This document shows, one piece after another, positions 1 through 64,000 of a stretch of DNA of 64,000 nucleotides. The notes below the pieces were generated by a model that saw only the letters and a program-made list of their open reading frames with translations, did not search any database and was not told where the DNA came from. The first letter of the stretch is position 1. Each line of letters starts with the position of its first letter. Both the position numbers and the translations under genes were made by a program. This DNA comes from Acidithiobacillus ferridurans (GTDB lineage Bacteria > Pseudomonadota > Gammaproteobacteria > Acidithiobacillales > Acidithiobacillaceae), in contig NZ_AP018795.1 in assembly GCF_003966655.1 (NCBI RefSeq), forward strand, positions 496,001-560,000, in the 5' to 3' direction.

Positions 1-63
1 GAAATGCAGCAGGATCCGCAGGAGGTGATGAATATCCGGCATTGGCGCGATCACCCTCTGTGA
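1..63 (+). CDS. C-terminal end of an unidentified protein (partial)
   Basis: Frame 1 is open from the left edge and ends in TGA at 61-63, giving a 20-residue tail reading EMQQDPQEVMNIRHWRDHPL. The composition is protein-like and the stop lies 7 bp from the stop of the converging minus-strand gene, which suits a real gene end. There is too little sequence to name it. A chance open stretch is possible. Confidence 0.4.
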   Translation, partial: EMQQDPQEVMNIRHWRDHPL

Positions 64-70
64 CGCGGAC

Positions 71-427
71 TCACGCGTCTTCCGGTGCGCCGCAGTAGCG
101 CTGATAGTGACGTTCGAACATCTTCTCCAGTTCCATAATCACAGACTCCGCCGCTTCCCCGCCCACCACATGCCTGGACATCAGATTGGAGGTGTCGTTG
201 AGCATTGCCTTGGCATCCAGCATGGCATAGCTCTCGCGCAGGCGTTTGATGGCGCCGACGACGGTCTCTCCGTCTCTGGCGGGCAGCATCTTCGGTTCCT
301 GGGGTGCCACCGCCGGCTCCGGCTGTTGTCGGCTTTTCAAGAAATCAGCGAAGGCCAGTACCTGCTCCTGCTCCGCACTCCCGAGTTTGCGCAGGACGCG
401 GAGAAAATGACGCTCCCGGCTATTCAT
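71..427 (-). CDS. small hypothetical protein, last gene of the LysR operon
   Basis: A 118-residue, charged, probably helical soluble protein of unknown function. The chosen ATG (427) overlaps the TGA of the preceding amidotransferase-like gene in an ATGA, which implies translational coupling; an in-frame upstream start would overlap that gene by about 125 bp and is less likely. Residues around 17-31 (EQEQVLAFADFLKSR) faintly recall small DUF2281-type helical proteins, but this is only an eye match. No signal peptide, membrane segment or metal motif is visible. It is likely co-transcribed with the LysR gene and the degenerate amidotransferase. Confidence 0.65.
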   Translation of the reverse strand: MNSRERHFLRVLRKLGSAEQEQVLAFADFLKSRQQPEPAVAPQEPKMLPARDGETVVGAIKRLRESYAMLDAKAMLNDTSNLMSRHVVGGEAAESVIMELEKMFERHYQRYCGAPEDA

Positions 428-1176
428 ACATCCGCTCCGGTATCCACCTTGAGAGAAAACACCCGCGGCTTGCGCTTCTCGGTCATGAGGGACAACTCGC
501 GGACCATGGCGATGATGACCCGGTCCGTGGTTTTCTGCATCTCCGGCCACAACGTCCGCGCCTGTTCCAGAAGTTCCCCGATATTCTCGGGGGTTTCGCG
601 GCCTTCTTCCATGAGGATATCTTCAATCAACCCCGGCTTCATCTCCGGCCGGAACAGCAGTCCCACAACACCGTCCTCCGCGCGGAAGGCAATCCAGCGG
701 CCGTCATCATCCACCACCAGCGGCTTGATGTCTTCCGGCAAGGTCGCCGTCCCCGGAGACCAGACCATGACTCGGGCGCCGTCCACCGCCTGCGCCAACG
801 GGTCGTCCCGGCCTGCCTCCGTAGCATGTGCCGTGGTGAAATAGGCGTTATGGTAAGGCTCCGGGTGCAGTTCCGCCCCTTCGTACTGTGCCAGCAACAA
901 CGCGCCCAGACCGAAGCCCACCACCGGTCGCTTCGCCTTGCGAAAAATGGCGATGGTATTGAGCTCCTGGGTCAGCCACGTGTAGCGGTCCGACTCCAGG
1001 GGGGACATTGGTCCACCCAACAGGAACAATGCATCAAAGGTCAGGGCATTGCCCGGCAGTTCGCCACTGAGAAAAACCCGGAAGTAACTGAAACCGATGT
1101 CGCGTTTCTCCAGTTGACTCTCCACGATGCCCAGGAATTCCGAGTAACTGTGCTGCACGACAGCGAAATGCTTCAT
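424..1176 (-). CDS. class I glutamine amidotransferase-like protein lacking the catalytic cysteine
   Basis: About 250 residues with the layout of class I glutamine amidotransferases: an N-terminal beta strand, a DALFLLGGPMSP turn near residue 50, and a nucleophile-elbow strand VVGFGLGALLLA near residue 85. In active family members the elbow reads G-x-C-x-G; here the cysteine position is leucine, so glutaminase activity is unlikely. The ATG at 1176 follows a GGGAGG ribosome site; longer starts lack one. The start lies one base past the TGA of the LysR gene and the stop overlaps the next start, so the three genes look like one operon. A sensor, binding or pseudo-enzyme role is inferred. Confidence 0.75.
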   Translation of the reverse strand: MKHFAVVQHSYSEFLGIVESQLEKRDIGFSYFRVFLSGELPGNALTFDALFLLGGPMSPLESDRYTWLTQELNTIAIFRKAKRPVVGFGLGALLLAQYEGAELHPEPYHNAYFTTAHATEAGRDDPLAQAVDGARVMVWSPGTATLPEDIKPLVVDDDGRWIAFRAEDGVVGLLFRPEMKPGLIEDILMEEGRETPENIGELLEQARTLWPEMQKTTDRVIIAMVRELSLMTEKRKPRVFSLKVDTGADV

Positions 1177-1177
1177 G

Positions 1178-2104
1178 TCAAACCTCCCGACGCACCGGCA
1201 CCGACAGCATGTCCCTGCTACAGCGATCCTTGGCGAACTCCAGAAATTCATCCATCACCAGACTGCGGAATTTCTGCTTCTGATAGACGAAGGAATAAGG
1301 ACGGGCCAGCGGCGGATCCAGCGGGCGGGCCAGCAAAGTTCCCAACGCCAACTCCTTGAGGACAGTCGCCTCAGAAACGACCGCCACCCCCAGCCCGCCT
1401 TCCACGGCGCCCTTGACGGCTTCGGGGCTGCCCAGCTCCATGGTAATATTGAGATCGTTGGCATCCACGCCGACCTGATTCAGGTACTCCATGGTCACCT
1501 CACGGGTGCCCGATCCTTCTTCACGGGACACGAAGGGATAATCCAGCAATTCCTGCGGCGTCACACTTTCGTGAGTGCCCAGGACATGGTCGGGGTGGGC
1601 AATCACAATCATGGAGTCCATGCAACACTTGAGGGTGGCGAGGCTCTTGTTGGTTACCAGACCTTCCACCAGCCCCAGATCGATACTGTTATCCTCGATC
1701 ATGTGGACGATTTTATCCGTATTACCCACATACATACGTACCTGCACATCGGGATACTTCATTTTGAAGTCACCCAGCACCCGGGGCAGCATGTATTCGG
1801 CAATGGTCGTGCTGGCACCGATGAACAGATGCCCGCGCAGATCGCCCGTCATTTCCCCCACCCGGTTGGACATTTCGCCATAAAGCGAGATGATGCGCTC
1901 AGCGTAATCATAAACCACCATACCGGCCTCGGTGAGGCTGATGCGATTATGGGTGCGATCAAACAAGCGCGTGTTGAACTGTTCTTCCAGCTGCTTGACC
2001 TGGAAGGTCACCGCCGGCTGGGTCATATGCAGCGTATCCGCGGCCTTGGTAAAGCTGAGCAGCCTTGCCACCGTATGAAAAACCTGTAAACGCCTGTCTG
2101 CCAT
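1178..2104 (-). CDS. LysR-family transcriptional regulator (CysB/CysL/CbbR-like)
   Basis: A 308-residue LysR regulator. The N-terminal winged helix-turn-helix is clear (FTKAADTLHMTQPAVTFQVK, residues about 18-37), followed by a periplasmic-binding-type effector domain with the typical GLGVAVVSE stretch near residue 240. The start at 2104 is preceded by TGAGGA; an ATG four codons upstream has no ribosome site. The gene is divergent from the TM2 gene, and inverted repeats between them suit LysR autoregulation. The effector is not readable from sequence. Proximity to cbbQ/cbbO makes a CbbR-like carbon role possible; the fold resembles the CysL group equally well. Confidence 0.88.
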   Translation of the reverse strand: MADRRLQVFHTVARLLSFTKAADTLHMTQPAVTFQVKQLEEQFNTRLFDRTHNRISLTEAGMVVYDYAERIISLYGEMSNRVGEMTGDLRGHLFIGASTTIAEYMLPRVLGDFKMKYPDVQVRMYVGNTDKIVHMIEDNSIDLGLVEGLVTNKSLATLKCCMDSMIVIAHPDHVLGTHESVTPQELLDYPFVSREEGSGTREVTMEYLNQVGVDANDLNITMELGSPEAVKGAVEGGLGVAVVSEATVLKELALGTLLARPLDPPLARPYSFVYQKQKFRSLVMDEFLEFAKDRCSRDMLSVPVRREV

Positions 2105-2114
2105 GGAAATCCTC

Positions 2115-2175
2115 AAGTCGCCCGCGACTTTTCGCCAGTTTAGGGGTAATATCTGAGCGCTTCAATACAGTATTA
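2115..2175. promoter_or_regulatory. inverted repeats in the divergent LysR/TM2 promoter region
   Basis: Two dyads are visible. A perfect 7-bp inverted repeat AAGTCGC-CC-GCGACTT lies at 2115-2130. A second dyad with TAATA/TATTA ends (2147-2175) has the near-palindrome TGAGCGCTTCA at its centre. LysR regulators usually bind partly palindromic T-N11-A boxes between divergent genes, so these are operator candidates. The first repeat lies just upstream of the LysR ribosome site and could also fold in its mRNA. Confidence 0.4.
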
Positions 2176-2188
2176 CGGAGGATACCCC

Positions 2189-2791
2189 ATGCCCAAGGCT
2201 TGGGAAAAGCTCGATCTGCAAGGCGCTGGGGTACAGAGTCTACAAATTCGTCTGCAAAAACTCCAGAAAAAATCTCTATGGGGTTATCTGTACTGGTGTT
2301 GTTTCCCGGTCGGCGCCCATCGCTTCTACCTGGAACAGCCGTGGGCATGGGCCTTTCCGCTGGTCAGCGTGGCGATTGTCGTACTGGCTTTTTTGGGTCT
2401 GACCTGGGAGGCAGTCGGTTTCGCCGTCGCACTCTGCGTCGCTGCGCTTTGGGATCTCCGCCGTATTGGTCTGTGGATCAGCGCTTACAACAAGGATCTG
2501 CGCAAGGCGAGCTGGTTTGCCAAACAAACGCCGGCCGCTCCCGCCGATTACCAAGGGCGCGCGGACGCCGGGGAACACCTTATGCAGTGGCAGCGCGAGC
2601 TACAGGACTATACCCAAACTAAGGAGAGCGAGCGCGCCGGCCATCCTGCCGCCAATGCGCCCGGCAGGAAAGGCTTTGCACCGGGCCAGCGCCGACTTTC
2701 TTTCGCGGAACAGGAGCGACTGCTTGCGGAGATGGCGAAATCCGCCAAAAGCACAGCGGCGAAAAATCCACCCGATTCCGCCGAAAAGTAA
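2189..2791 (+). CDS. TM2-domain membrane protein
   Basis: A 200-residue protein with two membrane segments (about residues 48-62 and 66-90) preceded by a short cytoplasmic helix. The turn FPVGAHRFYLEQPW matches the TM2 family signature G-x-H-R-F-Y. A long basic, glutamine-rich cytoplasmic tail (about residues 100-200) has no recognisable domain. The start follows the strong ribosome site GGAGGA. The gene is divergent from the LysR gene and converges on the aldo/keto reductase. TM2 proteins have no settled general function. Confidence 0.75.
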   Translation: MPKAWEKLDLQGAGVQSLQIRLQKLQKKSLWGYLYWCCFPVGAHRFYLEQPWAWAFPLVSVAIVVLAFLGLTWEAVGFAVALCVAALWDLRRIGLWISAYNKDLRKASWFAKQTPAAPADYQGRADAGEHLMQWQRELQDYTQTKESERAGHPAANAPGRKGFAPGQRRLSFAEQERLLAEMAKSAKSTAAKNPPDSAEK

Positions 2792-2811
2792 GCGGAAGCC
2801 GTTCCCCCGGC

Positions 2812-3957
2812 CTATTGCTCCTTTTCAAACATGGCCAGATAACGTTCTTTGGAAAGCGGAAGCTGTCTGGCTACCGCCAGGACATCAGGGAGATGCAGCG
2901 GGGTGCTGAGCCCCACCAGAGTGACGCCTATGCCGGGCGTGGAGCGCACAAACTGAATGGCGCGCTGCGCGGCATCGGCCAATTCCGGCATGGCTTCCTG
3001 CAGGGACGGCACCTCTTCCCGCGCCAGCAGACCCTTGCCAAGGGGATGGCTGGCCATGATGGTCAGCTTGAGCTGAAAAGCCGCCTGGATGGTGGAGCCG
3101 ATGTTGCCCTGCCCCGTGACCTGACTGAAACGGGTGTAGGCCTCCGGCATCAGCGCGTTGAAAGGCAACTGCACTACTCGTAGATGATGGCGATTCCCCT
3201 GCCCCGCCGCCTTCTCCGCCAGGCCGATAAGGCTGGTCAGGGACTGGAACAGGGTATTATCCGTCTCCACCCGGCAGGCATTGAAGGTGGAAATGCCGTA
3301 GTAGCGAATCTTGTTGGCCTGCACCGCCGCTTCGAGCATGGTGAACACATCCACCAGTTTGCGATACATCTGTTCTTTGTCAATCAAAGGGATATGCACC
3401 TCCGGCTGATCCACCAGAAACACATCCAGGGTTCCCAGACCAGTTTGCGCGCGCAACATATCCAGTTGCCAGGCAATATATTCGGGGCTCAGGCAGTGAA
3501 CCCCCTGAACCAGGTCCTCCTCTTTGCCCAGCCCCTTGGCCGCCACCTCCTCACGGAAGAATGTCAGCGGATCTTCTGGCCGTCCGCCAGGGAAGGTCAG
3601 AAAGCCCCCCTTGCCAACCACGAAAAACTCCTCACGCTGAATACCTGCCGCCATCGCCTTCGCGATACCTACACCTACCGCTCGCCCGGCCCGGCCGAGG
3701 CGGTAGTTGGCACCCGTGTCGACGACGTTGATGCCCGCCTGCAAGGCCCGCGCCACAATGGCCGCCACCGCGACATCCGTCACATCGTCCACGCCACCGG
3801 GGAAGGTACCGACACCCAGGGAGGATAGCTTGATGCGGGTGTTCAAAAAGTCACTGAAGTGTTCGTCAGCGAGGGTCCCGGCGAAGCGCGCCACATAGGC
3901 CTTGGTACCCGCACTGTTGGCGGCCCCCGGAATCAGTCCATTTTCCGCAGCATTCAC
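2812..3957 (-). CDS. aldo/keto reductase
   Basis: A 381-residue NAD(P)H-dependent aldo/keto reductase, soluble. The family tetrad is readable: Asp and Tyr in VVDTGANYRLG (residues about 77-82), Lys in VVGKGG (about 113) and His in VQGVHCLSPEY (about 150). The GTG start at 3957 overlaps the TGA of the deacetylase gene (GTGA) and follows a CAGGAG ribosome site. It is the last gene of the cbbQ-cbbO operon. The substrate is unknown. About 40 N-terminal residues precede the first core strand, longer than usual. Confidence 0.88.
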   Translation of the reverse strand: MNAAENGLIPGAANSAGTKAYVARFAGTLADEHFSDFLNTRIKLSSLGVGTFPGGVDDVTDVAVAAIVARALQAGINVVDTGANYRLGRAGRAVGVGIAKAMAAGIQREEFFVVGKGGFLTFPGGRPEDPLTFFREEVAAKGLGKEEDLVQGVHCLSPEYIAWQLDMLRAQTGLGTLDVFLVDQPEVHIPLIDKEQMYRKLVDVFTMLEAAVQANKIRYYGISTFNACRVETDNTLFQSLTSLIGLAEKAAGQGNRHHLRVVQLPFNALMPEAYTRFSQVTGQGNIGSTIQAAFQLKLTIMASHPLGKGLLAREEVPSLQEAMPELADAAQRAIQFVRSTPGIGVTLVGLSTPLHLPDVLAVARQLPLSKERYLAMFEKEQ

Positions 3958-5120
3958 GCAGCGTTACTCCTGTTGGCAAAGAGGGGATGGTGGTGCAGCA
4001 AAAAGTCCAGGCGTTCACGCAGCTCGGCACGCACCGGGCCGGGCCGGGCCGCATCTTCCAGACTCAGGAACTGTTGACGATAGTCTGGCGCATCCTCATC
4101 GTCCAGTTCCCATTCGACCGCCTGGAGCAACGCTTGCCCGGATGCGGGCAATTCCGCGGCTAACGAGCGACCGCTGAGAATCGCCCAGAGACCGGTCCAA
4201 CAGCGCGCCAAAGCAACGGGATGATAACCACCCCCGCCCAGGATCAGCAGACGCGGACTTTCCGCCACGATCTGGCGCACGACTTGCCAGAATAAGCCGT
4301 TGGACACCCGAAACCTACTCAAAGGATCCGGTGCGAGGATATCGGTGCCCGCCTGCAGAACGACGACGTCCGGGCTAAAGCGCTGCAAGACGCGAGGCCA
4401 TAACTCGGCAAAAGCCAGTGTATATTCGCTGTCATTCACTTCTTTGGGCAAAGGCAGATTAACCGCCAGCCCCGGCCAGTCGGTAAGCTTGCCGCCCAGA
4501 AAGGGATAGGCGTAGTCCGTATCCATGTGCAGCGACGCCGTCAGCGTGTCCGGATCCTCCACAAAGGCCGCCTCCACCCCATCACCATGGTGGGCGTCCA
4601 TATCCCAATACAGCACCCGCAGACCGGCGCGGCGCAGGCGCTGAATGGCAAGCACCGGGTCGTTGAGGTAGCAGAAGCCGCGCGCCTGACCCGGTGCGGC
4701 ATGGTGCATCCCGCCCGCGGGGCTGAAGGCGGTTACGCCTTCCAGCACGGCTTCCGCCGCGAGCACGCTGGAACCGGTAGCCAGGGAGGGCGTATCGAAA
4801 AAACCGGGGAAATAAGGATTCTCCAGCGTACCCAACTGATAACGCTGACGATCGCTGTCCTGCACACCGCCGCGAAACTGCGCCCGCTCAAAGGCCTGTA
4901 TGTACTCTTTCGTATGAAAGCCGAAGAGTTCCCGATGGCTCGCCGGGCGGCCCTGCCGGTATTCTTCCGGCGCCATGGCCCCGTAACTGTTGATGAGGTC
5001 CAAAGTCAGAGAGACCCGCGGAATCGCCAGGGGATGGTTACTCCCATAACTCGCCCGCCGGTAACGCGCCGCTCCGACGAAAACCGCTGGGCGGGTCGCG
5101 GCGATCTGCGGGCGCAGCAT
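3954..5120 (-). CDS. histone deacetylase-like (AcuC/HDAC superfamily) amidohydrolase
   Basis: A 388-residue zinc-dependent deacetylase of the arginase/HDAC fold. Visible active-site elements are GGMHHAAPGQ (the charge-relay His pair), WDMDAHHGDGV (zinc ligands Asp and His), QAGTDILAPDP (third zinc ligand) and a GGGGYHP catalytic loop. The gene could begin at GTG 5168, overlapping the cbbO stop, or at GTG 5135; ATG 5120 is chosen because the conserved domain starts directly after it. Its stop overlaps the next start. Family members remove acetyl groups from lysine or small amines. Its place behind cbbQ/cbbO hints at a link to Rubisco or carbon metabolism, which is inference. Confidence 0.85.
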   Translation of the reverse strand: MLRPQIAATRPAVFVGAARYRRASYGSNHPLAIPRVSLTLDLINSYGAMAPEEYRQGRPASHRELFGFHTKEYIQAFERAQFRGGVQDSDRQRYQLGTLENPYFPGFFDTPSLATGSSVLAAEAVLEGVTAFSPAGGMHHAAPGQARGFCYLNDPVLAIQRLRRAGLRVLYWDMDAHHGDGVEAAFVEDPDTLTASLHMDTDYAYPFLGGKLTDWPGLAVNLPLPKEVNDSEYTLAFAELWPRVLQRFSPDVVVLQAGTDILAPDPLSRFRVSNGLFWQVVRQIVAESPRLLILGGGGYHPVALARCWTGLWAILSGRSLAAELPASGQALLQAVEWELDDEDAPDYRQQFLSLEDAARPGPVRAELRERLDFLLHHHPLFANRSNAA

Positions 5121-5164
5121 TCCCTGCTCGTTCACGCTGCCGGCAACCGTCTGCGCCTCGCCCG

Positions 5165-7660
5165 TCACACGCTGTGGCCGCGCAGGCGCAGATAAATCTC
5201 GGGCAGACGTACCGGCAGACTGTCGAGATGGGGCAGCACGAGATAGTGCCCCGGCCCGAAGACCAGCGGCAGATATTCGCCACCACGCGGGTCCAGACTG
5301 ATACAAAAGGCGTGAATACCCAAGTCTTGCGCCTCCTTCACCGCCATGCGCGTATCCTCCTGCAAATAGCGGGGGTCACCACCGTCATCATAATCGGCGG
5401 GACGCCCATCCGACAGAATCAGGAGCAGACGCCGCCGTGCAGGACTCCGCAGCATCAGCCGCGAGCTGTGGCGGATAGCCGCCCCCATGCGTGTCGCCAG
5501 CCGCCCGGACAGTCCGCCGAGCAGGGCCCGTGCCCGCATATCAAACCTGTCCGCAAAGCGCTTGATGGGATAGAGCAAGACTTCGTCATGATATTTGCTG
5601 GCGAAACCATAGAGTGCAAAGGGATCGCCTACCTCCACCAGCGCCTCACCAAAGAGGAGCATGGCTGCGCGCAGACGGTCCACCACCCGCACTCCGGAAT
5701 CTCCCGCCTCTGCCATGATGGAGGTGGAGAGATCGGCAAGGAGCAGGACTGCGGTATCCCGTTGCTGCGGGCGTCTTTGCTGGTAGATGCTGGCTTTCGG
5801 CGAGCGTCCGGCACGCCGCTCCACCATAAATTGGACCGCAGCCTCCAGATCCGGCTCGTCGCCCTCGTACTGACGGCGGCGCGGTGCCATCCGGGTCGGT
5901 TTCTGTGCCTGCAAGGCCTGCTTCAGACGGCGCAGGGTACCATCATATGCGGTGGTGATTTCCATTGCCTTGGCTTCGTCATACTCGCGCAGACTACGCT
6001 CATGGACCCGCGCCCAGTCTTCCTTATAGCTTTGATGACGGTAATCCCATTCGCGATAGGCCCAACCGCCCCTGGGCCCTTTGACTCCCCGGCCATGGCC
6101 CGTCACCTTCGCGGGCATGGGAATACCCACCCCGACCCGCCCGCCGGTACCCTGAATATCCTCTGGGGGAATATCCATATCCGGGTCATTCCCTTCGGCC
6201 TGCTGCGGAGACTCCCGGGGTTTTTCTTCGTGACCTGCGGCACCCAGCCCACCGCCGCCGTCCATTTCCGGCGCATCACTGTCGTGTTTCCGGCGCGGAT
6301 ACACCGGCCGTGCGGCGTTGGGCGAATGGCCGGGCAGATAGGCGCTGGCGCGCTCCGCCAAGGTCAGCGGCGGCAGATCCGTGTTCGCATACCACGTCAA
6401 TGCCGCACGAAAGGCATCCACTATGCTGGCCTGAGGCGTGGTCAGAGCAGCGAGTCCGGCAGACAAACGACCAGCGCGCGCGTCTTCCAGCAGTCGCAGC
6501 GCCTCCTCAAAGTAATATCTGGCGGGTCCTTCCGGCAGATGGTGGCCACGCGCCGCCCGTACCACCCGCGCCAGATAACCGGGCATTTCCCGCTCCAGCG
6601 CCGCATCCACCCGCAAATCTTCGCAGAGGTCGAAAATGAGCTGGAAGCGGATCATATCCTCCCCAAAGCGCGCGAAGAGCGGCCGCCAGGTTATGCGCTG
6701 GTCGGGATCCAGGGGTGGATGCGCCATACCGATTTCCGCAAAGAGGGCGCGGATGGCATCCTGCTCGTAACTGTCGAAGGCCAGATGCGCGCCAGTGTGG
6801 TAGAAGGCCAGCAAGGCCTCTTCCCGGTCGGGCATCACTGCCGGTACAAAAAGGCTGCGCCCGTCGGTCTCGAGAAAGCTGCGCCCGCCCTCCAGGCTCC
6901 AGCTCCCCTCCTCCAGGGGCAGATGCAGCCCGGTCCAGGCCTGGAGCAACCATCCGAAGAGCCGCTTATGGGCCCCCATATGAAAGCCGGGCAGGACTTC
7001 CAGCAGAAAGCCGCGCGCCTCATCGCTCTCCAGTCGGAACCATGCCTCACCACGCACCCGCCCCGCCGCCAGCACATCCGCGCCACGCTGCGCCCACTCC
7101 GCCACGCCATCCAGACCACAGATGCCGCGCACCTGGATGGCGCCCTCCAGATACGTCCCCAAACCCAGACGGCCCCTGGCCAGGGTGTCGGCGGGTGCCA
7201 ACAGCGCCCGCAGCCCCTCCGTACCCGCGTTGCCAAAGAGAATGGCTGCAGGCACCCGGAAATAGGACGCCGCGCTGTCCACATGCCGGTCGATCCACGT
7301 CGCGCCCAAATCGAACCAGAGCGCCTCGCCATCTGCACCCCAGCTCCGGCGCACTACTCCGGCCTGTTCAAAGAAACCCACCGCCGCCCGAAAAGTGCCA
7401 CGCTGGCTCAGAAAGTGGCGGGCCTGATCCAGCCAAGGGTCCAGCCCGCCAAAGGCCTGCGTCAGATCAGCCGTCGCATGGAAAAACGCCTTGCCTGCCT
7501 CCCGGTCATAAAAAAACAGGTCACGGCCGGTCTCCAGATAGCGCAAGGCGGCCGTCTCACCTAGCGATGTGACGGCGGGCAAGGCCGCCCGCGCATCCCG
7601 ACCGGCCACGAAACTGATGGCCGCCAGATGATCGAGGATATCCTCCGTCGCCGCCGACAT
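5165..7660 (-). CDS. cbbO: CbbO/NorD-family von Willebrand factor A protein
   Basis: An 831-residue soluble protein. Its C-terminal third is a vWA domain with the MIDAS motif DLSTS near residue 640 and a later SDGRP strand. The long N-terminal region is the helical part typical of CbbO/NorD, followed by a low-complexity linker around residues 470-530. CbbO couples the AAA+ ring CbbQ to Rubisco for removal of inhibitory sugar phosphates; NorD relatives act with NorQ on nitric oxide reductase. The ATG at 7660 follows AAGGAA and lies 9 bp after the cbbQ stop. No Rubisco gene is in the window, so the target is inferred from the family. Confidence 0.82.
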   Translation of the reverse strand: MSAATEDILDHLAAISFVAGRDARAALPAVTSLGETAALRYLETGRDLFFYDREAGKAFFHATADLTQAFGGLDPWLDQARHFLSQRGTFRAAVGFFEQAGVVRRSWGADGEALWFDLGATWIDRHVDSAASYFRVPAAILFGNAGTEGLRALLAPADTLARGRLGLGTYLEGAIQVRGICGLDGVAEWAQRGADVLAAGRVRGEAWFRLESDEARGFLLEVLPGFHMGAHKRLFGWLLQAWTGLHLPLEEGSWSLEGGRSFLETDGRSLFVPAVMPDREEALLAFYHTGAHLAFDSYEQDAIRALFAEIGMAHPPLDPDQRITWRPLFARFGEDMIRFQLIFDLCEDLRVDAALEREMPGYLARVVRAARGHHLPEGPARYYFEEALRLLEDARAGRLSAGLAALTTPQASIVDAFRAALTWYANTDLPPLTLAERASAYLPGHSPNAARPVYPRRKHDSDAPEMDGGGGLGAAGHEEKPRESPQQAEGNDPDMDIPPEDIQGTGGRVGVGIPMPAKVTGHGRGVKGPRGGWAYREWDYRHQSYKEDWARVHERSLREYDEAKAMEITTAYDGTLRRLKQALQAQKPTRMAPRRRQYEGDEPDLEAAVQFMVERRAGRSPKASIYQQRRPQQRDTAVLLLADLSTSIMAEAGDSGVRVVDRLRAAMLLFGEALVEVGDPFALYGFASKYHDEVLLYPIKRFADRFDMRARALLGGLSGRLATRMGAAIRHSSRLMLRSPARRRLLLILSDGRPADYDDGGDPRYLQEDTRMAVKEAQDLGIHAFCISLDPRGGEYLPLVFGPGHYLVLPHLDSLPVRLPEIYLRLRGHSV

Positions 7661-7669
7661 GGCCGTTCC

Positions 7670-8500
7670 TTAGCCCTGTTCCGGGAAGAAGGTCCGGAAA
7701 ATCTCCAGCAGCGCCTCGGCCAATTCCGGATCGTCCGTCTGCGGATGGATGATCGCCACGACACAGGCCTCCAGCGCGTCCAGACCCGCCACCATCAATG
7801 CCCCCGCATAGATCAGCGCCCGGGTCGAGGTGACTTCCTGCAACCCCTGCTCCTTCAGATTCCGTGCCTTGCCCGCCGCCGCCACCAGTGCCTTCGCCCT
7901 GCCCTCATCCACGCCCGCCTCTTTCATCACGATACGGGTTTCCACATCGGCCGGCGGATAATGGAAGTTCATGCCGACGAATCGCTGTTTGGTCGACGGC
8001 TTGAGGTCCTTCAACACCGTCTGATAGCCGGGATTATAAGAAATCACCAGCATGAAATCGCGGTGCGCCGTGATCTCGATGCCGAGCTTCTCGATGGGCA
8101 GATGACGGCGATGGTCGGTCAGCGGATGGATGACGACCGTCGTATCGGTACGTGCTTCGACGATCTCGTCCAGGTAGCAGATGGCCCCCTCCCGCACCGC
8201 CCTGGTCAGCGGACCGTCCTGCCAGACCGTTTCGTTGCCTTCGATCAGAAAGCGGCCGATCAGGTCCGAACTGGTCAGATCCTCATGGCAGGCCACGGTC
8301 ACCAGCGGCCGCTTCAGGCGCCACGCCATGTGCTCCAGAAAGCGGGTCTTGCCACAACCCGTCGGCCCCTTGAGCATGACCGGCAGGCGCCGGTCCCACG
8401 CCGCCAGGAACACCCTAACCTCATTTGCCACCGGCTGATAAAAAGGCTCATCGAGGAGCAGGCGCAAGCCGTTACTCTCTGCCATTTTTGCCTCACTCAT
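7670..8500 (-). CDS. cbbQ: CbbQ/NorQ-type MoxR AAA+ ATPase
   Basis: A 276-residue AAA+ ATPase. Walker A is GPTGCGKT (about residues 44-51), Walker B is ICYLDEI (about 105-111), and sensor strand VISYNPGYQ and the PSTKQRFVG arginine region follow as in CbbQ/NorQ. It should form a hexamer that works with CbbO to remodel Rubisco. ATG 8500 is chosen because it overlaps the TGA of the gene before it (ATGA) and follows GGGGA. Rubisco activase is the likely role; remodelling of another metalloenzyme cannot be excluded. Confidence 0.85.
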
Positions 8501-8898
8501 ATATCGTCCCCGTTGTTTTGCTCGACATGACTGCGCAGATAAAGGCAGATATGGCGCAGGGTATGGATCACCATGCGCTCCGGTTGTGCGGGCAGCGCGT
8601 CGGCACGCCCTGCCTTCAGGCAATTCTGGTAAAAAACCAATTCACGACAATTATCGCGGATGGTATTCCAGTGAGGGGCGCCCTTCACCAGCGCCTTCCA
8701 CAATTCCAGCAAATCCGCATCATGGGCATAAGGCTTGTGCTCCGCAGCCAGCATGATGCGCAACATGGCGGATGCCTCCGCCACCCCCGCCGCCACCAGT
8801 TCCGGCAAGGACATCCCCGCAGCCTGCTGCCTCGCCAGGGCGTCAATGCGCCCCTGCGCCCCGTCTAATGCGCTTATCAACCCGTTTGGCTCTGTCAT
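8497..8898 (-). CDS. conserved small protein heading the cbbQ-cbbO operon
   Basis: A 133-residue, mainly helical, soluble protein of unknown function. It begins at ATG 8898, five bases after an AGGAG site; nearby GTG 8904 and ATG 8901 lie too close to that site. The C-terminal part has a patterned helix, [19 protein letters not shown]. Its stop overlaps the cbbQ start, so it is translationally coupled to the Rubisco-activase pair and may be an accessory of that complex (inference). Confidence 0.75.
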
Positions 8899-8977
8899 CA
8901 TCACTCCTGCAGGATTTTTCGGTCGCGCCCCGCTACCACTCCGGGCGGTTTTCGTCTAGGATAAAAGAGTTTTAACT

Positions 8978-8992
8978 GCATGCATGTACAAT
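8978..8992 (+). promoter_or_regulatory. GCATGCATGTACAAT element, -10-like, upstream of the 9025 gene
   Basis: The 15-mer GCATGCATGTACAAT ends in TACAAT, a fair -10 hexamer, 32 bp before the start codon of the next gene. The same sequence with one mismatch (GCATGGATGTACAAT) lies at 49309-49323 upstream of the solo hdrB gene. No convincing -35 hexamer sits 16-18 bp upstream in either case, which would suit an activator-dependent promoter. Part of the match may be chance. Confidence 0.35.
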
Positions 8993-9024
8993 TCATTTTA
9001 TAGCGTGATTAAGAAGGGGCTATC

Positions 9025-9348
9025 ATGAGCACGAATCTGATCAAAATGGTCAAACTCAACAACCTGCAATACAATGCCAACCGCGATCCGCAGGTTTATC
9101 GCCGTGTCGCCGGTCATCCTTTCCGGATTCAGGCCATGCTCGAAGGCAAGGGGACGGCAAAGGTCAGCGTCATCTGCGAAGGCAAGACCATGAAGGAAAC
9201 CAGCATCGAACTGCCCGGTATTTTCTCCTACGAAATCACCTTCAAGGACGCCGGCATCCGTATCGCCACCCTGAGCGTCAGCGTTGACGGTCAGAGTGAA
9301 AGCCGCGACCTGATGCTCGGCACCGAAGCCCACGCCAAAGTAGGCTGA
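9025..9348 (+). CDS. small protein of unknown function, possible beta-sandwich
   Basis: A 107-residue soluble protein with a GAAGGGG ribosome site. Alternating hydrophobic and polar residues in the second half (SIELPGIFSYEITF, ATLSVSVDG) suggest an immunoglobulin-like beta sandwich. It has no cysteine motif beyond a single Cys in VICEGK, and no signal peptide. SoxZ was considered because of size, fold type and sulfur context, but I cannot see its sequence signature. It stands alone on the plus strand between cbbQ/cbbO and the lipoate-ligase-like operon. Confidence 0.75.
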   Translation: MSTNLIKMVKLNNLQYNANRDPQVYRRVAGHPFRIQAMLEGKGTAKVSVICEGKTMKETSIELPGIFSYEITFKDAGIRIATLSVSVDGQSESRDLMLGTEAHAKVG

Positions 9349-9367
9349 CACTACACAGCAGACCATC

Positions 9368-9391
9368 CCCATCGGCGCTTCGGCCGATGGG
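9368..9391. terminator. hairpin between convergent genes
   Basis: A perfect 9-bp stem CCCATCGGC/GCCGATGGG with the loop GCTTCG lies between the stop of the plus-strand gene (9348) and the stop of the minus-strand gene (9407). No strong T-tract follows on either side, so efficient intrinsic termination is uncertain; a bidirectional or Rho-aided terminator is plausible. Confidence 0.45.
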
Positions 9392-9406
9392 CCGTCTACC
9401 TACCCA

Positions 9407-9784
9407 TCACCAGCCAAACTGGGCAAAAAATTCCGGCAGACGCTGCAAACCCGTATCCCGGTCAAAAAAGCGGTCCGCCCGTGCCGAACGCGCCGCATCC
9501 CGCCGCTCCTGACTTCCACCCAGACAGAATATCGCAATATTCAACTGGTATTCCCGCCGCAAGGTATCGATCAATTCAATGGGGTCCTCGATCCTGGAAT
9601 CATCCAGACTGAGCAGCATGAAACGATGCAGCAGCACTTCCTGCCAATCGCCGAGGCCATCCAGATCCGTAGCTTCCGTCATTCCCCAGCCTTCGGGCGT
9701 CGCCGCCACCACGGCCGCGCGTAATTCGGGATCACCCGCCATAAGAATAAAGCGCTTGCGCATCCGGTCACTGATACTCGGCAC
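9407..9784 (-). CDS. hypothetical protein with possible receiver-like fold
   Basis: A 125-residue protein of unknown function. The GTG at 9784 is chosen because GGGAGGT lies six bases upstream; ATG 9763 lacks such a site. The pattern RKRFILMAGDPELRAAVV, FMLLSLDDS, NIAIFCLGG resembles a CheY-type alternation of strands and helices, but a phosphorylatable Asp/Lys arrangement is not convincing, so any receiver assignment is tentative. It lies 52 bp downstream of the lipoate-ligase-like gene in the same direction and is probably in its operon. Confidence 0.65.
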   Translation of the reverse strand: MPSISDRMRKRFILMAGDPELRAAVVAATPEGWGMTEATDLDGLGDWQEVLLHRFMLLSLDDSRIEDPIELIDTLRREYQLNIAIFCLGGSQERRDAARSARADRFFDRDTGLQRLPEFFAQFGW

Positions 9785-9836
9785 CAGGCCACCTCCCTTG
9801 CATGAATTCAGGATATCCGTAGCAGGCACGACGGAC

Positions 9837-10844
9837 TCAATCCGTCCAGACCGCCGTCTCTGATAGTCTTTCGCCCCAGAGTGCGGCCCCGGCGCCGGCC
9901 ATTTCCCGCAAGCGTTCGTCAAACCCCGCCGAACCGGGCTGCAGGCCAGTCAGCATACCCCCCTGCCCCGCCGACCAGGCAGAACCAGCGACGCGCCGAA
10001 AGGCGCCATTTTCCGTCCACACTCGCAGCCAGTGGCCATCAGGCCAGTGTCGTTCCGTCAGGAAAGCACCCGCCTTGAGCTTGATCCCGGCACGCACCCG
10101 ACGACCGACCGCCTGCTCCCAGTCCACATCCTCCAGCTCCACCTGCGTCATGGCACATCTTTCAGCCTCTGTAGGGCTTGATACGACGACGTCCCAGCCT
10201 GCCGCACGGAGCAGCGCCGGGCAGGCATCCAGCACCACTTCCGGGCCCACCACGCGGCCCAGCAACCGCGACCAGCTACCCAAGCCCTCCTCCAGCGCCA
10301 CCTTCAGCCATGTGCGAAAACCCGCCGAAGGGGCGGCCACGCAATCCGCAAAAGATGTCCACTGGGCGTCCAGGATAAAGCTGCCGCCCAGCACCAGATC
10401 ATGCCCGATGGAAGCCGCCCCGGTGCCCCCGATCTTGCGTCCCCGGCACCAGAAGTCCTGCCCGCTCCGCGCCTCCACCTCCAGGCCAAAATGAGCGTGT
10501 ACGGCAAGCACCCAGGGGGCAACCCGCGCAAACAACTCCGGCGCGCGGCGCACCCCCGCCGCGGCGGGGAAAATGAAGAAGTAGTTCAACTGGCCGGGGT
10601 CTACCCACACCACGCCACCCCCCAGGGGCCGCCGCAACACCGGGATGTCCAGCCGCTCGCAAGCCTGCCGGTCCAGTTCCGCGCCCGGCCCCTGGGCGGC
10701 GCCCAGACTCAGATGGGCGTCGGACTGTGCCAGCAGCAGAATGGGCATATCTTGCTCCCCCTGCGCCTCCGCCAGTCCGGCATAGGCACGATGCAGCGCC
10801 TCCGGACTGAGCTTTCCCAGATGGAGCAGACGAATGGACGCCAC
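9837..10844 (-). CDS. lipoate-protein ligase-like protein (orphan LplA domain)
   Basis: A 335-residue member of the biotin/lipoate ligase fold. It has RRPLGGGVVW (family RR-x-x-GGG motif, about residues 72-81) and GRKIGGTGAA with the lysine expected to contact the acyl-adenylate (about residue 136). The GTG start lies 4 bp after the stop of the preceding gene. It differs from the sLpl(AB) gene 5 kb away and lacks that protein's clear accessory domain. It could handle octanoate or lipoate transfer to LbpA or be a transferase without ligase activity. Nearness to the sHdr locus supports a sulfur-lipoate role (inference). Confidence 0.8.
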   Translation of the reverse strand: MASIRLLHLGKLSPEALHRAYAGLAEAQGEQDMPILLLAQSDAHLSLGAAQGPGAELDRQACERLDIPVLRRPLGGGVVWVDPGQLNYFFIFPAAAGVRRAPELFARVAPWVLAVHAHFGLEVEARSGQDFWCRGRKIGGTGAASIGHDLVLGGSFILDAQWTSFADCVAAPSAGFRTWLKVALEEGLGSWSRLLGRVVGPEVVLDACPALLRAAGWDVVVSSPTEAERCAMTQVELEDVDWEQAVGRRVRAGIKLKAGAFLTERHWPDGHWLRVWTENGAFRRVAGSAWSAGQGGMLTGLQPGSAGFDERLREMAGAGAALWGERLSETAVWTD

Positions 10845-10848
10845 TTAC

Positions 10849-11262
10849 TTATCCGTTCTGTGAAATTTCGCCCGGCGCTTCCTGATCTTTCGGCCGATAA
10901 AAGGATGAGAAATAGAAGTCGCGCTCATTGAGGGCCTGGTGCCAGCGCGCCCGCTCTTCCACGCCCGCCTGCATGATCCCAGCCATGGCCATGGACTGCT
11001 CGCTGTCGAGAATCAGGATGCCGTCCTGCAGGTCTTCATCCAGATCAATAAAATGTGCCGCCAATCCCTGGGGCTCCTGGATATGTACCAGGAAAGACTT
11101 GCAGGAGGCGTCTTCCGGGTCCAGCGGTGTCATCACCAGCCGCCCCAGATAAGCCATCCGCGCCAGTTGATTGAAACGGGGAATCTCCAGCTTCTTCCCC
11201 ATCTTGTACTTCTTCAGCTCGTTTTTCAGGCTGCTCACATCGGTAATCGGTATCGGCTTCAT
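10849..11262 (-). CDS. hypothetical protein upstream of the lipoate-ligase-like gene
   Basis: A 137-residue soluble protein I do not recognise. ATG 11262 (MKPIPITDV) is preferred over an in-frame TTG at 11286 because nothing supports the rarer start, although the ribosome site is weak for both. A basic N-terminal helix (KNELKKYKMGKK) precedes a mixed region. It is 4 bp upstream of the lipoate-ligase-like gene, so the two are almost certainly co-transcribed. Confidence 0.7.
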   Translation of the reverse strand: MKPIPITDVSSLKNELKKYKMGKKLEIPRFNQLARMAYLGRLVMTPLDPEDASCKSFLVHIQEPQGLAAHFIDLDEDLQDGILILDSEQSMAMAGIMQAGVEERARWHQALNERDFYFSSFYRPKDQEAPGEISQNG

Positions 11263-11278
11263 GGCAATCCATAGCAAT

Positions 11279-11290
11279 ATAGTCAACTAT
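11279..11290. promoter_or_regulatory. ATAGTCAACTAT palindrome
   Basis: The sequence ATAGT-CA-ACTAT is an inverted repeat, here extended by AT on both sides, immediately upstream of the 10849-11262 gene. On the minus strand it contains TTGACT, a possible -35 hexamer. The identical 12-mer occurs at 49295-49306 in the promoter region of the solo hdrB gene. A 12-mer match alone is expected by chance in 64 kb, so only its placement makes it worth noting. Confidence 0.3.
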
Positions 11291-11329
11291 ATATTGACCC
11301 AAAAACCCCTCCCCATGCAAGGCGCCCAC

Positions 11330-11357
11330 AAAAAAGGGAGACGGTTGCCCGTCTCCC
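11330..11357 (-). terminator. rho-independent terminator of the FadL-type gene
   Basis: Read on the minus strand, a 9-bp stem GGGAGACGG/CCGTCTCCC with a four-base loop is followed by TTTTTT. It lies about 30 bp beyond the stop of the outer-membrane porin gene and is a textbook intrinsic terminator. Confidence 0.9.
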
Positions 11358-11389
11358 TCATAACCCGAGGAGGGATGTATTCAGATATA

Positions 11390-12679
11390 TCAGAAGTCGT
11401 AACCGACCTGAAGGCCGTAGGAGTTCTCGTACATAGTGGCACTGGCAGGCATAGGACCACCGAAGGGGGAAGAACCAGCCGGCCCCGTATTGGTGTTGGA
11501 GAACTCGTGCATGTAGGCCTCCGTCAGCTTCCAGCCCATGCCCAGCTTTTGCGTGGCGCCGAAGGTGATGGCATTCTGCACGATGGCCGGGAAGATCAGA
11601 TTGGAGGCGATGGTGTTGTTGCTGATGGGATTGGAGCCCCAGGTATAACCGGCGCGCACCTGCAACCAGTTGTTCACGTCATACTGGGTGCCGAAGTTGG
11701 CCACCCACTGATTGCTCCAGTGCATGGGGAGCTGCACATAAGACGGGCCATTCCAGGGACCATAGATGGTAAAATCATTCATGGTCGCCCGCCAGTTGAT
11801 CCATTGCCCTTCCACACTGATCAACCATTGAGGGATAGGCCGAATGGCCAAGCCCAAAGCAACCTGCTGTGGGTAATTTAAATGCCCACTATATTGACCA
11901 GCAGTGCCGGTAGCCCCTCCAGGGCCATTTTGTGTACCCGCCTGCCAGGTGAGAGGAGTGAACATGATGGGGGACTTGTAGGTCGCACCCAGGGTCACCA
12001 TGTCATTTACTTTATATAATACGCCCAAGGTCGCGCCTACGCCGTAAGCCCAAGAAGGACTGGCCAGATTAAGCCCGCCTGTCACAGGAACAGCTGACGG
12101 ATAAGGGGATGGAAGGCCAGTAGGGAAATATTCCGTAAAAGTCTGCTGAAAGGACGCCTGCTCCGCAGCAATATTCAGCGATGCGCCGACGGCGAGATGA
12201 CTATTCACCTTCCACGCGACGGACGGCGCCATCTGCATGAAGGTAATGCTGCTAGAGGCCTGCGCATAACCTGCGGAACCTAAATTCTGCAGATAATTGA
12301 CACCCAGACCAGAGGTGCCATAAACGCCGCCACCGAATACCCAGTTCTTGGCAAAGGCCGGGGCCACCCAGCCGATGGCCGGAACACCGTAGACATTGCT
12401 ATGGCTGCCGATCTCGCCAAAACCCAGATTCGTCTTGCGGACCGGGTTGAAAATCTCCGCCGAGAACGCGGCCTGCGGCGTCATCAATGCCAACCCGGCC
12501 GGGTTGCTCATGGCTGCCGACAAGGGATCATCAGGAGCCGCCACCACGGCACCCGCCATGCCCACGGCGTACTGACCGATACCGATCAACTGATAACCAT
12601 CCGTTGCCAACGCACTGGCCGACAGGCCCATCGCCAACGTCGCGCCAACTGCAATTCCTAAAATCCGTGATTTTTTCAT
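11390..12679 (-). CDS. FadL/OMPP1/TodX-family outer-membrane transport protein
   Basis: A 429-residue outer-membrane beta-barrel. A signal peptide (MKKSRILGIAV...ASALA, cleavage near residue 25) is followed by the N-terminal family pattern with GMAGAVVAAPDDPLSAAMSNPAGLA, and the chain ends in an aromatic (VGYDF), as outer-membrane proteins do. FadL proteins move hydrophobic compounds through the outer membrane. The start follows GGAG and the gene has its own terminator. Next to an sHdr locus, a role in uptake of elemental sulfur or polysulfane is attractive but inferred; fatty acid or aromatic uptake is equally within the family. Confidence 0.88.
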   Translation of the reverse strand: MKKSRILGIAVGATLAMGLSASALATDGYQLIGIGQYAVGMAGAVVAAPDDPLSAAMSNPAGLALMTPQAAFSAEIFNPVRKTNLGFGEIGSHSNVYGVPAIGWVAPAFAKNWVFGGGVYGTSGLGVNYLQNLGSAGYAQASSSITFMQMAPSVAWKVNSHLAVGASLNIAAEQASFQQTFTEYFPTGLPSPYPSAVPVTGGLNLASPSWAYGVGATLGVLYKVNDMVTLGATYKSPIMFTPLTWQAGTQNGPGGATGTAGQYSGHLNYPQQVALGLAIRPIPQWLISVEGQWINWRATMNDFTIYGPWNGPSYVQLPMHWSNQWVANFGTQYDVNNWLQVRAGYTWGSNPISNNTIASNLIFPAIVQNAITFGATQKLGMGWKLTEAYMHEFSNTNTGPAGSSPFGGPMPASATMYENSYGLQVGYDF

Positions 12680-12851
12680 GTAATTTCTCCGCCCCTGTTT
12701 GTATCGCTGATGACACGTTGATTGTGTCGGAACGGGAACAGTGTTGCAAGATATTGTATCCGTAAATTTTTTAATCGGTTTATCAAGCCGTAAAATATTG
12801 GTTTATTAGCAACAATAAATATTATGGGAATTTACTGTTGCGCGACTGTTG

Positions 12852-12877
12852 AAAAAAAAGGGGCCGAAGCCCCTTTT
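12852..12877 (-). terminator. rho-independent terminator of the lipS/sLpl/lipT operon
   Basis: On the minus strand the stem AAAAGGGGC/GCCCCTTTT with a TTCG tetraloop runs into eight T residues. It sits 17 bp past the stop of the last radical-SAM gene. Confidence 0.9.
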
Positions 12878-12893
12878 CCGCGCCTCGCCCGTC

Positions 12894-14030
12894 TTATCCG
12901 GGAAACTGCAAGTCCTGCAACCGCATCTGGCGACGCACGATTTCCACATCTTCCCTGTTCAGCGCAAAGGGGAAGGAGCGGATGTCCGAAGGAGAGGAAT
13001 CCCCATAAGGCCGATTACAGGCGCTGACTTCTTCATCATCCTTTCCTGGGCAGCCGGAGGTCTGGAAGGGCTTGCCCGAGTCGATGATGTCTTCCAGCTC
13101 CGCCTGGGGATAACCGAAACCCAGTACGCGACCATACTGATCAAACTCCATATCCTCATAACGGCCACCCGCATAGTCAATCAGGAAGCGGCCCAACTGC
13201 ACCCGGCGCCAATGGTCCTGGGGCACGGCGTCCCAATCTTCCATCATGGAGCCTTTCTCCGGGAAGAAGGCAAACATGTGGTTATGGCCACCCAGGTCTT
13301 TCATCTTCTGACAGACGGCGAGGATTTCCTGCTCGGTCTCGCCCATGCCGCAGATCAGATGCGCACCGAATTTTTCGGGGCCGTAAATTTCCGCCGCCCA
13401 TTCGATGGTCTGCCAGTACTTGTCCCAGGAATGGGGGCTCTGCACCGTCTTGCCACGGGTACGCTCAAAGATTTCCGGCGTCACGGCATCCAGGGCGACA
13501 GTAAAGATATCCGCGCCCATCGCCTTGAGGTCGATGAGATCCTGCTTGTCCATAGTGGTCGGGTTGGAGAGAATGGAGGCGGGGATATGGGGCGCCACCT
13601 CCATCCAGCGCTTCAGCATGACTTGGGTATCATGGTCAGAATCCGGGTGGGTGATCATACTGATGCACATACGCTGAAACTGGCCCTTGTCGCCGTTCTT
13701 GGCGATACGTTCGAGCATTTCATCCACGCGCACCGTCGGCCAGTCCACCCGGATGAAGTTGCGGTCGGCGTAATCGCGGCTCTCTTCACGATGCCGGGCC
13801 AGACCGCAGTAGGTGCAGTTGGCACGACAGCCTTCCGGGTAGGTCATCAGCAGATTCAGACAATTCGTACAGGAGGTGCGATGCATCACCCCGGGGATCA
13901 GGCCCAGCGTAATCGCCGCTGCGGTGCTGAGCTGCACATATTCGGGCGACCGCATCGTCGGCGTTTTGACGAAATAATCCGGGCGATAAAAGTTCAAGGG
14001 CTGAGAATTTTCTTGCGCTACCGCACTCAT
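12894..14030 (-). CDS. radical SAM lipoyl synthase component, LipS1/LipS2 type
   Basis: A 378-residue radical SAM protein. The CX3CX2C cluster motif is CRANCTYC, with further cysteines just before it (RTSCTNC) and near the C terminus (SGCPGK, SACNR) that could hold an auxiliary cluster. In the sHdr-linked lipoate pathway, two such proteins (LipS1 and LipS2) together insert sulfur at octanoyl C6 and C8. I cannot say which of the two this is. ATG 14030 is chosen for its AGGAGG site; ATG 14048 lacks one. It is the last gene of the operon after lipT. A biotin-synthase-like or other role is less likely given the context. Confidence 0.8.
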   Translation of the reverse strand: MSAVAQENSQPLNFYRPDYFVKTPTMRSPEYVQLSTAAAITLGLIPGVMHRTSCTNCLNLLMTYPEGCRANCTYCGLARHREESRDYADRNFIRVDWPTVRVDEMLERIAKNGDKGQFQRMCISMITHPDSDHDTQVMLKRWMEVAPHIPASILSNPTTMDKQDLIDLKAMGADIFTVALDAVTPEIFERTRGKTVQSPHSWDKYWQTIEWAAEIYGPEKFGAHLICGMGETEQEILAVCQKMKDLGGHNHMFAFFPEKGSMMEDWDAVPQDHWRRVQLGRFLIDYAGGRYEDMEFDQYGRVLGFGYPQAELEDIIDSGKPFQTSGCPGKDDEEVSACNRPYGDSSPSDIRSFPFALNREDVEIVRRQMRLQDLQFPG

Positions 14031-14054
14031 AGGAGTTCCTCCTGTCATTCCGCC

Positions 14055-15116
14055 TCAGGCGGCGTAGTATTCATCAAAGGCGATCCAACCGGATCGCATC
14101 ACCCTGTCTTCCTGGGCCGCAGGCTGTCGCCACACGGCTTCCAAAGATTTTCTCCGCTGCACGGCCCGCGCCAGGGCCGGACCAAACTGATCCTGCATAT
14201 CCTCTGCGTAACTCTCTAACGCGTCCCCGCCGCCCGCCAGATAATCCGCAGCGGCCAATCCCGCGCCCTCCCCGCTGATCACCGCAGCGGGGATGCCCGC
14301 CCCGGTAATGGGATGGGTCAGCCCCGCCGCATCCCCGGCAAGCACCACGTTGCCATGCACCATCCGTCGAATGCCACCCACGGGAATCGCGCCACCAGTA
14401 CGCCCGAGGACGGCTTCGCCGATGATGCCACGCGCTACCATCTGCCGATGCAACTGCTCCAGCGGCAATTTAAGATTATCCTCAAAACGCCGATCCGCAC
14501 CCAATCCGAGATTCGCCACCGGCCCGCGGGGAAACAACCAGCCATAGCCTCCCGGAAAAGTATCCGAAAGAAAAATATCCGTATCCGCATAGGGACGCAA
14601 CAACGGCACCGTATATTGACGGGTATAAACGACCTCTTGATGCGGCAAGCCCACGGCCTCCGCCACCAGGCTGTGTGGTCCGTCGGCGCCGATCAGCAGG
14701 CGGGGGCGCACGGTGAATGCTTCTCCGGTGCCGCGCCGCAGACGGGCCACTGCGCCATCCCAGGCGAGGAATTGGCAACGCATTTCCACCTGCGCGCCCG
14801 CCGCCTGCGCCAACTCCGCCAACCCCTGATCAAAACGTGCCCGGTCAATCATCATGCCGGGGAAGACACTGTGGTGCTGTAGCCCGGATGGCAGTACCGT
14901 CAACATCCCTTCTATGTCCTGCACCCGCGAACCCGTTTCATGTACGGTACGCAAGAGCGGCATGGGGACAAACTCGGCACATTGCACCGGAACACCGACC
15001 TCCGCACGGCGATCCACGCAGATCACCGCAAGGCCTTTGCCCGCAGCGGCACGCGCTGCCGCCGCGCCGGCCGGACCAGCACCAATCACCAGTACATCTA
15101 TGGCTAAGGGATTCAC
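14055..15116 (-). CDS. lipT: FAD-dependent oxidoreductase of the LipT / geranylgeranyl-reductase type
   Basis: A 353-residue flavoprotein. The N-terminal dinucleotide fold has VLVIGAGPAGAAAARAA, the middle has LLIGADGPHS, and NVVLAGDAAGLTHP supplies the second FAD contact, all typical of the GGR/phenol-hydroxylase family. In sHdr lipoate assembly, LipT is thought to supply reductant or reduce an intermediate. The GTG start at 15116 overlaps the TGA of the sLpl gene (GTGA), so translation is coupled. The pathway assignment comes from this strict context. Confidence 0.82.
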   Translation of the reverse strand: MNPLAIDVLVIGAGPAGAAAARAAAGKGLAVICVDRRAEVGVPVQCAEFVPMPLLRTVHETGSRVQDIEGMLTVLPSGLQHHSVFPGMMIDRARFDQGLAELAQAAGAQVEMRCQFLAWDGAVARLRRGTGEAFTVRPRLLIGADGPHSLVAEAVGLPHQEVVYTRQYTVPLLRPYADTDIFLSDTFPGGYGWLFPRGPVANLGLGADRRFEDNLKLPLEQLHRQMVARGIIGEAVLGRTGGAIPVGGIRRMVHGNVVLAGDAAGLTHPITGAGIPAAVISGEGAGLAAADYLAGGGDALESYAEDMQDQFGPALARAVQRRKSLEAVWRQPAAQEDRVMRSGWIAFDEYYAA

Positions 15117-16183
15117 GCGTCTTTTGCCGCCATCCGCACCACCGTCGCGAAATGCTCCGGCTGTAAGCCGAAACCATCGACGGACTGTTTCTCGAATAAT
15201 CCCGCGATAATGCCGTCCACGTCATTCAGATGGACATTACGCAACGCCGCCTCCAGATCGACGATAGCGCGCCGCGGCTGCACAAAATAATCACCGCTGA
15301 AGTGAACCTGCCGCACTCGATTGCCATAGCTGTCCCAGAGCATTTCCGCTTGCAGCGTGCCACCGGGGGCGCGTAACGTCGCTTTACGCAACGGCAGTTC
15401 GTCGCGCGAACGGCGGTTGATGCCGAGCCACTCCGCGTCACGCACCTCCGCCAACGCCTCCGGCAACAGCGCGGCTACGGCATCCGGCAAGTCGCCCTGG
15501 ACGAAAGACAGCCCCAAATGCGCGCGGAAACCATCCAGCAAGACCTTCTGTACCGCCGTCAACTCCGGCGCTTTACCCAACAAGGCTTTCAAGCTGGTCA
15601 CCCGTTCCGCCACCGAAGAAATGGCATGGGCATCCAGCTTCTCCAGCGGCACGCGCAGTACGCGCAACATCCGCGGAATGTCCAGATCGACCAGCACCGT
15701 CCCCTGAAAGAGCAGTACATTGCCATCCATAATCCCGCCGGTACCCGAAATTTTCCGCCCTTCCACCTCGATGTCGTTGCGCGGGCGAAACCGTGCGCTC
15801 ACCCCAAGAAGCGATAAGCCAGCCGCCGCCGCCTCACAGATTCTCCGCGACAGCGCGGCCATATCGCCCGGCGGCAACGCCTCCCGCCGACACACCAACT
15901 CCCAGCCTATCTGGGTGGGATCAAAAATCAGTGCACCGCCGCCGGTAAGGCGACGCTGCACGGCGATCCCCTGCTCACGACAGAACTCCAGGTTGAGTTC
16001 CTGCTCCGGTGATTGGTGATAACCGACCAGCGCGGATTCCTCAAAGCGCAGGAAACGGAAAATGCCGGGAATCTGTCCTTCGGACATTGCCAGGAGCAAT
16101 GTCTTGTCCAAGGCCATATTTTCGTCGGCCGGGCGCAAGCCAGTATCGACCACGAGCCAGTCCTTGGCGTTATACATTGTCAT
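15113..16183 (-). CDS. slpl(AB): sHdr-associated lipoate-protein ligase sLpl(AB)
   Basis: A 356-residue lipoate-protein ligase. The catalytic domain has RRLTGGGALIF (RR-x-x-GGG, about residues 77-87) and GRKISGTGG with the reactive lysine (about 142). About 100 C-terminal residues (from about 255, including LRAPGGTLQAEMLWD) form the accessory LplB-type domain. It should attach octanoate or lipoate to LbpA. ATG 16183 and ATG 16177 are both possible starts; neither has a strong ribosome site. Its stop overlaps lipT. Confidence 0.85.
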   Translation of the reverse strand: MTMYNAKDWLVVDTGLRPADENMALDKTLLLAMSEGQIPGIFRFLRFEESALVGYHQSPEQELNLEFCREQGIAVQRRLTGGGALIFDPTQIGWELVCRREALPPGDMAALSRRICEAAAAGLSLLGVSARFRPRNDIEVEGRKISGTGGIMDGNVLLFQGTVLVDLDIPRMLRVLRVPLEKLDAHAISSVAERVTSLKALLGKAPELTAVQKVLLDGFRAHLGLSFVQGDLPDAVAALLPEALAEVRDAEWLGINRRSRDELPLRKATLRAPGGTLQAEMLWDSYGNRVRQVHFSGDYFVQPRRAIVDLEAALRNVHLNDVDGIIAGLFEKQSVDGFGLQPEHFATVVRMAAKDA

Positions 16184-16231
16184 AACGCATGCAACCGGAC
16201 GAACGTGAGGCCCAGAAGAAACAATGCAGTC

Positions 16232-17353
16232 TCAGGCCGTAAACACAATCGGGATATCCCGCAGTTGTGTGCGACGTTTCGGCGCGGCGGGGACATAGTC
16301 CAAGGGCATAGTGGTCGTCTCGTCACCCAGTGCCAAGACTTCTTCACCGACAATCATGGAACAGCAGGAAGGTGTCACAAAGACATCCCGTTCCAGGTGC
16401 TTGGCGAGGGCCAGCATGCCATCAGAGGGGAAGGCCACCCCGTTCAGTCCCGCCATGACCGCATAGGTATCGGTGATGGAACGATGCACGCCGGAAGGCC
16501 GTGCGCAGCCCAGCAATACCGGTGTTTCCGGCAGCGCGGCCCGCGCATCCATAAAGAATTTACCAATTTCATCCGCCGCTGGCGTCACGAAAGGCCGACT
16601 CGAAGCGGCATATTGCGGCATGATCACCACCAGCACCAGGGCACTGGGCAGATGCCGCTGGATAATTTCGAGAGAGTTCCATTCGCCAAGCAATTCCCCG
16701 TAATGCAGCCCGATGACGATATGCGGCACCACTTTCATCTTGGTGGCCACCAAAGCTTCCAGCGCCGCCTCAAAATCATCCACCGAACGGCGCAAATGGT
16801 AAACCTGGTTGATGGTGTCCTGGGCACCGATCACATCCATCATGGCCACATCGACGCCCGCATCCTCCATCCCGCGCGCGAACTCGGGGGTGGCGATACC
16901 CGTATGCATAGCGATCTGTAAATTGGGATAGCGATCCTTGATCTTGCGCACCGTCGGAAAATAGGGTTCATAGTGGACCACGTTCTGATGGTCCGAACCT
17001 CCTGAAAGCAGCAGCCCACGGCCCCCATCCAGGACGATCCGGTCCACCAGACGATCCAGTTCTTCCGGCGCGCGAACCGGAATCATCGGCTCCAGAATCT
17101 TCGCCTTACAGTGGTCACACTGCAACTTGCAATCACCACCGGTGATGGAAATGGCCGGGAAGGCATTCTTCCCGCAGGCGGAAACTTCGGACGTTTCATG
17201 GTGCTTAAAAGAAGGCGTATAGAAATTGATACGACCCACCTGACTACCGGACAGGCCGGACCACCGTTCGCGCATAGAGTCCACCAGATCCACATTGAGG
17301 ACCAGATCCTCCAAAGCCTCTACTTGCGCAACAGCGTTCAACCATGGGTTCAT
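16232..17353 (-). CDS. radical SAM lipoyl synthase component, LipS1/LipS2 type (second)
   Basis: A 373-residue radical SAM protein with the cluster motif CKLQCDHC and additional cysteines in SEVSACGKNAF upstream and TPSCCSM near the C terminus. It is clearly different in sequence from the 12894-14030 protein, matching the two-protein LipS1/LipS2 scheme for building lipoate on LbpA. ATG 17353 has GGATGG eight bases upstream; ATG 17365 is the alternative, with AAAGG directly against it. It lies between lbpA and the sLpl gene. Confidence 0.8.
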   Translation of the reverse strand: MNPWLNAVAQVEALEDLVLNVDLVDSMRERWSGLSGSQVGRINFYTPSFKHHETSEVSACGKNAFPAISITGGDCKLQCDHCKAKILEPMIPVRAPEELDRLVDRIVLDGGRGLLLSGGSDHQNVVHYEPYFPTVRKIKDRYPNLQIAMHTGIATPEFARGMEDAGVDVAMMDVIGAQDTINQVYHLRRSVDDFEAALEALVATKMKVVPHIVIGLHYGELLGEWNSLEIIQRHLPSALVLVVIMPQYAASSRPFVTPAADEIGKFFMDARAALPETPVLLGCARPSGVHRSITDTYAVMAGLNGVAFPSDGMLALAKHLERDVFVTPSCCSMIVGEEVLALGDETTTMPLDYVPAAPKRRTQLRDIPIVFTA

Positions 17354-17437
17354 ATGAATTTCCATCCTTTATACAGAGAGAAAGCCGGACGGCCGCGAAA
17401 TGCGGCCGTCTTCCTGAATCATGACGGATTGCAGCAA

Positions 17438-17875
17438 TCAGCAGCCGCCAAAACCATCAGCCGTCATCTTTGCTTCGAATGCCGCCAAAGCATCGGCACC
17501 CGTCTTCAGTTCACCGGCATCACCTGCAAAATCAGCGGGCGTCAGCTTGGCAATCCAGCCGCTTCCATAGGGATCCTTGTTGATGAGGCCCGGCTCTTTG
17601 GCCACATCGTCATTGCTCGACACCACCGTACCGCTGACGGGGCTCTTCAACGGGCCAACCCACTTGCCGGACTCCACCGTTGCTGCGGACTTGTCCTTCT
17701 TGATCTCCTTGCCAGCGCCCTTGGGTGTATAAGAAACGATCTGTCCAGCCAACGCACAGGCATAGGAGGTCATGCCGATGGTCACAGTGCCATCGTCTTC
17801 CTTGCGCAGCCACACGTTATTCTCGACGTTGTACAGCAGATCTTCGGGGATTTCACAGCCACGTACAGTTCCCAT
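17438..17875 (-). CDS. lbpA: lipoate-binding protein LbpA (GcvH-like), first copy
   Basis: A 145-residue GcvH-fold carrier. The lipoyl-lysine motif reads VESGKWVGPLKSPVSG, with ESGKW replacing the ESVKA-like motif of glycine cleavage H proteins, as in LbpA. It should carry sulfur bound to its lipoyl arm between sHdr subunits. The ATG at 17875 lies six bases after AGGAG; ATG 17878 is too close. The protein ends in Cys (GFGGC). No glycine-cleavage genes are nearby, which supports LbpA over GcvH. Confidence 0.92.
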   Translation of the reverse strand: MGTVRGCEIPEDLLYNVENNVWLRKEDDGTVTIGMTSYACALAGQIVSYTPKGAGKEIKKDKSAATVESGKWVGPLKSPVSGTVVSSNDDVAKEPGLINKDPYGSGWIAKLTPADFAGDAGELKTGADALAAFEAKMTADGFGGC

Positions 17876-17931
17876 CATTTTCTCCTTTGGTTTGCATTTC
17901 CAGTAAACAGACCCCGCTGCCAAGCAGGATT

Positions 17932-18330
17932 TTAAAAAAACAGCAGTCGGTCAACCGACAGAATCAGATCGGCTAGATCACCGGCGGACGCCACCGCGTC
18001 CACTTCATCGATCAGGTTGTCGGCCTCGATCTCATAGCCGGGAAGCGCCGGTCGACAGACCTGGATTTCCACTCCGGCATTTTTTGCGTCACGAATGAAG
18101 TCGATAATCCGCTTGCCGCCAGCCATCGCCGAAAGATTTTCCGCGACGCCCGTCTGCATCAGCCGGACCGCTTCCATCGTGCAAAAAATCTTAACCTCCG
18201 CATCCATGGAAGACAACAGGGCACCCAGATAAAACGGCGTCGCACAGCGATGCGCAGTGCTCGGCCCGCTGGTCATGACGATGACTACCGACTTTTCGCC
18301 CTGATCTTCCAGATAATGGTCGTCGCTCAT
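17932..18330 (-). CDS. DsrE-family protein between the two lbpA genes
   Basis: A 132-residue soluble DsrE/F-like protein. The fold is visible as VVIVMTSGPSTAHRC at the start, LSSMDAEVKIFCTMEAV in the middle and GVEIQVCRPALPGYEI toward the end. Cysteines at HRCATP, IFCTM and VCRP are candidate sulfur-binding sites. Its start overlaps the stop of the preceding lbpA (ATGA). DsrE proteins pass persulfide sulfur; here one may load or unload LbpA (inference). Confidence 0.82.
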   Translation of the reverse strand: MSDDHYLEDQGEKSVVIVMTSGPSTAHRCATPFYLGALLSSMDAEVKIFCTMEAVRLMQTGVAENLSAMAGGKRIIDFIRDAKNAGVEIQVCRPALPGYEIEADNLIDEVDAVASAGDLADLILSVDRLLFF

Positions 18331-18773
18331 CGCATTCCTCGCTCACAATGAATGTCATCACGCAGACAGCGCTGCCGGTACAACTCAAAGGCGGCGTCCC
18401 CAGTAGACAGCTTTTTGAGCGCAGCGTCCACCGAAGCCACCGGGCGTACCCGGGCGATCCAGGCTTCGTAGGGTTCGATATTGAGCAGATTGGGATCTTC
18501 CAGGACATCTTCGTTGGCCGATTCGATCACGCAATCGAAGACATTCGGAACCGGACCTGCCCATTTTCCGCTCTCGATAGTGGCAACCGGCTTACCCAGC
18601 GGACGACGTGTCCCTGGTCGGCGTACCCGGACATGCAGAATTTTTCCGGCAATCGACTGAGATATGTCGGTCATACCCACCGTAAGCGTGCCATCGCCTT
18701 CGCGTCGCACCCAGATCTGGCATTCCCGATCGTAATATAATTCGGCGCGGAATTCGCAACCGTTACATTCCAT
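18327..18773 (-). CDS. lbpA: lipoate-binding protein LbpA-like, second copy
   Basis: A 148-residue GcvH-like protein. The lipoyl-lysine motif TIESGKWAGPVPN is LbpA-like, but the protein differs strongly from the 17438-17875 copy elsewhere and carries an N-terminal CxxC (MECNGCEF) and several C-terminal Cys and Arg residues. It follows a GGGGAAGG ribosome site 68 bp after hdrB2, with a terminator between. Two divergent LbpA proteins separated by a DsrE gene suggest distinct carriers or partners. Confidence 0.88.
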   Translation of the reverse strand: MECNGCEFRAELYYDRECQIWVRREGDGTLTVGMTDISQSIAGKILHVRVRRPGTRRPLGKPVATIESGKWAGPVPNVFDCVIESANEDVLEDPNLLNIEPYEAWIARVRPVASVDAALKKLSTGDAAFELYRQRCLRDDIHCERGMR

Positions 18774-18800
18774 GGCCTTCCCCTGGTGTCAGCGACAGGT

Positions 18801-18829
18801 AAAAAAAAGCGCCCCGCAAAGGGGCGCTT
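18801..18829 (-). terminator. strong terminator between hdrB2 and the lbpA genes
   Basis: On the minus strand a 9-bp stem AAGCGCCCC/GGGGCGCTT with a five-base loop is followed by a run of T residues (18801-18808). It lies 12 bp after the hdrB2 stop and only 28 bp before the lbpA start, so it should separate or attenuate transcription between the hdr genes and the lbpA-lipS-lipT genes. Confidence 0.9.
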
Positions 18830-18841
18830 CCCCATACCATT

Positions 18842-19753
18842 TCAGATAATGCCCTTGGCGGCAAGAAGATCCATCGAGTCGCTGACATTGTCGGGAATGC
18901 CGACCTTGCGCGCAGACAGACCCATGGCCAAACCGAGCAACTGGGTGAAATAAATCACCTTGACACTCGACTTGATGCCGAACTCCGTCTCCGCACGGAT
19001 CTGATGCATTTCCAGACCGGAATGGCAGGTAGGACATTCGGTGGCGATCACTTCCGCACCGGCATCTTCCGCCGCCTGGAGGATATTCAGCACCAACTGG
19101 GTGGAAGTATCCGAATCCGACAACGTATGCGCCCCACCACAACATGCCGTCTTCAAGGGGAAATCCACGCTCACGGCACCGGCCGCTGCGAGCAGGTCAT
19201 CCATGAAATGCGGCGCATAGCTCGATTCCGAACCGGGACCCTGATCTTTTTCCGGAAAAATCTGCCGGGGACGGGTGTACATGCAACCGTAGTAGTTGGC
19301 GATCTTCAGACCGTTGAGACTCTTTTTGACCTTGCTTTTGATACCATCGACGCCCACTTCCTCCATGAACCATTCCAGCGCGTGCAGGCTGCGCACGTCG
19401 CCTTCATAAACAGGGTCACCCGACTTGTTGGCAAGTTCCTGCACCGTCTTCATGGTTTCTTCTGAAGTAGCACATTCATATTCGGTCTGCTTCAGATTAC
19501 GATAGCAGCCGTTACAAGGCGCCATCACCGTATCACAGCCCTGCAGCTTACTGGCGATGGCCAGATTCCGCGCCGACATATAGGTCTGCAACATGGGATG
19601 AATGTTCTTTACCTCCATCGCACCACAGCAGTTGTAGTCCTCGAGGTTTTCCATCTCCAGACCGAGTTCCTTCACCAGAACGCGGGTGGACTTGTCATAG
19701 GGTCCGCCGGAACCTTCCAGCGCACAGCCCGGATAATATGCAACCTTAGCCAT
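18842..19753 (-). CDS. hdrB2: sHdr subunit HdrB2
   Basis: A 303-residue HdrB-like protein with two CCG domains: PGC, NCCGA and PCNGCY in the first half, and YGC, ACCGG and ECPTCH in the second. This CX(n)CCGX(n)CX2C pattern binds noncubane [4Fe-4S] clusters in HdrB. It should form part of the cytoplasmic sHdr complex that oxidises carrier-bound sulfur to sulfite. The start overlaps the hdrC2 stop by 8 bp and has GGAGG eight bases upstream. A terminator follows. The name comes from gene order C1-B1-A-hyp-C2-B2. Confidence 0.93.
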   Translation of the reverse strand: MAKVAYYPGCALEGSGGPYDKSTRVLVKELGLEMENLEDYNCCGAMEVKNIHPMLQTYMSARNLAIASKLQGCDTVMAPCNGCYRNLKQTEYECATSEETMKTVQELANKSGDPVYEGDVRSLHALEWFMEEVGVDGIKSKVKKSLNGLKIANYYGCMYTRPRQIFPEKDQGPGSESSYAPHFMDDLLAAAGAVSVDFPLKTACCGGAHTLSDSDTSTQLVLNILQAAEDAGAEVIATECPTCHSGLEMHQIRAETEFGIKSSVKVIYFTQLLGLAMGLSARKVGIPDNVSDSMDLLAAKGII

Positions 19754-20465
19754 GATGAGCGGCCTCCTTCTGTGCCTTCACGTATTCAGCGAGGACTTCA
19801 CCGGTTTTACCCCAGGATTTGGTCTTGGGACGAAACACCACATTCATACCCATTTTGCTCAACTGACCCAAGGGCATGTGCTTGGTCAGGCGTTTGCCAA
19901 ACTCCACGATCCAGGCCTGGACCAAGGGTTGCCCGCTGCGCTTGAAGAATCCCACCATGACTTCGGTATCTTCGATACGCCCGAATTCGATGCACTCATG
20001 GGTGAATTCCTCATCAAAATGCGTCGAAGGCGTTTTCGGGGTCAGGCCGTTCTCTTCCAGCCAATGCGCCGTCGCCTTCATCACCCCCTCAGGACGGACA
20101 TCCTTGGGACAGATATTGGTGCACTTGTTACACGAAACACACTGCCAGATGATGTCTTTATCCTTCATCAACTCGGCCTTCAGGCCCAAACGAATCAGAT
20201 AAATCCAGTAACGCGGGTTAAAATCCACATTCTGCGCATACATGGTGCAGGAATTCGTGCAGGAGCCGCACTGCCAGCAACGGTGCACGTTCTCGCCACC
20301 GTTGTAACTCTGGATGATCTCTTCAAAATGCTCTTCGTAGTCCGTCAGCGTGCGGGGGGTAATCATGGTGTTCCAGGAACCTGAAACGTCCACCCCGTCT
20401 ATTACCAGGTGATCGTGCTGCAAAATCCGATCGGGATCGATCAGTGTTTTTTCATGAATAGCCAT
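19746..20465 (-). CDS. hdrC2: sHdr iron-sulfur subunit HdrC2
   Basis: A 239-residue ferredoxin-like electron carrier with two CX2CX2CX3C motifs, CWQCGSCTNSC (about residues 63-73) and CVSCNKCTNIC (about 109-119), each expected to bind a [4Fe-4S] cluster. A C-terminal extension of about 110 residues lies beyond the clusters. AGGAG precedes the ATG. It overlaps hdrB2 by 8 bp, which fits a tight HdrC2-HdrB2 unit. Confidence 0.93.
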   Translation of the reverse strand: MAIHEKTLIDPDRILQHDHLVIDGVDVSGSWNTMITPRTLTDYEEHFEEIIQSYNGGENVHRCWQCGSCTNSCTMYAQNVDFNPRYWIYLIRLGLKAELMKDKDIIWQCVSCNKCTNICPKDVRPEGVMKATAHWLEENGLTPKTPSTHFDEEFTHECIEFGRIEDTEVMVGFFKRSGQPLVQAWIVEFGKRLTKHMPLGQLSKMGMNVVFRPKTKSWGKTGEVLAEYVKAQKEAAHHG

Positions 20466-20488
20466 AGCCGCTCCTATACCCTAATTCA

Positions 20489-21346
20489 TCAATGAATGGC
20501 GTCTCTCTTGATGCGAGATCCACCCATCCGCCGGTGTACTTCTACGCCCAGCAATTTACGGATTTGTTCCGTAAAGTCTGTTTGGCCACCAAAATCCGAA
20601 CGCAAAAAGCCTTCTGCCATAGCGCGCACATATTGTGAATACTGGTAGGCCAGGATGATATCGACCATATATGGCACATCACGATACACCCCCAGTTCCA
20701 GCAGCGCTTCCCGCATCCACTGGCGCAGACCCTCGAACATTTCGGGACTTTCTCCGAAAGGGAAAGCCGTCAGGTAGTCACCCCCGCGGATGAATTCCCG
20801 CACCGCGCCTGAGGTGGTACCCTGATCCCAGACCCAGCGCGTCATCAGCGGATAGCGTTCGGGATCACTGAAGTGCAGAACCTCAGCCCCCATGTCCCTG
20901 ATAACGCGTTTTGCCTTTCCTGTAGCAGGCAAAGCCTCTTCAAAACGCGTCATACGCTGCGTCAGATCACCATGGCCCTCCAGCAAATCGCGCATCATTT
21001 CACCTACCCGCGCAACACCCTGCTCCTCTATGACGGGCCAGATCTTGCGTCTCGCAGTAAACATCTGCTCCACGAGATGCGCCATCTGTGCTTCCGTCAA
21101 TGGTCGTTTGTCCTCCAGCAGGAGGCGACGAAAACTCGCCGTCTTCTCTGTCAGGCTACCGACCAGGTTTGCAAGACCCTGCTGTCCCTCGAACGCCTCT
21201 TCAAGCTCATAAAAGGATCTGTTGAGCAGCGCCTTATCGAGATCAATCGGCAGCGCGGCGGGAACGATATGTTCGCCGTTCCCGCTGTGGTAGATATCAG
21301 CTGGCAATTTTCTGCTGTCCGTAGAGATCGGCCACCGCACGCGCAC
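20489..21346 (-). CDS. conserved sHdr-locus protein of unknown function (hyp)
   Basis: A protein of up to 285 residues between hdrA and hdrC2, the position always held by the uncharacterised hyp gene in sHdr loci. It is soluble and helix-rich, with no cysteine motif and no known domain I can name. The start is unclear: GTG 21346 overlaps hdrA by 50 bp, while a TTG at 21307 would overlap it by 11 bp and begin LPADIYHSG. The first clear ATG lies far inside. The interval given is therefore the longest choice. Confidence 0.8.
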   Translation of the reverse strand: MRVRWPISTDSRKLPADIYHSGNGEHIVPAALPIDLDKALLNRSFYELEEAFEGQQGLANLVGSLTEKTASFRRLLLEDKRPLTEAQMAHLVEQMFTARRKIWPVIEEQGVARVGEMMRDLLEGHGDLTQRMTRFEEALPATGKAKRVIRDMGAEVLHFSDPERYPLMTRWVWDQGTTSGAVREFIRGGDYLTAFPFGESPEMFEGLRQWMREALLELGVYRDVPYMVDIILAYQYSQYVRAMAEGFLRSDFGGQTDFTEQIRKLLGVEVHRRMGGSRIKRDAIH

Positions 21347-22352
21347 CAGCAGACTGCCCTTGCGCTATGGAAGAATCGATATCATCCGGGCCGGTCGCCG
21401 CACCACACACGTAAATCCCCTTACGGGTCGTACCCTGGCTGTTGGTGTATTGTTCCGCGCGATCGATAAATCCGTGTTTTTCCAGACCAATACCAAAAGT
21501 CCTGGCAATTTCCGGGTTCAATGCATTGGGGTCCATACCGATGGCGTGAACGACGATATCCATGGGAATCACAATAGGACGCTTGACCAGGGTATCCTCA
21601 CCCTTGACCAGCAAACGACCGTCAGGCGACTTGGTGACCTCGGCGATACGCGCCTTGACGAACTTGGTTTTAAACTCTTCCTGACTCTTCCAGTAGAATT
21701 TGTCTTCGTAAAGGCCAAAGGTACGGATGTCCATGTAATAAATGAACACATCGGTACTCGGAGAAATTTCCTTGATCTCCATGGCAAGGTTGGTGGAAAC
21801 GGTGCAGCAGATCTTGGAGCACCATTCACGACCAATCTGACGGTCACGTGAACCGACGCAAAGCAGGATGGCCACGCGCTCTGGAACCCTGCCGTCCGAA
21901 GGACAACGAATCTGCCCCGCCGCCACCATCTGCTCCATCTGCGTGGTGGTCAGGACGTCCTCGTAGGTACCGAAGCCCCATTCCGGCTTGTTGATGGAGT
22001 CGAAATGGGTGAATCCGGTACCCAGTATGATGGCACCCGCTTCCACCTTGTCGCCGTTGCTCAGGGTGGCCGTAAAGTTACCGGCCTCACCCGCTACCTG
22101 GGTGACCTTGGCTGACTTGTGGATGCTGATGTTGCCGTCGCCTTCCACACGGCTGACCATGCGGCCAATGGCATCTTTGGCCCATTCGCCAGAAGGTACC
22201 AGCTTGGCGTAACCGGAGATGATGGGCGCCCCACCGAGAATATCTTCCTTCTCGACGATGACGGCCTTCTTCCCCATGGAGGCTATGGTGGCGGCTGCCG
22301 ACAAGCCTGCTGGACCTGCACCTACGACTAACACTGTATCTTGTGCACTCAC
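21297..22352 (-). CDS. hdrA: sHdr flavoprotein subunit HdrA
   Basis: A 351-residue HdrA-like flavoprotein. The FAD dinucleotide motif VVGAGPAGLSAAA is at residues 9-21, and a cysteine group LLCVGSRD...CSKICC (about 165-182) is placed to hold an Fe-S cluster. A C-terminal GIYVCGAATGPDD segment completes the FAD fold. It is the central electron-transfer subunit of the cytoplasmic sHdr complex. The GTG start has AAGGAG eight bases upstream and lies 12 bp after hdrB1. It is far shorter than methanogen HdrA and lacks its ferredoxin domains, as expected for sHdr. Confidence 0.93.
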   Translation of the reverse strand: MSAQDTVLVVGAGPAGLSAAATIASMGKKAVIVEKEDILGGAPIISGYAKLVPSGEWAKDAIGRMVSRVEGDGNISIHKSAKVTQVAGEAGNFTATLSNGDKVEAGAIILGTGFTHFDSINKPEWGFGTYEDVLTTTQMEQMVAAGQIRCPSDGRVPERVAILLCVGSRDRQIGREWCSKICCTVSTNLAMEIKEISPSTDVFIYYMDIRTFGLYEDKFYWKSQEEFKTKFVKARIAEVTKSPDGRLLVKGEDTLVKRPIVIPMDIVVHAIGMDPNALNPEIARTFGIGLEKHGFIDRAEQYTNSQGTTRKGIYVCGAATGPDDIDSSIAQGQSAGARAVADLYGQQKIAS

Positions 22353-22364
22353 TGAACTTTCTCC

Positions 22365-23708
22365 TTAAGCGCCCGCTTTCATATTGATGTTTTGATTGGT
22401 GGCCAGTTCGGGGTTGTAGAGGTATTCCACGTTACCCTGTTCCACCTGCTTGAGATAATCCTGGAAGTCGGCCTTGGCCTTGTCCCAACTGATGCCCATC
22501 TTCTCCACCAGGTCTTCACAGGGCGAAGCATGCCACTGCAACTGCACGATCTTGAAGGGATCGGCGCCGCAGGCCAGGGCCGCGAGCTGCACGTCGGCGA
22601 CAATGGGAATGCTGTAGTTCATGTCGTGGGCCTTGCCGATCCACTGGTTCTTGTCCATGGTGGTGATACAACCAGTATCGATGCCGACCATGACATCGGC
22701 GTTGGCTTCTTCCCGGGCGACCTTGATCTTGCGATTCATCGTAAAACTGCGGGTGAACTCGCGTTCGGAAATGATGTGCCGAAAACCGAAGCCGCAGCAG
22801 TCGTACCAGGTGGAGTAGTCGATGACCTGGGCGCCCAGGGCCTGGGCGACGGAGGTGCCGACGGCGGTACGATTACCGCCGAGCACCGTGTTGTCGTACA
22901 CGGCGTCTTCCGCCACCATCTTGTAATAGTGGCAGGCGGCATGGTTGGTGACCCGGATGTTGCTCATGTCGATGGTCTGCAACTCGCTGGCGATACGGTG
23001 GCGCATGACGTGCAGCCATTCGCTGTAGTGGACCACCTCCTCGGGGATGACGATCTTGCCGTCCACCAGGCGTCCCAGCTTGCCGAGGATCTTCTTGACC
23101 TTCTCCCGCAGTTCGGCGGACTCGATGAGGTATTTGCGGATCTCCTTGTAGTTGCCGAAGGAGGTGCCGCAGTGCACCAGAGGGTAGAAGTGGCCATTCT
23201 CGAAGCCATGCTGCTTGCCGGAGACGTAGGCCTGATGGAAGTTGCGCAGGAAGACGGCGGCCAGGGACTCCACGTTGCCGATGCCGGAGCCATGGTAGTT
23301 CCAGGCGGTGCAGGAAGTCTGGTCGGTCTCGTCCAGATAGTCCATGCCGAACTTGTTCATAAACCAGAGGATACTGGTGGGATAGCCGGGTATGTTGCCG
23401 CACTGCCCGCAACTCTTGTGATGCCAGAATTGATTCGTAGGAATCCGCTTTTTCCAGCCATACAGAGTATCCACTTCAACGGGCTTGTGCTGGTCGGTAA
23501 GGCGGTGGACGATGATTTCGCCTTCCTTCTCCAACTGCCACATGTGATCACGGACGTCATCCATCCGCTCGCCCAGATCCATCGTACGCCGGTCGACATG
23601 GCTGCGCACCCAGGCCGTTGCCGCTTCGGCTTCGTTCGCCGAAAGATTCGTGTCCTGAAAGAAGGCGCCGTGACCCGCCACGCCTTGCTGTGTGCTGTTG
23701 TCGCTCAT
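22365..23708 (-). CDS. hdrB1: sHdr subunit HdrB1
   Basis: A 447-residue HdrB-like protein. Cysteine groups include SCGQCG, TSCTAW, VHCGTS, HAACHYY, WYDCCGFGF and TGCIT; the last three make a CCG-type cluster site in the C-terminal half, while the N-terminal half lacks a standard CCG. It works with HdrC1 and HdrA in the cytoplasmic sHdr complex. ATG 23708 follows GGAGACC and lies 10 bp after hdrC1. A nearly identical stand-alone copy is at 49376-50728. Confidence 0.92.
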   Translation of the reverse strand: MSDNSTQQGVAGHGAFFQDTNLSANEAEAATAWVRSHVDRRTMDLGERMDDVRDHMWQLEKEGEIIVHRLTDQHKPVEVDTLYGWKKRIPTNQFWHHKSCGQCGNIPGYPTSILWFMNKFGMDYLDETDQTSCTAWNYHGSGIGNVESLAAVFLRNFHQAYVSGKQHGFENGHFYPLVHCGTSFGNYKEIRKYLIESAELREKVKKILGKLGRLVDGKIVIPEEVVHYSEWLHVMRHRIASELQTIDMSNIRVTNHAACHYYKMVAEDAVYDNTVLGGNRTAVGTSVAQALGAQVIDYSTWYDCCGFGFRHIISEREFTRSFTMNRKIKVAREEANADVMVGIDTGCITTMDKNQWIGKAHDMNYSIPIVADVQLAALACGADPFKIVQLQWHASPCEDLVEKMGISWDKAKADFQDYLKQVEQGNVEYLYNPELATNQNINMKAGA

Positions 23709-23718
23709 GATGGTCTCC

Positions 23719-24405
23719 TCAGTCCTTGTCGTTCTGGCTCTCGAGCCAGTCTTCATAGTCTTCACGTTTCTCGTCAATGAAGTCCTCAATGACGTCGAAA
23801 AGGTTTTCATCCATGGTTTCCAATGACTTCAGCACGCCCGTCATTTCCCAGATGGTGTACATCTCGACGGAGGTTTTTAGCGACACTTCCCACGCCGTTT
23901 CCACGGTTTGCAAGGTGCGCACCGGAATGGCTTTACGCAGTATGCGCAAGTCGCCTTCCACCTTCTGAATATTGGGACCCCAGTCGGGGAAGTGATCGGG
24001 CTGGATCATGTCGGGGGACAACTGATTGCCCGTGGTGATCAGCTTGAGCATGACGCGCCCGAAAGGTCGCAACACATCTTTGGCCGACTGCATGCCATGG
24101 CGGATGGACACTTCGCGCATGATCATGACCAGCCCACCGGGAGAATTCTTGAAAGGACAGCGTGCGGCACAGGTCATACACTGCGCACAGGCCCAGATTT
24201 TCTCCTGCATCGCGTCGTAGATCTGCTCGACATTTTCGGTCCACAACAACTGTACAATCTCGCGCGGGCTATAGTCATAGAACTGCGCAGACGGGCAGGT
24301 GGCCGTGCAGATGCCACAATTCAAACATCCATTGAGTTCGTGGTCATAACGAAAATCCGCACGGATTTCGTCGAACATCTCCCTCATTTCAGCGTAAGTC
24401 GCCAT
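23719..24405 (-). CDS. hdrC1: sHdr iron-sulfur subunit HdrC1
   Basis: A 228-residue protein with two cluster motifs, CLNCGICTATC (about residues 27-37) and CAQCMTCAARC (about 73-83), each for a [4Fe-4S] cluster. The C terminus is strongly acidic (DEKREDYEDWLESQNDKD). GAGGAG precedes the ATG. It starts the core hdr genes, 65 bp after the dsrE gene and 10 bp before hdrB1. Confidence 0.93.
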   Translation of the reverse strand: MATYAEMREMFDEIRADFRYDHELNGCLNCGICTATCPSAQFYDYSPREIVQLLWTENVEQIYDAMQEKIWACAQCMTCAARCPFKNSPGGLVMIMREVSIRHGMQSAKDVLRPFGRVMLKLITTGNQLSPDMIQPDHFPDWGPNIQKVEGDLRILRKAIPVRTLQTVETAWEVSLKTSVEMYTIWEMTGVLKSLETMDENLFDVIEDFIDEKREDYEDWLESQNDKD

Positions 24406-24470
24406 TTACTCGCTCCTCGCTAGCAATAAATACGTCGTACCTGTTGACACCCGCAGTGCAGCCCGACAGT

Positions 24471-24941
24471 TCACATGAAGAGCGTGATATCAGACTCTCC
24501 GGCGAACTCAAAGAACGAGGCAGCACCACCGAGTTCAATGCCGTCAATGAAATCCGCGGTGTCAAACTCGAAAAGATCAACGGTCATCTGGCAGGCGATC
24601 ATCCGTACTTCTGCTTCAACACAGAGCTCACGAAGTTCTTCCAGACTGGCTACACCCTTTGCCTTCATTTTGCTCTTCATCATGGAGGTAGCCATCCCTT
24701 CCATGCCGGGGAGCACCATCATCAGTGTCGGCATTGGTATCGGCATGGGCATTGCGGGATTCCCGAGCGGACTCACGCGCAGATGGCTCAAATCCTTCTT
24801 CAACAACTGCAGGCCGTAGAAGGTGAAAAATATTTCAACCCCATAGCCGAGCGCCGCTGCGGTAGATGCCAGGATGAAGGGCGGATAACCCCAATCCAGC
24901 GTGCCTTTCGTAGCGATAATCGCCAATTTTTTCTCGTCCAT
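24471..24941 (-). CDS. DsrE-family sulfur carrier (DsrE2/DsrE3 type) of the sHdr locus
   Basis: A 156-residue DsrE-like protein with the start LAIIATKGTLDWGYPPFIL and a methionine/proline-rich loop NPAMPMPIPMPTLMM near residue 65, which I associate with the DsrE2 group. Cysteines in RELCVEA and MIACQM are candidate persulfide sites. It lies between tusA and hdrC1, the usual rhd-tusA-dsrE order for moving sulfane sulfur to sHdr. I am sure of the superfamily, less so of the subgroup. Confidence 0.85.
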   Translation of the reverse strand: MDEKKLAIIATKGTLDWGYPPFILASTAAALGYGVEIFFTFYGLQLLKKDLSHLRVSPLGNPAMPMPIPMPTLMMVLPGMEGMATSMMKSKMKAKGVASLEELRELCVEAEVRMIACQMTVDLFEFDTADFIDGIELGGAASFFEFAGESDITLFM

Positions 24942-24984
24942 TATTTATTACTCCCGGTCGGGCTCGCAGCCCGGCTGTGATAAA

Positions 24985-25215
24985 TTAAGCCTTCTGGATG
25001 AAGAAGATGAACTCCCCAGCAGCTTCCGCCTGTTCCAACAGGGGATTCTTGGTCTGCTTGGCGAACGCTTCAAAATCCTTCACCGCGCCAGGGTCGGTGG
25101 CGACGACCTTCAGGACCTGGCCAGCGGTCAATTCCCCAAGCGCCTTCTTGGTGCGGAGAATCGGCAGCGGGCAATTCAGTCCGCGCGCGTCGAGTACTTT
25201 GTCTTCTTGTACCAT
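24985..25215 (-). CDS. tusA: TusA sulfur-carrier protein
   Basis: A 76-residue TusA with the signature LDARGLNCPLPILRTKKAL; the cysteine of CPLP (residue 15) carries the persulfide. It accepts sulfur from rhodanese or DsrE and delivers it to the sHdr/LbpA system. GGAGG precedes the start. It is the first gene after a likely promoter inside the rhodanese gene. Confidence 0.95.
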   Translation of the reverse strand: MVQEDKVLDARGLNCPLPILRTKKALGELTAGQVLKVVATDPGAVKDFEAFAKQTKNPLLEQAEAAGEFIFFIQKA

Positions 25216-25321
25216 GGGTTAACCTCCTCGGTTATGATGTCTGAAAAACTACCTGCAAGACTCTATCAGGAAAAGTATGAACAGCAAGGCAAATATTTTG
25301 ATTTGATGATTAAGCACCCCT

Positions 25322-25350
25322 ATTTTAGAGTATCCTTATCAACTGGACAA
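25322..25350 (-). promoter_or_regulatory. sigma-70-type promoter for the tusA-dsrE-hdr operon
   Basis: Read on the minus strand, TTGTCC (25345-25350) and TAAAAT (25322-25327) are separated by exactly 17 bp, matching TTGACA and TATAAT at 4/6 and 5/6. The -35 and spacer lie in the last codons of the rhodanese gene, and a start near 25315 would leave a leader of about 100 nt before tusA. Confidence 0.5.
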
Positions 25351-25668
25351 CTGGACCAAGGGGAATCCCCGGTTGACCCAGGCGGAGATTCCGCCACGCA
25401 AATTAAGCACTTGGCCGAAGCCTTGGGACGCCGCGAAAGCCGCCGCCTGCGCCGAACGCCCGCCGCTCAGGCAGTAAAAAACGAGCGGTTGCGATTTATC
25501 CATCTGCTGCACGGACATGGGAAGCAGGTGCAGCGGCAGGTGCCTGGCACCATCGATGACGCCCCGCGCCACTTCGCCGGGCGAGCGCACGTCAATCAGC
25601 GTAAACGCCTCCCCCCGTTCTCGTAAGGCATTGAGCTGATCCGCAGTGATTTCCTGAAATCCGTACAT
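25339..25668 (-). CDS. single-domain rhodanese
   Basis: A 109-residue rhodanese with TLIDVRSPGEVARG at the front and an active-site loop FYCLSGGRSAQAA, whose cysteine (near residue 66) would carry the persulfide. It is cytoplasmic, with no signal peptide. It heads the rhd-tusA-dsrE-hdr series and should feed sulfane sulfur to TusA. The gap of 123 bp to tusA and the promoter in its 3' end suggest it can be expressed apart from the hdr genes. Confidence 0.93.
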   Translation of the reverse strand: MYGFQEITADQLNALRERGEAFTLIDVRSPGEVARGVIDGARHLPLHLLPMSVQQMDKSQPLVFYCLSGGRSAQAAAFAASQGFGQVLNLRGGISAWVNRGFPLVQLSS

Positions 25669-25728
25669 GTGCCACTCGCTTGCATGAAAGAAAATTGACC
25701 GGGGATTTTACACGAAACGCCCGGCAGG

Positions 25729-26763
25729 CTAACCCCCAAGCCGCATCATGAACACTCTGGCGGAACGGTTGGGGTCATTTACAAAGTGATGGTGCTCCGG
25801 CTTGTCGCGCCAGATCCCTTGGATAATAGCCTCCGCGATCTGTCCATCACTGGCTGCTCCACGTAGGAGGGGTAAAAGTTCCAGCCCCCCGTCCTGCCCC
25901 AGACAATACACCAGACGCCCCGTTGCAGTGAGGCGTACACGGTTGCAGGTTGCGCAGAAATCGCTGCTGATGGGCGTAATGAAGCCCACCTGGGAGCGCA
26001 CCGCGGGGAGCTGATAGAGGCGCGCCGGACCATTATCTGCCGGTCGGACCACGGGTTGCAACGGACCGAAGTGCCGCTCGATAACCTGCTGCGCCTCGGC
26101 AGCGCTCAAGAATTGCGTCTCCCGGGCATCCGCCCCCGCTTCACCGAGCGGCATGGCCTCGATGAAGCGGATATCGACACCACGCTGTATCGCATACTCC
26201 AGCAGCGCTGGCAGGCTATCCCCATTATCCTGGCGCAGCAGAACGACGTTGAGTTTTATCCGCGGAATCTTTGCCCGTATCGCCGCATCGATGCCTTCCA
26301 GTACACGGCGCACGTCACCACCACGGGTCACCCGTGCGAAAACCTCGGGGTCCAGACTGTCGAGACTGACATTCAGGTTGTTGACGCCCATCTGTTTCAG
26401 AGCGTCGGCGCGCCGCCCCAGCAGCACTCCATTAGTGCTGATGCTGATCTTGCCTACACCGTGACGCCGTGCGAAGCCGACGAAAGACAGAATCTGTGGA
26501 TGAAGAAGTGGCTCGCCACCCGTAAAACGTATATGGCGGACGCCGAGTCCGCTGAAAATGCGGATCAGGCGGTCATATTCTTCCGCCTGTAGATGGTCTT
26601 TCCGCACGAAGAAGGGTGTCCCCTCCTCGGGAGAACAGTAGCTACACCGGAAATTGCAGTGCTCCGTCACCGAGATGCGCAGATAGGATACGCGCCGACC
26701 GAACTGGTCCGTCAACGCAGCCTCCTGCGCCGGTTCTGCAACTAAAACTAATCCCTGCGGCAT
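25729..26763 (-). CDS. moaA: GTP 3',8-cyclase MoaA (molybdenum cofactor synthesis)
   Basis: A 344-residue radical SAM enzyme that starts molybdopterin synthesis by cyclising GTP. The N-terminal cluster motif is CNFRCSYC, the C-terminal cluster ligands are in DFCATCNRVRLT and VYCLGQ, and the chain ends in GG, required for GTP turnover. The length is typical. It lies 60 bp downstream of the rhodanese start on the same strand but serves a different pathway. moaC is about 570 bp upstream. Confidence 0.95.
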   Translation of the reverse strand: MPQGLVLVAEPAQEAALTDQFGRRVSYLRISVTEHCNFRCSYCSPEEGTPFFVRKDHLQAEEYDRLIRIFSGLGVRHIRFTGGEPLLHPQILSFVGFARRHGVGKISISTNGVLLGRRADALKQMGVNNLNVSLDSLDPEVFARVTRGGDVRRVLEGIDAAIRAKIPRIKLNVVLLRQDNGDSLPALLEYAIQRGVDIRFIEAMPLGEAGADARETQFLSAAEAQQVIERHFGPLQPVVRPADNGPARLYQLPAVRSQVGFITPISSDFCATCNRVRLTATGRLVYCLGQDGGLELLPLLRGAASDGQIAEAIIQGIWRDKPEHHHFVNDPNRSARVFMMRLGG

Positions 26764-27021
26764 GCCGTCTGCTCCCTGGGAACCTTACCCTAAGGGGGCT
26801 ATACTAGACCTCTTTTAAGACTGTGTTCAACTCTGCCGGCACCCATGACAGAGATGTGCTGCACCAACCCCTGGGTCGCCGGTTACAGAACAACCGGGAG
26901 GTTAGCCCGGATTTGTGACAACGCAAGTCAACGTTTTTAATTTTACAATAAGTAGTGTTTATTTGCTTTGTATCCGGCGCGGTGATTAGTTTAGGGGCGC
27001 ACAAGCCAAGGAGATCCATAC
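26764..27021. other. intergenic region with several hairpins between moaA and the 27022 gene
   Basis: This 258-bp divergent region holds CCGGTT-ACAGAAC-AACCGG and CCGGG/CCCGG hairpins around 26880-26915 and a CTCTG/CAGAG pair around 26830-26855. It becomes AT-rich from about 26935. I looked for the molybdenum-cofactor riboswitch expected before moaA and could not match its conserved core, so the structured leader is left unassigned. Confidence 0.35.
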
Positions 27022-27327
27022 ATGATTCGCAATGATTTCAAAGAACATTCGCGCATTACCGTCACCTGGAGGGATAAGGACGGCAAGCTGCGGCCTGGCA
27101 ACTTTTATGTCTACGCCCTTCTCAAGGACGCCATGATCGTACGCGCCACCGACAAGGACGGCCTGCTGCGCAAACTCCCTTTCAGCGATGTACTGCGCGT
27201 GGTGAAGTTTCAGGACGTGGCACCACAGGACCGGTACATGATCCCCGAAGACATCCTGAAGGAAGCGAGTTGGAAGGACCGGGATGTGATGATGCGCTAC
27301 AGCTCCTCGCCACACCGCGGCAAGTAG
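27022..27327 (+). CDS. hypothetical protein of 101 residues
   Basis: A small basic soluble protein I do not recognise. AAGGAG eight bases before the ATG supports the start. It has the strand-rich segments NFYVYALLKDAMIVRA and KLPFSDVLRVVKFQ and no cysteines. It sits alone on the plus strand between moaA and moaC and its stop is 3 bp from the moaC stop. Confidence 0.75.
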   Translation: MIRNDFKEHSRITVTWRDKDGKLRPGNFYVYALLKDAMIVRATDKDGLLRKLPFSDVLRVVKFQDVAPQDRYMIPEDILKEASWKDRDVMMRYSSSPHRGK

Positions 27328-27330
27328 CTA

Positions 27331-27840
27331 TCAGCGGACTGGCGGGCAGGACGCGGGGATTCTCTCCCAAACGCCCGTCTTGCCGCCCTCTTTCCGCAAG
27401 AGGCCGATATTTTGCAGCAGCATCCCGCGATCAATAGCCTTGCACATATCGTAAATAGTGAGCAATCCCACGGAAACAGCCGTGAGCGCCTCCATTTCGA
27501 TGCCCGTCTGGCCGACACAGCGCACTTCTGCGCGGCAGACAATCCGCGCAGGATCGTAAGCAGGGGTTAATTCGACCTCGACACCGGTGAGGAGCAAGGG
27601 GTGTGCCAGAGGAATCAACTCCCAGGTCCTTTTGGTGGCTTGTATGGCCGCGATGCGCGCGACTCCCAGGACGTCGCCCTTTCCCATTCGCCCAGAGACA
27701 ATGCGTTCCAGGGTGGAATCCGCCATCAGAATTTCGCCTGCCGCCAACGCAACCCTGGTCGTCACCGCCTTGGTACCGACATCGACCATGTGCGCATCTC
27801 CTTGTTCATTGAAATGATTGACGGTATCTGGATTTGACAT
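27331..27840 (-). CDS. moaC: cyclic pyranopterin monophosphate synthase MoaC
   Basis: A 169-residue MoaC, the enzyme that converts the MoaA product to cyclic pyranopterin monophosphate. Conserved segments are [34 protein letters not shown] and [19 protein letters not shown], including the catalytic lysine pair and LCH-like loop. ATG 27840 follows AAGGAG at ten bases. Upstream in-frame starts run antisense through the mreB leader and are rejected. Confidence 0.95.
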
Positions 27841-27981
27841 GAATCGGGGACTCCTTTTCGTAAGGGACCGAAAAAACACGCACCACGCAGGACCACCGTC
27901 CATGAGCATTCCAGAATGGCCGTAAACGATTCTCCGTTCTTTTGCTATCCCCGCGCAAGCCGGACGTTTGGCATCATGGCG

Positions 27982-28010
27982 TTGGTCTCGGCCGTTCCTC
28001 ATGATAGACT
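27982..28010 (+). promoter_or_regulatory. possible promoter of the mreB cluster
   Basis: TTGGTC (27982-27987) and TAGACT (28005-28010) are 17 bp apart, and TGA directly before the second box gives an extended -10. Matches to consensus are 3/6 and 4/6, so it is only a candidate. It lies about 90 bp before the mreB start in the 258-bp moaC-mreB divergent region. Confidence 0.35.
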
Positions 28011-28044
28011 GCCCGATGCACATGGCTTGTTGCGGATGCAGTAA

Positions 28045-29141
<1,097 letters not shown>

Positions 29142-29164
29142 GCCTTCGGCTGCCACGAACTACT

Positions 29165-30004
29165 ATGCCTGCATTGTTTTTCCCCCGCCGCTACCCGCCG
29201 CTCCTTCGCGTAGCGGTGCTGGTTTTGTTGACGGTATTCGTCTCGGTATCCAGCGAAAAACACCCCAACATAGGAAACGTTTCTTTGACCATAGCTTATC
29301 CTGTGCAGTGGATCAGCGTGCAGGGGGCACGTCTCTGGCGGCAGACCGACCATTACCTGCAAAGCCGTGCCGCGCTAAAATCCGAAAACGTCCGGCTACG
29401 CGCCGAACTCGTCCGTGCGCAGCCCAAGTTATTGGAAGCAGGTATTCTGCGTGACGAAAACCGTCAACTTCTCGCATTGCTCGACAGCATCCCCCACCCG
29501 CCCGGGAAGGTGGCCGTAGCGCAGGTTATCGCCCAAAACTTTGCACCAGGCAGCCAGTTGTTGGTCGCCAACCTCGGTTCGCGTGCGGGGGTCTTTGTCG
29601 GACAACCGGTCCTCGCTGCCGGCGGAGTGGCGGGTCAGGTGGTCCGCGTCTCCCCCGAGAGCAGCCAGGTGGCGCTGCTATCCGACCTGGACAGCAGCAT
29701 CCCCGTAAAGCCCGCAGGCTCGGACACCCCATTGTTGGTGGATGGCACGGGGAACCTGGACAGTCTTACGGTACCCTTTCAACCGCGCAACACCCCCCTG
29801 AAGGTCGGCGACAAGCTCGTCACCTCGGGTCTGGGTGGGCGTTACCCGGCGGGGCTGAATGTCGGTACGATTTCCGCAGTCATCCACAATGGTGACCAAC
29901 CCTTTGCACGGATCGCGGTACGACCGGCCGTTCACCTGGGGCGATTGGGCACTGTGCTCATGCTCTGGGATAGCCCAGCCTCGCAGCCCGCAGCAGCGCC
30001 ATGA
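29165..30004 (+). CDS. mreC: rod-shape protein MreC
   Basis: A 279-residue bitopic membrane protein. One N-terminal membrane segment (about residues 14-30, LLRVAVLVLLTVFVSVS) is followed by a coiled coil (RAALKSENVRLRAELVRAQ) and two small beta domains, with the pattern VIAQNFAPGSQ and TSGLGGRYPAGLNVGTI typical of MreC. It links MreB to PBP2 and RodA. The stop overlaps mreD in ATGA. The tail is short and Pro/Ala-rich. Confidence 0.95.
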   Translation: MPALFFPRRYPPLLRVAVLVLLTVFVSVSSEKHPNIGNVSLTIAYPVQWISVQGARLWRQTDHYLQSRAALKSENVRLRAELVRAQPKLLEAGILRDENRQLLALLDSIPHPPGKVAVAQVIAQNFAPGSQLLVANLGSRAGVFVGQPVLAAGGVAGQVVRVSPESSQVALLSDLDSSIPVKPAGSDTPLLVDGTGNLDSLTVPFQPRNTPLKVGDKLVTSGLGGRYPAGLNVGTISAVIHNGDQPFARIAVRPAVHLGRLGTVLMLWDSPASQPAAAP

Positions 30005-30477
30005 TCGCCGTCGTAATCGTTCTCGGTTTTTTCTTCGCGCTCACGGCGGAAGCCGTTCCCTGCGGCCCGTTTTACGCACTGCTCCACCCGGATTTTGTTG
30101 CCCTGCTACTGCTCTACTGGGCCATCAGCAGTGCTTCTGAACTGAGCTTTACCGTAGTCTGGCTGATCGGGCTGCTTCAGGATATGGTACTTGGCGATGT
30201 GCTGGGAGCCCAGGCGATCGCCGGGGTCGTCATGATTTATCTGCTCTACACCGGTATTGCCAGGGTTCGCAGTCTGGCGTCCTGGGAGCAGCTCTTCTTC
30301 ATATTCGTGTTACTGCTGGCCCACCGGTTGCTGGTCTGGTTGTGGCAGGCCTGGGCAGGCACCGTCACATGGCATTTTTCGCTGCTTTTAGGGCCGCTGA
30401 TCGGCGCCCTGCTGTGGCCGCTTTTTGCGTTGACACTCGATTATCTGCGTCACGCATTGCGCCTGAACCACACATGA
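30001..30477 (+). CDS. mreD: rod-shape protein MreD
   Basis: A 158-residue integral membrane protein with about five hydrophobic segments across its whole length, as in MreD. The loop GLLQDMVLGDVLGAQA (around residues 57-72) is the family's best-kept stretch. Both ends overlap neighbours by ATGA (mreC and mrdA), so the cluster is translationally coupled. Confidence 0.92.
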   Translation: MIAVVIVLGFFFALTAEAVPCGPFYALLHPDFVALLLLYWAISSASELSFTVVWLIGLLQDMVLGDVLGAQAIAGVVMIYLLYTGIARVRSLASWEQLFFIFVLLLAHRLLVWLWQAWAGTVTWHFSLLLGPLIGALLWPLFALTLDYLRHALRLNHT

Positions 30478-32282
30478 ACGCAGTACAGCCCGCCCGGGAA
30501 CATCGGCAATTCACCCGCCGACTGCTGGGCGCGGCGGGATTGATCACGGTGCTTACGGCGCTGCTGGCCATACAGATATTCCGGCTGCAGGTCTGGGATC
30601 ACGATCTCTATGCCACCCAATCCACCCATAACACCATTGTGCTGCTGCCCATCGCCCCCCAGCGGGGGCTGATTCTTGACCGGCATGGGCAGATACTCGC
30701 CGATGATCAGACCGGCTTCGCCCTAACGATCACGCCGAACAAAACCATGCACCCGGAGGAAACCATCCAGCGCCTGCGGCGGATATTGCCCGTCAGCGCA
30801 GAGGACCAGCAACGCTTCAACCGCGATCTATTACATGCGCGTCCCTATCAGCCCATTCTTCTGCGTGGCAATCTGAGTCCCGGGGAGTTGGCCGCATTTG
30901 CCGTGCAGCGCCATCAATTTCCGGGGGTGGACATACAAACCCGGATCAAACGCCACTATCCATATGGTTCACTTTTCGCCCATGCAGTGGGCTATATGGG
31001 CCGCCTGACCCCAGCAGAAATCCGCGAGGAGCAGATGGCGGACTACGCGGGGCTGGACAGCATCGGCAAAAGCGGCCTTGAGGCGCAGTATGAAACCCTG
31101 CTGAAAGGGCAGCCGGGCGACCAGGAGGTAGAGGTCGACGCACGCGGACATACATTACGCACACGCTTGCGCAACCCGCCCCGGCGGGGCGTAACCATCC
31201 GAACGACTCTGGATCTTGCGGTGCAGCAGGCCGCCGCCAAGGCCATGATGGGCCAGCAGGGCGCCGTAGTGGCGCTGGATCCGCGGAATGGTGACGTACT
31301 CGCCGCTTATTCGGCCCCCGCGTTCGATCCAAATGCTTTCGTAGATGGCCTGAGCACCGCCGTATGGAGCAGCCTGCGGGACGATCCCGGCATGCCCATG
31401 GCCAACCGCTTTCTGCGGGGCAGTTATCCTCCGGGCTCCACCATCAAACCTTTTGTGGCACTCAGCGCCCTGCATGACAAGGCCGTCGCCGCTGATCAGC
31501 GGCTCGCTGGCGGCGCTTACTACCAGATTCCCGGCACCAAACACAAATATTACGACTGGAAACCCGGTGGTCATGGTGCGCAAAATCTGCGCGAAGCCAT
31601 TCGCGATTCCAATGATGTGTATTTTTACCAGATTGCCATGCGTCTTGGCGCAATCCAGCTCGGCAACGGTCTCGCGCATTTTGGCTTTGGTCAGCGCAGT
31701 GGAGTGGATTTACCTGGGGAATCCGCGGGTGTGATCCCCTCTCCGCTCTGGCTACGTCGGCGCTACGGCCAGACCTGGTATCAGGGACAGACCGTGATAA
31801 TGGGAATAGGACAGGGTTATCTGCTGAGCACCCCACTCCAGTTGGCACGTGCCACAGCGAGCATCGCCAATGGTGGCAGACTGGTTATTCCGCATATGAA
31901 ACAATCATCCGGCAGTGCCACGCAACCCCTGGATTTTTCACCAGAGGACATTGCCGTCATTCAGGGTGCGATGCGTGACGCGGTGACTTCGGGGACCGGC
32001 AAATCACTGGCCAACGACCTCCATGCCATTGCCGGCAAAACCGGCACTGCCCAGGTGCACCATGCGCAGCGTAATGATTCCGGTCGGGTGTTGCACGATA
32101 CGATTCGACTTTGGCAGGATCACGCACTCTTCATCGCCTATGCGCCGGCTGACCATCCGCGCATCGCCGTGGCGGTAGTGGTCGAACATGGCGGCCATGG
32201 AGGCAGCACTGCCGGGCCTGTCGCGAGAGCGGTTATCGACGCCTACCTCAATACATTGACGACACCGGAGGTCAATTCATGA
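30474..32282 (+). CDS. mrdA: penicillin-binding protein 2, peptidoglycan transpeptidase
   Basis: A 602-residue class B PBP. After an N-terminal membrane anchor (LITVLTALLAIQIFRL) come the dimerisation domain (APQRGLILDRHGQIL) and the transpeptidase domain: SxxK in PGSTIKPF (Ser near 322), SND in DSNDVYFY (near 378) and KTG in AGKTGTAQV (near 521). It cross-links peptidoglycan during elongation with RodA. ATG 30474 overlaps the mreD stop (ATGA), and its own stop overlaps mrdB. Confidence 0.95.
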   Translation: MNAVQPAREHRQFTRRLLGAAGLITVLTALLAIQIFRLQVWDHDLYATQSTHNTIVLLPIAPQRGLILDRHGQILADDQTGFALTITPNKTMHPEETIQRLRRILPVSAEDQQRFNRDLLHARPYQPILLRGNLSPGELAAFAVQRHQFPGVDIQTRIKRHYPYGSLFAHAVGYMGRLTPAEIREEQMADYAGLDSIGKSGLEAQYETLLKGQPGDQEVEVDARGHTLRTRLRNPPRRGVTIRTTLDLAVQQAAAKAMMGQQGAVVALDPRNGDVLAAYSAPAFDPNAFVDGLSTAVWSSLRDDPGMPMANRFLRGSYPPGSTIKPFVALSALHDKAVAADQRLAGGAYYQIPGTKHKYYDWKPGGHGAQNLREAIRDSNDVYFYQIAMRLGAIQLGNGLAHFGFGQRSGVDLPGESAGVIPSPLWLRRRYGQTWYQGQTVIMGIGQGYLLSTPLQLARATASIANGGRLVIPHMKQSSGSATQPLDFSPEDIAVIQGAMRDAVTSGTGKSLANDLHAIAGKTGTAQVHHAQRNDSGRVLHDTIRLWQDHALFIAYAPADHPRIAVAVVVEHGGHGGSTAGPVARAVIDAYLNTLTTPEVNS

Positions 32283-33373
32283 GCTGGCACCTACGCTTGC
32301 CGAAGCCCCTGCAGAAACTGGATCCGGCAATCATGACGGGGGTGGTAATGCTCATGCTCATCAGCCTCGCGGTGATCTACAGTGGCAGCCAGGAAAGTAT
32401 CCGCGTAGTGCTTGCCCAGCTTTTGCGATTCGCGATCGGCATCATCGTCCTCGTTCTCGTTGCCAATACACCGCCGGAGCGTATTCGCGCCTGGGCACCC
32501 GTCTTGTACGCTACGGGCATCTTCTTACTGGTCATCACACTCGTGGCCGGCAAAGCCAATCTCGGCGCACGCCGCTGGCTGGGCGTCGGCCCGCTGACCT
32601 TTCAGCCCTCGGAGCTCATGAAGCTTGCCCTGCCTCTGTTCCTCGCCTATTACTATTCGCAACGGGAAAATGTTCGCCACTGGCTTTCTGCCGTCACCGG
32701 ATTTGTGCTGATTGCTATCCCCTTTCTGCTCATCGCCAAGGAACCAGATCTGGGTACGGCGGCGCAAATTGGCGCTGCCGGGGTCTTCATGATGTGGCTG
32801 GCGGGTGTGCGCCGGCGATGGTTTATCGCGCTGATCATTCTAGCCGCCATCAGTGGGCCGGTACTCTGGCATTTTCTGCATGGATACCAAAAAGAACGCA
32901 TACTGACCTTTCTCGATCCTCAGCGCGACCCCCTGGGCGCCGGTTATCACATCATCCAGAGCATGATCGCCGTGGGTTCGGGAGGATTCTGGGGGAAGGG
33001 CTGGTTCAACGGTACCCAGGTCAACCTCGATTTCCTGCCGGAAGCCCAGACCGACTTCGTTTTTGCGGGGTTTGCCGAGGAGTTTGGTCTGGTCGGCGTC
33101 CTGCTCCTCATCTCTACTTACCTGCTCATCGTCCTGCGCGGGCTGGTCATTGCCTACGAAAGCCGTGACGCCTTCGGCCGTCTCATTGCCGGCACCCTGA
33201 GTCTGACGTTTTTTCTTTATATTTTCATAAATATGGGTATGACCACCGGCATTCTTCCGGTAGTCGGAGTGCCGCTGCCGCTGGTAAGCTATGGTGGGAC
33301 CGCCATGCTGACTTTCATGGTCGGACTGGGCATATTGATGTCGGTCCACGCCCATCCACGCATCCACGAATGA
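32279..33373 (+). CDS. mrdB: rod-shape SEDS glycosyltransferase RodA
   Basis: A 364-residue polytopic membrane protein of the SEDS family, the peptidoglycan polymerase paired with PBP2. Hallmarks are GARRWLGVGPLTFQPSELMK, EPDLGTA, FLPEAQTDFVFAGFAEEFGL and GVPLPLVSYGGTAML near the end. Roughly ten membrane segments are visible. It starts inside the mrdA stop (ATGA). Confidence 0.95.
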   Translation: MSWHLRLPKPLQKLDPAIMTGVVMLMLISLAVIYSGSQESIRVVLAQLLRFAIGIIVLVLVANTPPERIRAWAPVLYATGIFLLVITLVAGKANLGARRWLGVGPLTFQPSELMKLALPLFLAYYYSQRENVRHWLSAVTGFVLIAIPFLLIAKEPDLGTAAQIGAAGVFMMWLAGVRRRWFIALIILAAISGPVLWHFLHGYQKERILTFLDPQRDPLGAGYHIIQSMIAVGSGGFWGKGWFNGTQVNLDFLPEAQTDFVFAGFAEEFGLVGVLLLISTYLLIVLRGLVIAYESRDAFGRLIAGTLSLTFFLYIFINMGMTTGILPVVGVPLPLVSYGGTAMLTFMVGLGILMSVHAHPRIHE

Positions 33374-33515
33374 TAGGATTTCTCCGTCCAATGGCATGGG
33401 GTACCAAGTATTGCCCGCCGTTCCCAAGCATGATTTTCTCCGCAGGCGTCGCTATAATCCCGGACTTGCCCAATCCCCCTGAACTCCAACCAGCGTTTAC
33501 CACTGAGGTCTCTTC

Positions 33516-34682
33516 ATGATTGCCCGTACTTCCCTGATCACCCGGATACTCTTCCTGTTGGCCGGCTTCTGTTTCACCCCCTGGGCATCCGCTGCCACCC
33601 CCACACCCATGTTGCCCACACCGCCAGCCCCGGCACTGCCTGCCATCGTCAGCTATACGCTGATGGACTACGATACCGGTCAGATCATCGCCGCCAAAAG
33701 TGAAAACCTGCACCGCGCGCCGGCCAGTCTCACCAAACTCATGACAGCCTATCTGACCTATCAGGCCATTCAGGGCGGCACCCTGACCGCACAGGAAAAC
33801 ATCCACATCTCCAAGACCGCCTGGAAAACGGGGGGTTCCAGCATGTTCGTCCAGCCCAATGTCCCGGCGAATGTCGACCAATTACTGCATGGGCTACTGA
33901 TCGATTCCGGGAACGATGCGGCGGTCGCACTTGCCGAGGCGGTGGGCGGCAGCCAGTCTGGTTTCGTCACGCTGATGAACGATTCGGCTCTGCGCCTCCA
34001 TCTGCACAACACCCATTACAGCAATGTCGACGGTCTGCCGGACAGCAATCTCTATACTACCGCACTGGATGTCGCCAAGCTGTCGCGCGCTCTCATCCGG
34101 CAGTTCCCGCAAGTGATCCAGATCACCAAGGAAAAGTCGTATACCTACAACGGCATTACCCAGCGGAGCTGGAACCCCGTGCTTTTCCGTGACCCAACGG
34201 TGGATGGACTGAAAACCGGCCTGACCGATGCTTCGGGTTATTGTATCGATGCCACCGCCATACGAAATGGCCGCCGCCTCATCGCCGTCGTTCTTGGCGG
34301 GCCGAGTTGGGCTGGCAGCACCAACGCCGTTGAAGCCCTGCTGGATTACGGATACCGCTTTTTCGTCAACCATCCGGTGTATACCGCCGGAGAAAAGGTC
34401 AGCGAAATCAGCCGCAGCGATTTATCGCCGATGCCTATCCCCGTGGGGGTCGAACAGAACGTAGACATTACAGTTCCGAAAGGACGGTTTTCCAGTCTAC
34501 AGCGCGTGGTCGAGATTGCACCCCATCTTCAGGTACCGATGAAGAAAGGTACGGTCGTCGGGCGACTGGTCTTCCTGCTGAATGGCAAACCGCTGAAATC
34601 TGTACCTGTAGTGACGCAGACTGCGATAGAGAAGGCGGGCTGGATAACGCAAATGTTCCATAAGATCAGAAGCGTGCTGTAA
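33516..34682 (+). CDS. dacA: D-alanyl-D-alanine carboxypeptidase (PBP5/6 family)
   Basis: A 388-residue periplasmic DD-carboxypeptidase. A signal peptide ends near ASA (residue about 27). Motifs are SxxK in ASLTKLMTAY (Ser near 72), SGN in IDSGNDAA (near 131) and KTG in LKTGLTDASG (near 233). A C-terminal beta domain and an amphipathic end helix (WITQMFHKIRSVL) for membrane attachment follow. GAGG lies before the ATG, and a 142-bp gap separates it from mrdB. It trims pentapeptides and controls cross-linking. Confidence 0.93.
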   Translation: MIARTSLITRILFLLAGFCFTPWASAATPTPMLPTPPAPALPAIVSYTLMDYDTGQIIAAKSENLHRAPASLTKLMTAYLTYQAIQGGTLTAQENIHISKTAWKTGGSSMFVQPNVPANVDQLLHGLLIDSGNDAAVALAEAVGGSQSGFVTLMNDSALRLHLHNTHYSNVDGLPDSNLYTTALDVAKLSRALIRQFPQVIQITKEKSYTYNGITQRSWNPVLFRDPTVDGLKTGLTDASGYCIDATAIRNGRRLIAVVLGGPSWAGSTNAVEALLDYGYRFFVNHPVYTAGEKVSEISRSDLSPMPIPVGVEQNVDITVPKGRFSSLQRVVEIAPHLQVPMKKGTVVGRLVFLLNGKPLKSVPVVTQTAIEKAGWITQMFHKIRSVL

Positions 34683-34975
34683 GCGGGCCGCCGAAGCTGC
34701 GGCCACCATGCTGATGGCTTCCTGCAGGCTGTACGCAGCTCCGGTCGGGGCTTCACCTCCGGCGGAGGAAGACTTACCATGGCCAACAGGCCCCGCAAAG
34801 GCCTGTCACCATTTTAATGGCATTTGTAGGCAGTCCCGGCTGGTCTTCCGGCCCGCGCTTCGGCAGTGCGGTCCCAGAAACAACGGCCCAAGTTTGGGGG
34901 AGCCTGTCATGCTCACGGCAAGCCGGCATGGATTGAGTCCTGTCCGACGATGACACGAGGGGGTTACGAGACGCT
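34683..34975. other. unassigned region between dacA and ybeD
   Basis: About 293 bp without a supported gene. In many proteobacteria an aminotransferase gene sits here, but no remnant of one is readable. A GGCCGC/GCGGCC hairpin directly follows the dacA stop without a T-tract. An 81-codon open frame at 34708-34953 has no ribosome site and an unconvincing composition. Several short GC-rich inverted repeats are present; no known RNA family was recognised. Confidence 0.4.
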
Positions 34976-35242
34976 ATGGAAACCGACACCAATCCGGCAA
35001 AAGACTTTCCGCACCTGCATCATGTCAAAGCCATCGGTCAGCACGACGATCTGCTCGCCGCGGTGCGTGCAGCGATTGCGCCTCATGCACCGGATTTGCC
35101 GGACACGGCGTTCTCCTGCCGGCCCAGCAGCCAGGGAAACTATCAGGCCGTCACGGTGTCCATCGAAGCCAGAAGCCGTGAACACCTGCTCGATATTTAT
35201 ACGTCCGTCAGAGCGATTGACGGCGTGATTCTCTGCTTATGA
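34976..35242 (+). CDS. ybeD: YbeD-like DUF493 protein
   Basis: An 88-residue protein of the DUF493 family with a small ferredoxin-like fold. Conserved parts are FPHLHHVKAIGQ, SSQGNYQAVTVSIEA and a final DGVILCL. Its position directly before lipB, overlapping it in ATGA, is the same as in many gammaproteobacteria. A regulatory or lipoate-linked function has been suggested for the family, but none is established. Confidence 0.88.
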   Translation: METDTNPAKDFPHLHHVKAIGQHDDLLAAVRAAIAPHAPDLPDTAFSCRPSSQGNYQAVTVSIEARSREHLLDIYTSVRAIDGVILCL

Positions 35243-35877
35243 ATGCGCCCATACTCGTTCGTTTCTGGCCGGGGCTGCTGCCTTACTTCACGGTACTGGA
35301 CGCCATGCGCGAATTCACCCGCCAGAGGGACGCCGACACTCCCGACCAAATGTGGATTCTCCAGCATCCTCCTGTCGTCACCCTCGGTCGCAACGCCGAC
35401 GCGGCTGATGTCCTGGACCCTGGTCCCATTCCGGTGATTCGCAGTGATCGGGGTGGCAAAGTCACCTATCATGGACCGGGACAATGGGTGGTCTATCTGC
35501 TTATCGACCTGCCGCGCATGGGTATCAACGTCCGTACTTTGACCACCGCCATGGAACAGTCCGTCATTCGTCTGCTCCAGCGGCGCGGCATCGAAGCCCA
35601 TGCGCGGCGCGATGCCCCGGGCGTATACGTGGGTAATGCCAAAATTGCTTCCCTGGGCCTGCGTATTCAGCGCGGTCGCAGTTACCACGGCCTCAGCCTC
35701 AACACGGAGATGGATCTGAGTCCGTTCCAGCGTATTCATCCCTGTGGCATGGCGAATCTCGCGGTCACCCAAGTGCACGATCTCTGTCCGGACTGGCCAA
35801 GTCACGATGTTGCCGAAGCCCTGATGGCAGAGCTGTCCGTCAGCCTGGACCGCCCCTTAAAAAAAGGAGGGGCATGA
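35239..35877 (+). CDS. lipB: octanoyl-[ACP]:protein octanoyltransferase LipB
   Basis: A 212-residue LipB that moves octanoate from acyl carrier protein to lipoyl domains. The signature [16 protein letters not shown] is intact, the catalytic cysteine lies in HPCGMANL (near 168) and the lysine in [10 protein letters not shown] (near 135). Translation is coupled to ybeD and lipA by ATGA overlaps. This is the classical lipoate route, distinct from the sHdr-linked one at 13-17 kb. Confidence 0.96.
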
Positions 35878-36833
35878 ACATGGACCCCCAACTCCAGGCA
35901 AAAAAAGCGGCTCGTGGTGCCGACAAAACCGCACGCAACCCCATACCCATCATTCCGGCACATGCAGAACGCCTCCCCAAGCCACAGTGGTTGCGGGTAC
36001 GATCGCCCTTATCCCCCGAGGTAGACCGACTCAAAAAGATCCTGCGTGACGCGGCTCTTCATACGGTCTGTGAAGAAGCCTCGTGCCCGAATCTGGGAGA
36101 GTGCTTCGGCGGTGGAACGGCAACCTTCATGATCCTGGGGGACATCTGCACCCGCCGCTGCCCCTTCTGTGATGTGGCGCATGGCCGCCCCGAAGCACCC
36201 GATCCCCTGGAGGCCGTCCATCTTGCCCGGACCGTGGCTAGCATGAAACTACGTTTTGTCGTCATCACCTCCGTCGATCGTGATGATCTGCGTGACGGAG
36301 GTGCCCGTCATTTTGCAGAGGTCATTTCGGCACTGCGCGAACATTGTCCGGAACTGCACGTGGAAATTCTCGTACCGGATTTTCGCGGTCGGGTGGACAA
36401 TGCCCTGGCCGCATTTCGGGAGACTCCTCCCGATGTATTCAATCACAACCTGGAGACCGTGCCGCGCCTGTACTTACAGGCCAGGCCGGGTGCAGATTAC
36501 CATCACTCGCTGCAACTGCTCGCCGCCTTCAAGGCACAGCATCCGCAGGTCCCCACCAAGTCCGGGCTGATGCTTGGTCTGGGCGAGGAACTCGATGAAA
36601 TCCGCGGGGTGATGCGTGATCTGCGGCAGGCGGGATGTGAATTGCTGACCATCGGGCAGTATCTGGCACCATCTCGCCATCATCTGCCGGTGGCGCGTTT
36701 TGTACCACCAGAAGAATTCCAGCAGTTGCAGCGGGATGGCATGGCCATGGGATTCCGCCACGTCGCCAGCGGCCCGCTGGTGCGATCTTCCTACCATGCC
36801 GAGCGTAGTTTTCATGAAATAGGTGGCGACTGA
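35874..36833 (+). CDS. lipA: lipoyl synthase LipA
   Basis: A 319-residue radical SAM enzyme that inserts two sulfur atoms into octanoyl groups. The auxiliary cluster motif [12 protein letters not shown], the radical SAM motif CTRRCPFC and the C-terminal RSSYHAE serine ligand are all present. The start overlaps the lipB stop and follows GGAGG. It presumably serves dehydrogenase and glycine-cleavage lipoyl domains, while LbpA has its own pathway. Confidence 0.97.
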
Positions 36834-36847
36834 ACGGGGTCGGAGGG

Positions 36848-37648
36848 ATGCTGTTACGCTACACCACCTTGTTGACCCTGGTTTCAGCGCTTCTGCAACC
36901 GCCGGGTGTCCTGTTCGTTCTCGCCGCCCTGGGCTGGCTGGCAGAAATCGTGGGCTGGCGCTATCTGGGCCGGGTGCTCATACTCCTCGCGCTGGGCACC
37001 CTCTATTTTTTCTCGACTGCGTTAGGCGCACGGCTTCTCCTGCTGCCTCTGGAAGACCGCTACCCACCCCTGACCAAGCCCCTGCACGGAGCCGACACTC
37101 CCCAGGCGATTATCGTGCTAGGGGGCGGAGAGGTCATGCAATCGCCGGGGTCCAATCAGGAAACGGCGAATGCACGCACCCTTGTGCGCCTGCTGGCGGC
37201 AGCTCAACTCGCCCGACAAACCGGGCTTCCCATCATTCCCAGTGGCGGCGCCCCGCGTCTCGGCGCCCCAGCCGAGGCGCTCACCATGGAGTTCATCCTG
37301 CGCCAGGATCTGGGCGTACAAAGCCCCATCTGGCCGGAAACCCAGTCCTACAATACGGCAGCCAACGCAACAGACAGCGCGGCAATATTGGCCGAACACC
37401 ATGGCCACCCGGCCTACTTGGTAACCTCCGCGCTCCATATGCCGCGGGCCGTCGCATGGTTTCGCCGCGCTGGCGTGAAAGTGATCCCCGTGCCCACCGA
37501 CTACCGTCTGGACCGGGTGAACGGACTCCGCCTGGAGAGTTGGCTGCCGCGCGCGATTTATCTCGAAATCAGCAGCGAGGCGAGTCATGAATACCTCGGA
37601 CTTCTTTGGCTCTGGATTCAGGAGCAGGGAATCGGGGGTGGCCACTAG
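36848..37648 (+). CDS. YdcF/ElyC-like DUF218 membrane protein
   Basis: A 266-residue protein with two N-terminal membrane segments (about residues 8-28 and 38-60) and a DUF218 domain: AIIVLGGGE, IIPSGGAPR, SYNTAANA and LVTSALHMPRAVAWFRRAG. This matches the ElyC/YdcF group, some of which affect peptidoglycan or envelope-carrier metabolism. It starts 14 bp after lipA. The biochemical activity is unknown. Confidence 0.87.
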   Translation: MLLRYTTLLTLVSALLQPPGVLFVLAALGWLAEIVGWRYLGRVLILLALGTLYFFSTALGARLLLLPLEDRYPPLTKPLHGADTPQAIIVLGGGEVMQSPGSNQETANARTLVRLLAAAQLARQTGLPIIPSGGAPRLGAPAEALTMEFILRQDLGVQSPIWPETQSYNTAANATDSAAILAEHHGHPAYLVTSALHMPRAVAWFRRAGVKVIPVPTDYRLDRVNGLRLESWLPRAIYLEISSEASHEYLGLLWLWIQEQGIGGGH

Positions 37649-37677
37649 TTCCAAAGCCCCGAGGAGGGAACGAGATG

Positions 37678-38763
37678 CTACGGCTTCTGATCGGGGAAAG
37701 TCACCTGAACATGCAGATGTTCCTGATCTGCGGCGCTAGCCAGAGGTAAAGGCGGCGGTACCGCGGCGCCATTCGCCGATGGCCCGTAAGGAGCGTACGC
37801 GTAGGGTGTTGCGGGAAGTGCGGCAGACAGCGTTGCATAGCTCGGTGCGTCGACCCCGATGGGAAGTGCCACGGTGTTATGCTCAGCCACAATATGCCTG
37901 ACCATACCCCAGTCGATATGCTCATCGATCCGGTTCCGCACCATGAAAGACTTGATCGCCATCACGGCCCGCTGCAACTCCGGAATACCCTTTTTGTGGT
38001 AGGCATACATCGGTTTGTATGACTGCAGATAGACCTGCCCGTCGCGCACACCCACCAGGTTGGGCTGATCGATGATCCGTACTGGGGTGCCCACCGGAAC
38101 CATCGGGAAGAGTTGTGCGACATTCTCCGGGAACATCTGAAAACACCCCTGGCTGGCCCGCATGCCAACTCCCCAAGGGTGGTAGGTACCGTGGATGAAA
38201 ATACCGGAGAGTCCGGTCTCCATCGCCAGTTCACCCATGGGGTTTTCAGCGCCGGGTGGCCAATACCAGGGGATATCCATGTGAAATTTCTTCTCGAACC
38301 ACGCGTGGATATTTTTGGGTACATTCCACGCAGGCATTTTATATTTGGCGATAATCCGCGTATCCGTCAACGCCTCCTTCCAGCCCGGCAGAAAGACACC
38401 GACGGGATAGGTGTATACCACTCGGTCATTCACCGGAAAATAGTAGATCCGTCGCGCCGGAATATCCACGATGATCCCGGTCCAGGGCTTTGGCGGTAAA
38501 ATATACTCGGCAGGAATGACCACCTTGCTGGCCTCGCCAGGAAGCCAGGGATTGACACCAGGGTTGGCCGCCGTTACCTGATTGTAACCGAGGTCGTAGA
38601 AACGCCCGATGTCGAGAAGGGTATCGTCTCTGTGGGTGGTTACCGCCTCGAGCGCCCCGACAACATTACCCTGGGCGGGCAAGGCATAGACACTGGCATT
38701 GGCTACCGTCACACCACATCCCATGAAGGCTGCCAGAAACCAGGCACCTAACTGTTTTTGCAT
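37678..38763 (-). CDS. L,D-transpeptidase-like (YkuD) periplasmic protein
   Basis: A 361-residue exported protein: signal peptide to about residue 24 (VTVANASVYA), a LysM-like segment (LDIGRFYDLGYNQVTAANPG), then a YkuD domain (IIVDIPARRIYYFP). The active site reads FIHGTYHPWGVGMRASQGCFQMFPEN: the His and the S-x-G-C cysteine are present, but the usual arginine after the cysteine is Gln. Activity as a cross-linking or Braun-lipoprotein-type enzyme is therefore likely but not assured. The C terminus is Pro/Ala-rich. Confidence 0.87.
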   Translation of the reverse strand: MQKQLGAWFLAAFMGCGVTVANASVYALPAQGNVVGALEAVTTHRDDTLLDIGRFYDLGYNQVTAANPGVNPWLPGEASKVVIPAEYILPPKPWTGIIVDIPARRIYYFPVNDRVVYTYPVGVFLPGWKEALTDTRIIAKYKMPAWNVPKNIHAWFEKKFHMDIPWYWPPGAENPMGELAMETGLSGIFIHGTYHPWGVGMRASQGCFQMFPENVAQLFPMVPVGTPVRIIDQPNLVGVRDGQVYLQSYKPMYAYHKKGIPELQRAVMAIKSFMVRNRIDEHIDWGMVRHIVAEHNTVALPIGVDAPSYATLSAALPATPYAYAPYGPSANGAAVPPPLPLASAADQEHLHVQVTFPDQKP

Positions 38764-38876
38764 GACTTATTTTCCTGTTCGCGGCTCGCTGAAAAAGCAA
38801 GAACGCCATCCGCCGCGCACGCGCGTTGGCAGCGTCCTCTATTATCGCCATAATCATAAAGTAAAAGGAGGTCTGT

Positions 38877-39308
38877 ATGGAATCGCCACACCTGGTTTTT
38901 CTGAGAAACGCAGTGCGCGGCCAGACCGTTCCGGTCGTGCCATTACGCGATGCACTGCACCGTCTCGATCATATGCTGACCGGTTTGGCTGGCGATCTGC
39001 ATATCCCCTATGCAGGCCCTTATGTCGGTCTGGGACAAATGACCCGGCAACACCAGTTGTGTATTGCCGAGCATCAGTGGTCGGCGCAGGAGCGCGGCTG
39101 GGGCGTCGCCATCTGCATTAGCCACCCCGTTCACGGCTGGCGCGCAGAATGGCGGCTGGCCACAGTAAGCCGCGAACGTCTCCCGCTCATCGTACAGGCT
39201 TTGCCTGCGCTGTTCGCCGGCTACGCGGCGGCTGCGGACACCTCCTTGGCGGCGCAGCGCCCCAGCACGAAGCGCATCCATGAAATTGCCGGGATCTTCG
39301 CGCATTGA
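38877..39308 (+). CDS. hypothetical protein of 143 residues
   Basis: An unrecognised soluble protein with a strong AAAGGAGG ribosome site. It is rich in His, Arg and Trp (GWGVAICISHPVHGWRAEWRLA). No export signal or metal motif is clear. It lies divergent from the transpeptidase-like gene and 82 bp before the TPR membrane protein, so it could lead that cluster's operon, but nothing in the sequence ties it to it. Confidence 0.7.
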   Translation: MESPHLVFLRNAVRGQTVPVVPLRDALHRLDHMLTGLAGDLHIPYAGPYVGLGQMTRQHQLCIAEHQWSAQERGWGVAICISHPVHGWRAEWRLATVSRERLPLIVQALPALFAGYAAAADTSLAAQRPSTKRIHEIAGIFAH

Positions 39309-39390
39309 CAGTGCCGTTAAAACGCCTAACTACCAGTCAGAATAGCGGCAAAGAAGCAACACTACGTTTACCCTGAAGCGAGATTCCTGC

Positions 39391-40863
39391 ATGGAATTGC
39401 CCACCGGCAGCCTGATTATTATAGCCTTTCTTGTATCCCTGGTGGTGCTGACCGGGGTATGGAAGGCGTCGCGCGGACGGAAACCTCTCAGAGTTCCAGG
39501 TTTGCAGCGCGAGGGCAGCGGAAGTCCGGCGCCGACCGCATCCCCCGTCAAAAGCAACCTGGCCAGCACCGTAACAGCGGCATCCCCCGTGCAGGTCGAT
39601 GAAATCAGCATTCTGGACGAGGTGGATATTTATCTTTCCTATGGCCACCTGGAACAGGCTGCCACATCCCTCAGCTGGTACGTGGATCACAACCCAGACA
39701 ATGCCCAGCAGATGCGCAGGCTCCTCGCGATCTATCGTGAAATACCGGATATCGATCATTTTGTTGAACGGTTGGAACAACTCACCGAGTCACACACCAT
39801 TCCCGATGCGGAAGCCAGGGATCTCGTTTTGCAAGGGCTGAAACTGGATCCACAGAACCTACAACTACGGGTAACTGCAGAGAATTTGGGGATGAGCGGC
39901 GCGCAAATTGCGGCTGTCCTCGCGCACGCCACCCTTGCGCCACCACCGACGGAGTCTTCCGCGCTCGCCGGTGCGCAGAGGGAGTTGCAGCAATCCATCG
40001 TCAACCCGGAATCACTAGATCTGTCCGGATTTATGCCTAGACCAGAGATGCTATCGTCCGGGGTATCCCAAAACGGTCCTACCGGGGAGGGCCTCATACT
40101 GCTCACCGGGCCCGATGATATTCTGCCGCTGGACGAGGAGGAATATGGGGTAGTAGCTAGCCTGGTTTCGCCGCTCCTTGCCGCACACCATCTGCTGGCG
40201 TGTCACCAATATCCTGAGGCCGAGCGACTGTTACGTCGCCAACTCATTCTCGATCCCCGCAAGCTCATTCTCCATGTCACCCTGCTGGAACTGCTGTACG
40301 ACCAGCAGCGCTGTGCCGCCTATGCCGAATCCCTCCTGCAGCTCTATATCGCCCTGTGGGGCGCTGGTAGCGATCTGCGAACGCGATTGCTGCAACAAGG
40401 CCTGCGCCTGGGTGAACACAACCTCTGGGTAGCCCTTGCCGGAAGTGACGGAAAGGAGCAGGTTCTCGCAGGGCTGGCCGAGAAATACGGGCTGTATCTG
40501 CCGATCACCGCCATACCACTGAGCAGCCCCCCACTGGTGACGGAAGAAATTCACCGTGATCAGCTGGTTACCGAAAAGGACAGTGAAGATAGCATTATCG
40601 AGGAGTTCAACATGCTTCTGGACTACGGGCAGGTGAACGAGGCGGTGGACCTTCTGGAGAAGGCCATAATGGCGCAACCTCGGCATGAGGTTTACTACGG
40701 ACCGCTTCTCGAAATGTACGAACGGATGGATGCCCGCGAGCGATTTTCCCGTTTCGTCAAATCCATTCTCACGACGGACATGCAGCCCAGTGAAGATATC
40801 ATGCGCCAGATGTTCAGCCTGACTGAACGCCTCCAGCGTTACCCGCAACGACAGATCATTTAG
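39391..40863 (+). CDS. membrane-anchored TPR/FimV-like protein
   Basis: A 490-residue protein with one N-terminal membrane segment (LIIIAFLVSLVVLTGVW, residues 8-24), a Ser/Pro linker to about residue 65, then helical repeats such as EVDIYLSYGHLEQAATSL and MLLDYGQVNEAVDLLEKAI. The layout (anchor, linker, TPR-like repeats beginning with an acidic segment) resembles the cytoplasmic part of FimV-type polarity proteins. It is the first gene of a run with a receiver-like protein, a small GTPase and Roadblock-like proteins, so it may be the membrane platform of that system (inference). Confidence 0.75.
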   Translation: MELPTGSLIIIAFLVSLVVLTGVWKASRGRKPLRVPGLQREGSGSPAPTASPVKSNLASTVTAASPVQVDEISILDEVDIYLSYGHLEQAATSLSWYVDHNPDNAQQMRRLLAIYREIPDIDHFVERLEQLTESHTIPDAEARDLVLQGLKLDPQNLQLRVTAENLGMSGAQIAAVLAHATLAPPPTESSALAGAQRELQQSIVNPESLDLSGFMPRPEMLSSGVSQNGPTGEGLILLTGPDDILPLDEEEYGVVASLVSPLLAAHHLLACHQYPEAERLLRRQLILDPRKLILHVTLLELLYDQQRCAAYAESLLQLYIALWGAGSDLRTRLLQQGLRLGEHNLWVALAGSDGKEQVLAGLAEKYGLYLPITAIPLSSPPLVTEEIHRDQLVTEKDSEDSIIEEFNMLLDYGQVNEAVDLLEKAIMAQPRHEVYYGPLLEMYERMDARERFSRFVKSILTTDMQPSEDIMRQMFSLTERLQRYPQRQII

Positions 40864-40872
40864 GATTTGATC

Positions 40873-42042
40873 ATGACGACAAACCCCTCCAACAGCGGTA
40901 GTATCCTCGTCCGCAGCATCGGGATGGATGCACGCAAAGAAGCCGTCTTCCGCATGGCTTTCAAGATGTTTACCCGGCGGCATTATCAGTTGCTGGACGC
41001 CGGTGACGCGCAAACACCCGCAGTGATCATTATCGATGTGGATGGTATGGACGGTATGGCCATCGCGCGTCGGTTGCATGGAGAACAACCGGAACAACGT
41101 ATCCTGCTGACCAGCGTTTCCGCACACCCTGACAGTATTTTCCCGGTACTACGGAAACCCATACGGATGGAAACCCTGTTCCCCGCACTGGAGCTTCTGC
41201 TGATCGGTGGCCCCGCTCCGGCAAAGCCGGCAGAAAGGAACAGCGCGACAGTCATGCCCATCCGGCCCGACGTCGCGATCTCTTCGCCATTCGCGTCCGT
41301 CGCGGCACCACCTGCGGCCAAGCCAGCGTCGGCACCTGCTCCCAAACCGGCCGCAGCGCCAGCCGTCGCACCTCGCCCGACACCCCTGCTACGCGCTGAA
41401 GACGTACGTCATTTCAACCCTCAGGCTGGGCTGCTGGGACTTTTGCAGATCGTCCGCCGCGACCAGTCGCCAGCCATCATCGTGGATGATCGGCAGCAGG
41501 TTATTCTGCGCTTGGACCCGGTGACAGATCAGGCTATTCTGCTGACGGACGACGCAACCCTCAAGTCCCTGGCCCAGGAGGAGCACCCACGGCTGCAAAT
41601 ACGCGCCCCCGCTGACACGGATATCCCTGCCCATGCGTCTGTACGGCATCTCACCCTTCCATCCCTGCTCTGGCAAGTGGGTGCGTGGGCTGCTGACGGG
41701 CGCCTCATTCAGCAACTGCAGATCAACGCCCCAGTCCAACTGAAGCAGTGGCCCAACCTCACGCGCCTGACCATGTTGCCTGACGCCTTGCGCCTGGCGG
41801 CGTTTCTGGCCCGTTCTCCGGCGTCTCCGGCATTGACGGTGAAGATGTTGCGCGTCGTGCCCGCCGACCTCTTCAACTTTCTGGCGGCCGCGGATAGCCT
41901 GGGGTTGTTGCGCTATAACACGGCGGAAAACCCTGACAACCGCATCCGCCCTGCATCCGCGAATGCGCCGGAGGCTGCTGAAATACCTGCAGCAAAACGG
42001 AGCTTTCTGGGCCGTCTCCTTGCCCGCATTGCAGGGCTGTAA
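40873..42042 (+). CDS. receiver-like protein with Pro/Ala linker and unknown C-terminal domain
   Basis: A 389-residue protein. Residues about 8-110 have a degenerate response-regulator pattern: VIIIDVDGMDGMAIARRL, ILLTSVSAHPDS and LRKPIRMETLF (a KP dyad). The Ala/Pro linker spans about 115-170. The C-terminal half (VDDRQQVILRLDPVTDQAILL onward) ends in a helical part and is not recognised. ATG 40873 is chosen over TTG 40867 for its AGGA spacing. It follows the TPR gene by 9 bp and leads to the GTPase gene. Confidence 0.72.
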   Translation: MTTNPSNSGSILVRSIGMDARKEAVFRMAFKMFTRRHYQLLDAGDAQTPAVIIIDVDGMDGMAIARRLHGEQPEQRILLTSVSAHPDSIFPVLRKPIRMETLFPALELLLIGGPAPAKPAERNSATVMPIRPDVAISSPFASVAAPPAAKPASAPAPKPAAAPAVAPRPTPLLRAEDVRHFNPQAGLLGLLQIVRRDQSPAIIVDDRQQVILRLDPVTDQAILLTDDATLKSLAQEEHPRLQIRAPADTDIPAHASVRHLTLPSLLWQVGAWAADGRLIQQLQINAPVQLKQWPNLTRLTMLPDALRLAAFLARSPASPALTVKMLRVVPADLFNFLAAADSLGLLRYNTAENPDNRIRPASANAPEAAEIPAAKRSFLGRLLARIAGL

Positions 42043-42098
42043 GACGCGACCGGGATTTTTCTCCGGTAAAGATTAAAAGATCCTATGTAAGGAGCCGT

Positions 42099-42662
42099 AT
42101 GGTGAGAGAAGACAATAAAATTATTTTTACCGGTCCTGTTGGCGTAGGCAAAACAACGGCCATTGCGGCATTGTCGGATATTCCGATCATCTCCACCGAT
42201 GCCCAGGCCTCGGATATGACGCTGAATCGCAAGGGTCATACCACCGTCGCGATGGATTACGGTGTGTTGAAGCTGGATGAGGGTACCAAAATTCACCTGT
42301 ATGGCACTCCGGGTCAGGAACGTTTTGACTTCATGTGGGATATCCTCACCACCGGCGGCCTGGGCCTCATTCTGATGCTCGACAACACCCGCCCCAACCC
42401 CAAAAAAGACCTGCATTTTTTTCTTCATGCCTTCAAGGACTTCATTGTCGATGTCCCGGTCGTCATCGGGGTTTCGAAGACGGATATCCAGACGCAGCCC
42501 CAGATAGCCGACTACGTCGACATGCTCCCGGAGGCGACGGCGGACCTGCGGATGCTCAATCCCATTCCTCCAATTTTTGAAGTGGATGGCCGCAACAAGG
42601 ACGACGTAAAGAATTTGGTCATGGCACTGCTGTACTCCATTGATCCGGGCATCGGAGGTTAG
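42099..42662 (+). CDS. small Ras-like GTPase of the MglA/Gtr1-like bacterial group
   Basis: A 187-residue GTPase. The P-loop is GPVGVGKTT (residues 12-20), the switch II strand is HLYGTPGQERFDFMW (near 65-79, with Pro in the usual DTAGQ position) and the base-recognition motif is GVSKTD (NKxD-like, near 127). AAGGAG precedes the ATG. This group is usually found next to Roadblock/LC7 proteins, as here. In Myxococcus, MglA sets cell polarity and motility; a polarity or surface role here is inference. Confidence 0.87.
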   Translation: MVREDNKIIFTGPVGVGKTTAIAALSDIPIISTDAQASDMTLNRKGHTTVAMDYGVLKLDEGTKIHLYGTPGQERFDFMWDILTTGGLGLILMLDNTRPNPKKDLHFFLHAFKDFIVDVPVVIGVSKTDIQTQPQIADYVDMLPEATADLRMLNPIPPIFEVDGRNKDDVKNLVMALLYSIDPGIGG

Positions 42663-42664
42663 TG

Positions 42665-43303
42665 ATGAGTATCGAACTGGTCGCCACGAATGCGGACATT
42701 TACGGTGAGGTGACGCCCGCCGGGGCTTTTTATGCCACCTCCAGTCCGCATCAGGACGAAAACCGGACCACCCTCCTCCACGTTTTACGGCAAGGACACC
42801 GGGCTCCCTTCAGCGCCAGCACCGCACAGCACTGGACGCAGGCGGCGAGCGAAGAGGAAGCCCTGCGCAGCATCTTCCGCCTGCAGCGACTGGGCATGTT
42901 GCGGGGCACGGCACGTCCGCGCCAACGGGAGGATCAGCGGCTGGAAGACGCCTTACCGCCGCTCCTCGCGCAACTTTCGGATATACAGAAAACCCTCCTC
43001 GCCGATGAAAACGGCTTTTATCTCGCGGCATCGGGCTACACCCATGAAGCCGCAGAAGAACTCGCCGGGCTTTCGGCCGATCTGCTGTCCCTGCAGTCCA
43101 GACACGACCGTCTGCTGAAAAACAACCTCCGCGTCAACACCGAAACCTGGGGTTTGATCGATCCGGCGGGGCGCTCCGAACTGGGATTCTGGCCGTTATT
43201 TATCGGTCAGCAACATTTCATGCTCGTCATCAGCGGTACCCCTCGCCTGCAGGATCAATCCTTCGTTACACTGGTGCAGGACCTGGATACACGTTACCGC
43301 TAA
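42665..43303 (+). CDS. Roadblock/LC7-like protein (degenerate), GTPase partner
   Basis: A 212-residue protein starting two bases after the GTPase stop, with GGAGG upstream. The C-terminal half (LADENGFYLAASGYTHEAAEELAG, then LELGF-like strands and HFMLVISGTP) looks like a divergent Roadblock/LC7 fold, the type that binds Ras-like GTPases. The N-terminal part, with an ALRSIFRLQRLGMLRG helix pair, may be a winged helix. The fold assignment is by eye only. Confidence 0.65.
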   Translation: MSIELVATNADIYGEVTPAGAFYATSSPHQDENRTTLLHVLRQGHRAPFSASTAQHWTQAASEEEALRSIFRLQRLGMLRGTARPRQREDQRLEDALPPLLAQLSDIQKTLLADENGFYLAASGYTHEAAEELAGLSADLLSLQSRHDRLLKNNLRVNTETWGLIDPAGRSELGFWPLFIGQQHFMLVISGTPRLQDQSFVTLVQDLDTRYR

Positions 43304-43350
43304 CACAACCTCTTTTTCACAGACCCCGATTTTAATTCAGGAGAATAAAA

Positions 43351-43713
43351 ATGCGTGAAGAAATGCTCAAATCCATCCTCAGTGACCTGAACGGGTCTTC
43401 TGCGGACATCGAGGCCTCGGCCGTGATTTCCACCGACGGCCTCACCATCGCCTCACTGCTTTCTTCGACCATGGACGAAGACCGGGTAGGGGCCATGGCG
43501 GCGGCGATGCTTTCCCTGGGCGACCGCACCGCCGTAGAGCTGGCGCGGGGTGAACTGGAGCAGGTCATGATCAAAGGCGATAATGGCTACGTTCTGCTCA
43601 TTCATGCCGGCCCGGATGCGGTCCTCACGGTCATAGCCCGAAAAGAGGCGAAGCTTGGGTTGGTCTTTCTCGACGCCAAGCGGGGAGCTGCGGGGATCGC
43701 CGAACTGCTTTGA
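43351..43713 (+). CDS. Roadblock/LC7 domain protein (MglB-like)
   Basis: A 120-residue Roadblock/LC7 protein. The pattern SADIEASAVISTDGLTIAS, GAMAAAMLSLGDRTAVEL and GYVLLIHAGPDAVLTVIA is typical. Members are GTPase-activating or scaffold partners of MglA-like GTPases and form dimers. GGAG precedes the start. It is the last gene of the cluster and ends 89 bp before glyQ. Confidence 0.87.
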   Translation: MREEMLKSILSDLNGSSADIEASAVISTDGLTIASLLSSTMDEDRVGAMAAAMLSLGDRTAVELARGELEQVMIKGDNGYVLLIHAGPDAVLTVIARKEAKLGLVFLDAKRGAAGIAELL

Positions 43714-43802
43714 AGCCGTCGGGGTTACGCAGACTTGCGGACACCCTTCACAGGGCTGGCCGCGTTGGGCCATAATGCGCAAAATATCTGCCCGAGACCC
43801 CT

Positions 43803-44687
43803 ATGACTTTTCAGGAAATCATCCAGCGGCTGCAAGGCTTCTGGGCCGATCAAGGCTGTGTTCTGCTCCAGCCCATGGATATGCCGGTAGGTGCCGGAAC
43901 CTTCCACCCCGCCACCTTTTTGCGGGCCATCGGCCCAGAACCATGGCGGGCTGCTTACGTACAGCCCTCCAGGCGCCCCACGGACGGCCGTTATGGGGAC
44001 AATCCCAATCGTCTCCAGCACTACTACCAGTTTCAGGCGGTGCTCAAACCGAACCCGGTAAACCTGCAGGAACTCTACCTCGAATCGCTGGCGGCCCTCG
44101 GTATCGATTCCGGGGTCCAGGATATCCGGTTCGTCGAAGACGACTGGGAGTCACCAACCCTGGGGGCCTGGGGGCTGGGCTGGGAGGTCTGGCTGAATGG
44201 CATGGAAGTCACCCAGTTCACCTATTTCCAGCAGGTGGGCGGTCTGGATTGCCATCCCGTGATGGGCGAGGTCACCTATGGTCTGGAACGACTGGCCATG
44301 TACCTGCAGGGCGTCGAAAGCGTCTATGACCTTGTGTGGACCCCGAACGTACTCTACGGGGACGTATTCCATCAGAACGAAGTGGAGCAATCGCGCTATA
44401 ATTTTGAACTGGCGCCCGTAGAAGACCTCTTCCAGCGCTTCGACCAGGCGGAAAAAGACTGTCACGCCTTGCTGGCAGCCGAACTCCCTCTACCCGCCTA
44501 CGAACGGGTGCTGGACTGCTCCCATACCTTTAACCTGCTGGATGCACGCCATGCCATCGGCGTCAACGAGCGCGCTCGATTCATCGGCCGCGTCCGGACG
44601 CTGGCGCGAGGTGTGGCCGAGCACTATGCCGAGGCCCGTGCCGCCCTCGGTCACCCCCTGCTGAGGAGCCGAGATGTCAGCGCCTGA
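43803..44687 (+). CDS. glyQ: glycyl-tRNA synthetase alpha subunit
   Basis: A 294-residue catalytic alpha subunit of the bacterial alpha2beta2 glycyl-tRNA synthetase. It begins [18 protein letters not shown] and has [20 protein letters not shown] and [18 protein letters not shown]. The length is typical. It overlaps glyS by 14 bp. Confidence 0.97.
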
Positions 44688-46758
44688 AGATCTCCTGCTG
44701 GAACTGGGTTGTGAAGAGTTGCCGGCGCGGGAACAAATGCCCCTGCAGGACGCCGCGACCAGGATCATAGGCCAACTGCTCGATGCGGCCGGATTGCAGT
44801 TTGGGGGCATTCACGGCTATGTCACACCGCGACGGCTCGCTCTCTGGATCAAAGACGTCTCCCGACAGAGCCCGCCGCAGGAGACCCTGCGCCGCGGTCC
44901 CCTCGTGGCGCGCGCCCGTGATGCGCAGGGCAGGCCCACGGCGGCGGCGGAGGGCTTTGCCCGCTCCTGTGGGGTCAGCCTGGACGACCTGCTCATCCTG
45001 GAGACCGAAAAAGGCCCCGTCCTGGCTTGGCGGGAGGTCGGCGCAGCGCAGGATAGCCATGCTCTGTTACCCGAGATCGCCAGCAAACTGGTCACCAGCC
45101 TGCCCCTGCGCAAACGCATGCACTGGGGGGATCGTTCTGACAGTTTCCTGCGTCCGGTACGCTGGCTTTTGCTGCGTCAGGGCAGCCAGGTGCTGGACTG
45201 GAATATGTTTGGTCTGGATGCCGGCGGCGAGAGCTTCGGGCATCGCGTCCACCATCCCCAGACGGTGCAGATCAACGCCCCTGCCGGTTACGCCGGATCC
45301 TTGCTGCAGGCAAAGGTGATGGTGGATTTCGCCGGACGCCGCGCGCACATTTCCGGTAAAATGGCCGCCCTGGCAGGCGAGATGGCCGTCACTCCGATCC
45401 TGCCGGAGGCATTGCTGGACGAGATCACCGGACTCAACGAATGGCCAGTCATTCTCGCTGGCAGCTTCGCCGCGGACTATCTGCGGGTGCCCGAAGAAGC
45501 GCTGATTACGGTCATGATGCAGCACCAGCGATATGTCCCCCTGCGCGGTCAGAATGGGCGCCTGGTGCCCCATTATCTGTTTGCGGCCAACCTCCACAGC
45601 CGGGATACGCAGGTCGTCATCGATGGAAATAACCGGGTACTGCGTGCCCGCCTCGCGGATGCTGCCTTCTTTTGGGATCAGGATCGCCAGATCTCCCTGC
45701 AGACACGACGGGCCGCACTTGACGGGGTGCTGTTTCAGGATGGCCTCGGCAGCATTTTCGATAAGACGATGCGTCTGCAAGAGCTTGCCGCAACCCTCTC
45801 ACCACAGTTCGCGGTGGATGCGGGTGACATGTACCGCGCCGCGGAACTCTGCAAAAGTGATCTGCTCAGCGGTTTGGTGGGCGAGTTTCCGGAATTGCAA
45901 GGCATCATGGGCGGCCACTACGCCCGGCATGACGGGGAAAACAACCACGTTGCCACAGCCATCGCCCAGCATTACCTGCCCAGTGGGCGCGACGATGAAA
46001 TCCCGGCGGATGCGCACGGCCAGTGCCTGGCTATCGCCGACAAGCTGGATACCCTCTGCGGTTTTTTTGCCATCGGCAAAGTACCTACCGGGGACCGCGA
46101 TCCCTTTGCCCTGCGCCGCGCGGCGCTGGGGGTGCTGCGAATCGTGCTGGATGCCGGAGTGCCCCTGAACCTGGATGAAGCGGTAACCCACACGCTGGCC
46201 GCTTACGGTGGCGCCTTCGCCAGGAACCGGACGGAGATACGGAGCGCGGTGCTCGACTTCTTTCAGGATCGGATGCGGGTCTATTTCCGGGAGGAGGGCT
46301 TCCGCGCCGACCAGATCGCCGCCGTGCTCAGCCGCCAGCCCCACGAGCCATTGGACGCACGCCAGCGTCTCGAAGCCCTCGCCCTTTTCCAGGCTGAGCA
46401 TGCGGCGGCAGATGCCCTCGCCGTACTGATCAAACGGATCAACAATCTGTTACGCAAAGAAGTGATCTCCGGCGACCGGCCCATAGATCCCCAATACTTT
46501 ATGGACCCGGTAGAGAACACACTCTGGGACTACTGGCAGGCCCTGGAGCAGCCCCTCCATGCGCAGCTTGCGGAACGTCGCTATGCCGCGGCCCTCGGGC
46601 TGCTCGCAGGCCTGCGTCCCGCTGTCGACCAATTTTTTGATGGGGTCATGGTCCTGGCCGAAGATCCGGTGCTGCGCCAGAATCGCCTGGCACTGCTGGC
46701 CCGGCTTCAGGAAGCGTTCCTGCGCATTGCCGACTTCTCGCAGTTGCAGGGGGCCTGA
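44674..46758 (+). CDS. glyS: glycyl-tRNA synthetase beta subunit
   Basis: A 694-residue beta subunit, the tRNA-binding partner of GlyQ. The start [13 protein letters not shown], the block [19 protein letters not shown] and the HD-like metal site [13 protein letters not shown] are typical. GAGGAG precedes the ATG, which lies inside glyQ. Its last base is the first base of the gmhB start codon. Confidence 0.97.
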
Positions 46759-47297
46759 TGGGGCAGATCGTCATTCTGGATCGTGACGGTGTGATTAACG
46801 AGGACAGTAACGCTTATATCAAATCGCCCGCAGAGTGGCGCCCCATCCCGGGCAGTCTGGAGGCCATCGCGCGACTGAACCGTGCCGGTTACCAGGTAGT
46901 GGTGGCCACCAACCAGTCTGGTGTGGGACGGGGGCTTTTTGATATCCGCACCCTGATCGCTATCCACCAGCGCATGCGTCAGGAACTGGCCGCCGCAGGC
47001 GGTCGGATCGATGCCATTTTTTTCTGCCCCCATGCTCCGGAGGCAGCATGCGCCTGCCGCAAACCGGCGCCGGGTCTGTTTCAGGAAATACAGGAGCGGC
47101 TGCAAATCTCGCTGGAACAGGTTCCCACCATTGGTGACAGTATGCGCGATCTGCTCCCGGCACAGGAGGCGGGCGCACGACCCATGCTGGTACTGACGGG
47201 GAAAGGTCAAGACGCGCGCCTCGAAGCGCGGGCCGCAGGCTTTCCCATCTTCGCTGACCTTACCGCGGCGGTACACGCCATTCTCGGCACACCATGA
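46758..47297 (+). CDS. gmhB: D-glycero-beta-D-manno-heptose-1,7-bisphosphate 7-phosphatase
   Basis: A 179-residue HAD phosphatase of LPS heptose synthesis. The catalytic Asp pair is in ILDRDGVINED (residues 6-10), VVATNQSGVGRG is motif II, and the zinc loop is CPHAPEAACACRKP, which marks GmhB. GDSMRDLLPA supplies the Mg site. It starts inside the glyS stop and overlaps plsC by ATGA. Confidence 0.93.
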   Translation: MGQIVILDRDGVINEDSNAYIKSPAEWRPIPGSLEAIARLNRAGYQVVVATNQSGVGRGLFDIRTLIAIHQRMRQELAAAGGRIDAIFFCPHAPEAACACRKPAPGLFQEIQERLQISLEQVPTIGDSMRDLLPAQEAGARPMLVLTGKGQDARLEARAAGFPIFADLTAAVHAILGTP

Positions 47298-48022
47298 TAC
47301 GCACCATCCGCAGCGCATTGTTCTATGGGGGCTTTGCGATCTGGACGCTGATCTGGGCTATTTTCAGTCTAGCCGTAGCACCATTGCCGCTGCCGGCGCG
47401 GGTCTGGGCCAGTCGTTTATGGGCGCGCGCCGGCGTCGGCTGGCTCCATTGGAGTTGCAGCCTGCGTTATCGGGTTTCCGGTCTCGCCAATATTCCCGCC
47501 ACACCTTGCGTCATCGTCGCCAATCATCAGTCGGCGCTGGAGACCCTGCTCTTTTGGTGCATCTTCCCGCAACTCTCCTTTGTACTGAAAAAGGAACTCT
47601 TCCGCATCCCGGTGATCGGCTGGGGCCTGCGTTTGGCCTGGCCCATCGGGATCGACCGCAACGGGGGCAGGGAAGCCCTGCTGCAGGTGATTGAACAGGG
47701 GAAACTCCGGCTGGCTGCGGGCTTTCATGTGGTCATTTTTCCGGAAGGCACCCGCCACCCCTGCGGCACAGTCGGCCCCTTCAGCAGCACCGCTGCCGGG
47801 CTGGCCATCCGGGCTCAGGTCCCCCTTCTGCCGATCGCTGTGAATAGCGGGTGTTTCTGGCCGCGTACAGACTGGCGAAAATGGCCGGGGATCGTCGAAG
47901 TGCATATCGGCCCCGCGCTACCCCCCGCAGGCAAGGCTGGGTCCCTCAACCAGCAGGCGCACGACTGGATTACGGCTGCAATTGCGGAGATGGGGACGAG
48001 GCCTGCCGCAAAAGCGCTTTGA
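47294..48022 (+). CDS. plsC: 1-acyl-sn-glycerol-3-phosphate acyltransferase
   Basis: A 242-residue membrane-associated acyltransferase that makes phosphatidate. An N-terminal hydrophobic segment (IWTLIWAIFSLAVAPL) precedes motif I ANHQSALET; the H-x4-E form (instead of H-x4-D) is seen in related proteobacterial proteins. Motif III is FPEGTRHPCG. The 3' end overlaps the converging ATP-grasp gene by 53 bp. Confidence 0.9.
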   Translation: MIRTIRSALFYGGFAIWTLIWAIFSLAVAPLPLPARVWASRLWARAGVGWLHWSCSLRYRVSGLANIPATPCVIVANHQSALETLLFWCIFPQLSFVLKKELFRIPVIGWGLRLAWPIGIDRNGGREALLQVIEQGKLRLAAGFHVVIFPEGTRHPCGTVGPFSSTAAGLAIRAQVPLLPIAVNSGCFWPRTDWRKWPGIVEVHIGPALPPAGKAGSLNQQAHDWITAAIAEMGTRPAAKAL

Positions 48023-48878
48023 CCAGCGTACCAGCGATATCCTGCCCCGTAACAGCTTCGATGCCTTCCAGACTGGGGACAGGGTTCACCTCCAGCACCA
48101 GAGGCCGCTGATCTTCAGCCAGCATAATATCTACTCCGGCAAAGCTCAGGCCCAGAGCAGCCGCCGACCGGCGGGCAATGACGGCAAAATCTTCGGGCAG
48201 ATCGGGCAATGCCGACGCCCGCCCCCCGCAATGCAAATTGCTGCGAAAATCCTCGGCAGATGCCTCCCTGCGCATGGCCGCAATGACCTTACCGAACAGT
48301 ACGATCACGCGGATATCCTGGCGCCCGCTGAGAAAGCGCTGCGCCATCGCCTCGTGCTGCAGATGGAGGACGGTATCCAGCATGCCCCGAGCAGCGGCAG
48401 GTGTATCTGCCAGACTGACACCCACCCCCTGCGAGCCGCTGAGTAATTTTTGCACCAGCGGCATTCCCAAGGAGGAGACCGCCAGATCGCGCTGTCCCGC
48501 CTGGGTGAAGTAGGCGGTCTGCGGTACGGCAACGCCCGCCGCCACCAGGGCCTGAAGGGAGGCGAATTTATCCCGGGAAAGCTCCAACGCCCCCGCACTA
48601 TTGAGGCAGCAACTCCCCTCCCCCGCAAAATAACGCAGCAGACGCGCTCCCAGGTTCGTGATTGGAGTACCCACCCGTGGAATCACCGCCGCACAGGGTG
48701 CCAGGGGAGAGGATCCATAATAAAGCGCGGCCTGCGTGTCGTGTAGCATCAGCAAACACTGTTCAGGCTGAAGCAGGACCGGATCGGCGCCCGCAGCGAC
48801 AACCGCATCCAGCAAGCGGCGGGTCGAATAGAGCTCCACATGGCGCGAAAGAATGGCTACGCGGGGCACCGCAACCAT
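47970..48878 (-). CDS. RimK-like ATP-grasp ligase
   Basis: A 302-residue ATP-grasp protein of the RimK/alpha-L-glutamate ligase group. It has LELSRDKFASLQALVAAGVAVPQT, the glycine-rich loop KLLSGSQGVGVSL, RVIVLFGKVIAAMRR, and the metal-binding end VLEVNPVPSLEGIE. Such enzymes add amino acids to a protein or small-molecule carboxylate; the substrate here is unknown. It follows the small 48881-49201 gene by 2 bp, so the two share a transcript. Confidence 0.87.
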   Translation of the reverse strand: MVAVPRVAILSRHVELYSTRRLLDAVVAAGADPVLLQPEQCLLMLHDTQAALYYGSSPLAPCAAVIPRVGTPITNLGARLLRYFAGEGSCCLNSAGALELSRDKFASLQALVAAGVAVPQTAYFTQAGQRDLAVSSLGMPLVQKLLSGSQGVGVSLADTPAAARGMLDTVLHLQHEAMAQRFLSGRQDIRVIVLFGKVIAAMRREASAEDFRSNLHCGGRASALPDLPEDFAVIARRSAAALGLSFAGVDIMLAEDQRPLVLEVNPVPSLEGIEAVTGQDIAGTLVKALLRQASSPSPQLQP

Positions 48879-48880
48879 GC

Positions 48881-49201
48881 CTAGGCTACATCCTCATGGA
48901 AACTGAGCAGGGGCAACTCGCCGTGCCCGATGGATCGCTCGATGAAACCTGCCCGCCCCGGCGACCGCTGCTCCAGCGCTGTCCTTGCCAGGGCGGGCGC
49001 AGCGCTGATCGCGGCAAAGAGTACCTCCAGTTCCCAGGGATCGACCCGCAGCGTGCCAAAGGGATTATCCCGCGTTGCCGGACGCCAGAAGAGATTCGGC
49101 AACCATCCTTTGTTGCGCACTGCGGGGGCCAGATAAAACGCGCGACAACGTGCGGCTACCTCCGCCGACGCGGGAATCGAAATCACATCCTGGTTTTCCA
49201 T
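48881..49201 (-). CDS. small protein paralogous to the 50912-51208 gene
   Basis: A 106-residue soluble protein of unknown function. ATG 49201 follows AAGGGG. Its second half aligns by eye with the protein at 50912-51208: both have Ala-Arg-Cys near the start, then a WELEV/CELEV block followed by an Ala-rich helix, then SPGRAGFIER / EPGRAAFIQR and a GxxPLL end. The two genes flank the solo hdrB gene in opposite directions. It is 2 bp before the ATP-grasp gene. Confidence 0.75.
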   Translation of the reverse strand: MENQDVISIPASAEVAARCRAFYLAPAVRNKGWLPNLFWRPATRDNPFGTLRVDPWELEVLFAAISAAPALARTALEQRSPGRAGFIERSIGHGELPLLSFHEDVA

Positions 49202-49294
49202 AATACCCCTTTCAAGTCGTTGCTGATGCGGGCCGCCACCCACGGCGACGATCATAAAGCCATTTACTTGGCAACGGAATCATTGTGGAGCATA

Positions 49295-49323
49295 ATAGTC
49301 AACTATTCGCATGGATGTACAAT
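49295..49323. promoter_or_regulatory. palindrome and -10-like element upstream of the solo hdrB gene
   Basis: ATAGT-CA-ACTAT (49295-49306) is an inverted repeat, directly followed by GCATGGATGTACAAT (49309-49323) ending in a TACAAT box. The first element repeats at 11279-11290 and the second, with one mismatch, at 8978-8992. Both lie in the 174-bp gap between the divergent small gene and hdrB. They are candidate operator and promoter parts; no good -35 box is seen for hdrB. Confidence 0.4.
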
Positions 49324-49375
49324 GTGTTCCACAGTGTATTCCGGTTAAGCGGCTTGATGCCCAAGGAGTCAATCT

Positions 49376-50728
49376 ATGAAAGACGACAACAACAGCACGC
49401 AACAGGGCGTGGCAGGTCACGGCGCCTTTTTTCAGGACACGAATCTTTCGGCAAATGAGGCGGAAACGGCTACGGCCTGGGTGCGCAGCCATGTGGATCG
49501 CCGCACCGTCGATCTGGGCGAGCGCATGGACGACATCCGCGACCACATGTGGGAACTGGAGAAGGAAGGTGAGATCATCGTCCACCGCATCAACCCCGAA
49601 CATCGTGCGGAAGCGGTGCAGACCCTTTACGGCTGGGATAAAAAGATCCCCACCAATAACCTCTGGCACCACAAGAGCTGCGGGCAGTGCGGCAACATCC
49701 CCGGCTATCCCACCAGCCTCATGTGGTTCATGAACAAGCTGGGCATCGACTACCTCGACGAGACCGACCAGACCTCCTGCACCGCCTGGAACTACCACGG
49801 CTCCGGCATCGGCAACGTGGAGTCCCTGGCCGCCGTTTTCCTGCGCAACTTCCATCAGGCCTACGTCTCCGGCAAGCAGCACGGCTTCGAGAATGGCCAT
49901 TTCTTTCCCCTGGTGCACTGCGGCACCTCCTTCGGCAACTACAAGGAGATCCGCAAATACCTCATCGAGTCCGCCGAACTGCGGGAGAAAGTCAAGAAGA
50001 TCCTCGGCAAGCTGGGACGTCTGGTGGACGGCAAGATCGTCATCCCCGAGGAGGTGGTCCACTATAGCGAATGGCTGCACGTCATGCGCCACCGTATCGC
50101 CAGCGAGTTGCAGACCATCGACATGAGCAACATCCGGGTCACCGTCCATGCCGCCTGCCACTATTACAAGATGGTGCAGGAAGACGCCGTCTACGACAAC
50201 ACCGTGCTCGGTGGTAATCGTACCGCCGTCGGCACCTCCGTCGCCCAGGCCCTGGGCGCCCAGGTCATCGACTACTCCACCTGGTACGACTGCTGCGGCT
50301 TCGGTTTTCGGCACATCATTTCCGAACGCGAGTTCACCCGCAGTTTCTCCATGAACCGCAAGATCAAGGTGGCGCGGGAGGAGGCCAAGGCCGACGTCAT
50401 GATCGGCATCGACACCGGCTGCATCACCACCCTGGATAAAAACCAGTGGATCGGCAAGGCCCACGACATGAATTACTCCATGCCCATCATCGCCGACGTG
50501 CAGCTCGCGGCCCTGGCCTGCGGCGCCGATCCCTTCAAGATCGTGCAGTTGCAGTGGCATGCTTCGCCCTGTGAAGACCTGGTGGAGAAGATGGGCATCA
50601 GTTGGGACAAGGCCAAAGCCGACTTCCAGGATTATCTCAAGCAGGTGGAACAGGGTAACGTGGAATACCTCTACAACCCCGAACTGGCCACCAATCAAAA
50701 CATCAATATGAAGATGGCGTCCGCCTGA
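49376..50728 (+). CDS. hdrB: solo HdrB1 paralogue
   Basis: A 450-residue near-copy of HdrB1 (22365-23708). All cysteine groups are kept (SCGQCG, TSCTAW, VHCGTS, HAACHYY, DCCGFG, TGCIT). I count roughly thirty differing residues, about half of them in one stretch around residues 72-97. AAGGAG precedes the start. No other hdr genes adjoin it; it has its own putative promoter and a terminator. It could substitute for HdrB1 in the sHdr complex under other conditions. Its function is inferred from the copy. Confidence 0.92.
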   Translation: MKDDNNSTQQGVAGHGAFFQDTNLSANEAETATAWVRSHVDRRTVDLGERMDDIRDHMWELEKEGEIIVHRINPEHRAEAVQTLYGWDKKIPTNNLWHHKSCGQCGNIPGYPTSLMWFMNKLGIDYLDETDQTSCTAWNYHGSGIGNVESLAAVFLRNFHQAYVSGKQHGFENGHFFPLVHCGTSFGNYKEIRKYLIESAELREKVKKILGKLGRLVDGKIVIPEEVVHYSEWLHVMRHRIASELQTIDMSNIRVTVHAACHYYKMVQEDAVYDNTVLGGNRTAVGTSVAQALGAQVIDYSTWYDCCGFGFRHIISEREFTRSFSMNRKIKVAREEAKADVMIGIDTGCITTLDKNQWIGKAHDMNYSMPIIADVQLAALACGADPFKIVQLQWHASPCEDLVEKMGISWDKAKADFQDYLKQVEQGNVEYLYNPELATNQNINMKMASA

Positions 50729-50750
50729 TTCAGTTTGATGCGCAAAATGA

Positions 50751-50774
50751 CCCCGCCTTTGCGCGGGGTTTTTT
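50751..50774 (+). terminator. rho-independent terminator after the solo hdrB gene
   Basis: A CCCCGC/GCGGGG stem with a six-base loop is followed directly by TTTTTT and a second T-run after one G. It begins 22 bp past the hdrB stop, so hdrB is a one-gene transcript. Confidence 0.9.
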
Positions 50775-50911
50775 GTTTTTGCACGGAATCTATCCGGGCA
50801 TGGAATACTTCAATCGACAAAAGCCTCCCCTCCGGACATGTTTTTCGGGTATGCTTAGGCACGCCCGCCACGACAGGCGATGGCTTTGCCCGTTTAAACA
50901 GGAGGATGACA

Positions 50912-51208
50912 GTGGACCCGAAGGCCCTCAATGCCCGTTGTGTAGAACTTTTTCAGAGCCCGGATGTGCGCCTGCGGATGTGGAATGCGCGGATGTTCTG
51001 GCAGGTTGGCGATCAGATGAATGTCGCGCCGACCGCACTCACCGATCCCAAGGTGGATACCTGCGAACTGGAAGTCATGCTCAGCGCCGCCGCACTGACC
51101 GATTCCCAGTGTGCCGCTGAACTGGACAAACGCGAGCCCGGCCGCGCCGCCTTCATTCAGCGCCAGGTCCGGGAAGGCATGCGACCGCTTCTGCGTCCTG
51201 CGCAATAG
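50912..51208 (+). CDS. small protein paralogous to the 48881-49201 gene
   Basis: A 98-residue soluble protein. GTG 50912 lies six bases after AGGAGG; ATG 50906 is too near that site. It shares the ARC start, CELEVMLSAAAL helix and EPGRAAFIQRQ block with the protein at 48881-49201. No known domain is recognised. It lies downstream of the solo hdrB gene, beyond its terminator. Confidence 0.75.
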   Translation: MDPKALNARCVELFQSPDVRLRMWNARMFWQVGDQMNVAPTALTDPKVDTCELEVMLSAAALTDSQCAAELDKREPGRAAFIQRQVREGMRPLLRPAQ

Positions 51209-51454
51209 TCAAGGTCGCAGGCATTGCGTAGTAGTTGCAGGCCCCCGCAACATGGGTGGTCGCCAGCGTAGCGGCCCCCTGTGCGGCGACGTTGACCGGC
51301 AACGTACAGCCGGCAAAAAAATGTCTCGGACCGGACCGAGGGGCATGCCGCACCCAGCGCAAATCACCTCCCATTGTTATCCGCCCTTTGGCAAGGCTGG
51401 TACGAGGCGCTATTCTCGCGTCATCAATGCCGCCATTCGTCAGGGAACTGTTCC

Positions 51455-52156
51455 ATGTCCAAAAAACCCACCACGCCTCTGCAAACCCCCGATGGCAGCA
51501 AACACATCCTGCTGCACTCCTGCTGCGCCCCCTGCGCCGGACCCATCATGGACGATATCCGCGCCGCCAGCATCGACTTCACCGTCCTGTTCTACAATCC
51601 CAACATCCACCCCACGGCGGAATACGAGCTGCGCAAGGAAGAGAATATCCGTTACGCGGAAAAGCTCGGCGTACCCTTCGTGGATCTGGACTACGACAAG
51701 GACCGCTGGTTTGAACGGGTCAAGGGCCTGGAATGGGAACCGGAACGGGGCGCGCGTTGCACCGCCTGTTTCGACATGCGTTTCGAGCACTCCGCCCTCT
51801 ATGCCAGAGAACACGGCTTCACGGTCTTTACCAGCACCCTGGGCATCTCCCGCTGGAAGGACATGGTCCAGATCAACGCCTGCGGCGAACGGGCCGCTGC
51901 CCGCCATGGGGATCTGCAGTACTGGACCTACAACTGGCGCAAGGGTGGCGGCAGCCAGCGCATGATCGAGATTGCCAAGGAAGAAAGCTTCTACCAGCAG
52001 GAATATTGCGGCTGCGTCTATTCCCTGCGCGATTCCAACCGCCACCGCACCGCCCAGGGCCGCCCCAAGATCGTCCGCGGCGTCAAGTTTTACGGACGGG
52101 ACGAAACGGCCGGCGCGGTACCCCCAGAGGCCGCCACCGGCATCAGCAAGCGGTAA
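51455..52156 (+). CDS. queH: epoxyqueuosine reductase QueH
   Basis: A 233-residue QueH (DUF208), which performs the last step of queuosine synthesis for tRNA wobble modification. The metal and cluster motifs HSCCAPCAG (residues about 22-30), CTACFDMR and QEYCGCVYS are intact. The ATG follows CAGGGA. The 3' end overlaps the converging membrane-protein gene by 67 bp. Confidence 0.93.
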
Positions 52157-52680
52157 CGGTCCCTGGGGCCGATGATCTCCAGCAAGGGATAGTGCGCCGG
52201 CAGCCCCCGCGCCTTCAGCCACGCCTTGAGGGCGGAGTACGCCTTGAGGGAGGCCACCGCATGGTAGGCATTCACCTCGACACTCACCGCCATCTGCCGC
52301 GGCCAAACCCCTTGCTGCAAGCCCGCAGGCACCGGGCTGCCGGGGTTCACCAGCACCCCCACCCGCGCCGTCACGGCGGCGGATTGGCCCCCTTGCTCAT
52401 GCTCGATGAGGGTCATGACCGAAACCGGCGTCAGCCCCGCTGACAGCAAGCGCTTTTTCAGCGCCTCCCGGGCCTTCACCATATCCGGATAACGGCCAGC
52501 AAATGGCTCATAAACATAGAGATAGGGGCCCATTGTCGCCCTATCCACCGTCGCCTGGCGGAAGACCCCCAGCCACAGCAGGGTAAACAGGAGCATGGCC
52601 AGGAAGGCCACGAAGGGCCATAACCAGCCCTTGCGCCAGTCGCGCCGGGGTACCTTTCGCGCTACCGGTTCATCGGTCAT
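52090..52680 (-). CDS. membrane-anchored protein, possible GyrI-like domain
   Basis: A 196-residue protein with one membrane segment ([20 protein letters not shown], about residues 20-39) and an extracytoplasmic domain. The domain has the pattern [16 protein letters not shown] and [20 protein letters not shown], which recalls GyrI-like ligand-binding domains, but the match is by eye. ATG 52680 overlaps the ampD end by 11 bp. Function unknown. Confidence 0.7.
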
Positions 52681-53224
52681 CCGCCCACTCCTCCCAAAGG
52701 GTTTTCCAGGAAAAACAAGGGCCCGGGTCCCATTTTCGCCCAGGGGCGATATCCGCGTGCCCCACCACACGCTCCCGCGACAGAGCCGGAAAGAGCGTTT
52801 GCAAATCCCGCCCCAAGTGCCCCAAGGTCCGGTATTGCTCCGCTGTAAAAGGCCGCGTCGCCGCCCCTTCCAATTCTACCCCGATACTATAATCATTGCA
52901 GGCCGGACGCCCCGCCCATTGGGATTGACCGGCGTGCCAGGCGCGCTGGAAAACGCCGACATGCTGCCATAATGCGCCGTCGCGGGGGATGAAAAAATGG
53001 GCCGAGACCCGCAGGTGGCGGATCCCGTCATAATAGGGGTGGCGGTCGAAATCCAGCTCGCCCAGGAAAAAGCGCTGCACGTCCCCGCTGCCGAAGGTGT
53101 CCGGCGGCAGGCTGATGGCATGAACGACCAGCAGATCCACGGCGGTGGGCGGGCGTTCGTCAAAAAACGGCGATGGCGCGCGCCGGGCCGCCCCATGCCA
53201 GCCCTGAGCGTCGAAAACGCTCAC
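52670..53224 (-). CDS. ampD: 1,6-anhydro-N-acetylmuramyl-L-alanine amidase AmpD
   Basis: A 184-residue zinc amidase of peptidoglycan recycling. It has VDLLVVHAISLP (zinc His), QRAWHAGQSQW, NDYSIGVELEG and GHADIAPGRKWDPGPCF (zinc His/Asp), as in cytoplasmic AmpD. No signal peptide is present. The start overlaps the stop of the thioredoxin-like gene by 4 bp. Confidence 0.95.
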   Translation of the reverse strand: MSVFDAQGWHGAARRAPSPFFDERPPTAVDLLVVHAISLPPDTFGSGDVQRFFLGELDFDRHPYYDGIRHLRVSAHFFIPRDGALWQHVGVFQRAWHAGQSQWAGRPACNDYSIGVELEGAATRPFTAEQYRTLGHLGRDLQTLFPALSRERVVGHADIAPGRKWDPGPCFSWKTLWEEWADDR

Positions 53225-53556
53225 GGCTGCTCCTCACCGGGCAGATCTTTCACCGACTCCACCAAGCGATGCAGGGCCTGGGGCCGCGCCTCCACCTGCA
53301 AGGGCCGCAGATAGCGGCCATCCTTGAAAAGAAAGAGCGCCGGCAGGTGATAAACCTCGAACTCCTGGGTCAGCCCCATGTCGATACCGGCATCCACCTC
53401 CCAGACACGCAGATCCTCGCGGGTCATCTCATACTCCCGCAGCAAACCTCGCCAGATGCGGCAGGAATGGCAACCCGCCGAGCTAAAGAAGAGGATAATC
53501 AAGCCCCGCTCCGCCGCCATCCGCTGCCAGAAACCCAATTCGGATATTTTTTCCAT
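53221..53556 (-). CDS. thioredoxin-fold protein with a CHSC active site
   Basis: A 111-residue thioredoxin-like protein with IILFFSSAGCHSCRIW (CxxC near residues 29-32) and the cis-proline strand YHLPALFLFKDG. It has no signal peptide, so it is probably cytoplasmic. The CHSC pair differs from CGPC of thioredoxin and could suit sulfur-carrier or disulfide exchange work. It is coupled to ampD by a 4-bp overlap. Confidence 0.87.
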   Translation of the reverse strand: MEKISELGFWQRMAAERGLIILFFSSAGCHSCRIWRGLLREYEMTREDLRVWEVDAGIDMGLTQEFEVYHLPALFLFKDGRYLRPLQVEARPQALHRLVESVKDLPGEEQP

Positions 53557-53826
53557 TGCCGTCTCCCCTCCCTCGGCTCCCTCGTCCCATCACGCCAGAT
53601 CATGGCCGATGATCGCCAAGGCCCATCGCCAATAGGTATGGCGCAAACGCCATGCCCTGAAGCGTTACCTACATCCAAGCATCTCGATCCGGTTTGGATG
53701 CGGTCTACTTCTTGCGTGCGTGAATATGCAGATCTCCCTCATCCTACCATAATGTCCTGGCGGAATTCGGATCTGCGCCAGCCTGGAGGGAAAGCTTGCC
53801 GCGCCGCCTGCGCCTACCGTCACGGC

Positions 53827-54051
53827 CTATCCATTGGCTCCGCCGCTGCGCGGGTTTTCCAGGTCCACCAGGCTGCAGCTTGTTTTCCTGCTGGCCAGAC
53901 AGTCGGCGTCGCCCGGGACATAATCAAAAGAACAGGATTTCTTTTGCAGATCCAGCCAGTCCTCCCGAGGGTATTTCCCCTCCGGGAGATTCGGCGGGAA
54001 ATATACGCACATGCCGCACAACATTTGTGCTTTGCTTGACTCGTCGCTCAT
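53827..54051 (-). CDS. small cysteine-rich protein
   Basis: A 74-residue protein with CGMC near the start and further cysteines in KSCSF, ADCLA and TSCSL, six in all. This spacing could bind a metal or Fe-S cluster. GAGGAG nine bases upstream supports ATG 54051. It has no signal peptide. The 270 bp after its stop, up to the thioredoxin-like gene, has no gene but holds a GGTATGGCG/CGCCATGCC hairpin at 53633-53654. Confidence 0.7.
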   Translation of the reverse strand: MSDESSKAQMLCGMCVYFPPNLPEGKYPREDWLDLQKKSCSFDYVPGDADCLASRKTSCSLVDLENPRSGGANG

Positions 54052-54137
54052 GAAGGGTCGCTCCTCGCCGTATCGGGCAAAAAAATAGATTTCCATTGTT
54101 CCCATCGTTGCACCCGCCCGAAGCGGCATCATGCCGG

Positions 54138-54386
54138 TCAGCTCAGGCGCGGATCCGTTCCGGGCACCGGAATAGCGTCGGCATGGGGGGCGATGGGAAA
54201 GCGCACGCGCTTACGGATCAGGCAACTAAAAAGCAACTCCAGTTCCACGAGCAGCGGCGTGGGATGCACTGCCAAGGCGCGCTCCGCACCGGCTGTCAGC
54301 CGCACCTGAATGGGGTGGCGCCGGGCCCCGTGCCCTCCCCTGGACTGATTTGCCGCGCCTTTCACGTCCTCAAGGGCTGAGATCAT
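54138..54386 (-). CDS. hypothetical protein of 82 residues
   Basis: A small protein with a strong CGGAGG site seven bases upstream. It has a basic N-terminal half and the strand-like stretch TPLLVELELLFSCLIRKRV. Nothing identifies it. It lies between the GST gene and the cysteine-rich gene in the same direction. Confidence 0.55.
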   Translation of the reverse strand: MISALEDVKGAANQSRGGHGARRHPIQVRLTAGAERALAVHPTPLLVELELLFSCLIRKRVRFPIAPHADAIPVPGTDPRLS

Positions 54387-54447
54387 GTTGTTTCCTCCGG
54401 GCGTTGGGAAGCTTTGGGAAAAGCATATAGATAGATACCATCCGATC

Positions 54448-55062
54448 TCAGGTATCCTGGAGAAGCCCTTCCGCCTTCAGGGCCGATTGCACCGCCGGCC
54501 GCATGGATACCCGCCCCTGATACGCCTGGAGCACCGGCCATTGCTCCAATTCAATGCCCACATGCCGGCCCCAGCCCAATACCGTAAAGAGATAGGCGTC
54601 GGCCACTGTGAATCCCTCGCCCAGCAACCAGTCCTTGCCCTCCAGTTGCCGGCTGACCGTGCCCAGGCGCCGCCCGAGTTGGGCAGCGGCCACCGCCTTC
54701 CATTCCTCGGGCGCCTGCGGATTGAATAAGGGAGAAAAACCCTTATGCAGTTCCGTGGAGATGAAATTGAGCCACTGCATGAGTCGGTAGCGCTCCAGTG
54801 TGCCTAGGGGCGGGGCGAGCTTCTTTTCGGGCACGCGATCGGCAAGGTACTGAATGATGGCCGGCCCCTCGGTGAGCACCTGCCCGTCGTCGAGCAGGAG
54901 GGCGGGCACGTAACCGTCGGGGTTGATGGCGGCATAGTCGGCACCGGTTTCCGTTTTTTTGCTGGCGAGGTCCACCCTTTCCTTGTCGAAGCGGAATCCG
55001 CCTTCGTTGAGGACGATATGGGGAGACAGGGAACACGCACCGGGGCTGTAATACAATTTCAT
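54448..55062 (-). CDS. glutathione S-transferase
   Basis: A 204-residue GST. The N-terminal thioredoxin-like domain begins MKLYYSPGACSLSPHIVL, with the beta-class serine/cysteine site, and has QVLTEGPAIIQYLAD for glutathione binding. The C-terminal helical domain has GFTVADAYLFTVLGWG. It is divergent from an HxlR regulator, which probably controls it in response to electrophiles or thiol stress (inference). Confidence 0.93.
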   Translation of the reverse strand: MKLYYSPGACSLSPHIVLNEGGFRFDKERVDLASKKTETGADYAAINPDGYVPALLLDDGQVLTEGPAIIQYLADRVPEKKLAPPLGTLERYRLMQWLNFISTELHKGFSPLFNPQAPEEWKAVAAAQLGRRLGTVSRQLEGKDWLLGEGFTVADAYLFTVLGWGRHVGIELEQWPVLQAYQGRVSMRPAVQSALKAEGLLQDT

Positions 55063-55215
55063 GGCAATCTACCTCCTGACCGAGCGATTGACGGCAAAAG
55101 TGCCGGACTTGTTGTGCATGGCTTCAGACCAGCGCGGCTGGCCGTTCGATGAGATATTAGTACCCCATACAGCTGGTCTTGTGAAGTATGCACTTTCTTG
55201 TTATATACATTCATA

Positions 55216-55245
55216 TATAATAGTAAGTATATTTTTAGTAAGTAT
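55216..55245. promoter_or_regulatory. TATAAT box and tandem TAGTAAGTAT repeats between GST and HxlR genes
   Basis: A perfect TATAAT (55216-55221) overlaps the first of two direct repeats TAGTAAGTAT (55221-55230 and 55236-55245), which are 15 bp apart. They lie 46 bp before the HxlR start. HxlR regulators bind repeated sites in such divergent regions, so this is a likely operator over the hxlR promoter. A matching -35 box is weak. Confidence 0.5.
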
Positions 55246-55290
55246 GAATAAAAGGGGGGATTCCCAACCTTGCTCACGGAGGGAAGATAG

Positions 55291-55665
55291 ATGGCAGAAG
55301 AGGAGCCCTGCGCGGTGGATGTCACCCTCCGCGTCATTGGTGGAAGATGGAAGGTACTGATTCTTCAGGATTTGTTCACGGGAACCCGGAGATTCTCAGA
55401 AATCCACAGAGCCGTTCACGGCATCACCCAGAAGATGCTCGCCCAGCAATTGCGGGAGATGGAGCGGCACGGCATCGTGAACCGGCTGGTATATGCCGAG
55501 GTACCACCCAAGGTCGAATATTCCCTTACCCCCCTGGGGAAGAGCCTTTGGCCCGTCCTCATGGCGATGCACAAGTGGGGGCTGGAGCAATTGGCGGCGA
55601 CAGGCAACCCGGCGCCAAGCCCCCGGGAAAGCGGGCCGCAGGCGGCGGATCTTCCCGGGCATTGA
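55291..55665 (+). CDS. HxlR-family transcriptional regulator
   Basis: A 124-residue winged-helix regulator with the HxlR signature: an early Cys (EEPCAVDV), VIGGRWKVLILQDLF, RRFSEIHRAVHGITQKMLAQQLREME and VEYSLTPLGKSL. The Cys near residue 6 is a redox- or electrophile-sensing candidate as in HypR/YodB types. CGGAGGG precedes the start. It is divergent from the GST gene. Confidence 0.92.
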   Translation: MAEEEPCAVDVTLRVIGGRWKVLILQDLFTGTRRFSEIHRAVHGITQKMLAQQLREMERHGIVNRLVYAEVPPKVEYSLTPLGKSLWPVLMAMHKWGLEQLAATGNPAPSPRESGPQAADLPGH

Positions 55666-55749
55666 GGAAGGCGGGAGCCCGCTTCCGCAAAAAGGGGATC
55701 CCCTGAAGGAAAACGCCCTCAAGGGATCGGTGACGAAGGGCATGACCTC

Positions 55750-57291
55750 CTAGATCTGCGGATGCCGCCGCCCTTGGGGCTGTTGCAGGCGGTTCAAGGC
55801 CGAGAGATAGGCCTTGGCGCTGGCGAGGACGATATCCGTATCCGCCCCCTGACCATTGACGATGCGGCCATCCTGCTGCAAGCGCACCGTGACCTCGCCT
55901 TGGGCGTCGGTGCCGGTCGTGATGGCATTGACCGAATACAGCAATAATTGCGCACCGCTTGCCACCACCGCTTCGATGGCCTTGAAGGCGGCATCCACCG
56001 GCCCTCCGCCCACGGCCGCGGCGGTCTTGGCCACGCCTTCCACCAGGACTTCCACCCGGGCTTCGGGATGGGTGCCCATCTCCGAGCAGACGCGCAGGTA
56101 ACCCAGGCGATAGCGTTCCGCCTGCTCCTCCTGCAGATCCTCGTTGACGAGGGTCTGCAAGTCCTCATCGAAGATTTCCGCCTTGCGGTCGGCCAACTCC
56201 TTGAAGCGCGTGAAGACCATGTCGAGGGCATCCTTGTCCAGATGGATGCCCAAGGCCTCCAGGCGCGCCCGCACCGCCGCCCGGCCCGAGAGCTTGCCCA
56301 GGGTCATGCGGTTGGCCGCCCAGCCCACGTCCTCGGCGCGCATGATTTCGTAGGTCTCCCGGTGCTTGAGGACACCGTCCTGATGGATGCCCGACTCATG
56401 GGCAAAGGCGTTGGCCCCGACGATGGCCTTGTTGGGCTGGATCGGGAAACCGGTGATGGTGGACACCAGCTTGCTGGTGGGCACGATCTGGGTGGCGTCG
56501 ATGCGGGTGTCGCAGGAGAAGACGTCGGCGCGGGTGCGCACCGCCATGACGATCTCCTCCAGGGCGGCATTGCCCGCCCGCTCGCCCAGACCGTTGATGG
56601 TGCATTCCACCTGGCGGGCGCCGTGGAGGACGGCCGACAAGGAGTTGGCCACGGCCAGGCCTAGGTCGTTATGACAATGCACCGAAAAGATCGCCCGGTC
56701 GGCATTGGGCACGCGCCCGCGCAAATTGCTGACGAGCTGCCCGAAGCGGTCCGGAAGGTTGTAACCCACCGTGTCCGGGATATTGATGGTGCGCGCCCCG
56801 GCGTCGATCACCGCCTCGATGACCCGGCAGAGGAAATCCTCCTCCGAGCGCCCGGCATCCTCCGGCGAAAACTCCACGTCGTCGCAATAGTGCCGCGCCA
56901 GACGCACCGCCGCCACCGCCCGCTCCAGGACCTCGTCGGGGGCCATGCGCAATTTGGCCTGCATGTGTACCGGGCTGGTGGCGATGAAGGTATGGATGCG
57001 CCCCGCCGCCGCCCGGGCGATGGCCTCCCCGGCGCGGCGGATGTCCTCGTCCCGGGCCCGTGCCAGGGCACAGATGCGGCTGTCCTTCACCGCTGCGGCG
57101 ATGGCCTGCACGGCTGCGAAATCGCCGTTGCTGGCGGCGGGGAAGCCCGCCTCGATGACATCCACGCGCAAGCGCTCCAGGGCCTTGGCGATACGCAGTT
57201 TCTCCTCGCGCGTCATGGCCGCACCCGGCGACTGCTCGCCATCGCGCAAGGTGGTGTCGAAAATGATCAAGTGTTCTTTAGTTGGACGCAT
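55750..57291 (-). CDS. leuA: 2-isopropylmalate synthase
   Basis: A 513-residue LeuA, the first enzyme of leucine synthesis. It has [20 protein letters not shown] at the start, the metal site [29 protein letters not shown] and [14 protein letters not shown]. The C-terminal regulatory domain is present ([16 protein letters not shown]-like end), so leucine feedback is expected. No leuBCD genes are nearby. Confidence 0.96.
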
Positions 57292-57366
57292 GAATCACCC
57301 TTTCCGGATTGTCGGATGGATTATACCGCGTCGGCGGGTTTTTCACGAAGGGTACGCCGGCGTCCC

Positions 57367-58749
57367 TTACCCCACAGTCTGGCGCTGTAACCAGCGGTAC
57401 ACCGTGCGCTCACAAACTCCCAGCACATCTGCCACTTGGCGTCTGTTACCATGATAAAGACGCAACAATTCGTCGAGGTTGTCAGGGTGCAGTCCAGTCT
57501 TCCCCGGCTCGGGGAGCGACGATCGCTTTGCTGTCGGCAGGGTTGCTTTGCGCGATACTGCCCAATCCAGATGCCGGGGCTGAATGATCGGACCATCCGC
57601 CAGCGCCGCCGCCTTTTGCAGAATGTTGCGCAACTCCCTCACGTTGCCCGGAAAATCGTAGGCACACAGACGAATCTCCGCCTCCTTGGACAAGCTCCAA
57701 CCCCCGCCCCAGTTCCTGCCAATGCGATCCAGCAAAACTTTGGCGATACCCGCGATATCTTCGCGACGCTCACGCAACGGCGGCAAATCAATGGTAATGG
57801 CCGCCAAACGGTAATAGAGATCTTCACGAAAGGCCCGCTGCGTAGCCATCTCCAGCAGATTGCGATTGGTGGCGGCCACTATGCGCACGTCTGCATGCAG
57901 GGTTTCCGCTCCGCCCAGTCGCCGAAAGCTACCCGTTTCCAGTACCCGCAGCAGCTTGGCCTGCATAGCAAGCGGTAGTTCACCGACCTCGTCCAGAAAC
58001 AGAGTGCCGCCATGGGCCATTTCATACAGCCCGCATTTGCGCCCGAGACAACCGGTGAAAGCACCCCGCTCGTGGCCCAGTATCTCGCTTTCAAAAAGGG
58101 TCTCCGGCAAGGAAGCGCAATCGACGGTGATGAAAGGACCACTCGCCCGCGCCGAGAACTGATGCAGAGCATTGGCAGCCAGCTCCTTGCCTACCCCGCT
58201 CTCACCGGACAGCAGGATGCTGGCATCCGTCCGCCCTGCCATTTCTAAATGATGCAGACAGCGCATAAAGGCGGGTGAGTGTCCTACCATATGCAACTCA
58301 CCGCAGGTGATTTCCTCCACCTGACGCGGGAGACGGATGATTTCCTCCCCCAGATAAGCATTACCGTCCTGATCCTTGATGGCATGGCCGCGAATCCGCA
58401 CATGCTCGGCATGATTCTGGTGGTCATAATGAATGTGACGCACCTCATGCGCTTCCCCGGTATTGAACACCGCCTGGTGAGGACAATCTTCTCCACACAT
58501 GTGACAAGGTACTGGGGAGTGATGGGAGATTTCATGGCAACACTTCCCGATCACCTCATCCGCACGCACGCCATAGGCATTCTGATAGGCGCGGTTGGCG
58601 GCTATAATCCGATAGTCCCGATTGATCAGCACCATGGGATTCTGCTGAATATTGAGCACACTGCCGACATCCAGCCCAATGGACAAGTCATTCCGCCTGG
58701 CCGTGCCCTCCGATTTTCCAGATCGGGTTCTTTTCCTGTGGTTTATCAT
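57367..58749 (-). CDS. sigma-54-dependent transcriptional activator with PAS sensor
   Basis: About 460 residues: a PAS domain (NPMVLINRDYRIIAANRAY) with a cysteine/histidine-rich segment CCHEISHHSPVPCHMCGEDC, an AAA+ domain with Walker A GESGVGKE, the sigma-54 contact loop GAFTGC and Walker B FLDEVGELP, and a Fis-type helix-turn-helix at the end (RRQVADVLGVCERTVYRWL). ATG 58749 has GAAGGG upstream; ATG 58782 is the alternative. The Cys segment may bind a metal, heme or cluster, or react with sulfur species. It is divergent from a dsrE-tusA-SQR-like operon with a -24/-12 promoter, its probable target. Confidence 0.9.
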   Translation of the reverse strand: MINHRKRTRSGKSEGTARRNDLSIGLDVGSVLNIQQNPMVLINRDYRIIAANRAYQNAYGVRADEVIGKCCHEISHHSPVPCHMCGEDCPHQAVFNTGEAHEVRHIHYDHQNHAEHVRIRGHAIKDQDGNAYLGEEIIRLPRQVEEITCGELHMVGHSPAFMRCLHHLEMAGRTDASILLSGESGVGKELAANALHQFSARASGPFITVDCASLPETLFESEILGHERGAFTGCLGRKCGLYEMAHGGTLFLDEVGELPLAMQAKLLRVLETGSFRRLGGAETLHADVRIVAATNRNLLEMATQRAFREDLYYRLAAITIDLPPLRERREDIAGIAKVLLDRIGRNWGGGWSLSKEAEIRLCAYDFPGNVRELRNILQKAAALADGPIIQPRHLDWAVSRKATLPTAKRSSLPEPGKTGLHPDNLDELLRLYHGNRRQVADVLGVCERTVYRWLQRQTVG

Positions 58750-58884
58750 ATCCAAACCCTTCGATATTTCAGCTACGACCATTCTATAGTACGTATTCTC
58801 CAGGCCACCGGATGCAAGAATATTCTTATCACCTCCGAATAATTACTTTTGTTGATAAATTATAATGTTATGTTTGGCTTATGT

Positions 58885-58919
58885 GTCATGACCGGCTGGT
58901 CATGACCTGCCATGACACA
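58885..58919. promoter_or_regulatory. palindromic upstream activator sites
   Basis: Two copies of the self-complementary octamer GTCATGAC (58885-58892 and 58899-58906) are 14 bp apart, with a third near-copy CCATGACA (58910-58917). The outer ends TGTGTCATG (58882-58890) and CATGACACA (58911-58919) also form an inverted repeat. They are 120-150 bp before the -24/-12 promoter, the normal place for binding of a sigma-54 activator, here probably the divergent one. The rest of this 302-bp intergenic region (58783-59084) is AT-rich. Confidence 0.65.
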
Positions 58920-59034
58920 TCATGGCATAGCAGCCGTCAAAACCGCGCAAAACTGCAGTACCATAATATTCAAGAAGCATTATTTACCAGAAATAACAGT
59001 GTGGTTAAATAACTTACCATACAATATCCTGATC

Positions 59035-59049
59035 TGGCATGCATTCTGC
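59035..59049 (+). promoter_or_regulatory. sigma-54 (-24/-12) promoter
   Basis: TGGCATGCATTCTGC matches the sigma-54 consensus TGGCAC-G-N4-TTGC at nine of eleven conserved bases, with GG and GC at the required spacing. Transcription would start near 59061, about 24 bp before the DsrE-like start codon. The sigma-54 activator encoded next to it strengthens the call. Confidence 0.7.
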
Positions 59050-59084
59050 TTACTGAGATTATCCAGTCACAGAGCGAGGTTTTC

Positions 59085-59471
59085 ATGTCGGGATTATATA
59101 TCATCTGTTTAAGTGGGGTGAGAGAGCGGTTGCAGTTTGCGGCGATGGCGGCGTCGGTTGCGGCGGTTTCGGGGTCGGAGGTGCATGTTTTTCTGTCCAT
59201 GAATGCCTTTCCCTATTTTGTGAAAGGACACGGCAAGGAGGCCCCGGCGGAAGGCGAGATGGGGCATTCGATGGCCGGGCGCAATGTGCCGCCGTTCTAC
59301 CAGATTTTTGAGCAGGCCGTGGAATTGGGCGATGCCAAAATCTGGGCCTGCTCCATGGCCATGGACGTGATGGGGATCCAGGCGGAGGCGATGGAAGACA
59401 TCGTCGCCGGGCCTTTGGGTCTGACCAAGTTCCTCAGCGACGCCGAAGGCGCGCAGATCCTGACCTTTTAA
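59085..59471 (+). CDS. DsrE-family protein of the sigma-54-controlled cluster
   Basis: A 128-residue DsrE-like protein. It has [24 protein letters not shown], then a loop with [16 protein letters not shown], and [19 protein letters not shown], where the Cys (near 85) is the likely persulfide site. GCGAGG precedes the ATG. It is the first gene after the -24/-12 promoter and is followed 13 bp later by tusA, suggesting sulfur transfer to TusA. Confidence 0.87.
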
Positions 59472-59484
59472 AAAGGAGTGGTAG

Positions 59485-59715
59485 ATGAGTGAAAGAGTCG
59501 TAGATGCCCGCGGCAGTTTTTGCCCCGGGCCGCTGATGGAGCTGATTTCCAGCATGAAGATGATGAGTGTCGGCGATACCCTGGAATTGTTGTCCACCGA
59601 TGCCGGTTCCGCTGCGGATGTACCGGAGTGGATCCAAAAGGTCGGTCACGAAATGCTCGATACCCGACAGGATGATGCGGGTACCTGGCATATCCGGGTG
59701 CGCAAGGCCAAGTAG
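59485..59715 (+). CDS. tusA: TusA-family sulfur carrier, second copy
   Basis: A 76-residue TusA-like protein with VVDARGSFCPGPLMELI; the motif is CPGP rather than the CPLP of the hdr-linked TusA, and the Cys is at residue 13. AAGGAG precedes the start. It probably passes sulfur between the DsrE-like protein and the SQR-like flavoprotein (inference). Confidence 0.92.
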   Translation: MSERVVDARGSFCPGPLMELISSMKMMSVGDTLELLSTDAGSAADVPEWIQKVGHEMLDTRQDDAGTWHIRVRKAK

Positions 59716-59757
59716 CACGACGTCCAACCAGTACACAGACCTACAAGGAGTGACATC

Positions 59758-60897
59758 ATGAGAATTCTCGTCGTCGGTGGGGGTATGGGGGGCACCATTT
59801 TCGCCAATCATCTGGCCCGCCGTATCCACCATGAAATGAAAACCGGCAAGGCCCGCATTACCATGCTCTCGGCCAGCCACGAACACGTCTATCAGCCCGG
59901 TTGGCTTTATGTGGCCATGGGTCGGACGACCCCGGATGAACTGGTCCGCGAACAGCAGAGCCTGCTGGAACCCGGTATCGAGTTTCATGTCGATCCCGTG
60001 GAGGAGTTTCATCTCGCCGACAATCACGTCCAATGCAAGAGCGGCAAGATTCATGAGTATGATGTTATGGTCATTTCCACCGGCTCCCGTCCCATGCCAG
60101 AAAACATCCCCGGCCTCCAGGAGAACTCCATCAACTGTTACACCGCGGAGAATGCGGTGGAGTTCTTCCGGCAACTCTCGGACTTCAAGGGGGGGCGCAT
60201 CGTCGTCACCGTCGGTCTGCCGCACAAGTGTCCGATGATTCCGCTGGAAATCACCTTCGCCATGCACGATTTCATTCAGGATCGTGGCCTGCGGGACAAG
60301 ACCGAGTTCTACTACACGTATCCCATCGGTCGGGTGCATAGCCTGGAGAATGTGGCGAAGTGGGCGGCACCGGAATTCGACCGGATGGGCATCCAGTACG
60401 AGACGCTGTTCAATATGAAGGAAGTCGATGGCAAAAATGCCCAGGTCCTCAGTGAGGAGGGGGGTGCCGTCAAGTATGACCTGCTGGTGGCGGTGCCGCC
60501 GCACAAGGGTCAGGAAGTCATTGAGCAGAATGGCCTCGGGCAGAATGGCTGGATTCCTACCAACCGCACGTCTTTGCACATGGAGGGGGAATACGGCAAG
60601 AATGTCATCGTCCTGGGGGACACCACCAACCTGCCGATCAGCAAGGCCGGCTCCACCACGCATTTCGAGGCTGAGGTCGCCGCCGAGAATGTCGCGGCGG
60701 TGATCAAGATCGGGCGATCGGTGCGCAGTTACGATGGCAAGGTCTTCTGCTTCATAGAGGCGGGCAAGGATCGCGCCACGTATGCCATGTTTGATTACCA
60801 GCATCCTCCGCAGCCCAAGGCCCCGACCGGTGCGGTCCATGCCTTCAAGATGGCCTACAACCAGCTCTATTGGGCCAGTGCCCGCGGCTTACTCTAA
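59758..60897 (+). CDS. sulfide:quinone oxidoreductase-like flavoprotein
   Basis: A 379-residue FAD-dependent disulfide oxidoreductase. The N-terminal motif is ILVVGGGMGGTIFANHLA, a second FAD contact is VIVLGDTTNLPISKAGS, and the redox region has VGLPHKCPMIPLE with one clear catalytic-type Cys (near 160). Other Cys residues lie in INCYTAEN and KVFCFIEAG. Classical SQRs have three catalytic Cys, and I can place only the one with confidence. It may oxidise sulfide or a TusA-bound persulfide. AAGGAG precedes the start. Confidence 0.82.
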   Translation: MRILVVGGGMGGTIFANHLARRIHHEMKTGKARITMLSASHEHVYQPGWLYVAMGRTTPDELVREQQSLLEPGIEFHVDPVEEFHLADNHVQCKSGKIHEYDVMVISTGSRPMPENIPGLQENSINCYTAENAVEFFRQLSDFKGGRIVVTVGLPHKCPMIPLEITFAMHDFIQDRGLRDKTEFYYTYPIGRVHSLENVAKWAAPEFDRMGIQYETLFNMKEVDGKNAQVLSEEGGAVKYDLLVAVPPHKGQEVIEQNGLGQNGWIPTNRTSLHMEGEYGKNVIVLGDTTNLPISKAGSTTHFEAEVAAENVAAVIKIGRSVRSYDGKVFCFIEAGKDRATYAMFDYQHPPQPKAPTGAVHAFKMAYNQLYWASARGLL

Positions 60898-60909
60898 GGG
60901 AGGTGATCT

Positions 60910-61536
60910 ATGACGGCTGTTATGGCGGAAACCTCCCACGAGGAGGAGTTGGCCGAGGCCCGGGAAGCCCTGGCGCATCTGGTGGAGAATGGGGATCTGG
61001 AGCGTATCGTGCATCTGGCGCGGCTGGCCGGTGCCGCGCAGGATTCCATGAGCGATGAATTGGTCGGGCGGATGGCGGGTCTGGCCAGCGATGGTCTCGA
61101 CTTGCTGGACCGGGTCCATCGCAGTCAGGTCGTCCATGCCCTGCCCGCCATCTCCGCGCTGGTGGAGAATGGGGATCTGGAGCGTATCGTGCATCTGGCG
61201 CGGCTGGTCGGTGCCGCGCAGGATTCCATGAGCGATGAAATCGTGACGCGGTTGGCGGGCATGGCCAGCAATGCCATGTGCCTGCTCGACCGGGCTACCC
61301 GCACCGGCGTCATGGAGCGGATGGTGACGGTGGCGGAAAAGATGGATCAGGAGCATATCCTGACCGATTTCCTCCGCTGTCTGGCCGGGGCTACGGAAGA
61401 AGCGGCCCATGCCCCTCTTCCCAAAGGCGGCCTCACCGGACTCTGGGAACTGATAAAACAACCGGAAACCCAGCAAACCATCCAGTTCCTCATGCTCCTC
61501 GGTAAACACTTCCGATCCTGCCGACTCAAACACTGA
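60910..61536 (+). CDS. DUF1641-type protein with an internal tandem duplication
   Basis: A 208-residue helical protein with two copies of a 60-residue module: LVENGDLERIVHLARL...GAAQDSMSDE at about residues 24-50 and again at about 84-110. DUF1641 proteins often accompany SQR-like and formate-dehydrogenase-like flavoproteins and may anchor or assemble them. It follows the SQR-like gene by 12 bp with a strong GGGAGGTGA ribosome site. The C-terminal part (TGLWELIKQPETQQTIQFLM) is the usual family end. Confidence 0.8.
   Translation: MTAVMAETSHEEELAEAREALAHLVENGDLERIVHLARLAGAAQDSMSDELVGRMAGLASDGLDLLDRVHRSQVVHALPAISALVENGDLERIVHLARLVGAAQDSMSDEIVTRLAGMASNAMCLLDRATRTGVMERMVTVAEKMDQEHILTDFLRCLAGATEEAAHAPLPKGGLTGLWELIKQPETQQTIQFLMLLGKHFRSCRLKH
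60979..61059 (+). repeat. 81-bp direct repeat, first copy
   Basis: This segment is identical to 61159-61239 except for one base (C at 61028, T at 61208). The copies are exactly 180 bp apart, so the frame is preserved; the flanking parts of the 180-bp unit are similar but diverged. Confidence 0.95.
61159..61239 (+). repeat. 81-bp direct repeat, second copy
   Basis: Second copy of the repeat at 60979-61059, within the same gene, 80 of 81 bases identical. Confidence 0.95.
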
Positions 61537-61587
61537 GGCCCCACCTCAACCATTCCTTTTTAAAAGCGTTCTACTCGCCCCGCTTGT

Positions 61588-61616
61588 AGCTCCCTGATCT
61601 TCCGGGGGCTTTTTTT
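61588..61616 (+). terminator. rho-independent terminator of the dsrE-tusA-SQR-like-DUF1641 operon
   Basis: AGCTCCC (61588-61594) pairs with GGGGGCT (61604-61610) through one G-T pair, and seven T residues end the structure. It is 52 bp past the DUF1641 stop. Confidence 0.8.
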
Positions 61617-61763
61617 GTAGCTCCGCATGTCGGATGGCTGTAAACTAGGCTCACCGTGCCAGAAATATCATTGAGTGCGCGTTGCTGTTCAGATTGGGGC
61701 AGATCGGCCCCACGGCCGGGTCGATCTTCCGGAAGAAGTCGAAAGCTGGAGTATCCGCCAATA

Positions 61764-62375
61764 ATGAATAATATACATTGGGATAAGATTTACACCGAGA
61801 AAGCATCGACCACGGTGAGTTGGTACTGTGACCATGATGAGACATCGTTACGACTGCTGGATGAGATGGATTTGAAACCACAAGACGCGATTATCGATGT
61901 CGGTGGTGGCGCTTCCACATGGGTCGATGACTTGATTGGGCGCGGATTTTCCAGAATCTCCATACTTGATCTCTCCGCTGCCGCACTGGCCGTGACCCAA
62001 CAACGTCTTGGGAAGTATCCGGGCACCGTGAAGTGGATCGCCGGGGATGTGCTGGAAACGCCCCTGCCGCAAGCAAACTTCTCTTTATGGCATGACCGCG
62101 CAGTTTTTCATTTCCTGACGGACAAAAAACAGCGCCAACGCTACGTTCAGGTATTGAGCGACGCCTTAAAGCCAGGCGGCCATGTCATCATAGCCACCTT
62201 CGCAGAAGACGGGCCTACCCAATGCAGCGAACTTCCAGTGTGCCGTTATAGCCCTGAACAATTGCATTCTGAGTTTGGAACATTATTTACGCTTATTTCC
62301 CATGATCACGTGATACACCGCACCCCGGCAGGGAAAACCCAAGCTTTTACGTATTGCCATTTTCAGATCATTTGA
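61764..62375 (+). CDS. class I SAM-dependent methyltransferase
   Basis: A 203-residue methyltransferase with motif I IIDVGGGASTWVDDLI (near residues 43-58), motif II ISILDLSAAALAV and the strand PGGHVIIATF. The start WDKIYTEKASTTVSWY is typical of a group acting on small molecules, including thiol or metalloid methylation types such as TehB-like enzymes. The substrate is unknown. The ribosome site is weak. Base composition is lower in GC than in the sulfur genes before it. Confidence 0.85.
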   Translation: MNNIHWDKIYTEKASTTVSWYCDHDETSLRLLDEMDLKPQDAIIDVGGGASTWVDDLIGRGFSRISILDLSAAALAVTQQRLGKYPGTVKWIAGDVLETPLPQANFSLWHDRAVFHFLTDKKQRQRYVQVLSDALKPGGHVIIATFAEDGPTQCSELPVCRYSPEQLHSEFGTLFTLISHDHVIHRTPAGKTQAFTYCHFQII

Positions 62376-62431
62376 AGCACCTGACCATGCCCTGATCTTT
62401 GCAAGGCAGGCCATACCTTTTGGATGCCAAT

Positions 62432-62447
62432 TGTCATATATATGACA
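62432..62447. promoter_or_regulatory. perfect 16-bp palindrome TGTCATATATATGACA
   Basis: A perfect dyad of eight-base arms in the 114-bp gap between the methyltransferase and the membrane protein gene, about 43 bp before the latter's putative start. Its TGTCAT/ATGACA arms resemble the TGTCATG half-sites at the sigma-54 activator sites, but no -24/-12 promoter is nearby. It is an operator candidate. Confidence 0.4.
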
Positions 62448-62489
62448 TGCCACGTTCATCGTACTGTCACATTTCGTCTGTATGCTTAG

Positions 62490-63473
62490 GTGTTACATCC
62501 TACACGGATTGTTGTTTCTTTTTTTATACCGTTGCCGGTCAGCGGATCACTCTACTGGGATATTGGCACCTTACCGCTGCTCTGGGCGTTACCCATAGCG
62601 GTGATTCTTTGGTCGTCGGTCATGGCCACCCTGTTCTTCCGGCCCGAGCGGTTACGCTCCCTGGTTGAAACGCAGGAGACACGACTCGATGCGCAAACGC
62701 ACGATCAACCTGCCAAAACGCGCTGGTCTGTCTCCCGGAATTGGCGGGCGTTGGCCCGATGGACACCACAGACGTGGAGAAACCCGCTTGTTTTGTACCC
62801 CATGGGGGTTCCCAGCGTCCTTCTGATAGGGACGGCGGGGGTGCTGCTGACGTTACTCACTTCGGTGATCGGCAGACAAATGACGCATCCCGAACTCTCT
62901 GCCGTTTTTATGCATCATGCCGTTATTCTGAGTGTGAGTATGGGCAGGACATTAACCGTTTTGCTCGTCAGTGCGGCGAACAGTCATTGGATTCAGCAGG
63001 ACGCAGACTGGCGAACGGTTTTCCTGACCGGGCTATGGGGAAGCAAAACGCGATTCTGCCAGCAAGCCATGCGCCATCATGCACGTCAGAGCACCTTATT
63101 GGCCGGAGTGCTTGCGCTAACGATACTCGCCCTATCGACTTCGCTTCTGTCGTTACAGATTTTACAGGGCATAGCGCTCATGGCATTTCTATTTACGACG
63201 ACACTCTGGTTGAGCTACGCCTTTTTCTTCGCCTATATGTTTGGCTTGCGCATTGCCGCTCGAAAAAAGATCATCCAATCGCTGGCGTTCGGATTATCCT
63301 ACCTTCCGGTAAACCTCGGCCTGCTAGCGCTGCTGCAGTCATCAACCGGTTTCATGCTTTGGTTCCTGGGACTTTGCATGCCCTTGTTACTGCTTATCTG
63401 GGTGTTTTCCACCCATCGGCAGGCAGTATGCAAAATGGGGCGGGAAGACTGGATGCTTAATGCCACCGCTTAA
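62490..63473 (+). CDS. multi-pass membrane protein of unknown function
   Basis: A 327-residue hydrophobic protein with about seven or eight membrane segments and a basic cytoplasmic loop (about residues 55-95). The reading frame begins at a GTG without a good ribosome site, so the start is uncertain and the N terminus may be lost or lie in another frame. It has no motif of a known transporter that I can see. A permease-like or envelope role is only possible. Confidence 0.6.
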   Translation: MLHPTRIVVSFFIPLPVSGSLYWDIGTLPLLWALPIAVILWSSVMATLFFRPERLRSLVETQETRLDAQTHDQPAKTRWSVSRNWRALARWTPQTWRNPLVLYPMGVPSVLLIGTAGVLLTLLTSVIGRQMTHPELSAVFMHHAVILSVSMGRTLTVLLVSAANSHWIQQDADWRTVFLTGLWGSKTRFCQQAMRHHARQSTLLAGVLALTILALSTSLLSLQILQGIALMAFLFTTTLWLSYAFFFAYMFGLRIAARKKIIQSLAFGLSYLPVNLGLLALLQSSTGFMLWFLGLCMPLLLLIWVFSTHRQAVCKMGREDWMLNATA

Positions 63474-63877
<404 letters not shown>

Positions 63878-63914
63878 CAAGAGGTCGTAATGTACAGCGG
63901 AAACGCTACTTGGG

Positions 63915-64000
63915 TCAATGCCTGCGACCGCATAAATCCAATAATTCCGATAACTCCTGGCGCAGGTATTGCCAACGTTTGCGGACCTCGATAACACTGA
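63915..64000 (-). CDS. C-terminal end of an unidentified protein (partial)
   Basis: One minus-strand frame is open from the right edge to TGA at 63915-63917 and reads a helical tail ending QELSELLDLCGRRH. Its composition is protein-like and it ends 38 bp before the tRNA-Pro gene on the same strand. Too short to name; another frame through the tRNA is also open but is not credible. Confidence 0.35.
   Translation of the reverse strand, partial: SVIEVRKRWQYLRQELSELLDLCGRRH

Follow-up and report, generated by a model that had tools for sequence, protein, structure and literature searches.

Why should two similar small genes stand on opposite strands either side of a solitary hdrB? The question is posed by a locus in our window, the whole stretch of 64,000 nucleotides that was analysed (positions 496001-560000 of a one-contig 2.92-Mb genome, G000, whose close relatives include Acidithiobacillus species). 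An earlier note had answered it by proposing a new system, a self-contained module of the solo hdrB with two partners. The open reading frames lie where that note had placed them: P1, a protein of 106 residues, is encoded at 48881..49201 on the minus strand, and P2, of 98 residues, at 50912..51208 on the plus strand, with a GTG start according to the same note, and hdrB stands between them.

The relationship of the two proteins is the simplest part of the answer. The motifs ARC, ELEV, PGRAxFIxR and GxxPLL, on which the note had based their kinship, occur in identical order in both (ARC at residues 17-19, ELEV at 57-60, PGRAGFIER at 81-89 and GELPLL at 94-99 of P1; ARC at 8-10, ELEV at 52-55, PGRAAFIQR at 76-84 and GMRPLL at 89-94 of P2). 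In BLASTP, P1 and P2 are 36% identical across an alignment of 87 aa (E 4e-17 as a single comparison), and a six-frame search of their own genome with P1 returns P2 as the second-best match at E 3.1e-11, the next one lying at 0.34. The profile alignment that the note had proposed as a check, with 11 P1-type against 10 P2-type sequences, gives a probability of 99.6 and an E-value of 7.5e-24. Judged by their sequences, P1 and P2 are true paralogs with a similarity far beyond chance. Substitution patterns point to purifying selection on both genes, with P2 the more constrained: dN/dS is 0.05-0.10 for P2 in all seven pairs, and for P1 0.11-0.38 in six of seven and 0.61 in the remaining, very close pair. 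Across 31 members of the family F, W, V, E-L-E, G-R and P are invariant (F29, W30, V48, E52, L53, E54, G77, R78 and P92 of P2), the only charged residues among them being E52, E54 and R78, and cysteines are not common to all members. Since cysteines are not universal and invariant charged residues are few, our guess is that P1 and P2 may be non-catalytic.

To what family do they belong? The note knew of none, and this part of its reading holds: none of the 31 members exceeds any Pfam or NCBIfam cut-off, and PDB sequences compared with the family profile give no match at E 1. AlphaFold models are confident for P2 (pLDDT 93.7, pTM 0.87) and good for P1 (pLDDT 87.3, pTM 0.80), and have five helices in a common order. 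Foldseek finds nothing at E 0.001 or better for either model in the PDB, nor for the P2 model among viral structures, and in VIA-align none of 28 chains reaches a Z of 2. These results are consistent with a new fold, short of proof; the family can be described as mostly helical proteins of about 95-105 residues, which are probably cytoplasmic. A plasmid search with P2 gave zero matches, and in a phylum sample the family profile matched one of 398 genomes, the window's own, the carriers of sHdr, the heterodisulfide-reductase-like complex of sulfur oxidation, being uncounted among the 398. A third subtype of the family was seen in three genomes (L162, L164 and L166 in G156, G251 and G364) near a gene that we take to be a Uup-like ABC-F gene.

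The gene between P1 and P2 (49376..50728, plus strand, 450 aa) is the counterpart of AFE_2586 and carries the CCG cysteine-rich domain (PF02754, 35.6 bits against a cut-off of 20.6), and it stays below the methanogen-type HdrB cut-offs of NF041780 / TIGR03288 (128.1 against 450 bits; 72.2 against 345.15). It is solitary in position only, because the same window holds, on the opposite strand, a full sHdr operon whose hdrB1 is 93% identical to it, so the note's term ‘solo’ describes where the gene stands and does not make it an independent gene. According to Pfam the operon (16232..24941, minus strand) comprises dsrE, hdrC1, hdrB1, hdrA, hyp, hdrC2, hdrB2, lbpA, dsrE, lbpA and a radical SAM gene, names that we presume from gene order. 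They agree with those in the relevant sections of PMC6382920. The operon copy of hdrB1 (22365..23708, minus strand, its start picked by eye inside a 481-aa open reading frame) forms an inverted repeat with 49389-50712. The two genes, 27 kb apart, are the only two matches in the genome, and their DNA is 91% identical over 1327 columns, the alignment ending within the coding sequence at both sides. The extra gene thus stands outside hdrC1-hdrB1-hdrA-hyp-hdrC2-hdrB2 with the operon hdrB1 as its closest relative. Self-comparison of the window also brought up a 136-bp direct repeat with 87% identity, at 60979-61114 and 61159-61294.

In Acidithiobacillus ferrooxidans ATCC 23270, AFE_2586 has been in print since 2009 as a third HdrB and is described in the pertinent parts of the literature as rising, like the operon, on sulfur (PMC2754497), as having its own mapped, RegA-bound promoter (PMC5506826) and as increased in pyrite biofilm cells (PMC6450195). 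The open-access papers searched mention AFE_2586, and we found no mention in them of AFE_2585 or AFE_2587. In the window P1 and hdrB1 are separated by a divergent promoter region (49202..49375), which has a sigma-70-like site at 49268-49296 on the plus strand and by eye matches the AFE_2586 promoter sequence printed in PMC5506826. The same region holds multiple overlapping promoter-like sites on both strands, five being found in the scanned 3.6 kb against 1.2 expected. Between hdrB1 and P2 a terminator-like hairpin with a T run lies at 50749..50770 on the plus strand, the longest stem in a scan that returned four terminator-like sites against 3.8 expected by chance.

How do the two hdrB1 copies remain so alike? 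We compared third codon positions in 11 genomes with two copies (G018 yielded one copy and no within-genome pair). Identity within a genome is 0.94-1.00 in eight of them (G004, G005, G006, G016, G019, G021, G022 and G026), against 0.61-0.82 for the same copy between species, save in the close pairs G004/G005 (0.93-0.94) and G000/G014 (0.87-0.90). That copies are more alike within species than between them indicates gene conversion. Three genomes have copies that are not homogenised, the window's own and G014 at 0.81 and G020 at 0.56; the second hdrB of G020 (L191), 56% identical at third positions to the P1-side copy, was kept in the table and the tree, and counts against the pattern. In the hdrB1 tree the two copies of a genome group with each other, with G000, G014 and G020 as exceptions. 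The copies in the window are mosaic: their longest identical run measures 134 nt, where shuffled codons give a mean of 59 and none of 5000 shuffles reached that length; uneven selection along hdrB1 could add to such a run. Because the place of the extra copy between P1 and P2 is common across genera, a single ancient duplication whose copies gene conversion has kept similar is favoured over repeated new ones. Five of the eight homogenised genomes are assembled in 1 to 6 contigs (G004, G019, G021, G022, G026), and in many drafts contigs terminate inside hdrB1, as expected of a repeat. We found no account of gene conversion between hdrB1 copies in the open-access literature. As gene conversion keeps the copies interchangeable, the likeliest role of the second hdrB1 is dosage or separate regulation, and it is best read as an added or separately regulated HdrB1 and not as a third enzyme.

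Additional copies occur elsewhere. Two genomes outside Acidithiobacillaceae, G030 and G049, have two alike hdrB1 copies (0.90 and 0.97, all positions) that are not beside P1 or P2. The extra copies there (L097 in G049, L103 in G030) have unlike surroundings and resemble their own operon copies; their neighbours are presumably acetyltransferase and RimK-like genes at L097 and Rrf2-like and truncated-haemoglobin-like genes at L103. G004 has two more hdrB1-like copies (G004:C1 1443101 and 2356217; L100, L101), which hardly differ between themselves and have about 90% identity with the window protein, and a few kb from L100 lies a transposase-like gene, presumably of IS110 type. Partial second sHdr clusters are found in G005, with hdrB1-hdrA on C27 and hdrC1, hdrB2 and hdrB1 on C12 (L188, L189).

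Might the inverted copies form a recombination switch? Inversion of the intervening 27-41 kb would split the sHdr operon and put hdrB1-hdrA-hyp-hdrC2-hdrB2 behind the solo promoter. The geometry suits such a switch, since all 10 genomes that have both copies together beside P1 and/or P2 (G000, G004, G005, G006, G014, G016, G019, G021, G022, G026) carry them inverted to each other on a single contig, and the assembly of A. ferrianus MG (G006) has exactly the flipped layout: on G006:C46 (L085, L086) the operon is interrupted at hdrB1 and fused to the P1/P2 locus. This layout is not trustworthy, however, because this draft was assembled from paired Illumina reads with inserts of about 460 bp, as stated in the relevant part of PMC7040056, and its hdrB1 copies are identical over 1342 nt. 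We set the operon inversion in G006 aside as a possible assembly artefact, and with the unflipped layout in the other nine genomes we consider a switch very improbable. The P1 of G006 (L053) is without the stretch that bears the ELEV helix.

That P1 and P2 bracket hdrB, as the note had seen in one genome, is a conserved trait: the order rimK-like < P1 <> hdrB1 > P2 > queH is kept through Acidithiobacillaceae. Of the 26 P1 loci in this family, 21 have P1 facing hdrB1, and in the five others the contig breaks off within about 260 bp. Of the 20 P2 loci, 17 have hdrB1 upstream of P2, with the contig ending 81-561 bp away in the other three, and queH (51374..52156, plus strand, PF02677, in the window) follows P2 in 20 of 20. 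Some 26 kb separate P2 from hdrB1 in G026. The conserved bracket and the want of known families for P1 and P2 speak for the note's own proposal, a dedicated complex of solo HdrB, P1 and P2 forming a new system separate from sHdr. We find it hardly credible, because the two hdrB1 copies encode nearly the same protein in most species and the P1/P2 family occurs in genomes whose single hdrB1 is borne by the operon. The hairpin ahead of P2 would cut it off from hdrB1, the closest partner of P1 is a RimK-like gene, and outside Acidithiobacillaceae no sHdr gene was found beside a family homologue at any of 23 loci (crude gene calls, read by eye). Neighbours named in that reading (glmS, uup, pnp, acs, uvrA, YheT, LipS, IS110) are what we took the sequences to be from their look. 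The linkage to sulfur genes that the note had offered as a test is thus absent outside Acidithiobacillaceae as a physical linkage and present as a phyletic one.

The RimK-like neighbour gives rise to another explanation. The gene (47970..48878, minus strand; PF08443 115 bits, PF18030 65.4 bits) begins 2 nt past the stop codon of P1 in the window, and 28 of 29 P1 loci have a RimK-like gene immediately next to P1 or with a single gene in between, including those of G029 and G030, where P1 is without an adjacent hdrB. P1 might then work with the ligase, for example as a substrate or specificity factor in C-terminal tailing, P2 having diverged to a partner of its own and hdrB1 being a mere neighbour. 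This is improbable in our estimation, as no RimK-like gene was seen next to the P1-type homologues outside Acidithiobacillales, and none ever next to P2-type ones.

If physical linkage is confined to one family of bacteria, does the protein family nevertheless go with sHdr? In a class sample of 369 Gammaproteobacteria genomes it occurs in 15 and hdrB1 in 22, with 13 genomes having both, two the family only, nine hdrB1 only and 345 neither (Fisher p 1.6e-16, a test that ignores shared ancestry); expressed differently, hdrB1 is present in 13 of 15 family-positive and 9 of 354 family-negative genomes. All eight GTDB families with P1/P2 relatives have hdrB1, and five further ones have hdrB1 without them. 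SoxB, over its cut-off in 147 of the 369 genomes, served as a control for sulfur lifestyle: among SoxB-positive genomes the P1/P2 family is found in 11 of 19 with hdrB1 and in 1 of 128 without. Pooling the class sample with that of the order of G251 gives 34 family-positive genomes, of which 31 carry hdrB1, again with shared ancestry ignored by the tests. The three family-positive genomes without it are G295 (96% complete), G364 (75%) and G782 (81%), and G295 has a family member with neither sHdr hdrB1 nor sHdr-type hdrB2.

The order of G251 allows a closer view. Among its 47 genomes the family occurs in 20 and hdrB1 in 39 (19 both, one family only, 20 hdrB1 only, seven neither), and the association is not significant (p 0.11); in the 38 genomes of high quality the same categories hold 18, 0, 16 and 4, which is likewise not significant (p 0.11). 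Of the sHdr genomes, nine of the 22 in the class sample and 20 of the 39 in this order are without the family, which travels with sHdr, outside the operon, and is dispensable in some sHdr organisms. Three members at separate loci are present in 18 of the 20 positives, one in two and two in none, which means that 45 of the 47 genomes have either three paralogs or none. As positives carry three and never two, the paralogs seem to work, or to be inherited, as a set. Two other traits were considered as the one tracked by the family. dsrA was rejected (p 0.76), and so was the type of lipoate assembly: a radical-SAM neighbour is found in 10 of 10 family-positive sHdr regions outside Acidithiobacillaceae and also in 6 of 10 family-negative ones, with a seventh family-negative region of this kind in another order (G196).

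These distributions also admit a family unrelated to sHdr function, an old trait of some sulfur-oxidising Gammaproteobacteria that was inherited or transferred in the same lineages and has a housekeeping or stress role. Its housekeeping neighbours outside Acidithiobacillaceae fit this, as do the non-significant result within the order and the half of that order's sHdr genomes that do without it. The association across the class is strong, on the other hand, spanning eight GTDB families and holding among SoxB carriers, and in the genus g470 of the same order the presence of the family matches that of hdrB1 in five of five genomes. We regard an unrelated trait as quite possible, if somewhat doubtful.

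We tentatively prefer, at a little short of an even chance, to see P1 and P2 as candidate sHdr-linked accessory proteins acting in trans and not as products of a solo-hdrB operon. They would be putative non-catalytic partners, such as an assembly factor, an adaptor or an activity modulator, of the sHdr machinery or of a carrier, and hdrB1 between them would supply extra HdrB1 from its own promoter. We infer that they may contact HdrB1 or another sHdr protein. A more ambitious version appears unlikely in its entirety. It would make this undescribed, new-fold family an accessory set of sHdr in Gammaproteobacteria, two to three paralogs kept or lost together that bind or tune sHdr, two of them clustered in Acidithiobacillaceae at a gene-converted second hdrB1 whose inverted copies could rewire the operon.

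What would this mean for sHdr at large? The oxidation of sulfane sulfur to sulfite by sHdr is still being worked out, and biochemical proof was missing according to the relevant parts of a 2019 review and a Thioalkalivibrio survey (PMC6335251, PMC6382920). An unnamed small family that goes with sHdr in eight bacterial families offers a concrete gene set for experiments. The concerted evolution of hdrB1 carries a warning: where a contig of a draft genome stops at hdrB, the break is due to a repeat, and a copy standing alone is to be read in terms of HdrB1 dosage or regulation.

Three known systems invite comparison. The extra gene resembles the HdrB1 of sHdr in its CCG domain and near-identity to the operon copy, and differs in standing alone, in having its own promoter and in being inverted relative to that copy. 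The gene directly downstream of P1 belongs with the RimK-like ATP-grasp ligases (PF08443), whereas P1 itself is no ligase and the pairing is seen only in Acidithiobacillales. The sHdr accessory proteins (LbpA, DsrE, TusA, LipS1/LipS2, sLpl(AB)) are mostly encoded beside the operon, as the pertinent sections of PMC6382920 and PMC10332631 describe. P1 and P2 are not; they are absent from some sHdr genomes and have no family in common with these proteins. The accessory proteins are small or auxiliary and go with sHdr, and it is this phyletic link that P1 and P2 share with them.

Follow-up and report, generated by a model that had tools for sequence, protein, structure and literature searches.

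Concerted evolution of an inverted hdrB1 gene pair in Acidithiobacillaceae, with a separately promoted second copy

The solo hdrB1 gene, its neighbours and its control region

The window analysed here, a stretch of 64,000 nucleotides from Acidithiobacillus ferridurans, carries two hdrB1 genes. One belongs to the sHdr operon (22365..23708, minus strand), which is ordered hdrC1-hdrB1-hdrA-orf2-hdrC2-hdrB2 with rhd/dsrE2 upstream, and was located by genome search, alignment and flanks. The other, termed the solo gene (49376..50728, plus strand), starts with ATG, encodes 450 amino acids and was defined by its open reading frame, genome search, alignment, synteny and the literature. These are the only two hdrB1 copies of the genome, which is a single contig of 2,921,399 bases. 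The proteins are identical at 412 of 447 aligned residues (92%) with 10/10 cysteines at matching positions, and the genes are ~91% identical in DNA with longest identical runs of 134, 127 and 95 nt. This confirms both the near-copy with all cysteines kept and the long near-identical DNA runs described in an initial annotation of this sequence. Since the solo gene is not within the hdrC1-hdrB1-hdrA operon but sits between two genes called X and Y, its product was named HdrB1 because of the identity to the operon product and not because of gene context; the operon is the usual context for hdrB1, not a property of the protein. A CCG domain was detected at residues 255-354 (Pfam PF02754, E 9.9e-9), and the best Foldseek matches (8rwn, 7bkb and 5odc, E down to 8.6e-11) identify an HdrB fold. 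In an alignment to HdrB 8rvu, three of ten canonical-motif cysteine positions are replaced (T136, S185, D346), and the term "catalytic", which had been applied to this subunit, is therefore unproven for solo HdrB1.

X (48881..49201, minus strand, start placed from orthologues) encodes a conserved protein of ~106 amino acids with unassigned family and is divergent from the solo gene. Y (50912..51208, plus strand, GTG start), recognised by homology to X, lies downstream and encodes a 98-amino-acid paralogue that is 35-40% identical to X. Searches of Pfam and NCBIfam gave no match for either protein; homologues occur in 15 of 369 genomes of the class and share the invariant motif PGR..FI.R...G..P.L. 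The idea that X and Y assist sHdr as accessory proteins was not supported, as X adjoins rimK without hdrB in the sister family f2; moreover, sHdr loci outside Acidithiobacillaceae had no X/Y homologue beside them in our search. The window also holds an sHdr accessory cluster (14055-18773, minus strand) that comprises two GCV_H-type (LbpA-like) proteins, DsrE, an LplA-like ligase, a geranylgeranyl-reductase-family protein and a LipS1-like lipoyl synthase scoring below the cut-off, as well as a FadL-type porin at 11390-12679.

Upstream of the solo gene we identified a family-conserved sigma-70 promoter, TTGGCA-N17-CATAAT (49268..49296, plus strand), whose sequence matches the RACE-mapped promoter of AFE_2586 given in an A. 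ferrooxidans study (PMC5506826). The 12-bp palindrome ATAGTCAACTAT (49295..49306, plus strand) overlaps the -10 box and is, by its conservation, an operator candidate. The gene is followed by an intrinsic terminator (50749..50780, plus strand) with the hairpin GACCCCGCCTTTGCGCGGGGTT at 50749-50770 and a T-rich tail. The 16-mer CATARTRGTCNACTAT is found at the solo promoter position in 24 of 29 family genomes with at most one mismatch, and similar matches elsewhere are no commoner than control matches. Promoter and palindrome were kept while the surrounding intergenic sequence diverged, and a hairpin with T-run also follows Y-flanked hdrB copies in other species. The proposal that the gene has its own promoter and terminator is thus supported, and both are conserved across relatives.

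By promoter sequence and synteny the solo gene is orthologous to AFE_2586 of A. ferrooxidans ATCC 23270. An expression study describes its transcript as sulfur-induced, with array log2 values of -1.5 versus -2.0 for the operon hdrB and qPCR values of -0.8 versus -1.3 for hdrA and -1.6 for hdrC (PMC2754497). Sulfur thus induces AFE_2586 less strongly than the operon, and its contribution may be minor. RegA binds its sigma-70 promoter, for which the start was mapped by 5'-RACE (PMC5506826), and its protein was more abundant in pyrite biofilm cells (PMC6450195). Transcript, mapped promoter and protein together exclude, for the A. ferrooxidans orthologue, that the copy is never expressed.

A second exact ATAGTCAACTAT is located at 11279-11290, upstream of a conserved 137-aa gene preceding an LplA-like gene, where ~0.005 exact occurrences per window are expected. 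A ATAGTCAACTAT regulon was nevertheless rejected, since only one of 27 family orthologues of this locus has an exact site, namely that of the present genome. Control of the sHdr operon by the same palindrome was also rejected, as a window scan found no copy upstream of rhd. Besides, Acidithiobacillus sp. HP-2 carries extra scattered sHdr genes (L035, L036): one contig has an hdrB-hdrA pair with a solo-like promoter motif ~60-75 bp upstream, and another has hdrC1, hdrB2, hdrC2 and hdrB.

Age and gene conversion of the hdrB copies

Across 29 Acidithiobacillaceae genomes from four genera an hdrB match was obtained in every case (29/29); in the draft G005 the gene itself is unassembled and only a distant relative was matched. 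Two flank contexts recur, hdrC1-hdrB-hdrA in the sHdr operon and X-hdrB-Y adjoining rimK and glyS, with Y displaced by ~26 kb in G026. In two genomes of family f2, X adjoins rimK and no hdrB was seen beside X, and further hdrB copies lie elsewhere in other contexts. One f2 genome (G054, L201-L204) has a near-identical hdrB pair in a different context, with contig breaks inside the gene. From the locus shared by four genera and the old synonymous divergence in its 5' third, the solo gene is therefore old and appears to date at least to the ancestor of Acidithiobacillaceae. The initial annotation had taken the long identical DNA runs as a sign of recent duplication or gene conversion. These runs are real, but an orthologous solo gene stands at the same place in all four genera and its 5' third has long diverged; we therefore reject a recent duplication in the A. 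ferridurans lineage, which is next to impossible.

Alignment of 22365-23708 with 49376-50728 revealed divergence in blocks that is not evenly spread. Synonymous differences are clustered (index of dispersion 3.25, permutation p ~5e-5), with pS of 0.56-0.63 over codons 1 to ~128, 0.44 over codons ~321-378 and ~0.10 elsewhere. Accordingly, the solo gene can be divided by alignment and pS, with support from trees for the first two parts, into an unconverted block at ~codons 6-128 that contains the amino-acid patch (49391..49758, plus strand), a converted core at ~codons 129-320 whose copies pair within genomes (49759..50346, plus strand; pS 0.10), a second unconverted block (50347..50495, plus strand) and a converted 3' block with the 127-nt and 95-nt identical runs (50496..50712, plus strand). 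Amino-acid differences are concentrated at residues ~72-98; the cluster near residues 72-97 noted earlier thus holds for the protein, whereas in DNA the divergent region is wider and comprises both unconverted blocks.

Within genomes the copies are 97.7-99.9% identical in DNA in seven pairs with an intact operon and 99.4% identical in A. ferrianus, versus mostly 82-93% between hdrB orthologues of different species, although the close relatives G010 and G016 reach 97.8%. The homology between copies starts within ~14 nt of the start codon and stops close to the stop codon. Core dS within the genome is 0.11 in A. ferridurans and 0.06 in A. ferrooxidans, compared with 0.18-0.24 between the two species; core conversion therefore postdates their split. 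In trees of the core the copies pair by genome in both species (support 0.93 and 0.95). In trees of the patch, the operon copies of both species join the A. thiooxidans group (0.95), and their solo copies cluster with those of A. ferrianus and a g3 MAG (1.00). Paralogues are thus closer within than between species, and synonymous identity is distributed blockwise with sharp limits. On these alignments and trees, concerted evolution of the hdrB copies through gene conversion is shown and the suggestion of conversion in the initial annotation is strongly supported; by the same comparisons, the N-terminal ~128 codons and codons ~321-378 of A. ferridurans and A. ferrooxidans retain old divergence. 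Most short-read drafts break inside hdrB at shared points, as is typical of near-identical repeats, and the repeats account for the breaks of many draft assemblies of the family in this gene. Our literature search on gene conversion or inversion in Acidithiobacillus returned nothing relevant.

Inverted geometry and the divergent patch

The two A. ferridurans copies lie 25.7 kb apart in opposite orientation, and every genome in which both copies could be placed has an inverted pair 26-39 kb apart with the second copy beside rimK/X. As delimited by alignment and flanks, a crossover between the copies would flip the intervening 25.7-kb segment (23709..49375) and move rhd...hdrC1 away from hdrA. 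The predicted arrangement is P(rhd)->rhd..hdrC1-hdrB-terminator and P(solo)->hdrB-hdrA-orf2-hdrC2-hdrB2, so that the pair might act as an invertible switch that places the operon halves under different promoters. Besides the inverted geometry, recombinant junctions were assembled in A. ferrianus MG (both junctions) and in MAG DS4.bin78 (X-hdrB-hdrA), and six draft contigs correspond to the segment itself with ends in or just outside hdrB. However, the recombinant junctions were seen only in short-read assemblies of other species. DS4.bin78 is a short-read metagenome assembly, and the inserts used to sequence A. ferrianus were ~460 bp long (PMC7040056), too short to span its hdrB repeat, which is perfect over 1342 bp. 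These junctions therefore prove no inversion, and we dropped inversion as an established fact. Moreover, each of the seven assemblies that consist of one or a few contigs (G000, G006, G016, G017, G021, G022, G026), whose long-read or finished basis is deduced from contig number, has the operon intact, as do two resolvable drafts. We consider such a switch unlikely. The same holds for the wider idea of a RecA-driven flip module in the family that would reversibly split the sHdr operon, put hdrB-hdrA-orf2-hdrC2-hdrB2 under the palindromic solo promoter and generate cell-to-cell variation in sulfur oxidation; it, too, is improbable. In A. ferrianus MG (L044), X looks degenerate with its middle missing beside the X-hdrB-hdrA junction.

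The divergent patch covers residues ~72-98 (49589..49669, plus strand, for residues 71-97 with the solo-type allele RINPEHRAEAVQTLYGWDKKIPTNNLW) and was characterised by alignment, allele survey and a structure model. Two allele types exist. A. ferridurans, A. ferrooxidans and 'A. ferruginosus' carry the solo type in their solo gene, A. ferrianus carries it in both of its genes, and the g3 genomes G019 and G020 carry it in the copy flanked by X. It is also present in stray hdrB copies set among different genes, some of them close to transposase genes. As A. ferrianus has it in both copies, the solo type is not tied to one locus. All remaining copies carry the operon type, which resembles HdrB1 of outgroups. 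Each type is conserved, with pN 0.012 at pS 0.45 between the solo copies of G000 and G019 and pN 0 between the operon copies of G000 and G006. In an AlphaFold model of solo HdrB1 with modest confidence (mean pLDDT 69, ~78-91 across most of the patch part), the patch is predicted to lie in a small beta-subdomain that precedes the HdrB core. Alignment to solved HdrB structures begins only at residue ~102, which places the patch outside the conserved core. Two extra hdrB genes with a solo-type patch (L045, L046) were observed in the A. thiooxidans-like complete genome G016, within a 4.3-kb duplicated segment that is 99.7% identical and has an IS110-like ORF near one copy. On a Geobacter-labelled MAG contig (L131), hdrB has the same neighbour as in G016, along with a transposase-like ORF, which suggests a mobile hdrB cassette.

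The two HdrB1 products differ in A. ferrooxidans, A. ferridurans, 'A. ferruginosus' and one g3 genome. In the eight remaining genomes for which both genes are assembled in full, no more than about six residues separate them, most of these in the C-terminal tail. The exchangeable sHdr subunit that the initial annotation proposed as a regulatory feature is therefore possible in the former and not in the latter, which limits its plausibility to the ferrooxidans clade and a single further genus. In a stricter form, the solo product would sometimes replace HdrB1 in sHdr as a substrate- or redox-specific isoform, for instance during switching between iron and sulfur, and the patch would alter partner binding or sulfur delivery. 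This fits the distinct and strongly conserved patch alleles, which still differ while the rest was converted, the recurrence of the pattern in the ferrooxidans clade and G020, the RegA-bound promoter (PMC5506826) and the predicted position of the patch in an N-terminal beta-subdomain. Near-identical products in the eight other genomes, however, mean that it is not the general reason for retention. A. ferrianus has the solo type in each of its genes and the structure model is of modest confidence, which also speaks against it, so that we regard a specialised isoform as a tentative option. The patch types could also be kept apart by heterology blocking conversion instead of selection.

Role of the second HdrB1 and comparison with known systems

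We consider it reasonably likely that the solo gene is a second HdrB1 gene of old age with a promoter of its own, which evolves in concert with the operon copy, supplies sHdr and yields an isoform in the ferrooxidans clade and one g3 genome. Recombination between the inverted copies, probably of RecA type, repeatedly converts one by the other. The sigma-70 promoter with the palindrome over its -10 box would allow HdrB1 to be made independently of the operon on sulfur, probably through a regulator acting at the palindrome. Most likely, the solo gene would serve to provide sHdr with additional HdrB1, or with HdrB1 whose supply is tuned separately. In the ferrooxidans clade (A. ferrooxidans, A. 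ferridurans and 'A. ferruginosus'), which like A. ferridurans includes iron oxidisers, and in one g3 genome the N-terminal part has escaped conversion and carries the solo-type patch; there the gene thus encodes a second HdrB1 isoform, which may differ in function. Elsewhere extra dose or independent control fits better because the two proteins are nearly identical.

This near-identity in most species and the weaker expression compared with the operon could also be read as an evolutionary leftover, in which a redundant copy is retained by chance and conversion is a by-product of homology. However, every sampled member of the four genera has kept the copy, its promoter and palindrome are conserved amid diverged intergenic sequence, the terminators are conserved as well, both copies are under strong purifying selection, and the gene is expressed in A. 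ferrooxidans. These observations argue against a leftover and make chance retention very unlikely.

In biomining bacteria, sHdr is a central system of sulfur oxidation in the cytoplasm, although its function in Acidithiobacillus was described as still lacking direct biochemical proof (PMC6335251). That a second HdrB1 under separate control is kept family-wide by conversion implies that the supply or identity of HdrB1 matters. The two conserved patch alleles point to a part of HdrB1 that may determine which partner or substrate is used, and the single-site palindrome offers a handle on the regulator that the RegA study left to be identified (PMC5506826).

The solo gene and its sulfur expression were already known from A. 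ferrooxidans. AFE_2586 of ATCC 23270 is the same gene, with 98% protein identity to the G006 copy, the same promoter sequence and the same neighbours, and is described in the available parts of PMC2754497 and PMC5506826 just as a third HdrB that is sulfur-induced and RegA-bound. Our analysis adds the inverted pairing, the old age, the conversion with its protected blocks and the conserved promoter; in the literature searched we found no mention of concerted evolution, of inverted pairing across the family, of patch alleles or of a conserved palindrome. The sHdr HdrB1 proteins of Thioalkalivibrio, Sulfuriferula and Thiobacillus loci are ~80-84% identical to solo HdrB1 and share its N-terminal extension and cysteines. 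Unlike the solo gene, 59 of 67 such loci examined lie within the operon between hdrC1 and hdrA, and true solo copies were seen only in MAG DS3.bin58 and Sulfuriferula multivorans TTN, where the gene context is different. The HdrB subunit of methanogen HdrABC (PDB 5odc, 8rvu) shares the HdrB fold and CCG domains with solo HdrB1 from residue ~102. It is, however, without the ~100-residue N-terminal extension that holds the patch, while solo HdrB1 is without three canonical ligand cysteines of the methanogen protein.

The tufA/tufB genes likewise evolve in concert by gene conversion, with within-genome identity above orthologue identity and homology nearly confined to the coding sequence. In contrast to tufA/tufB, the hdrB pair encodes a metabolic subunit from one copy in an operon and one solo copy, and it has a protected divergent segment in some lineages.
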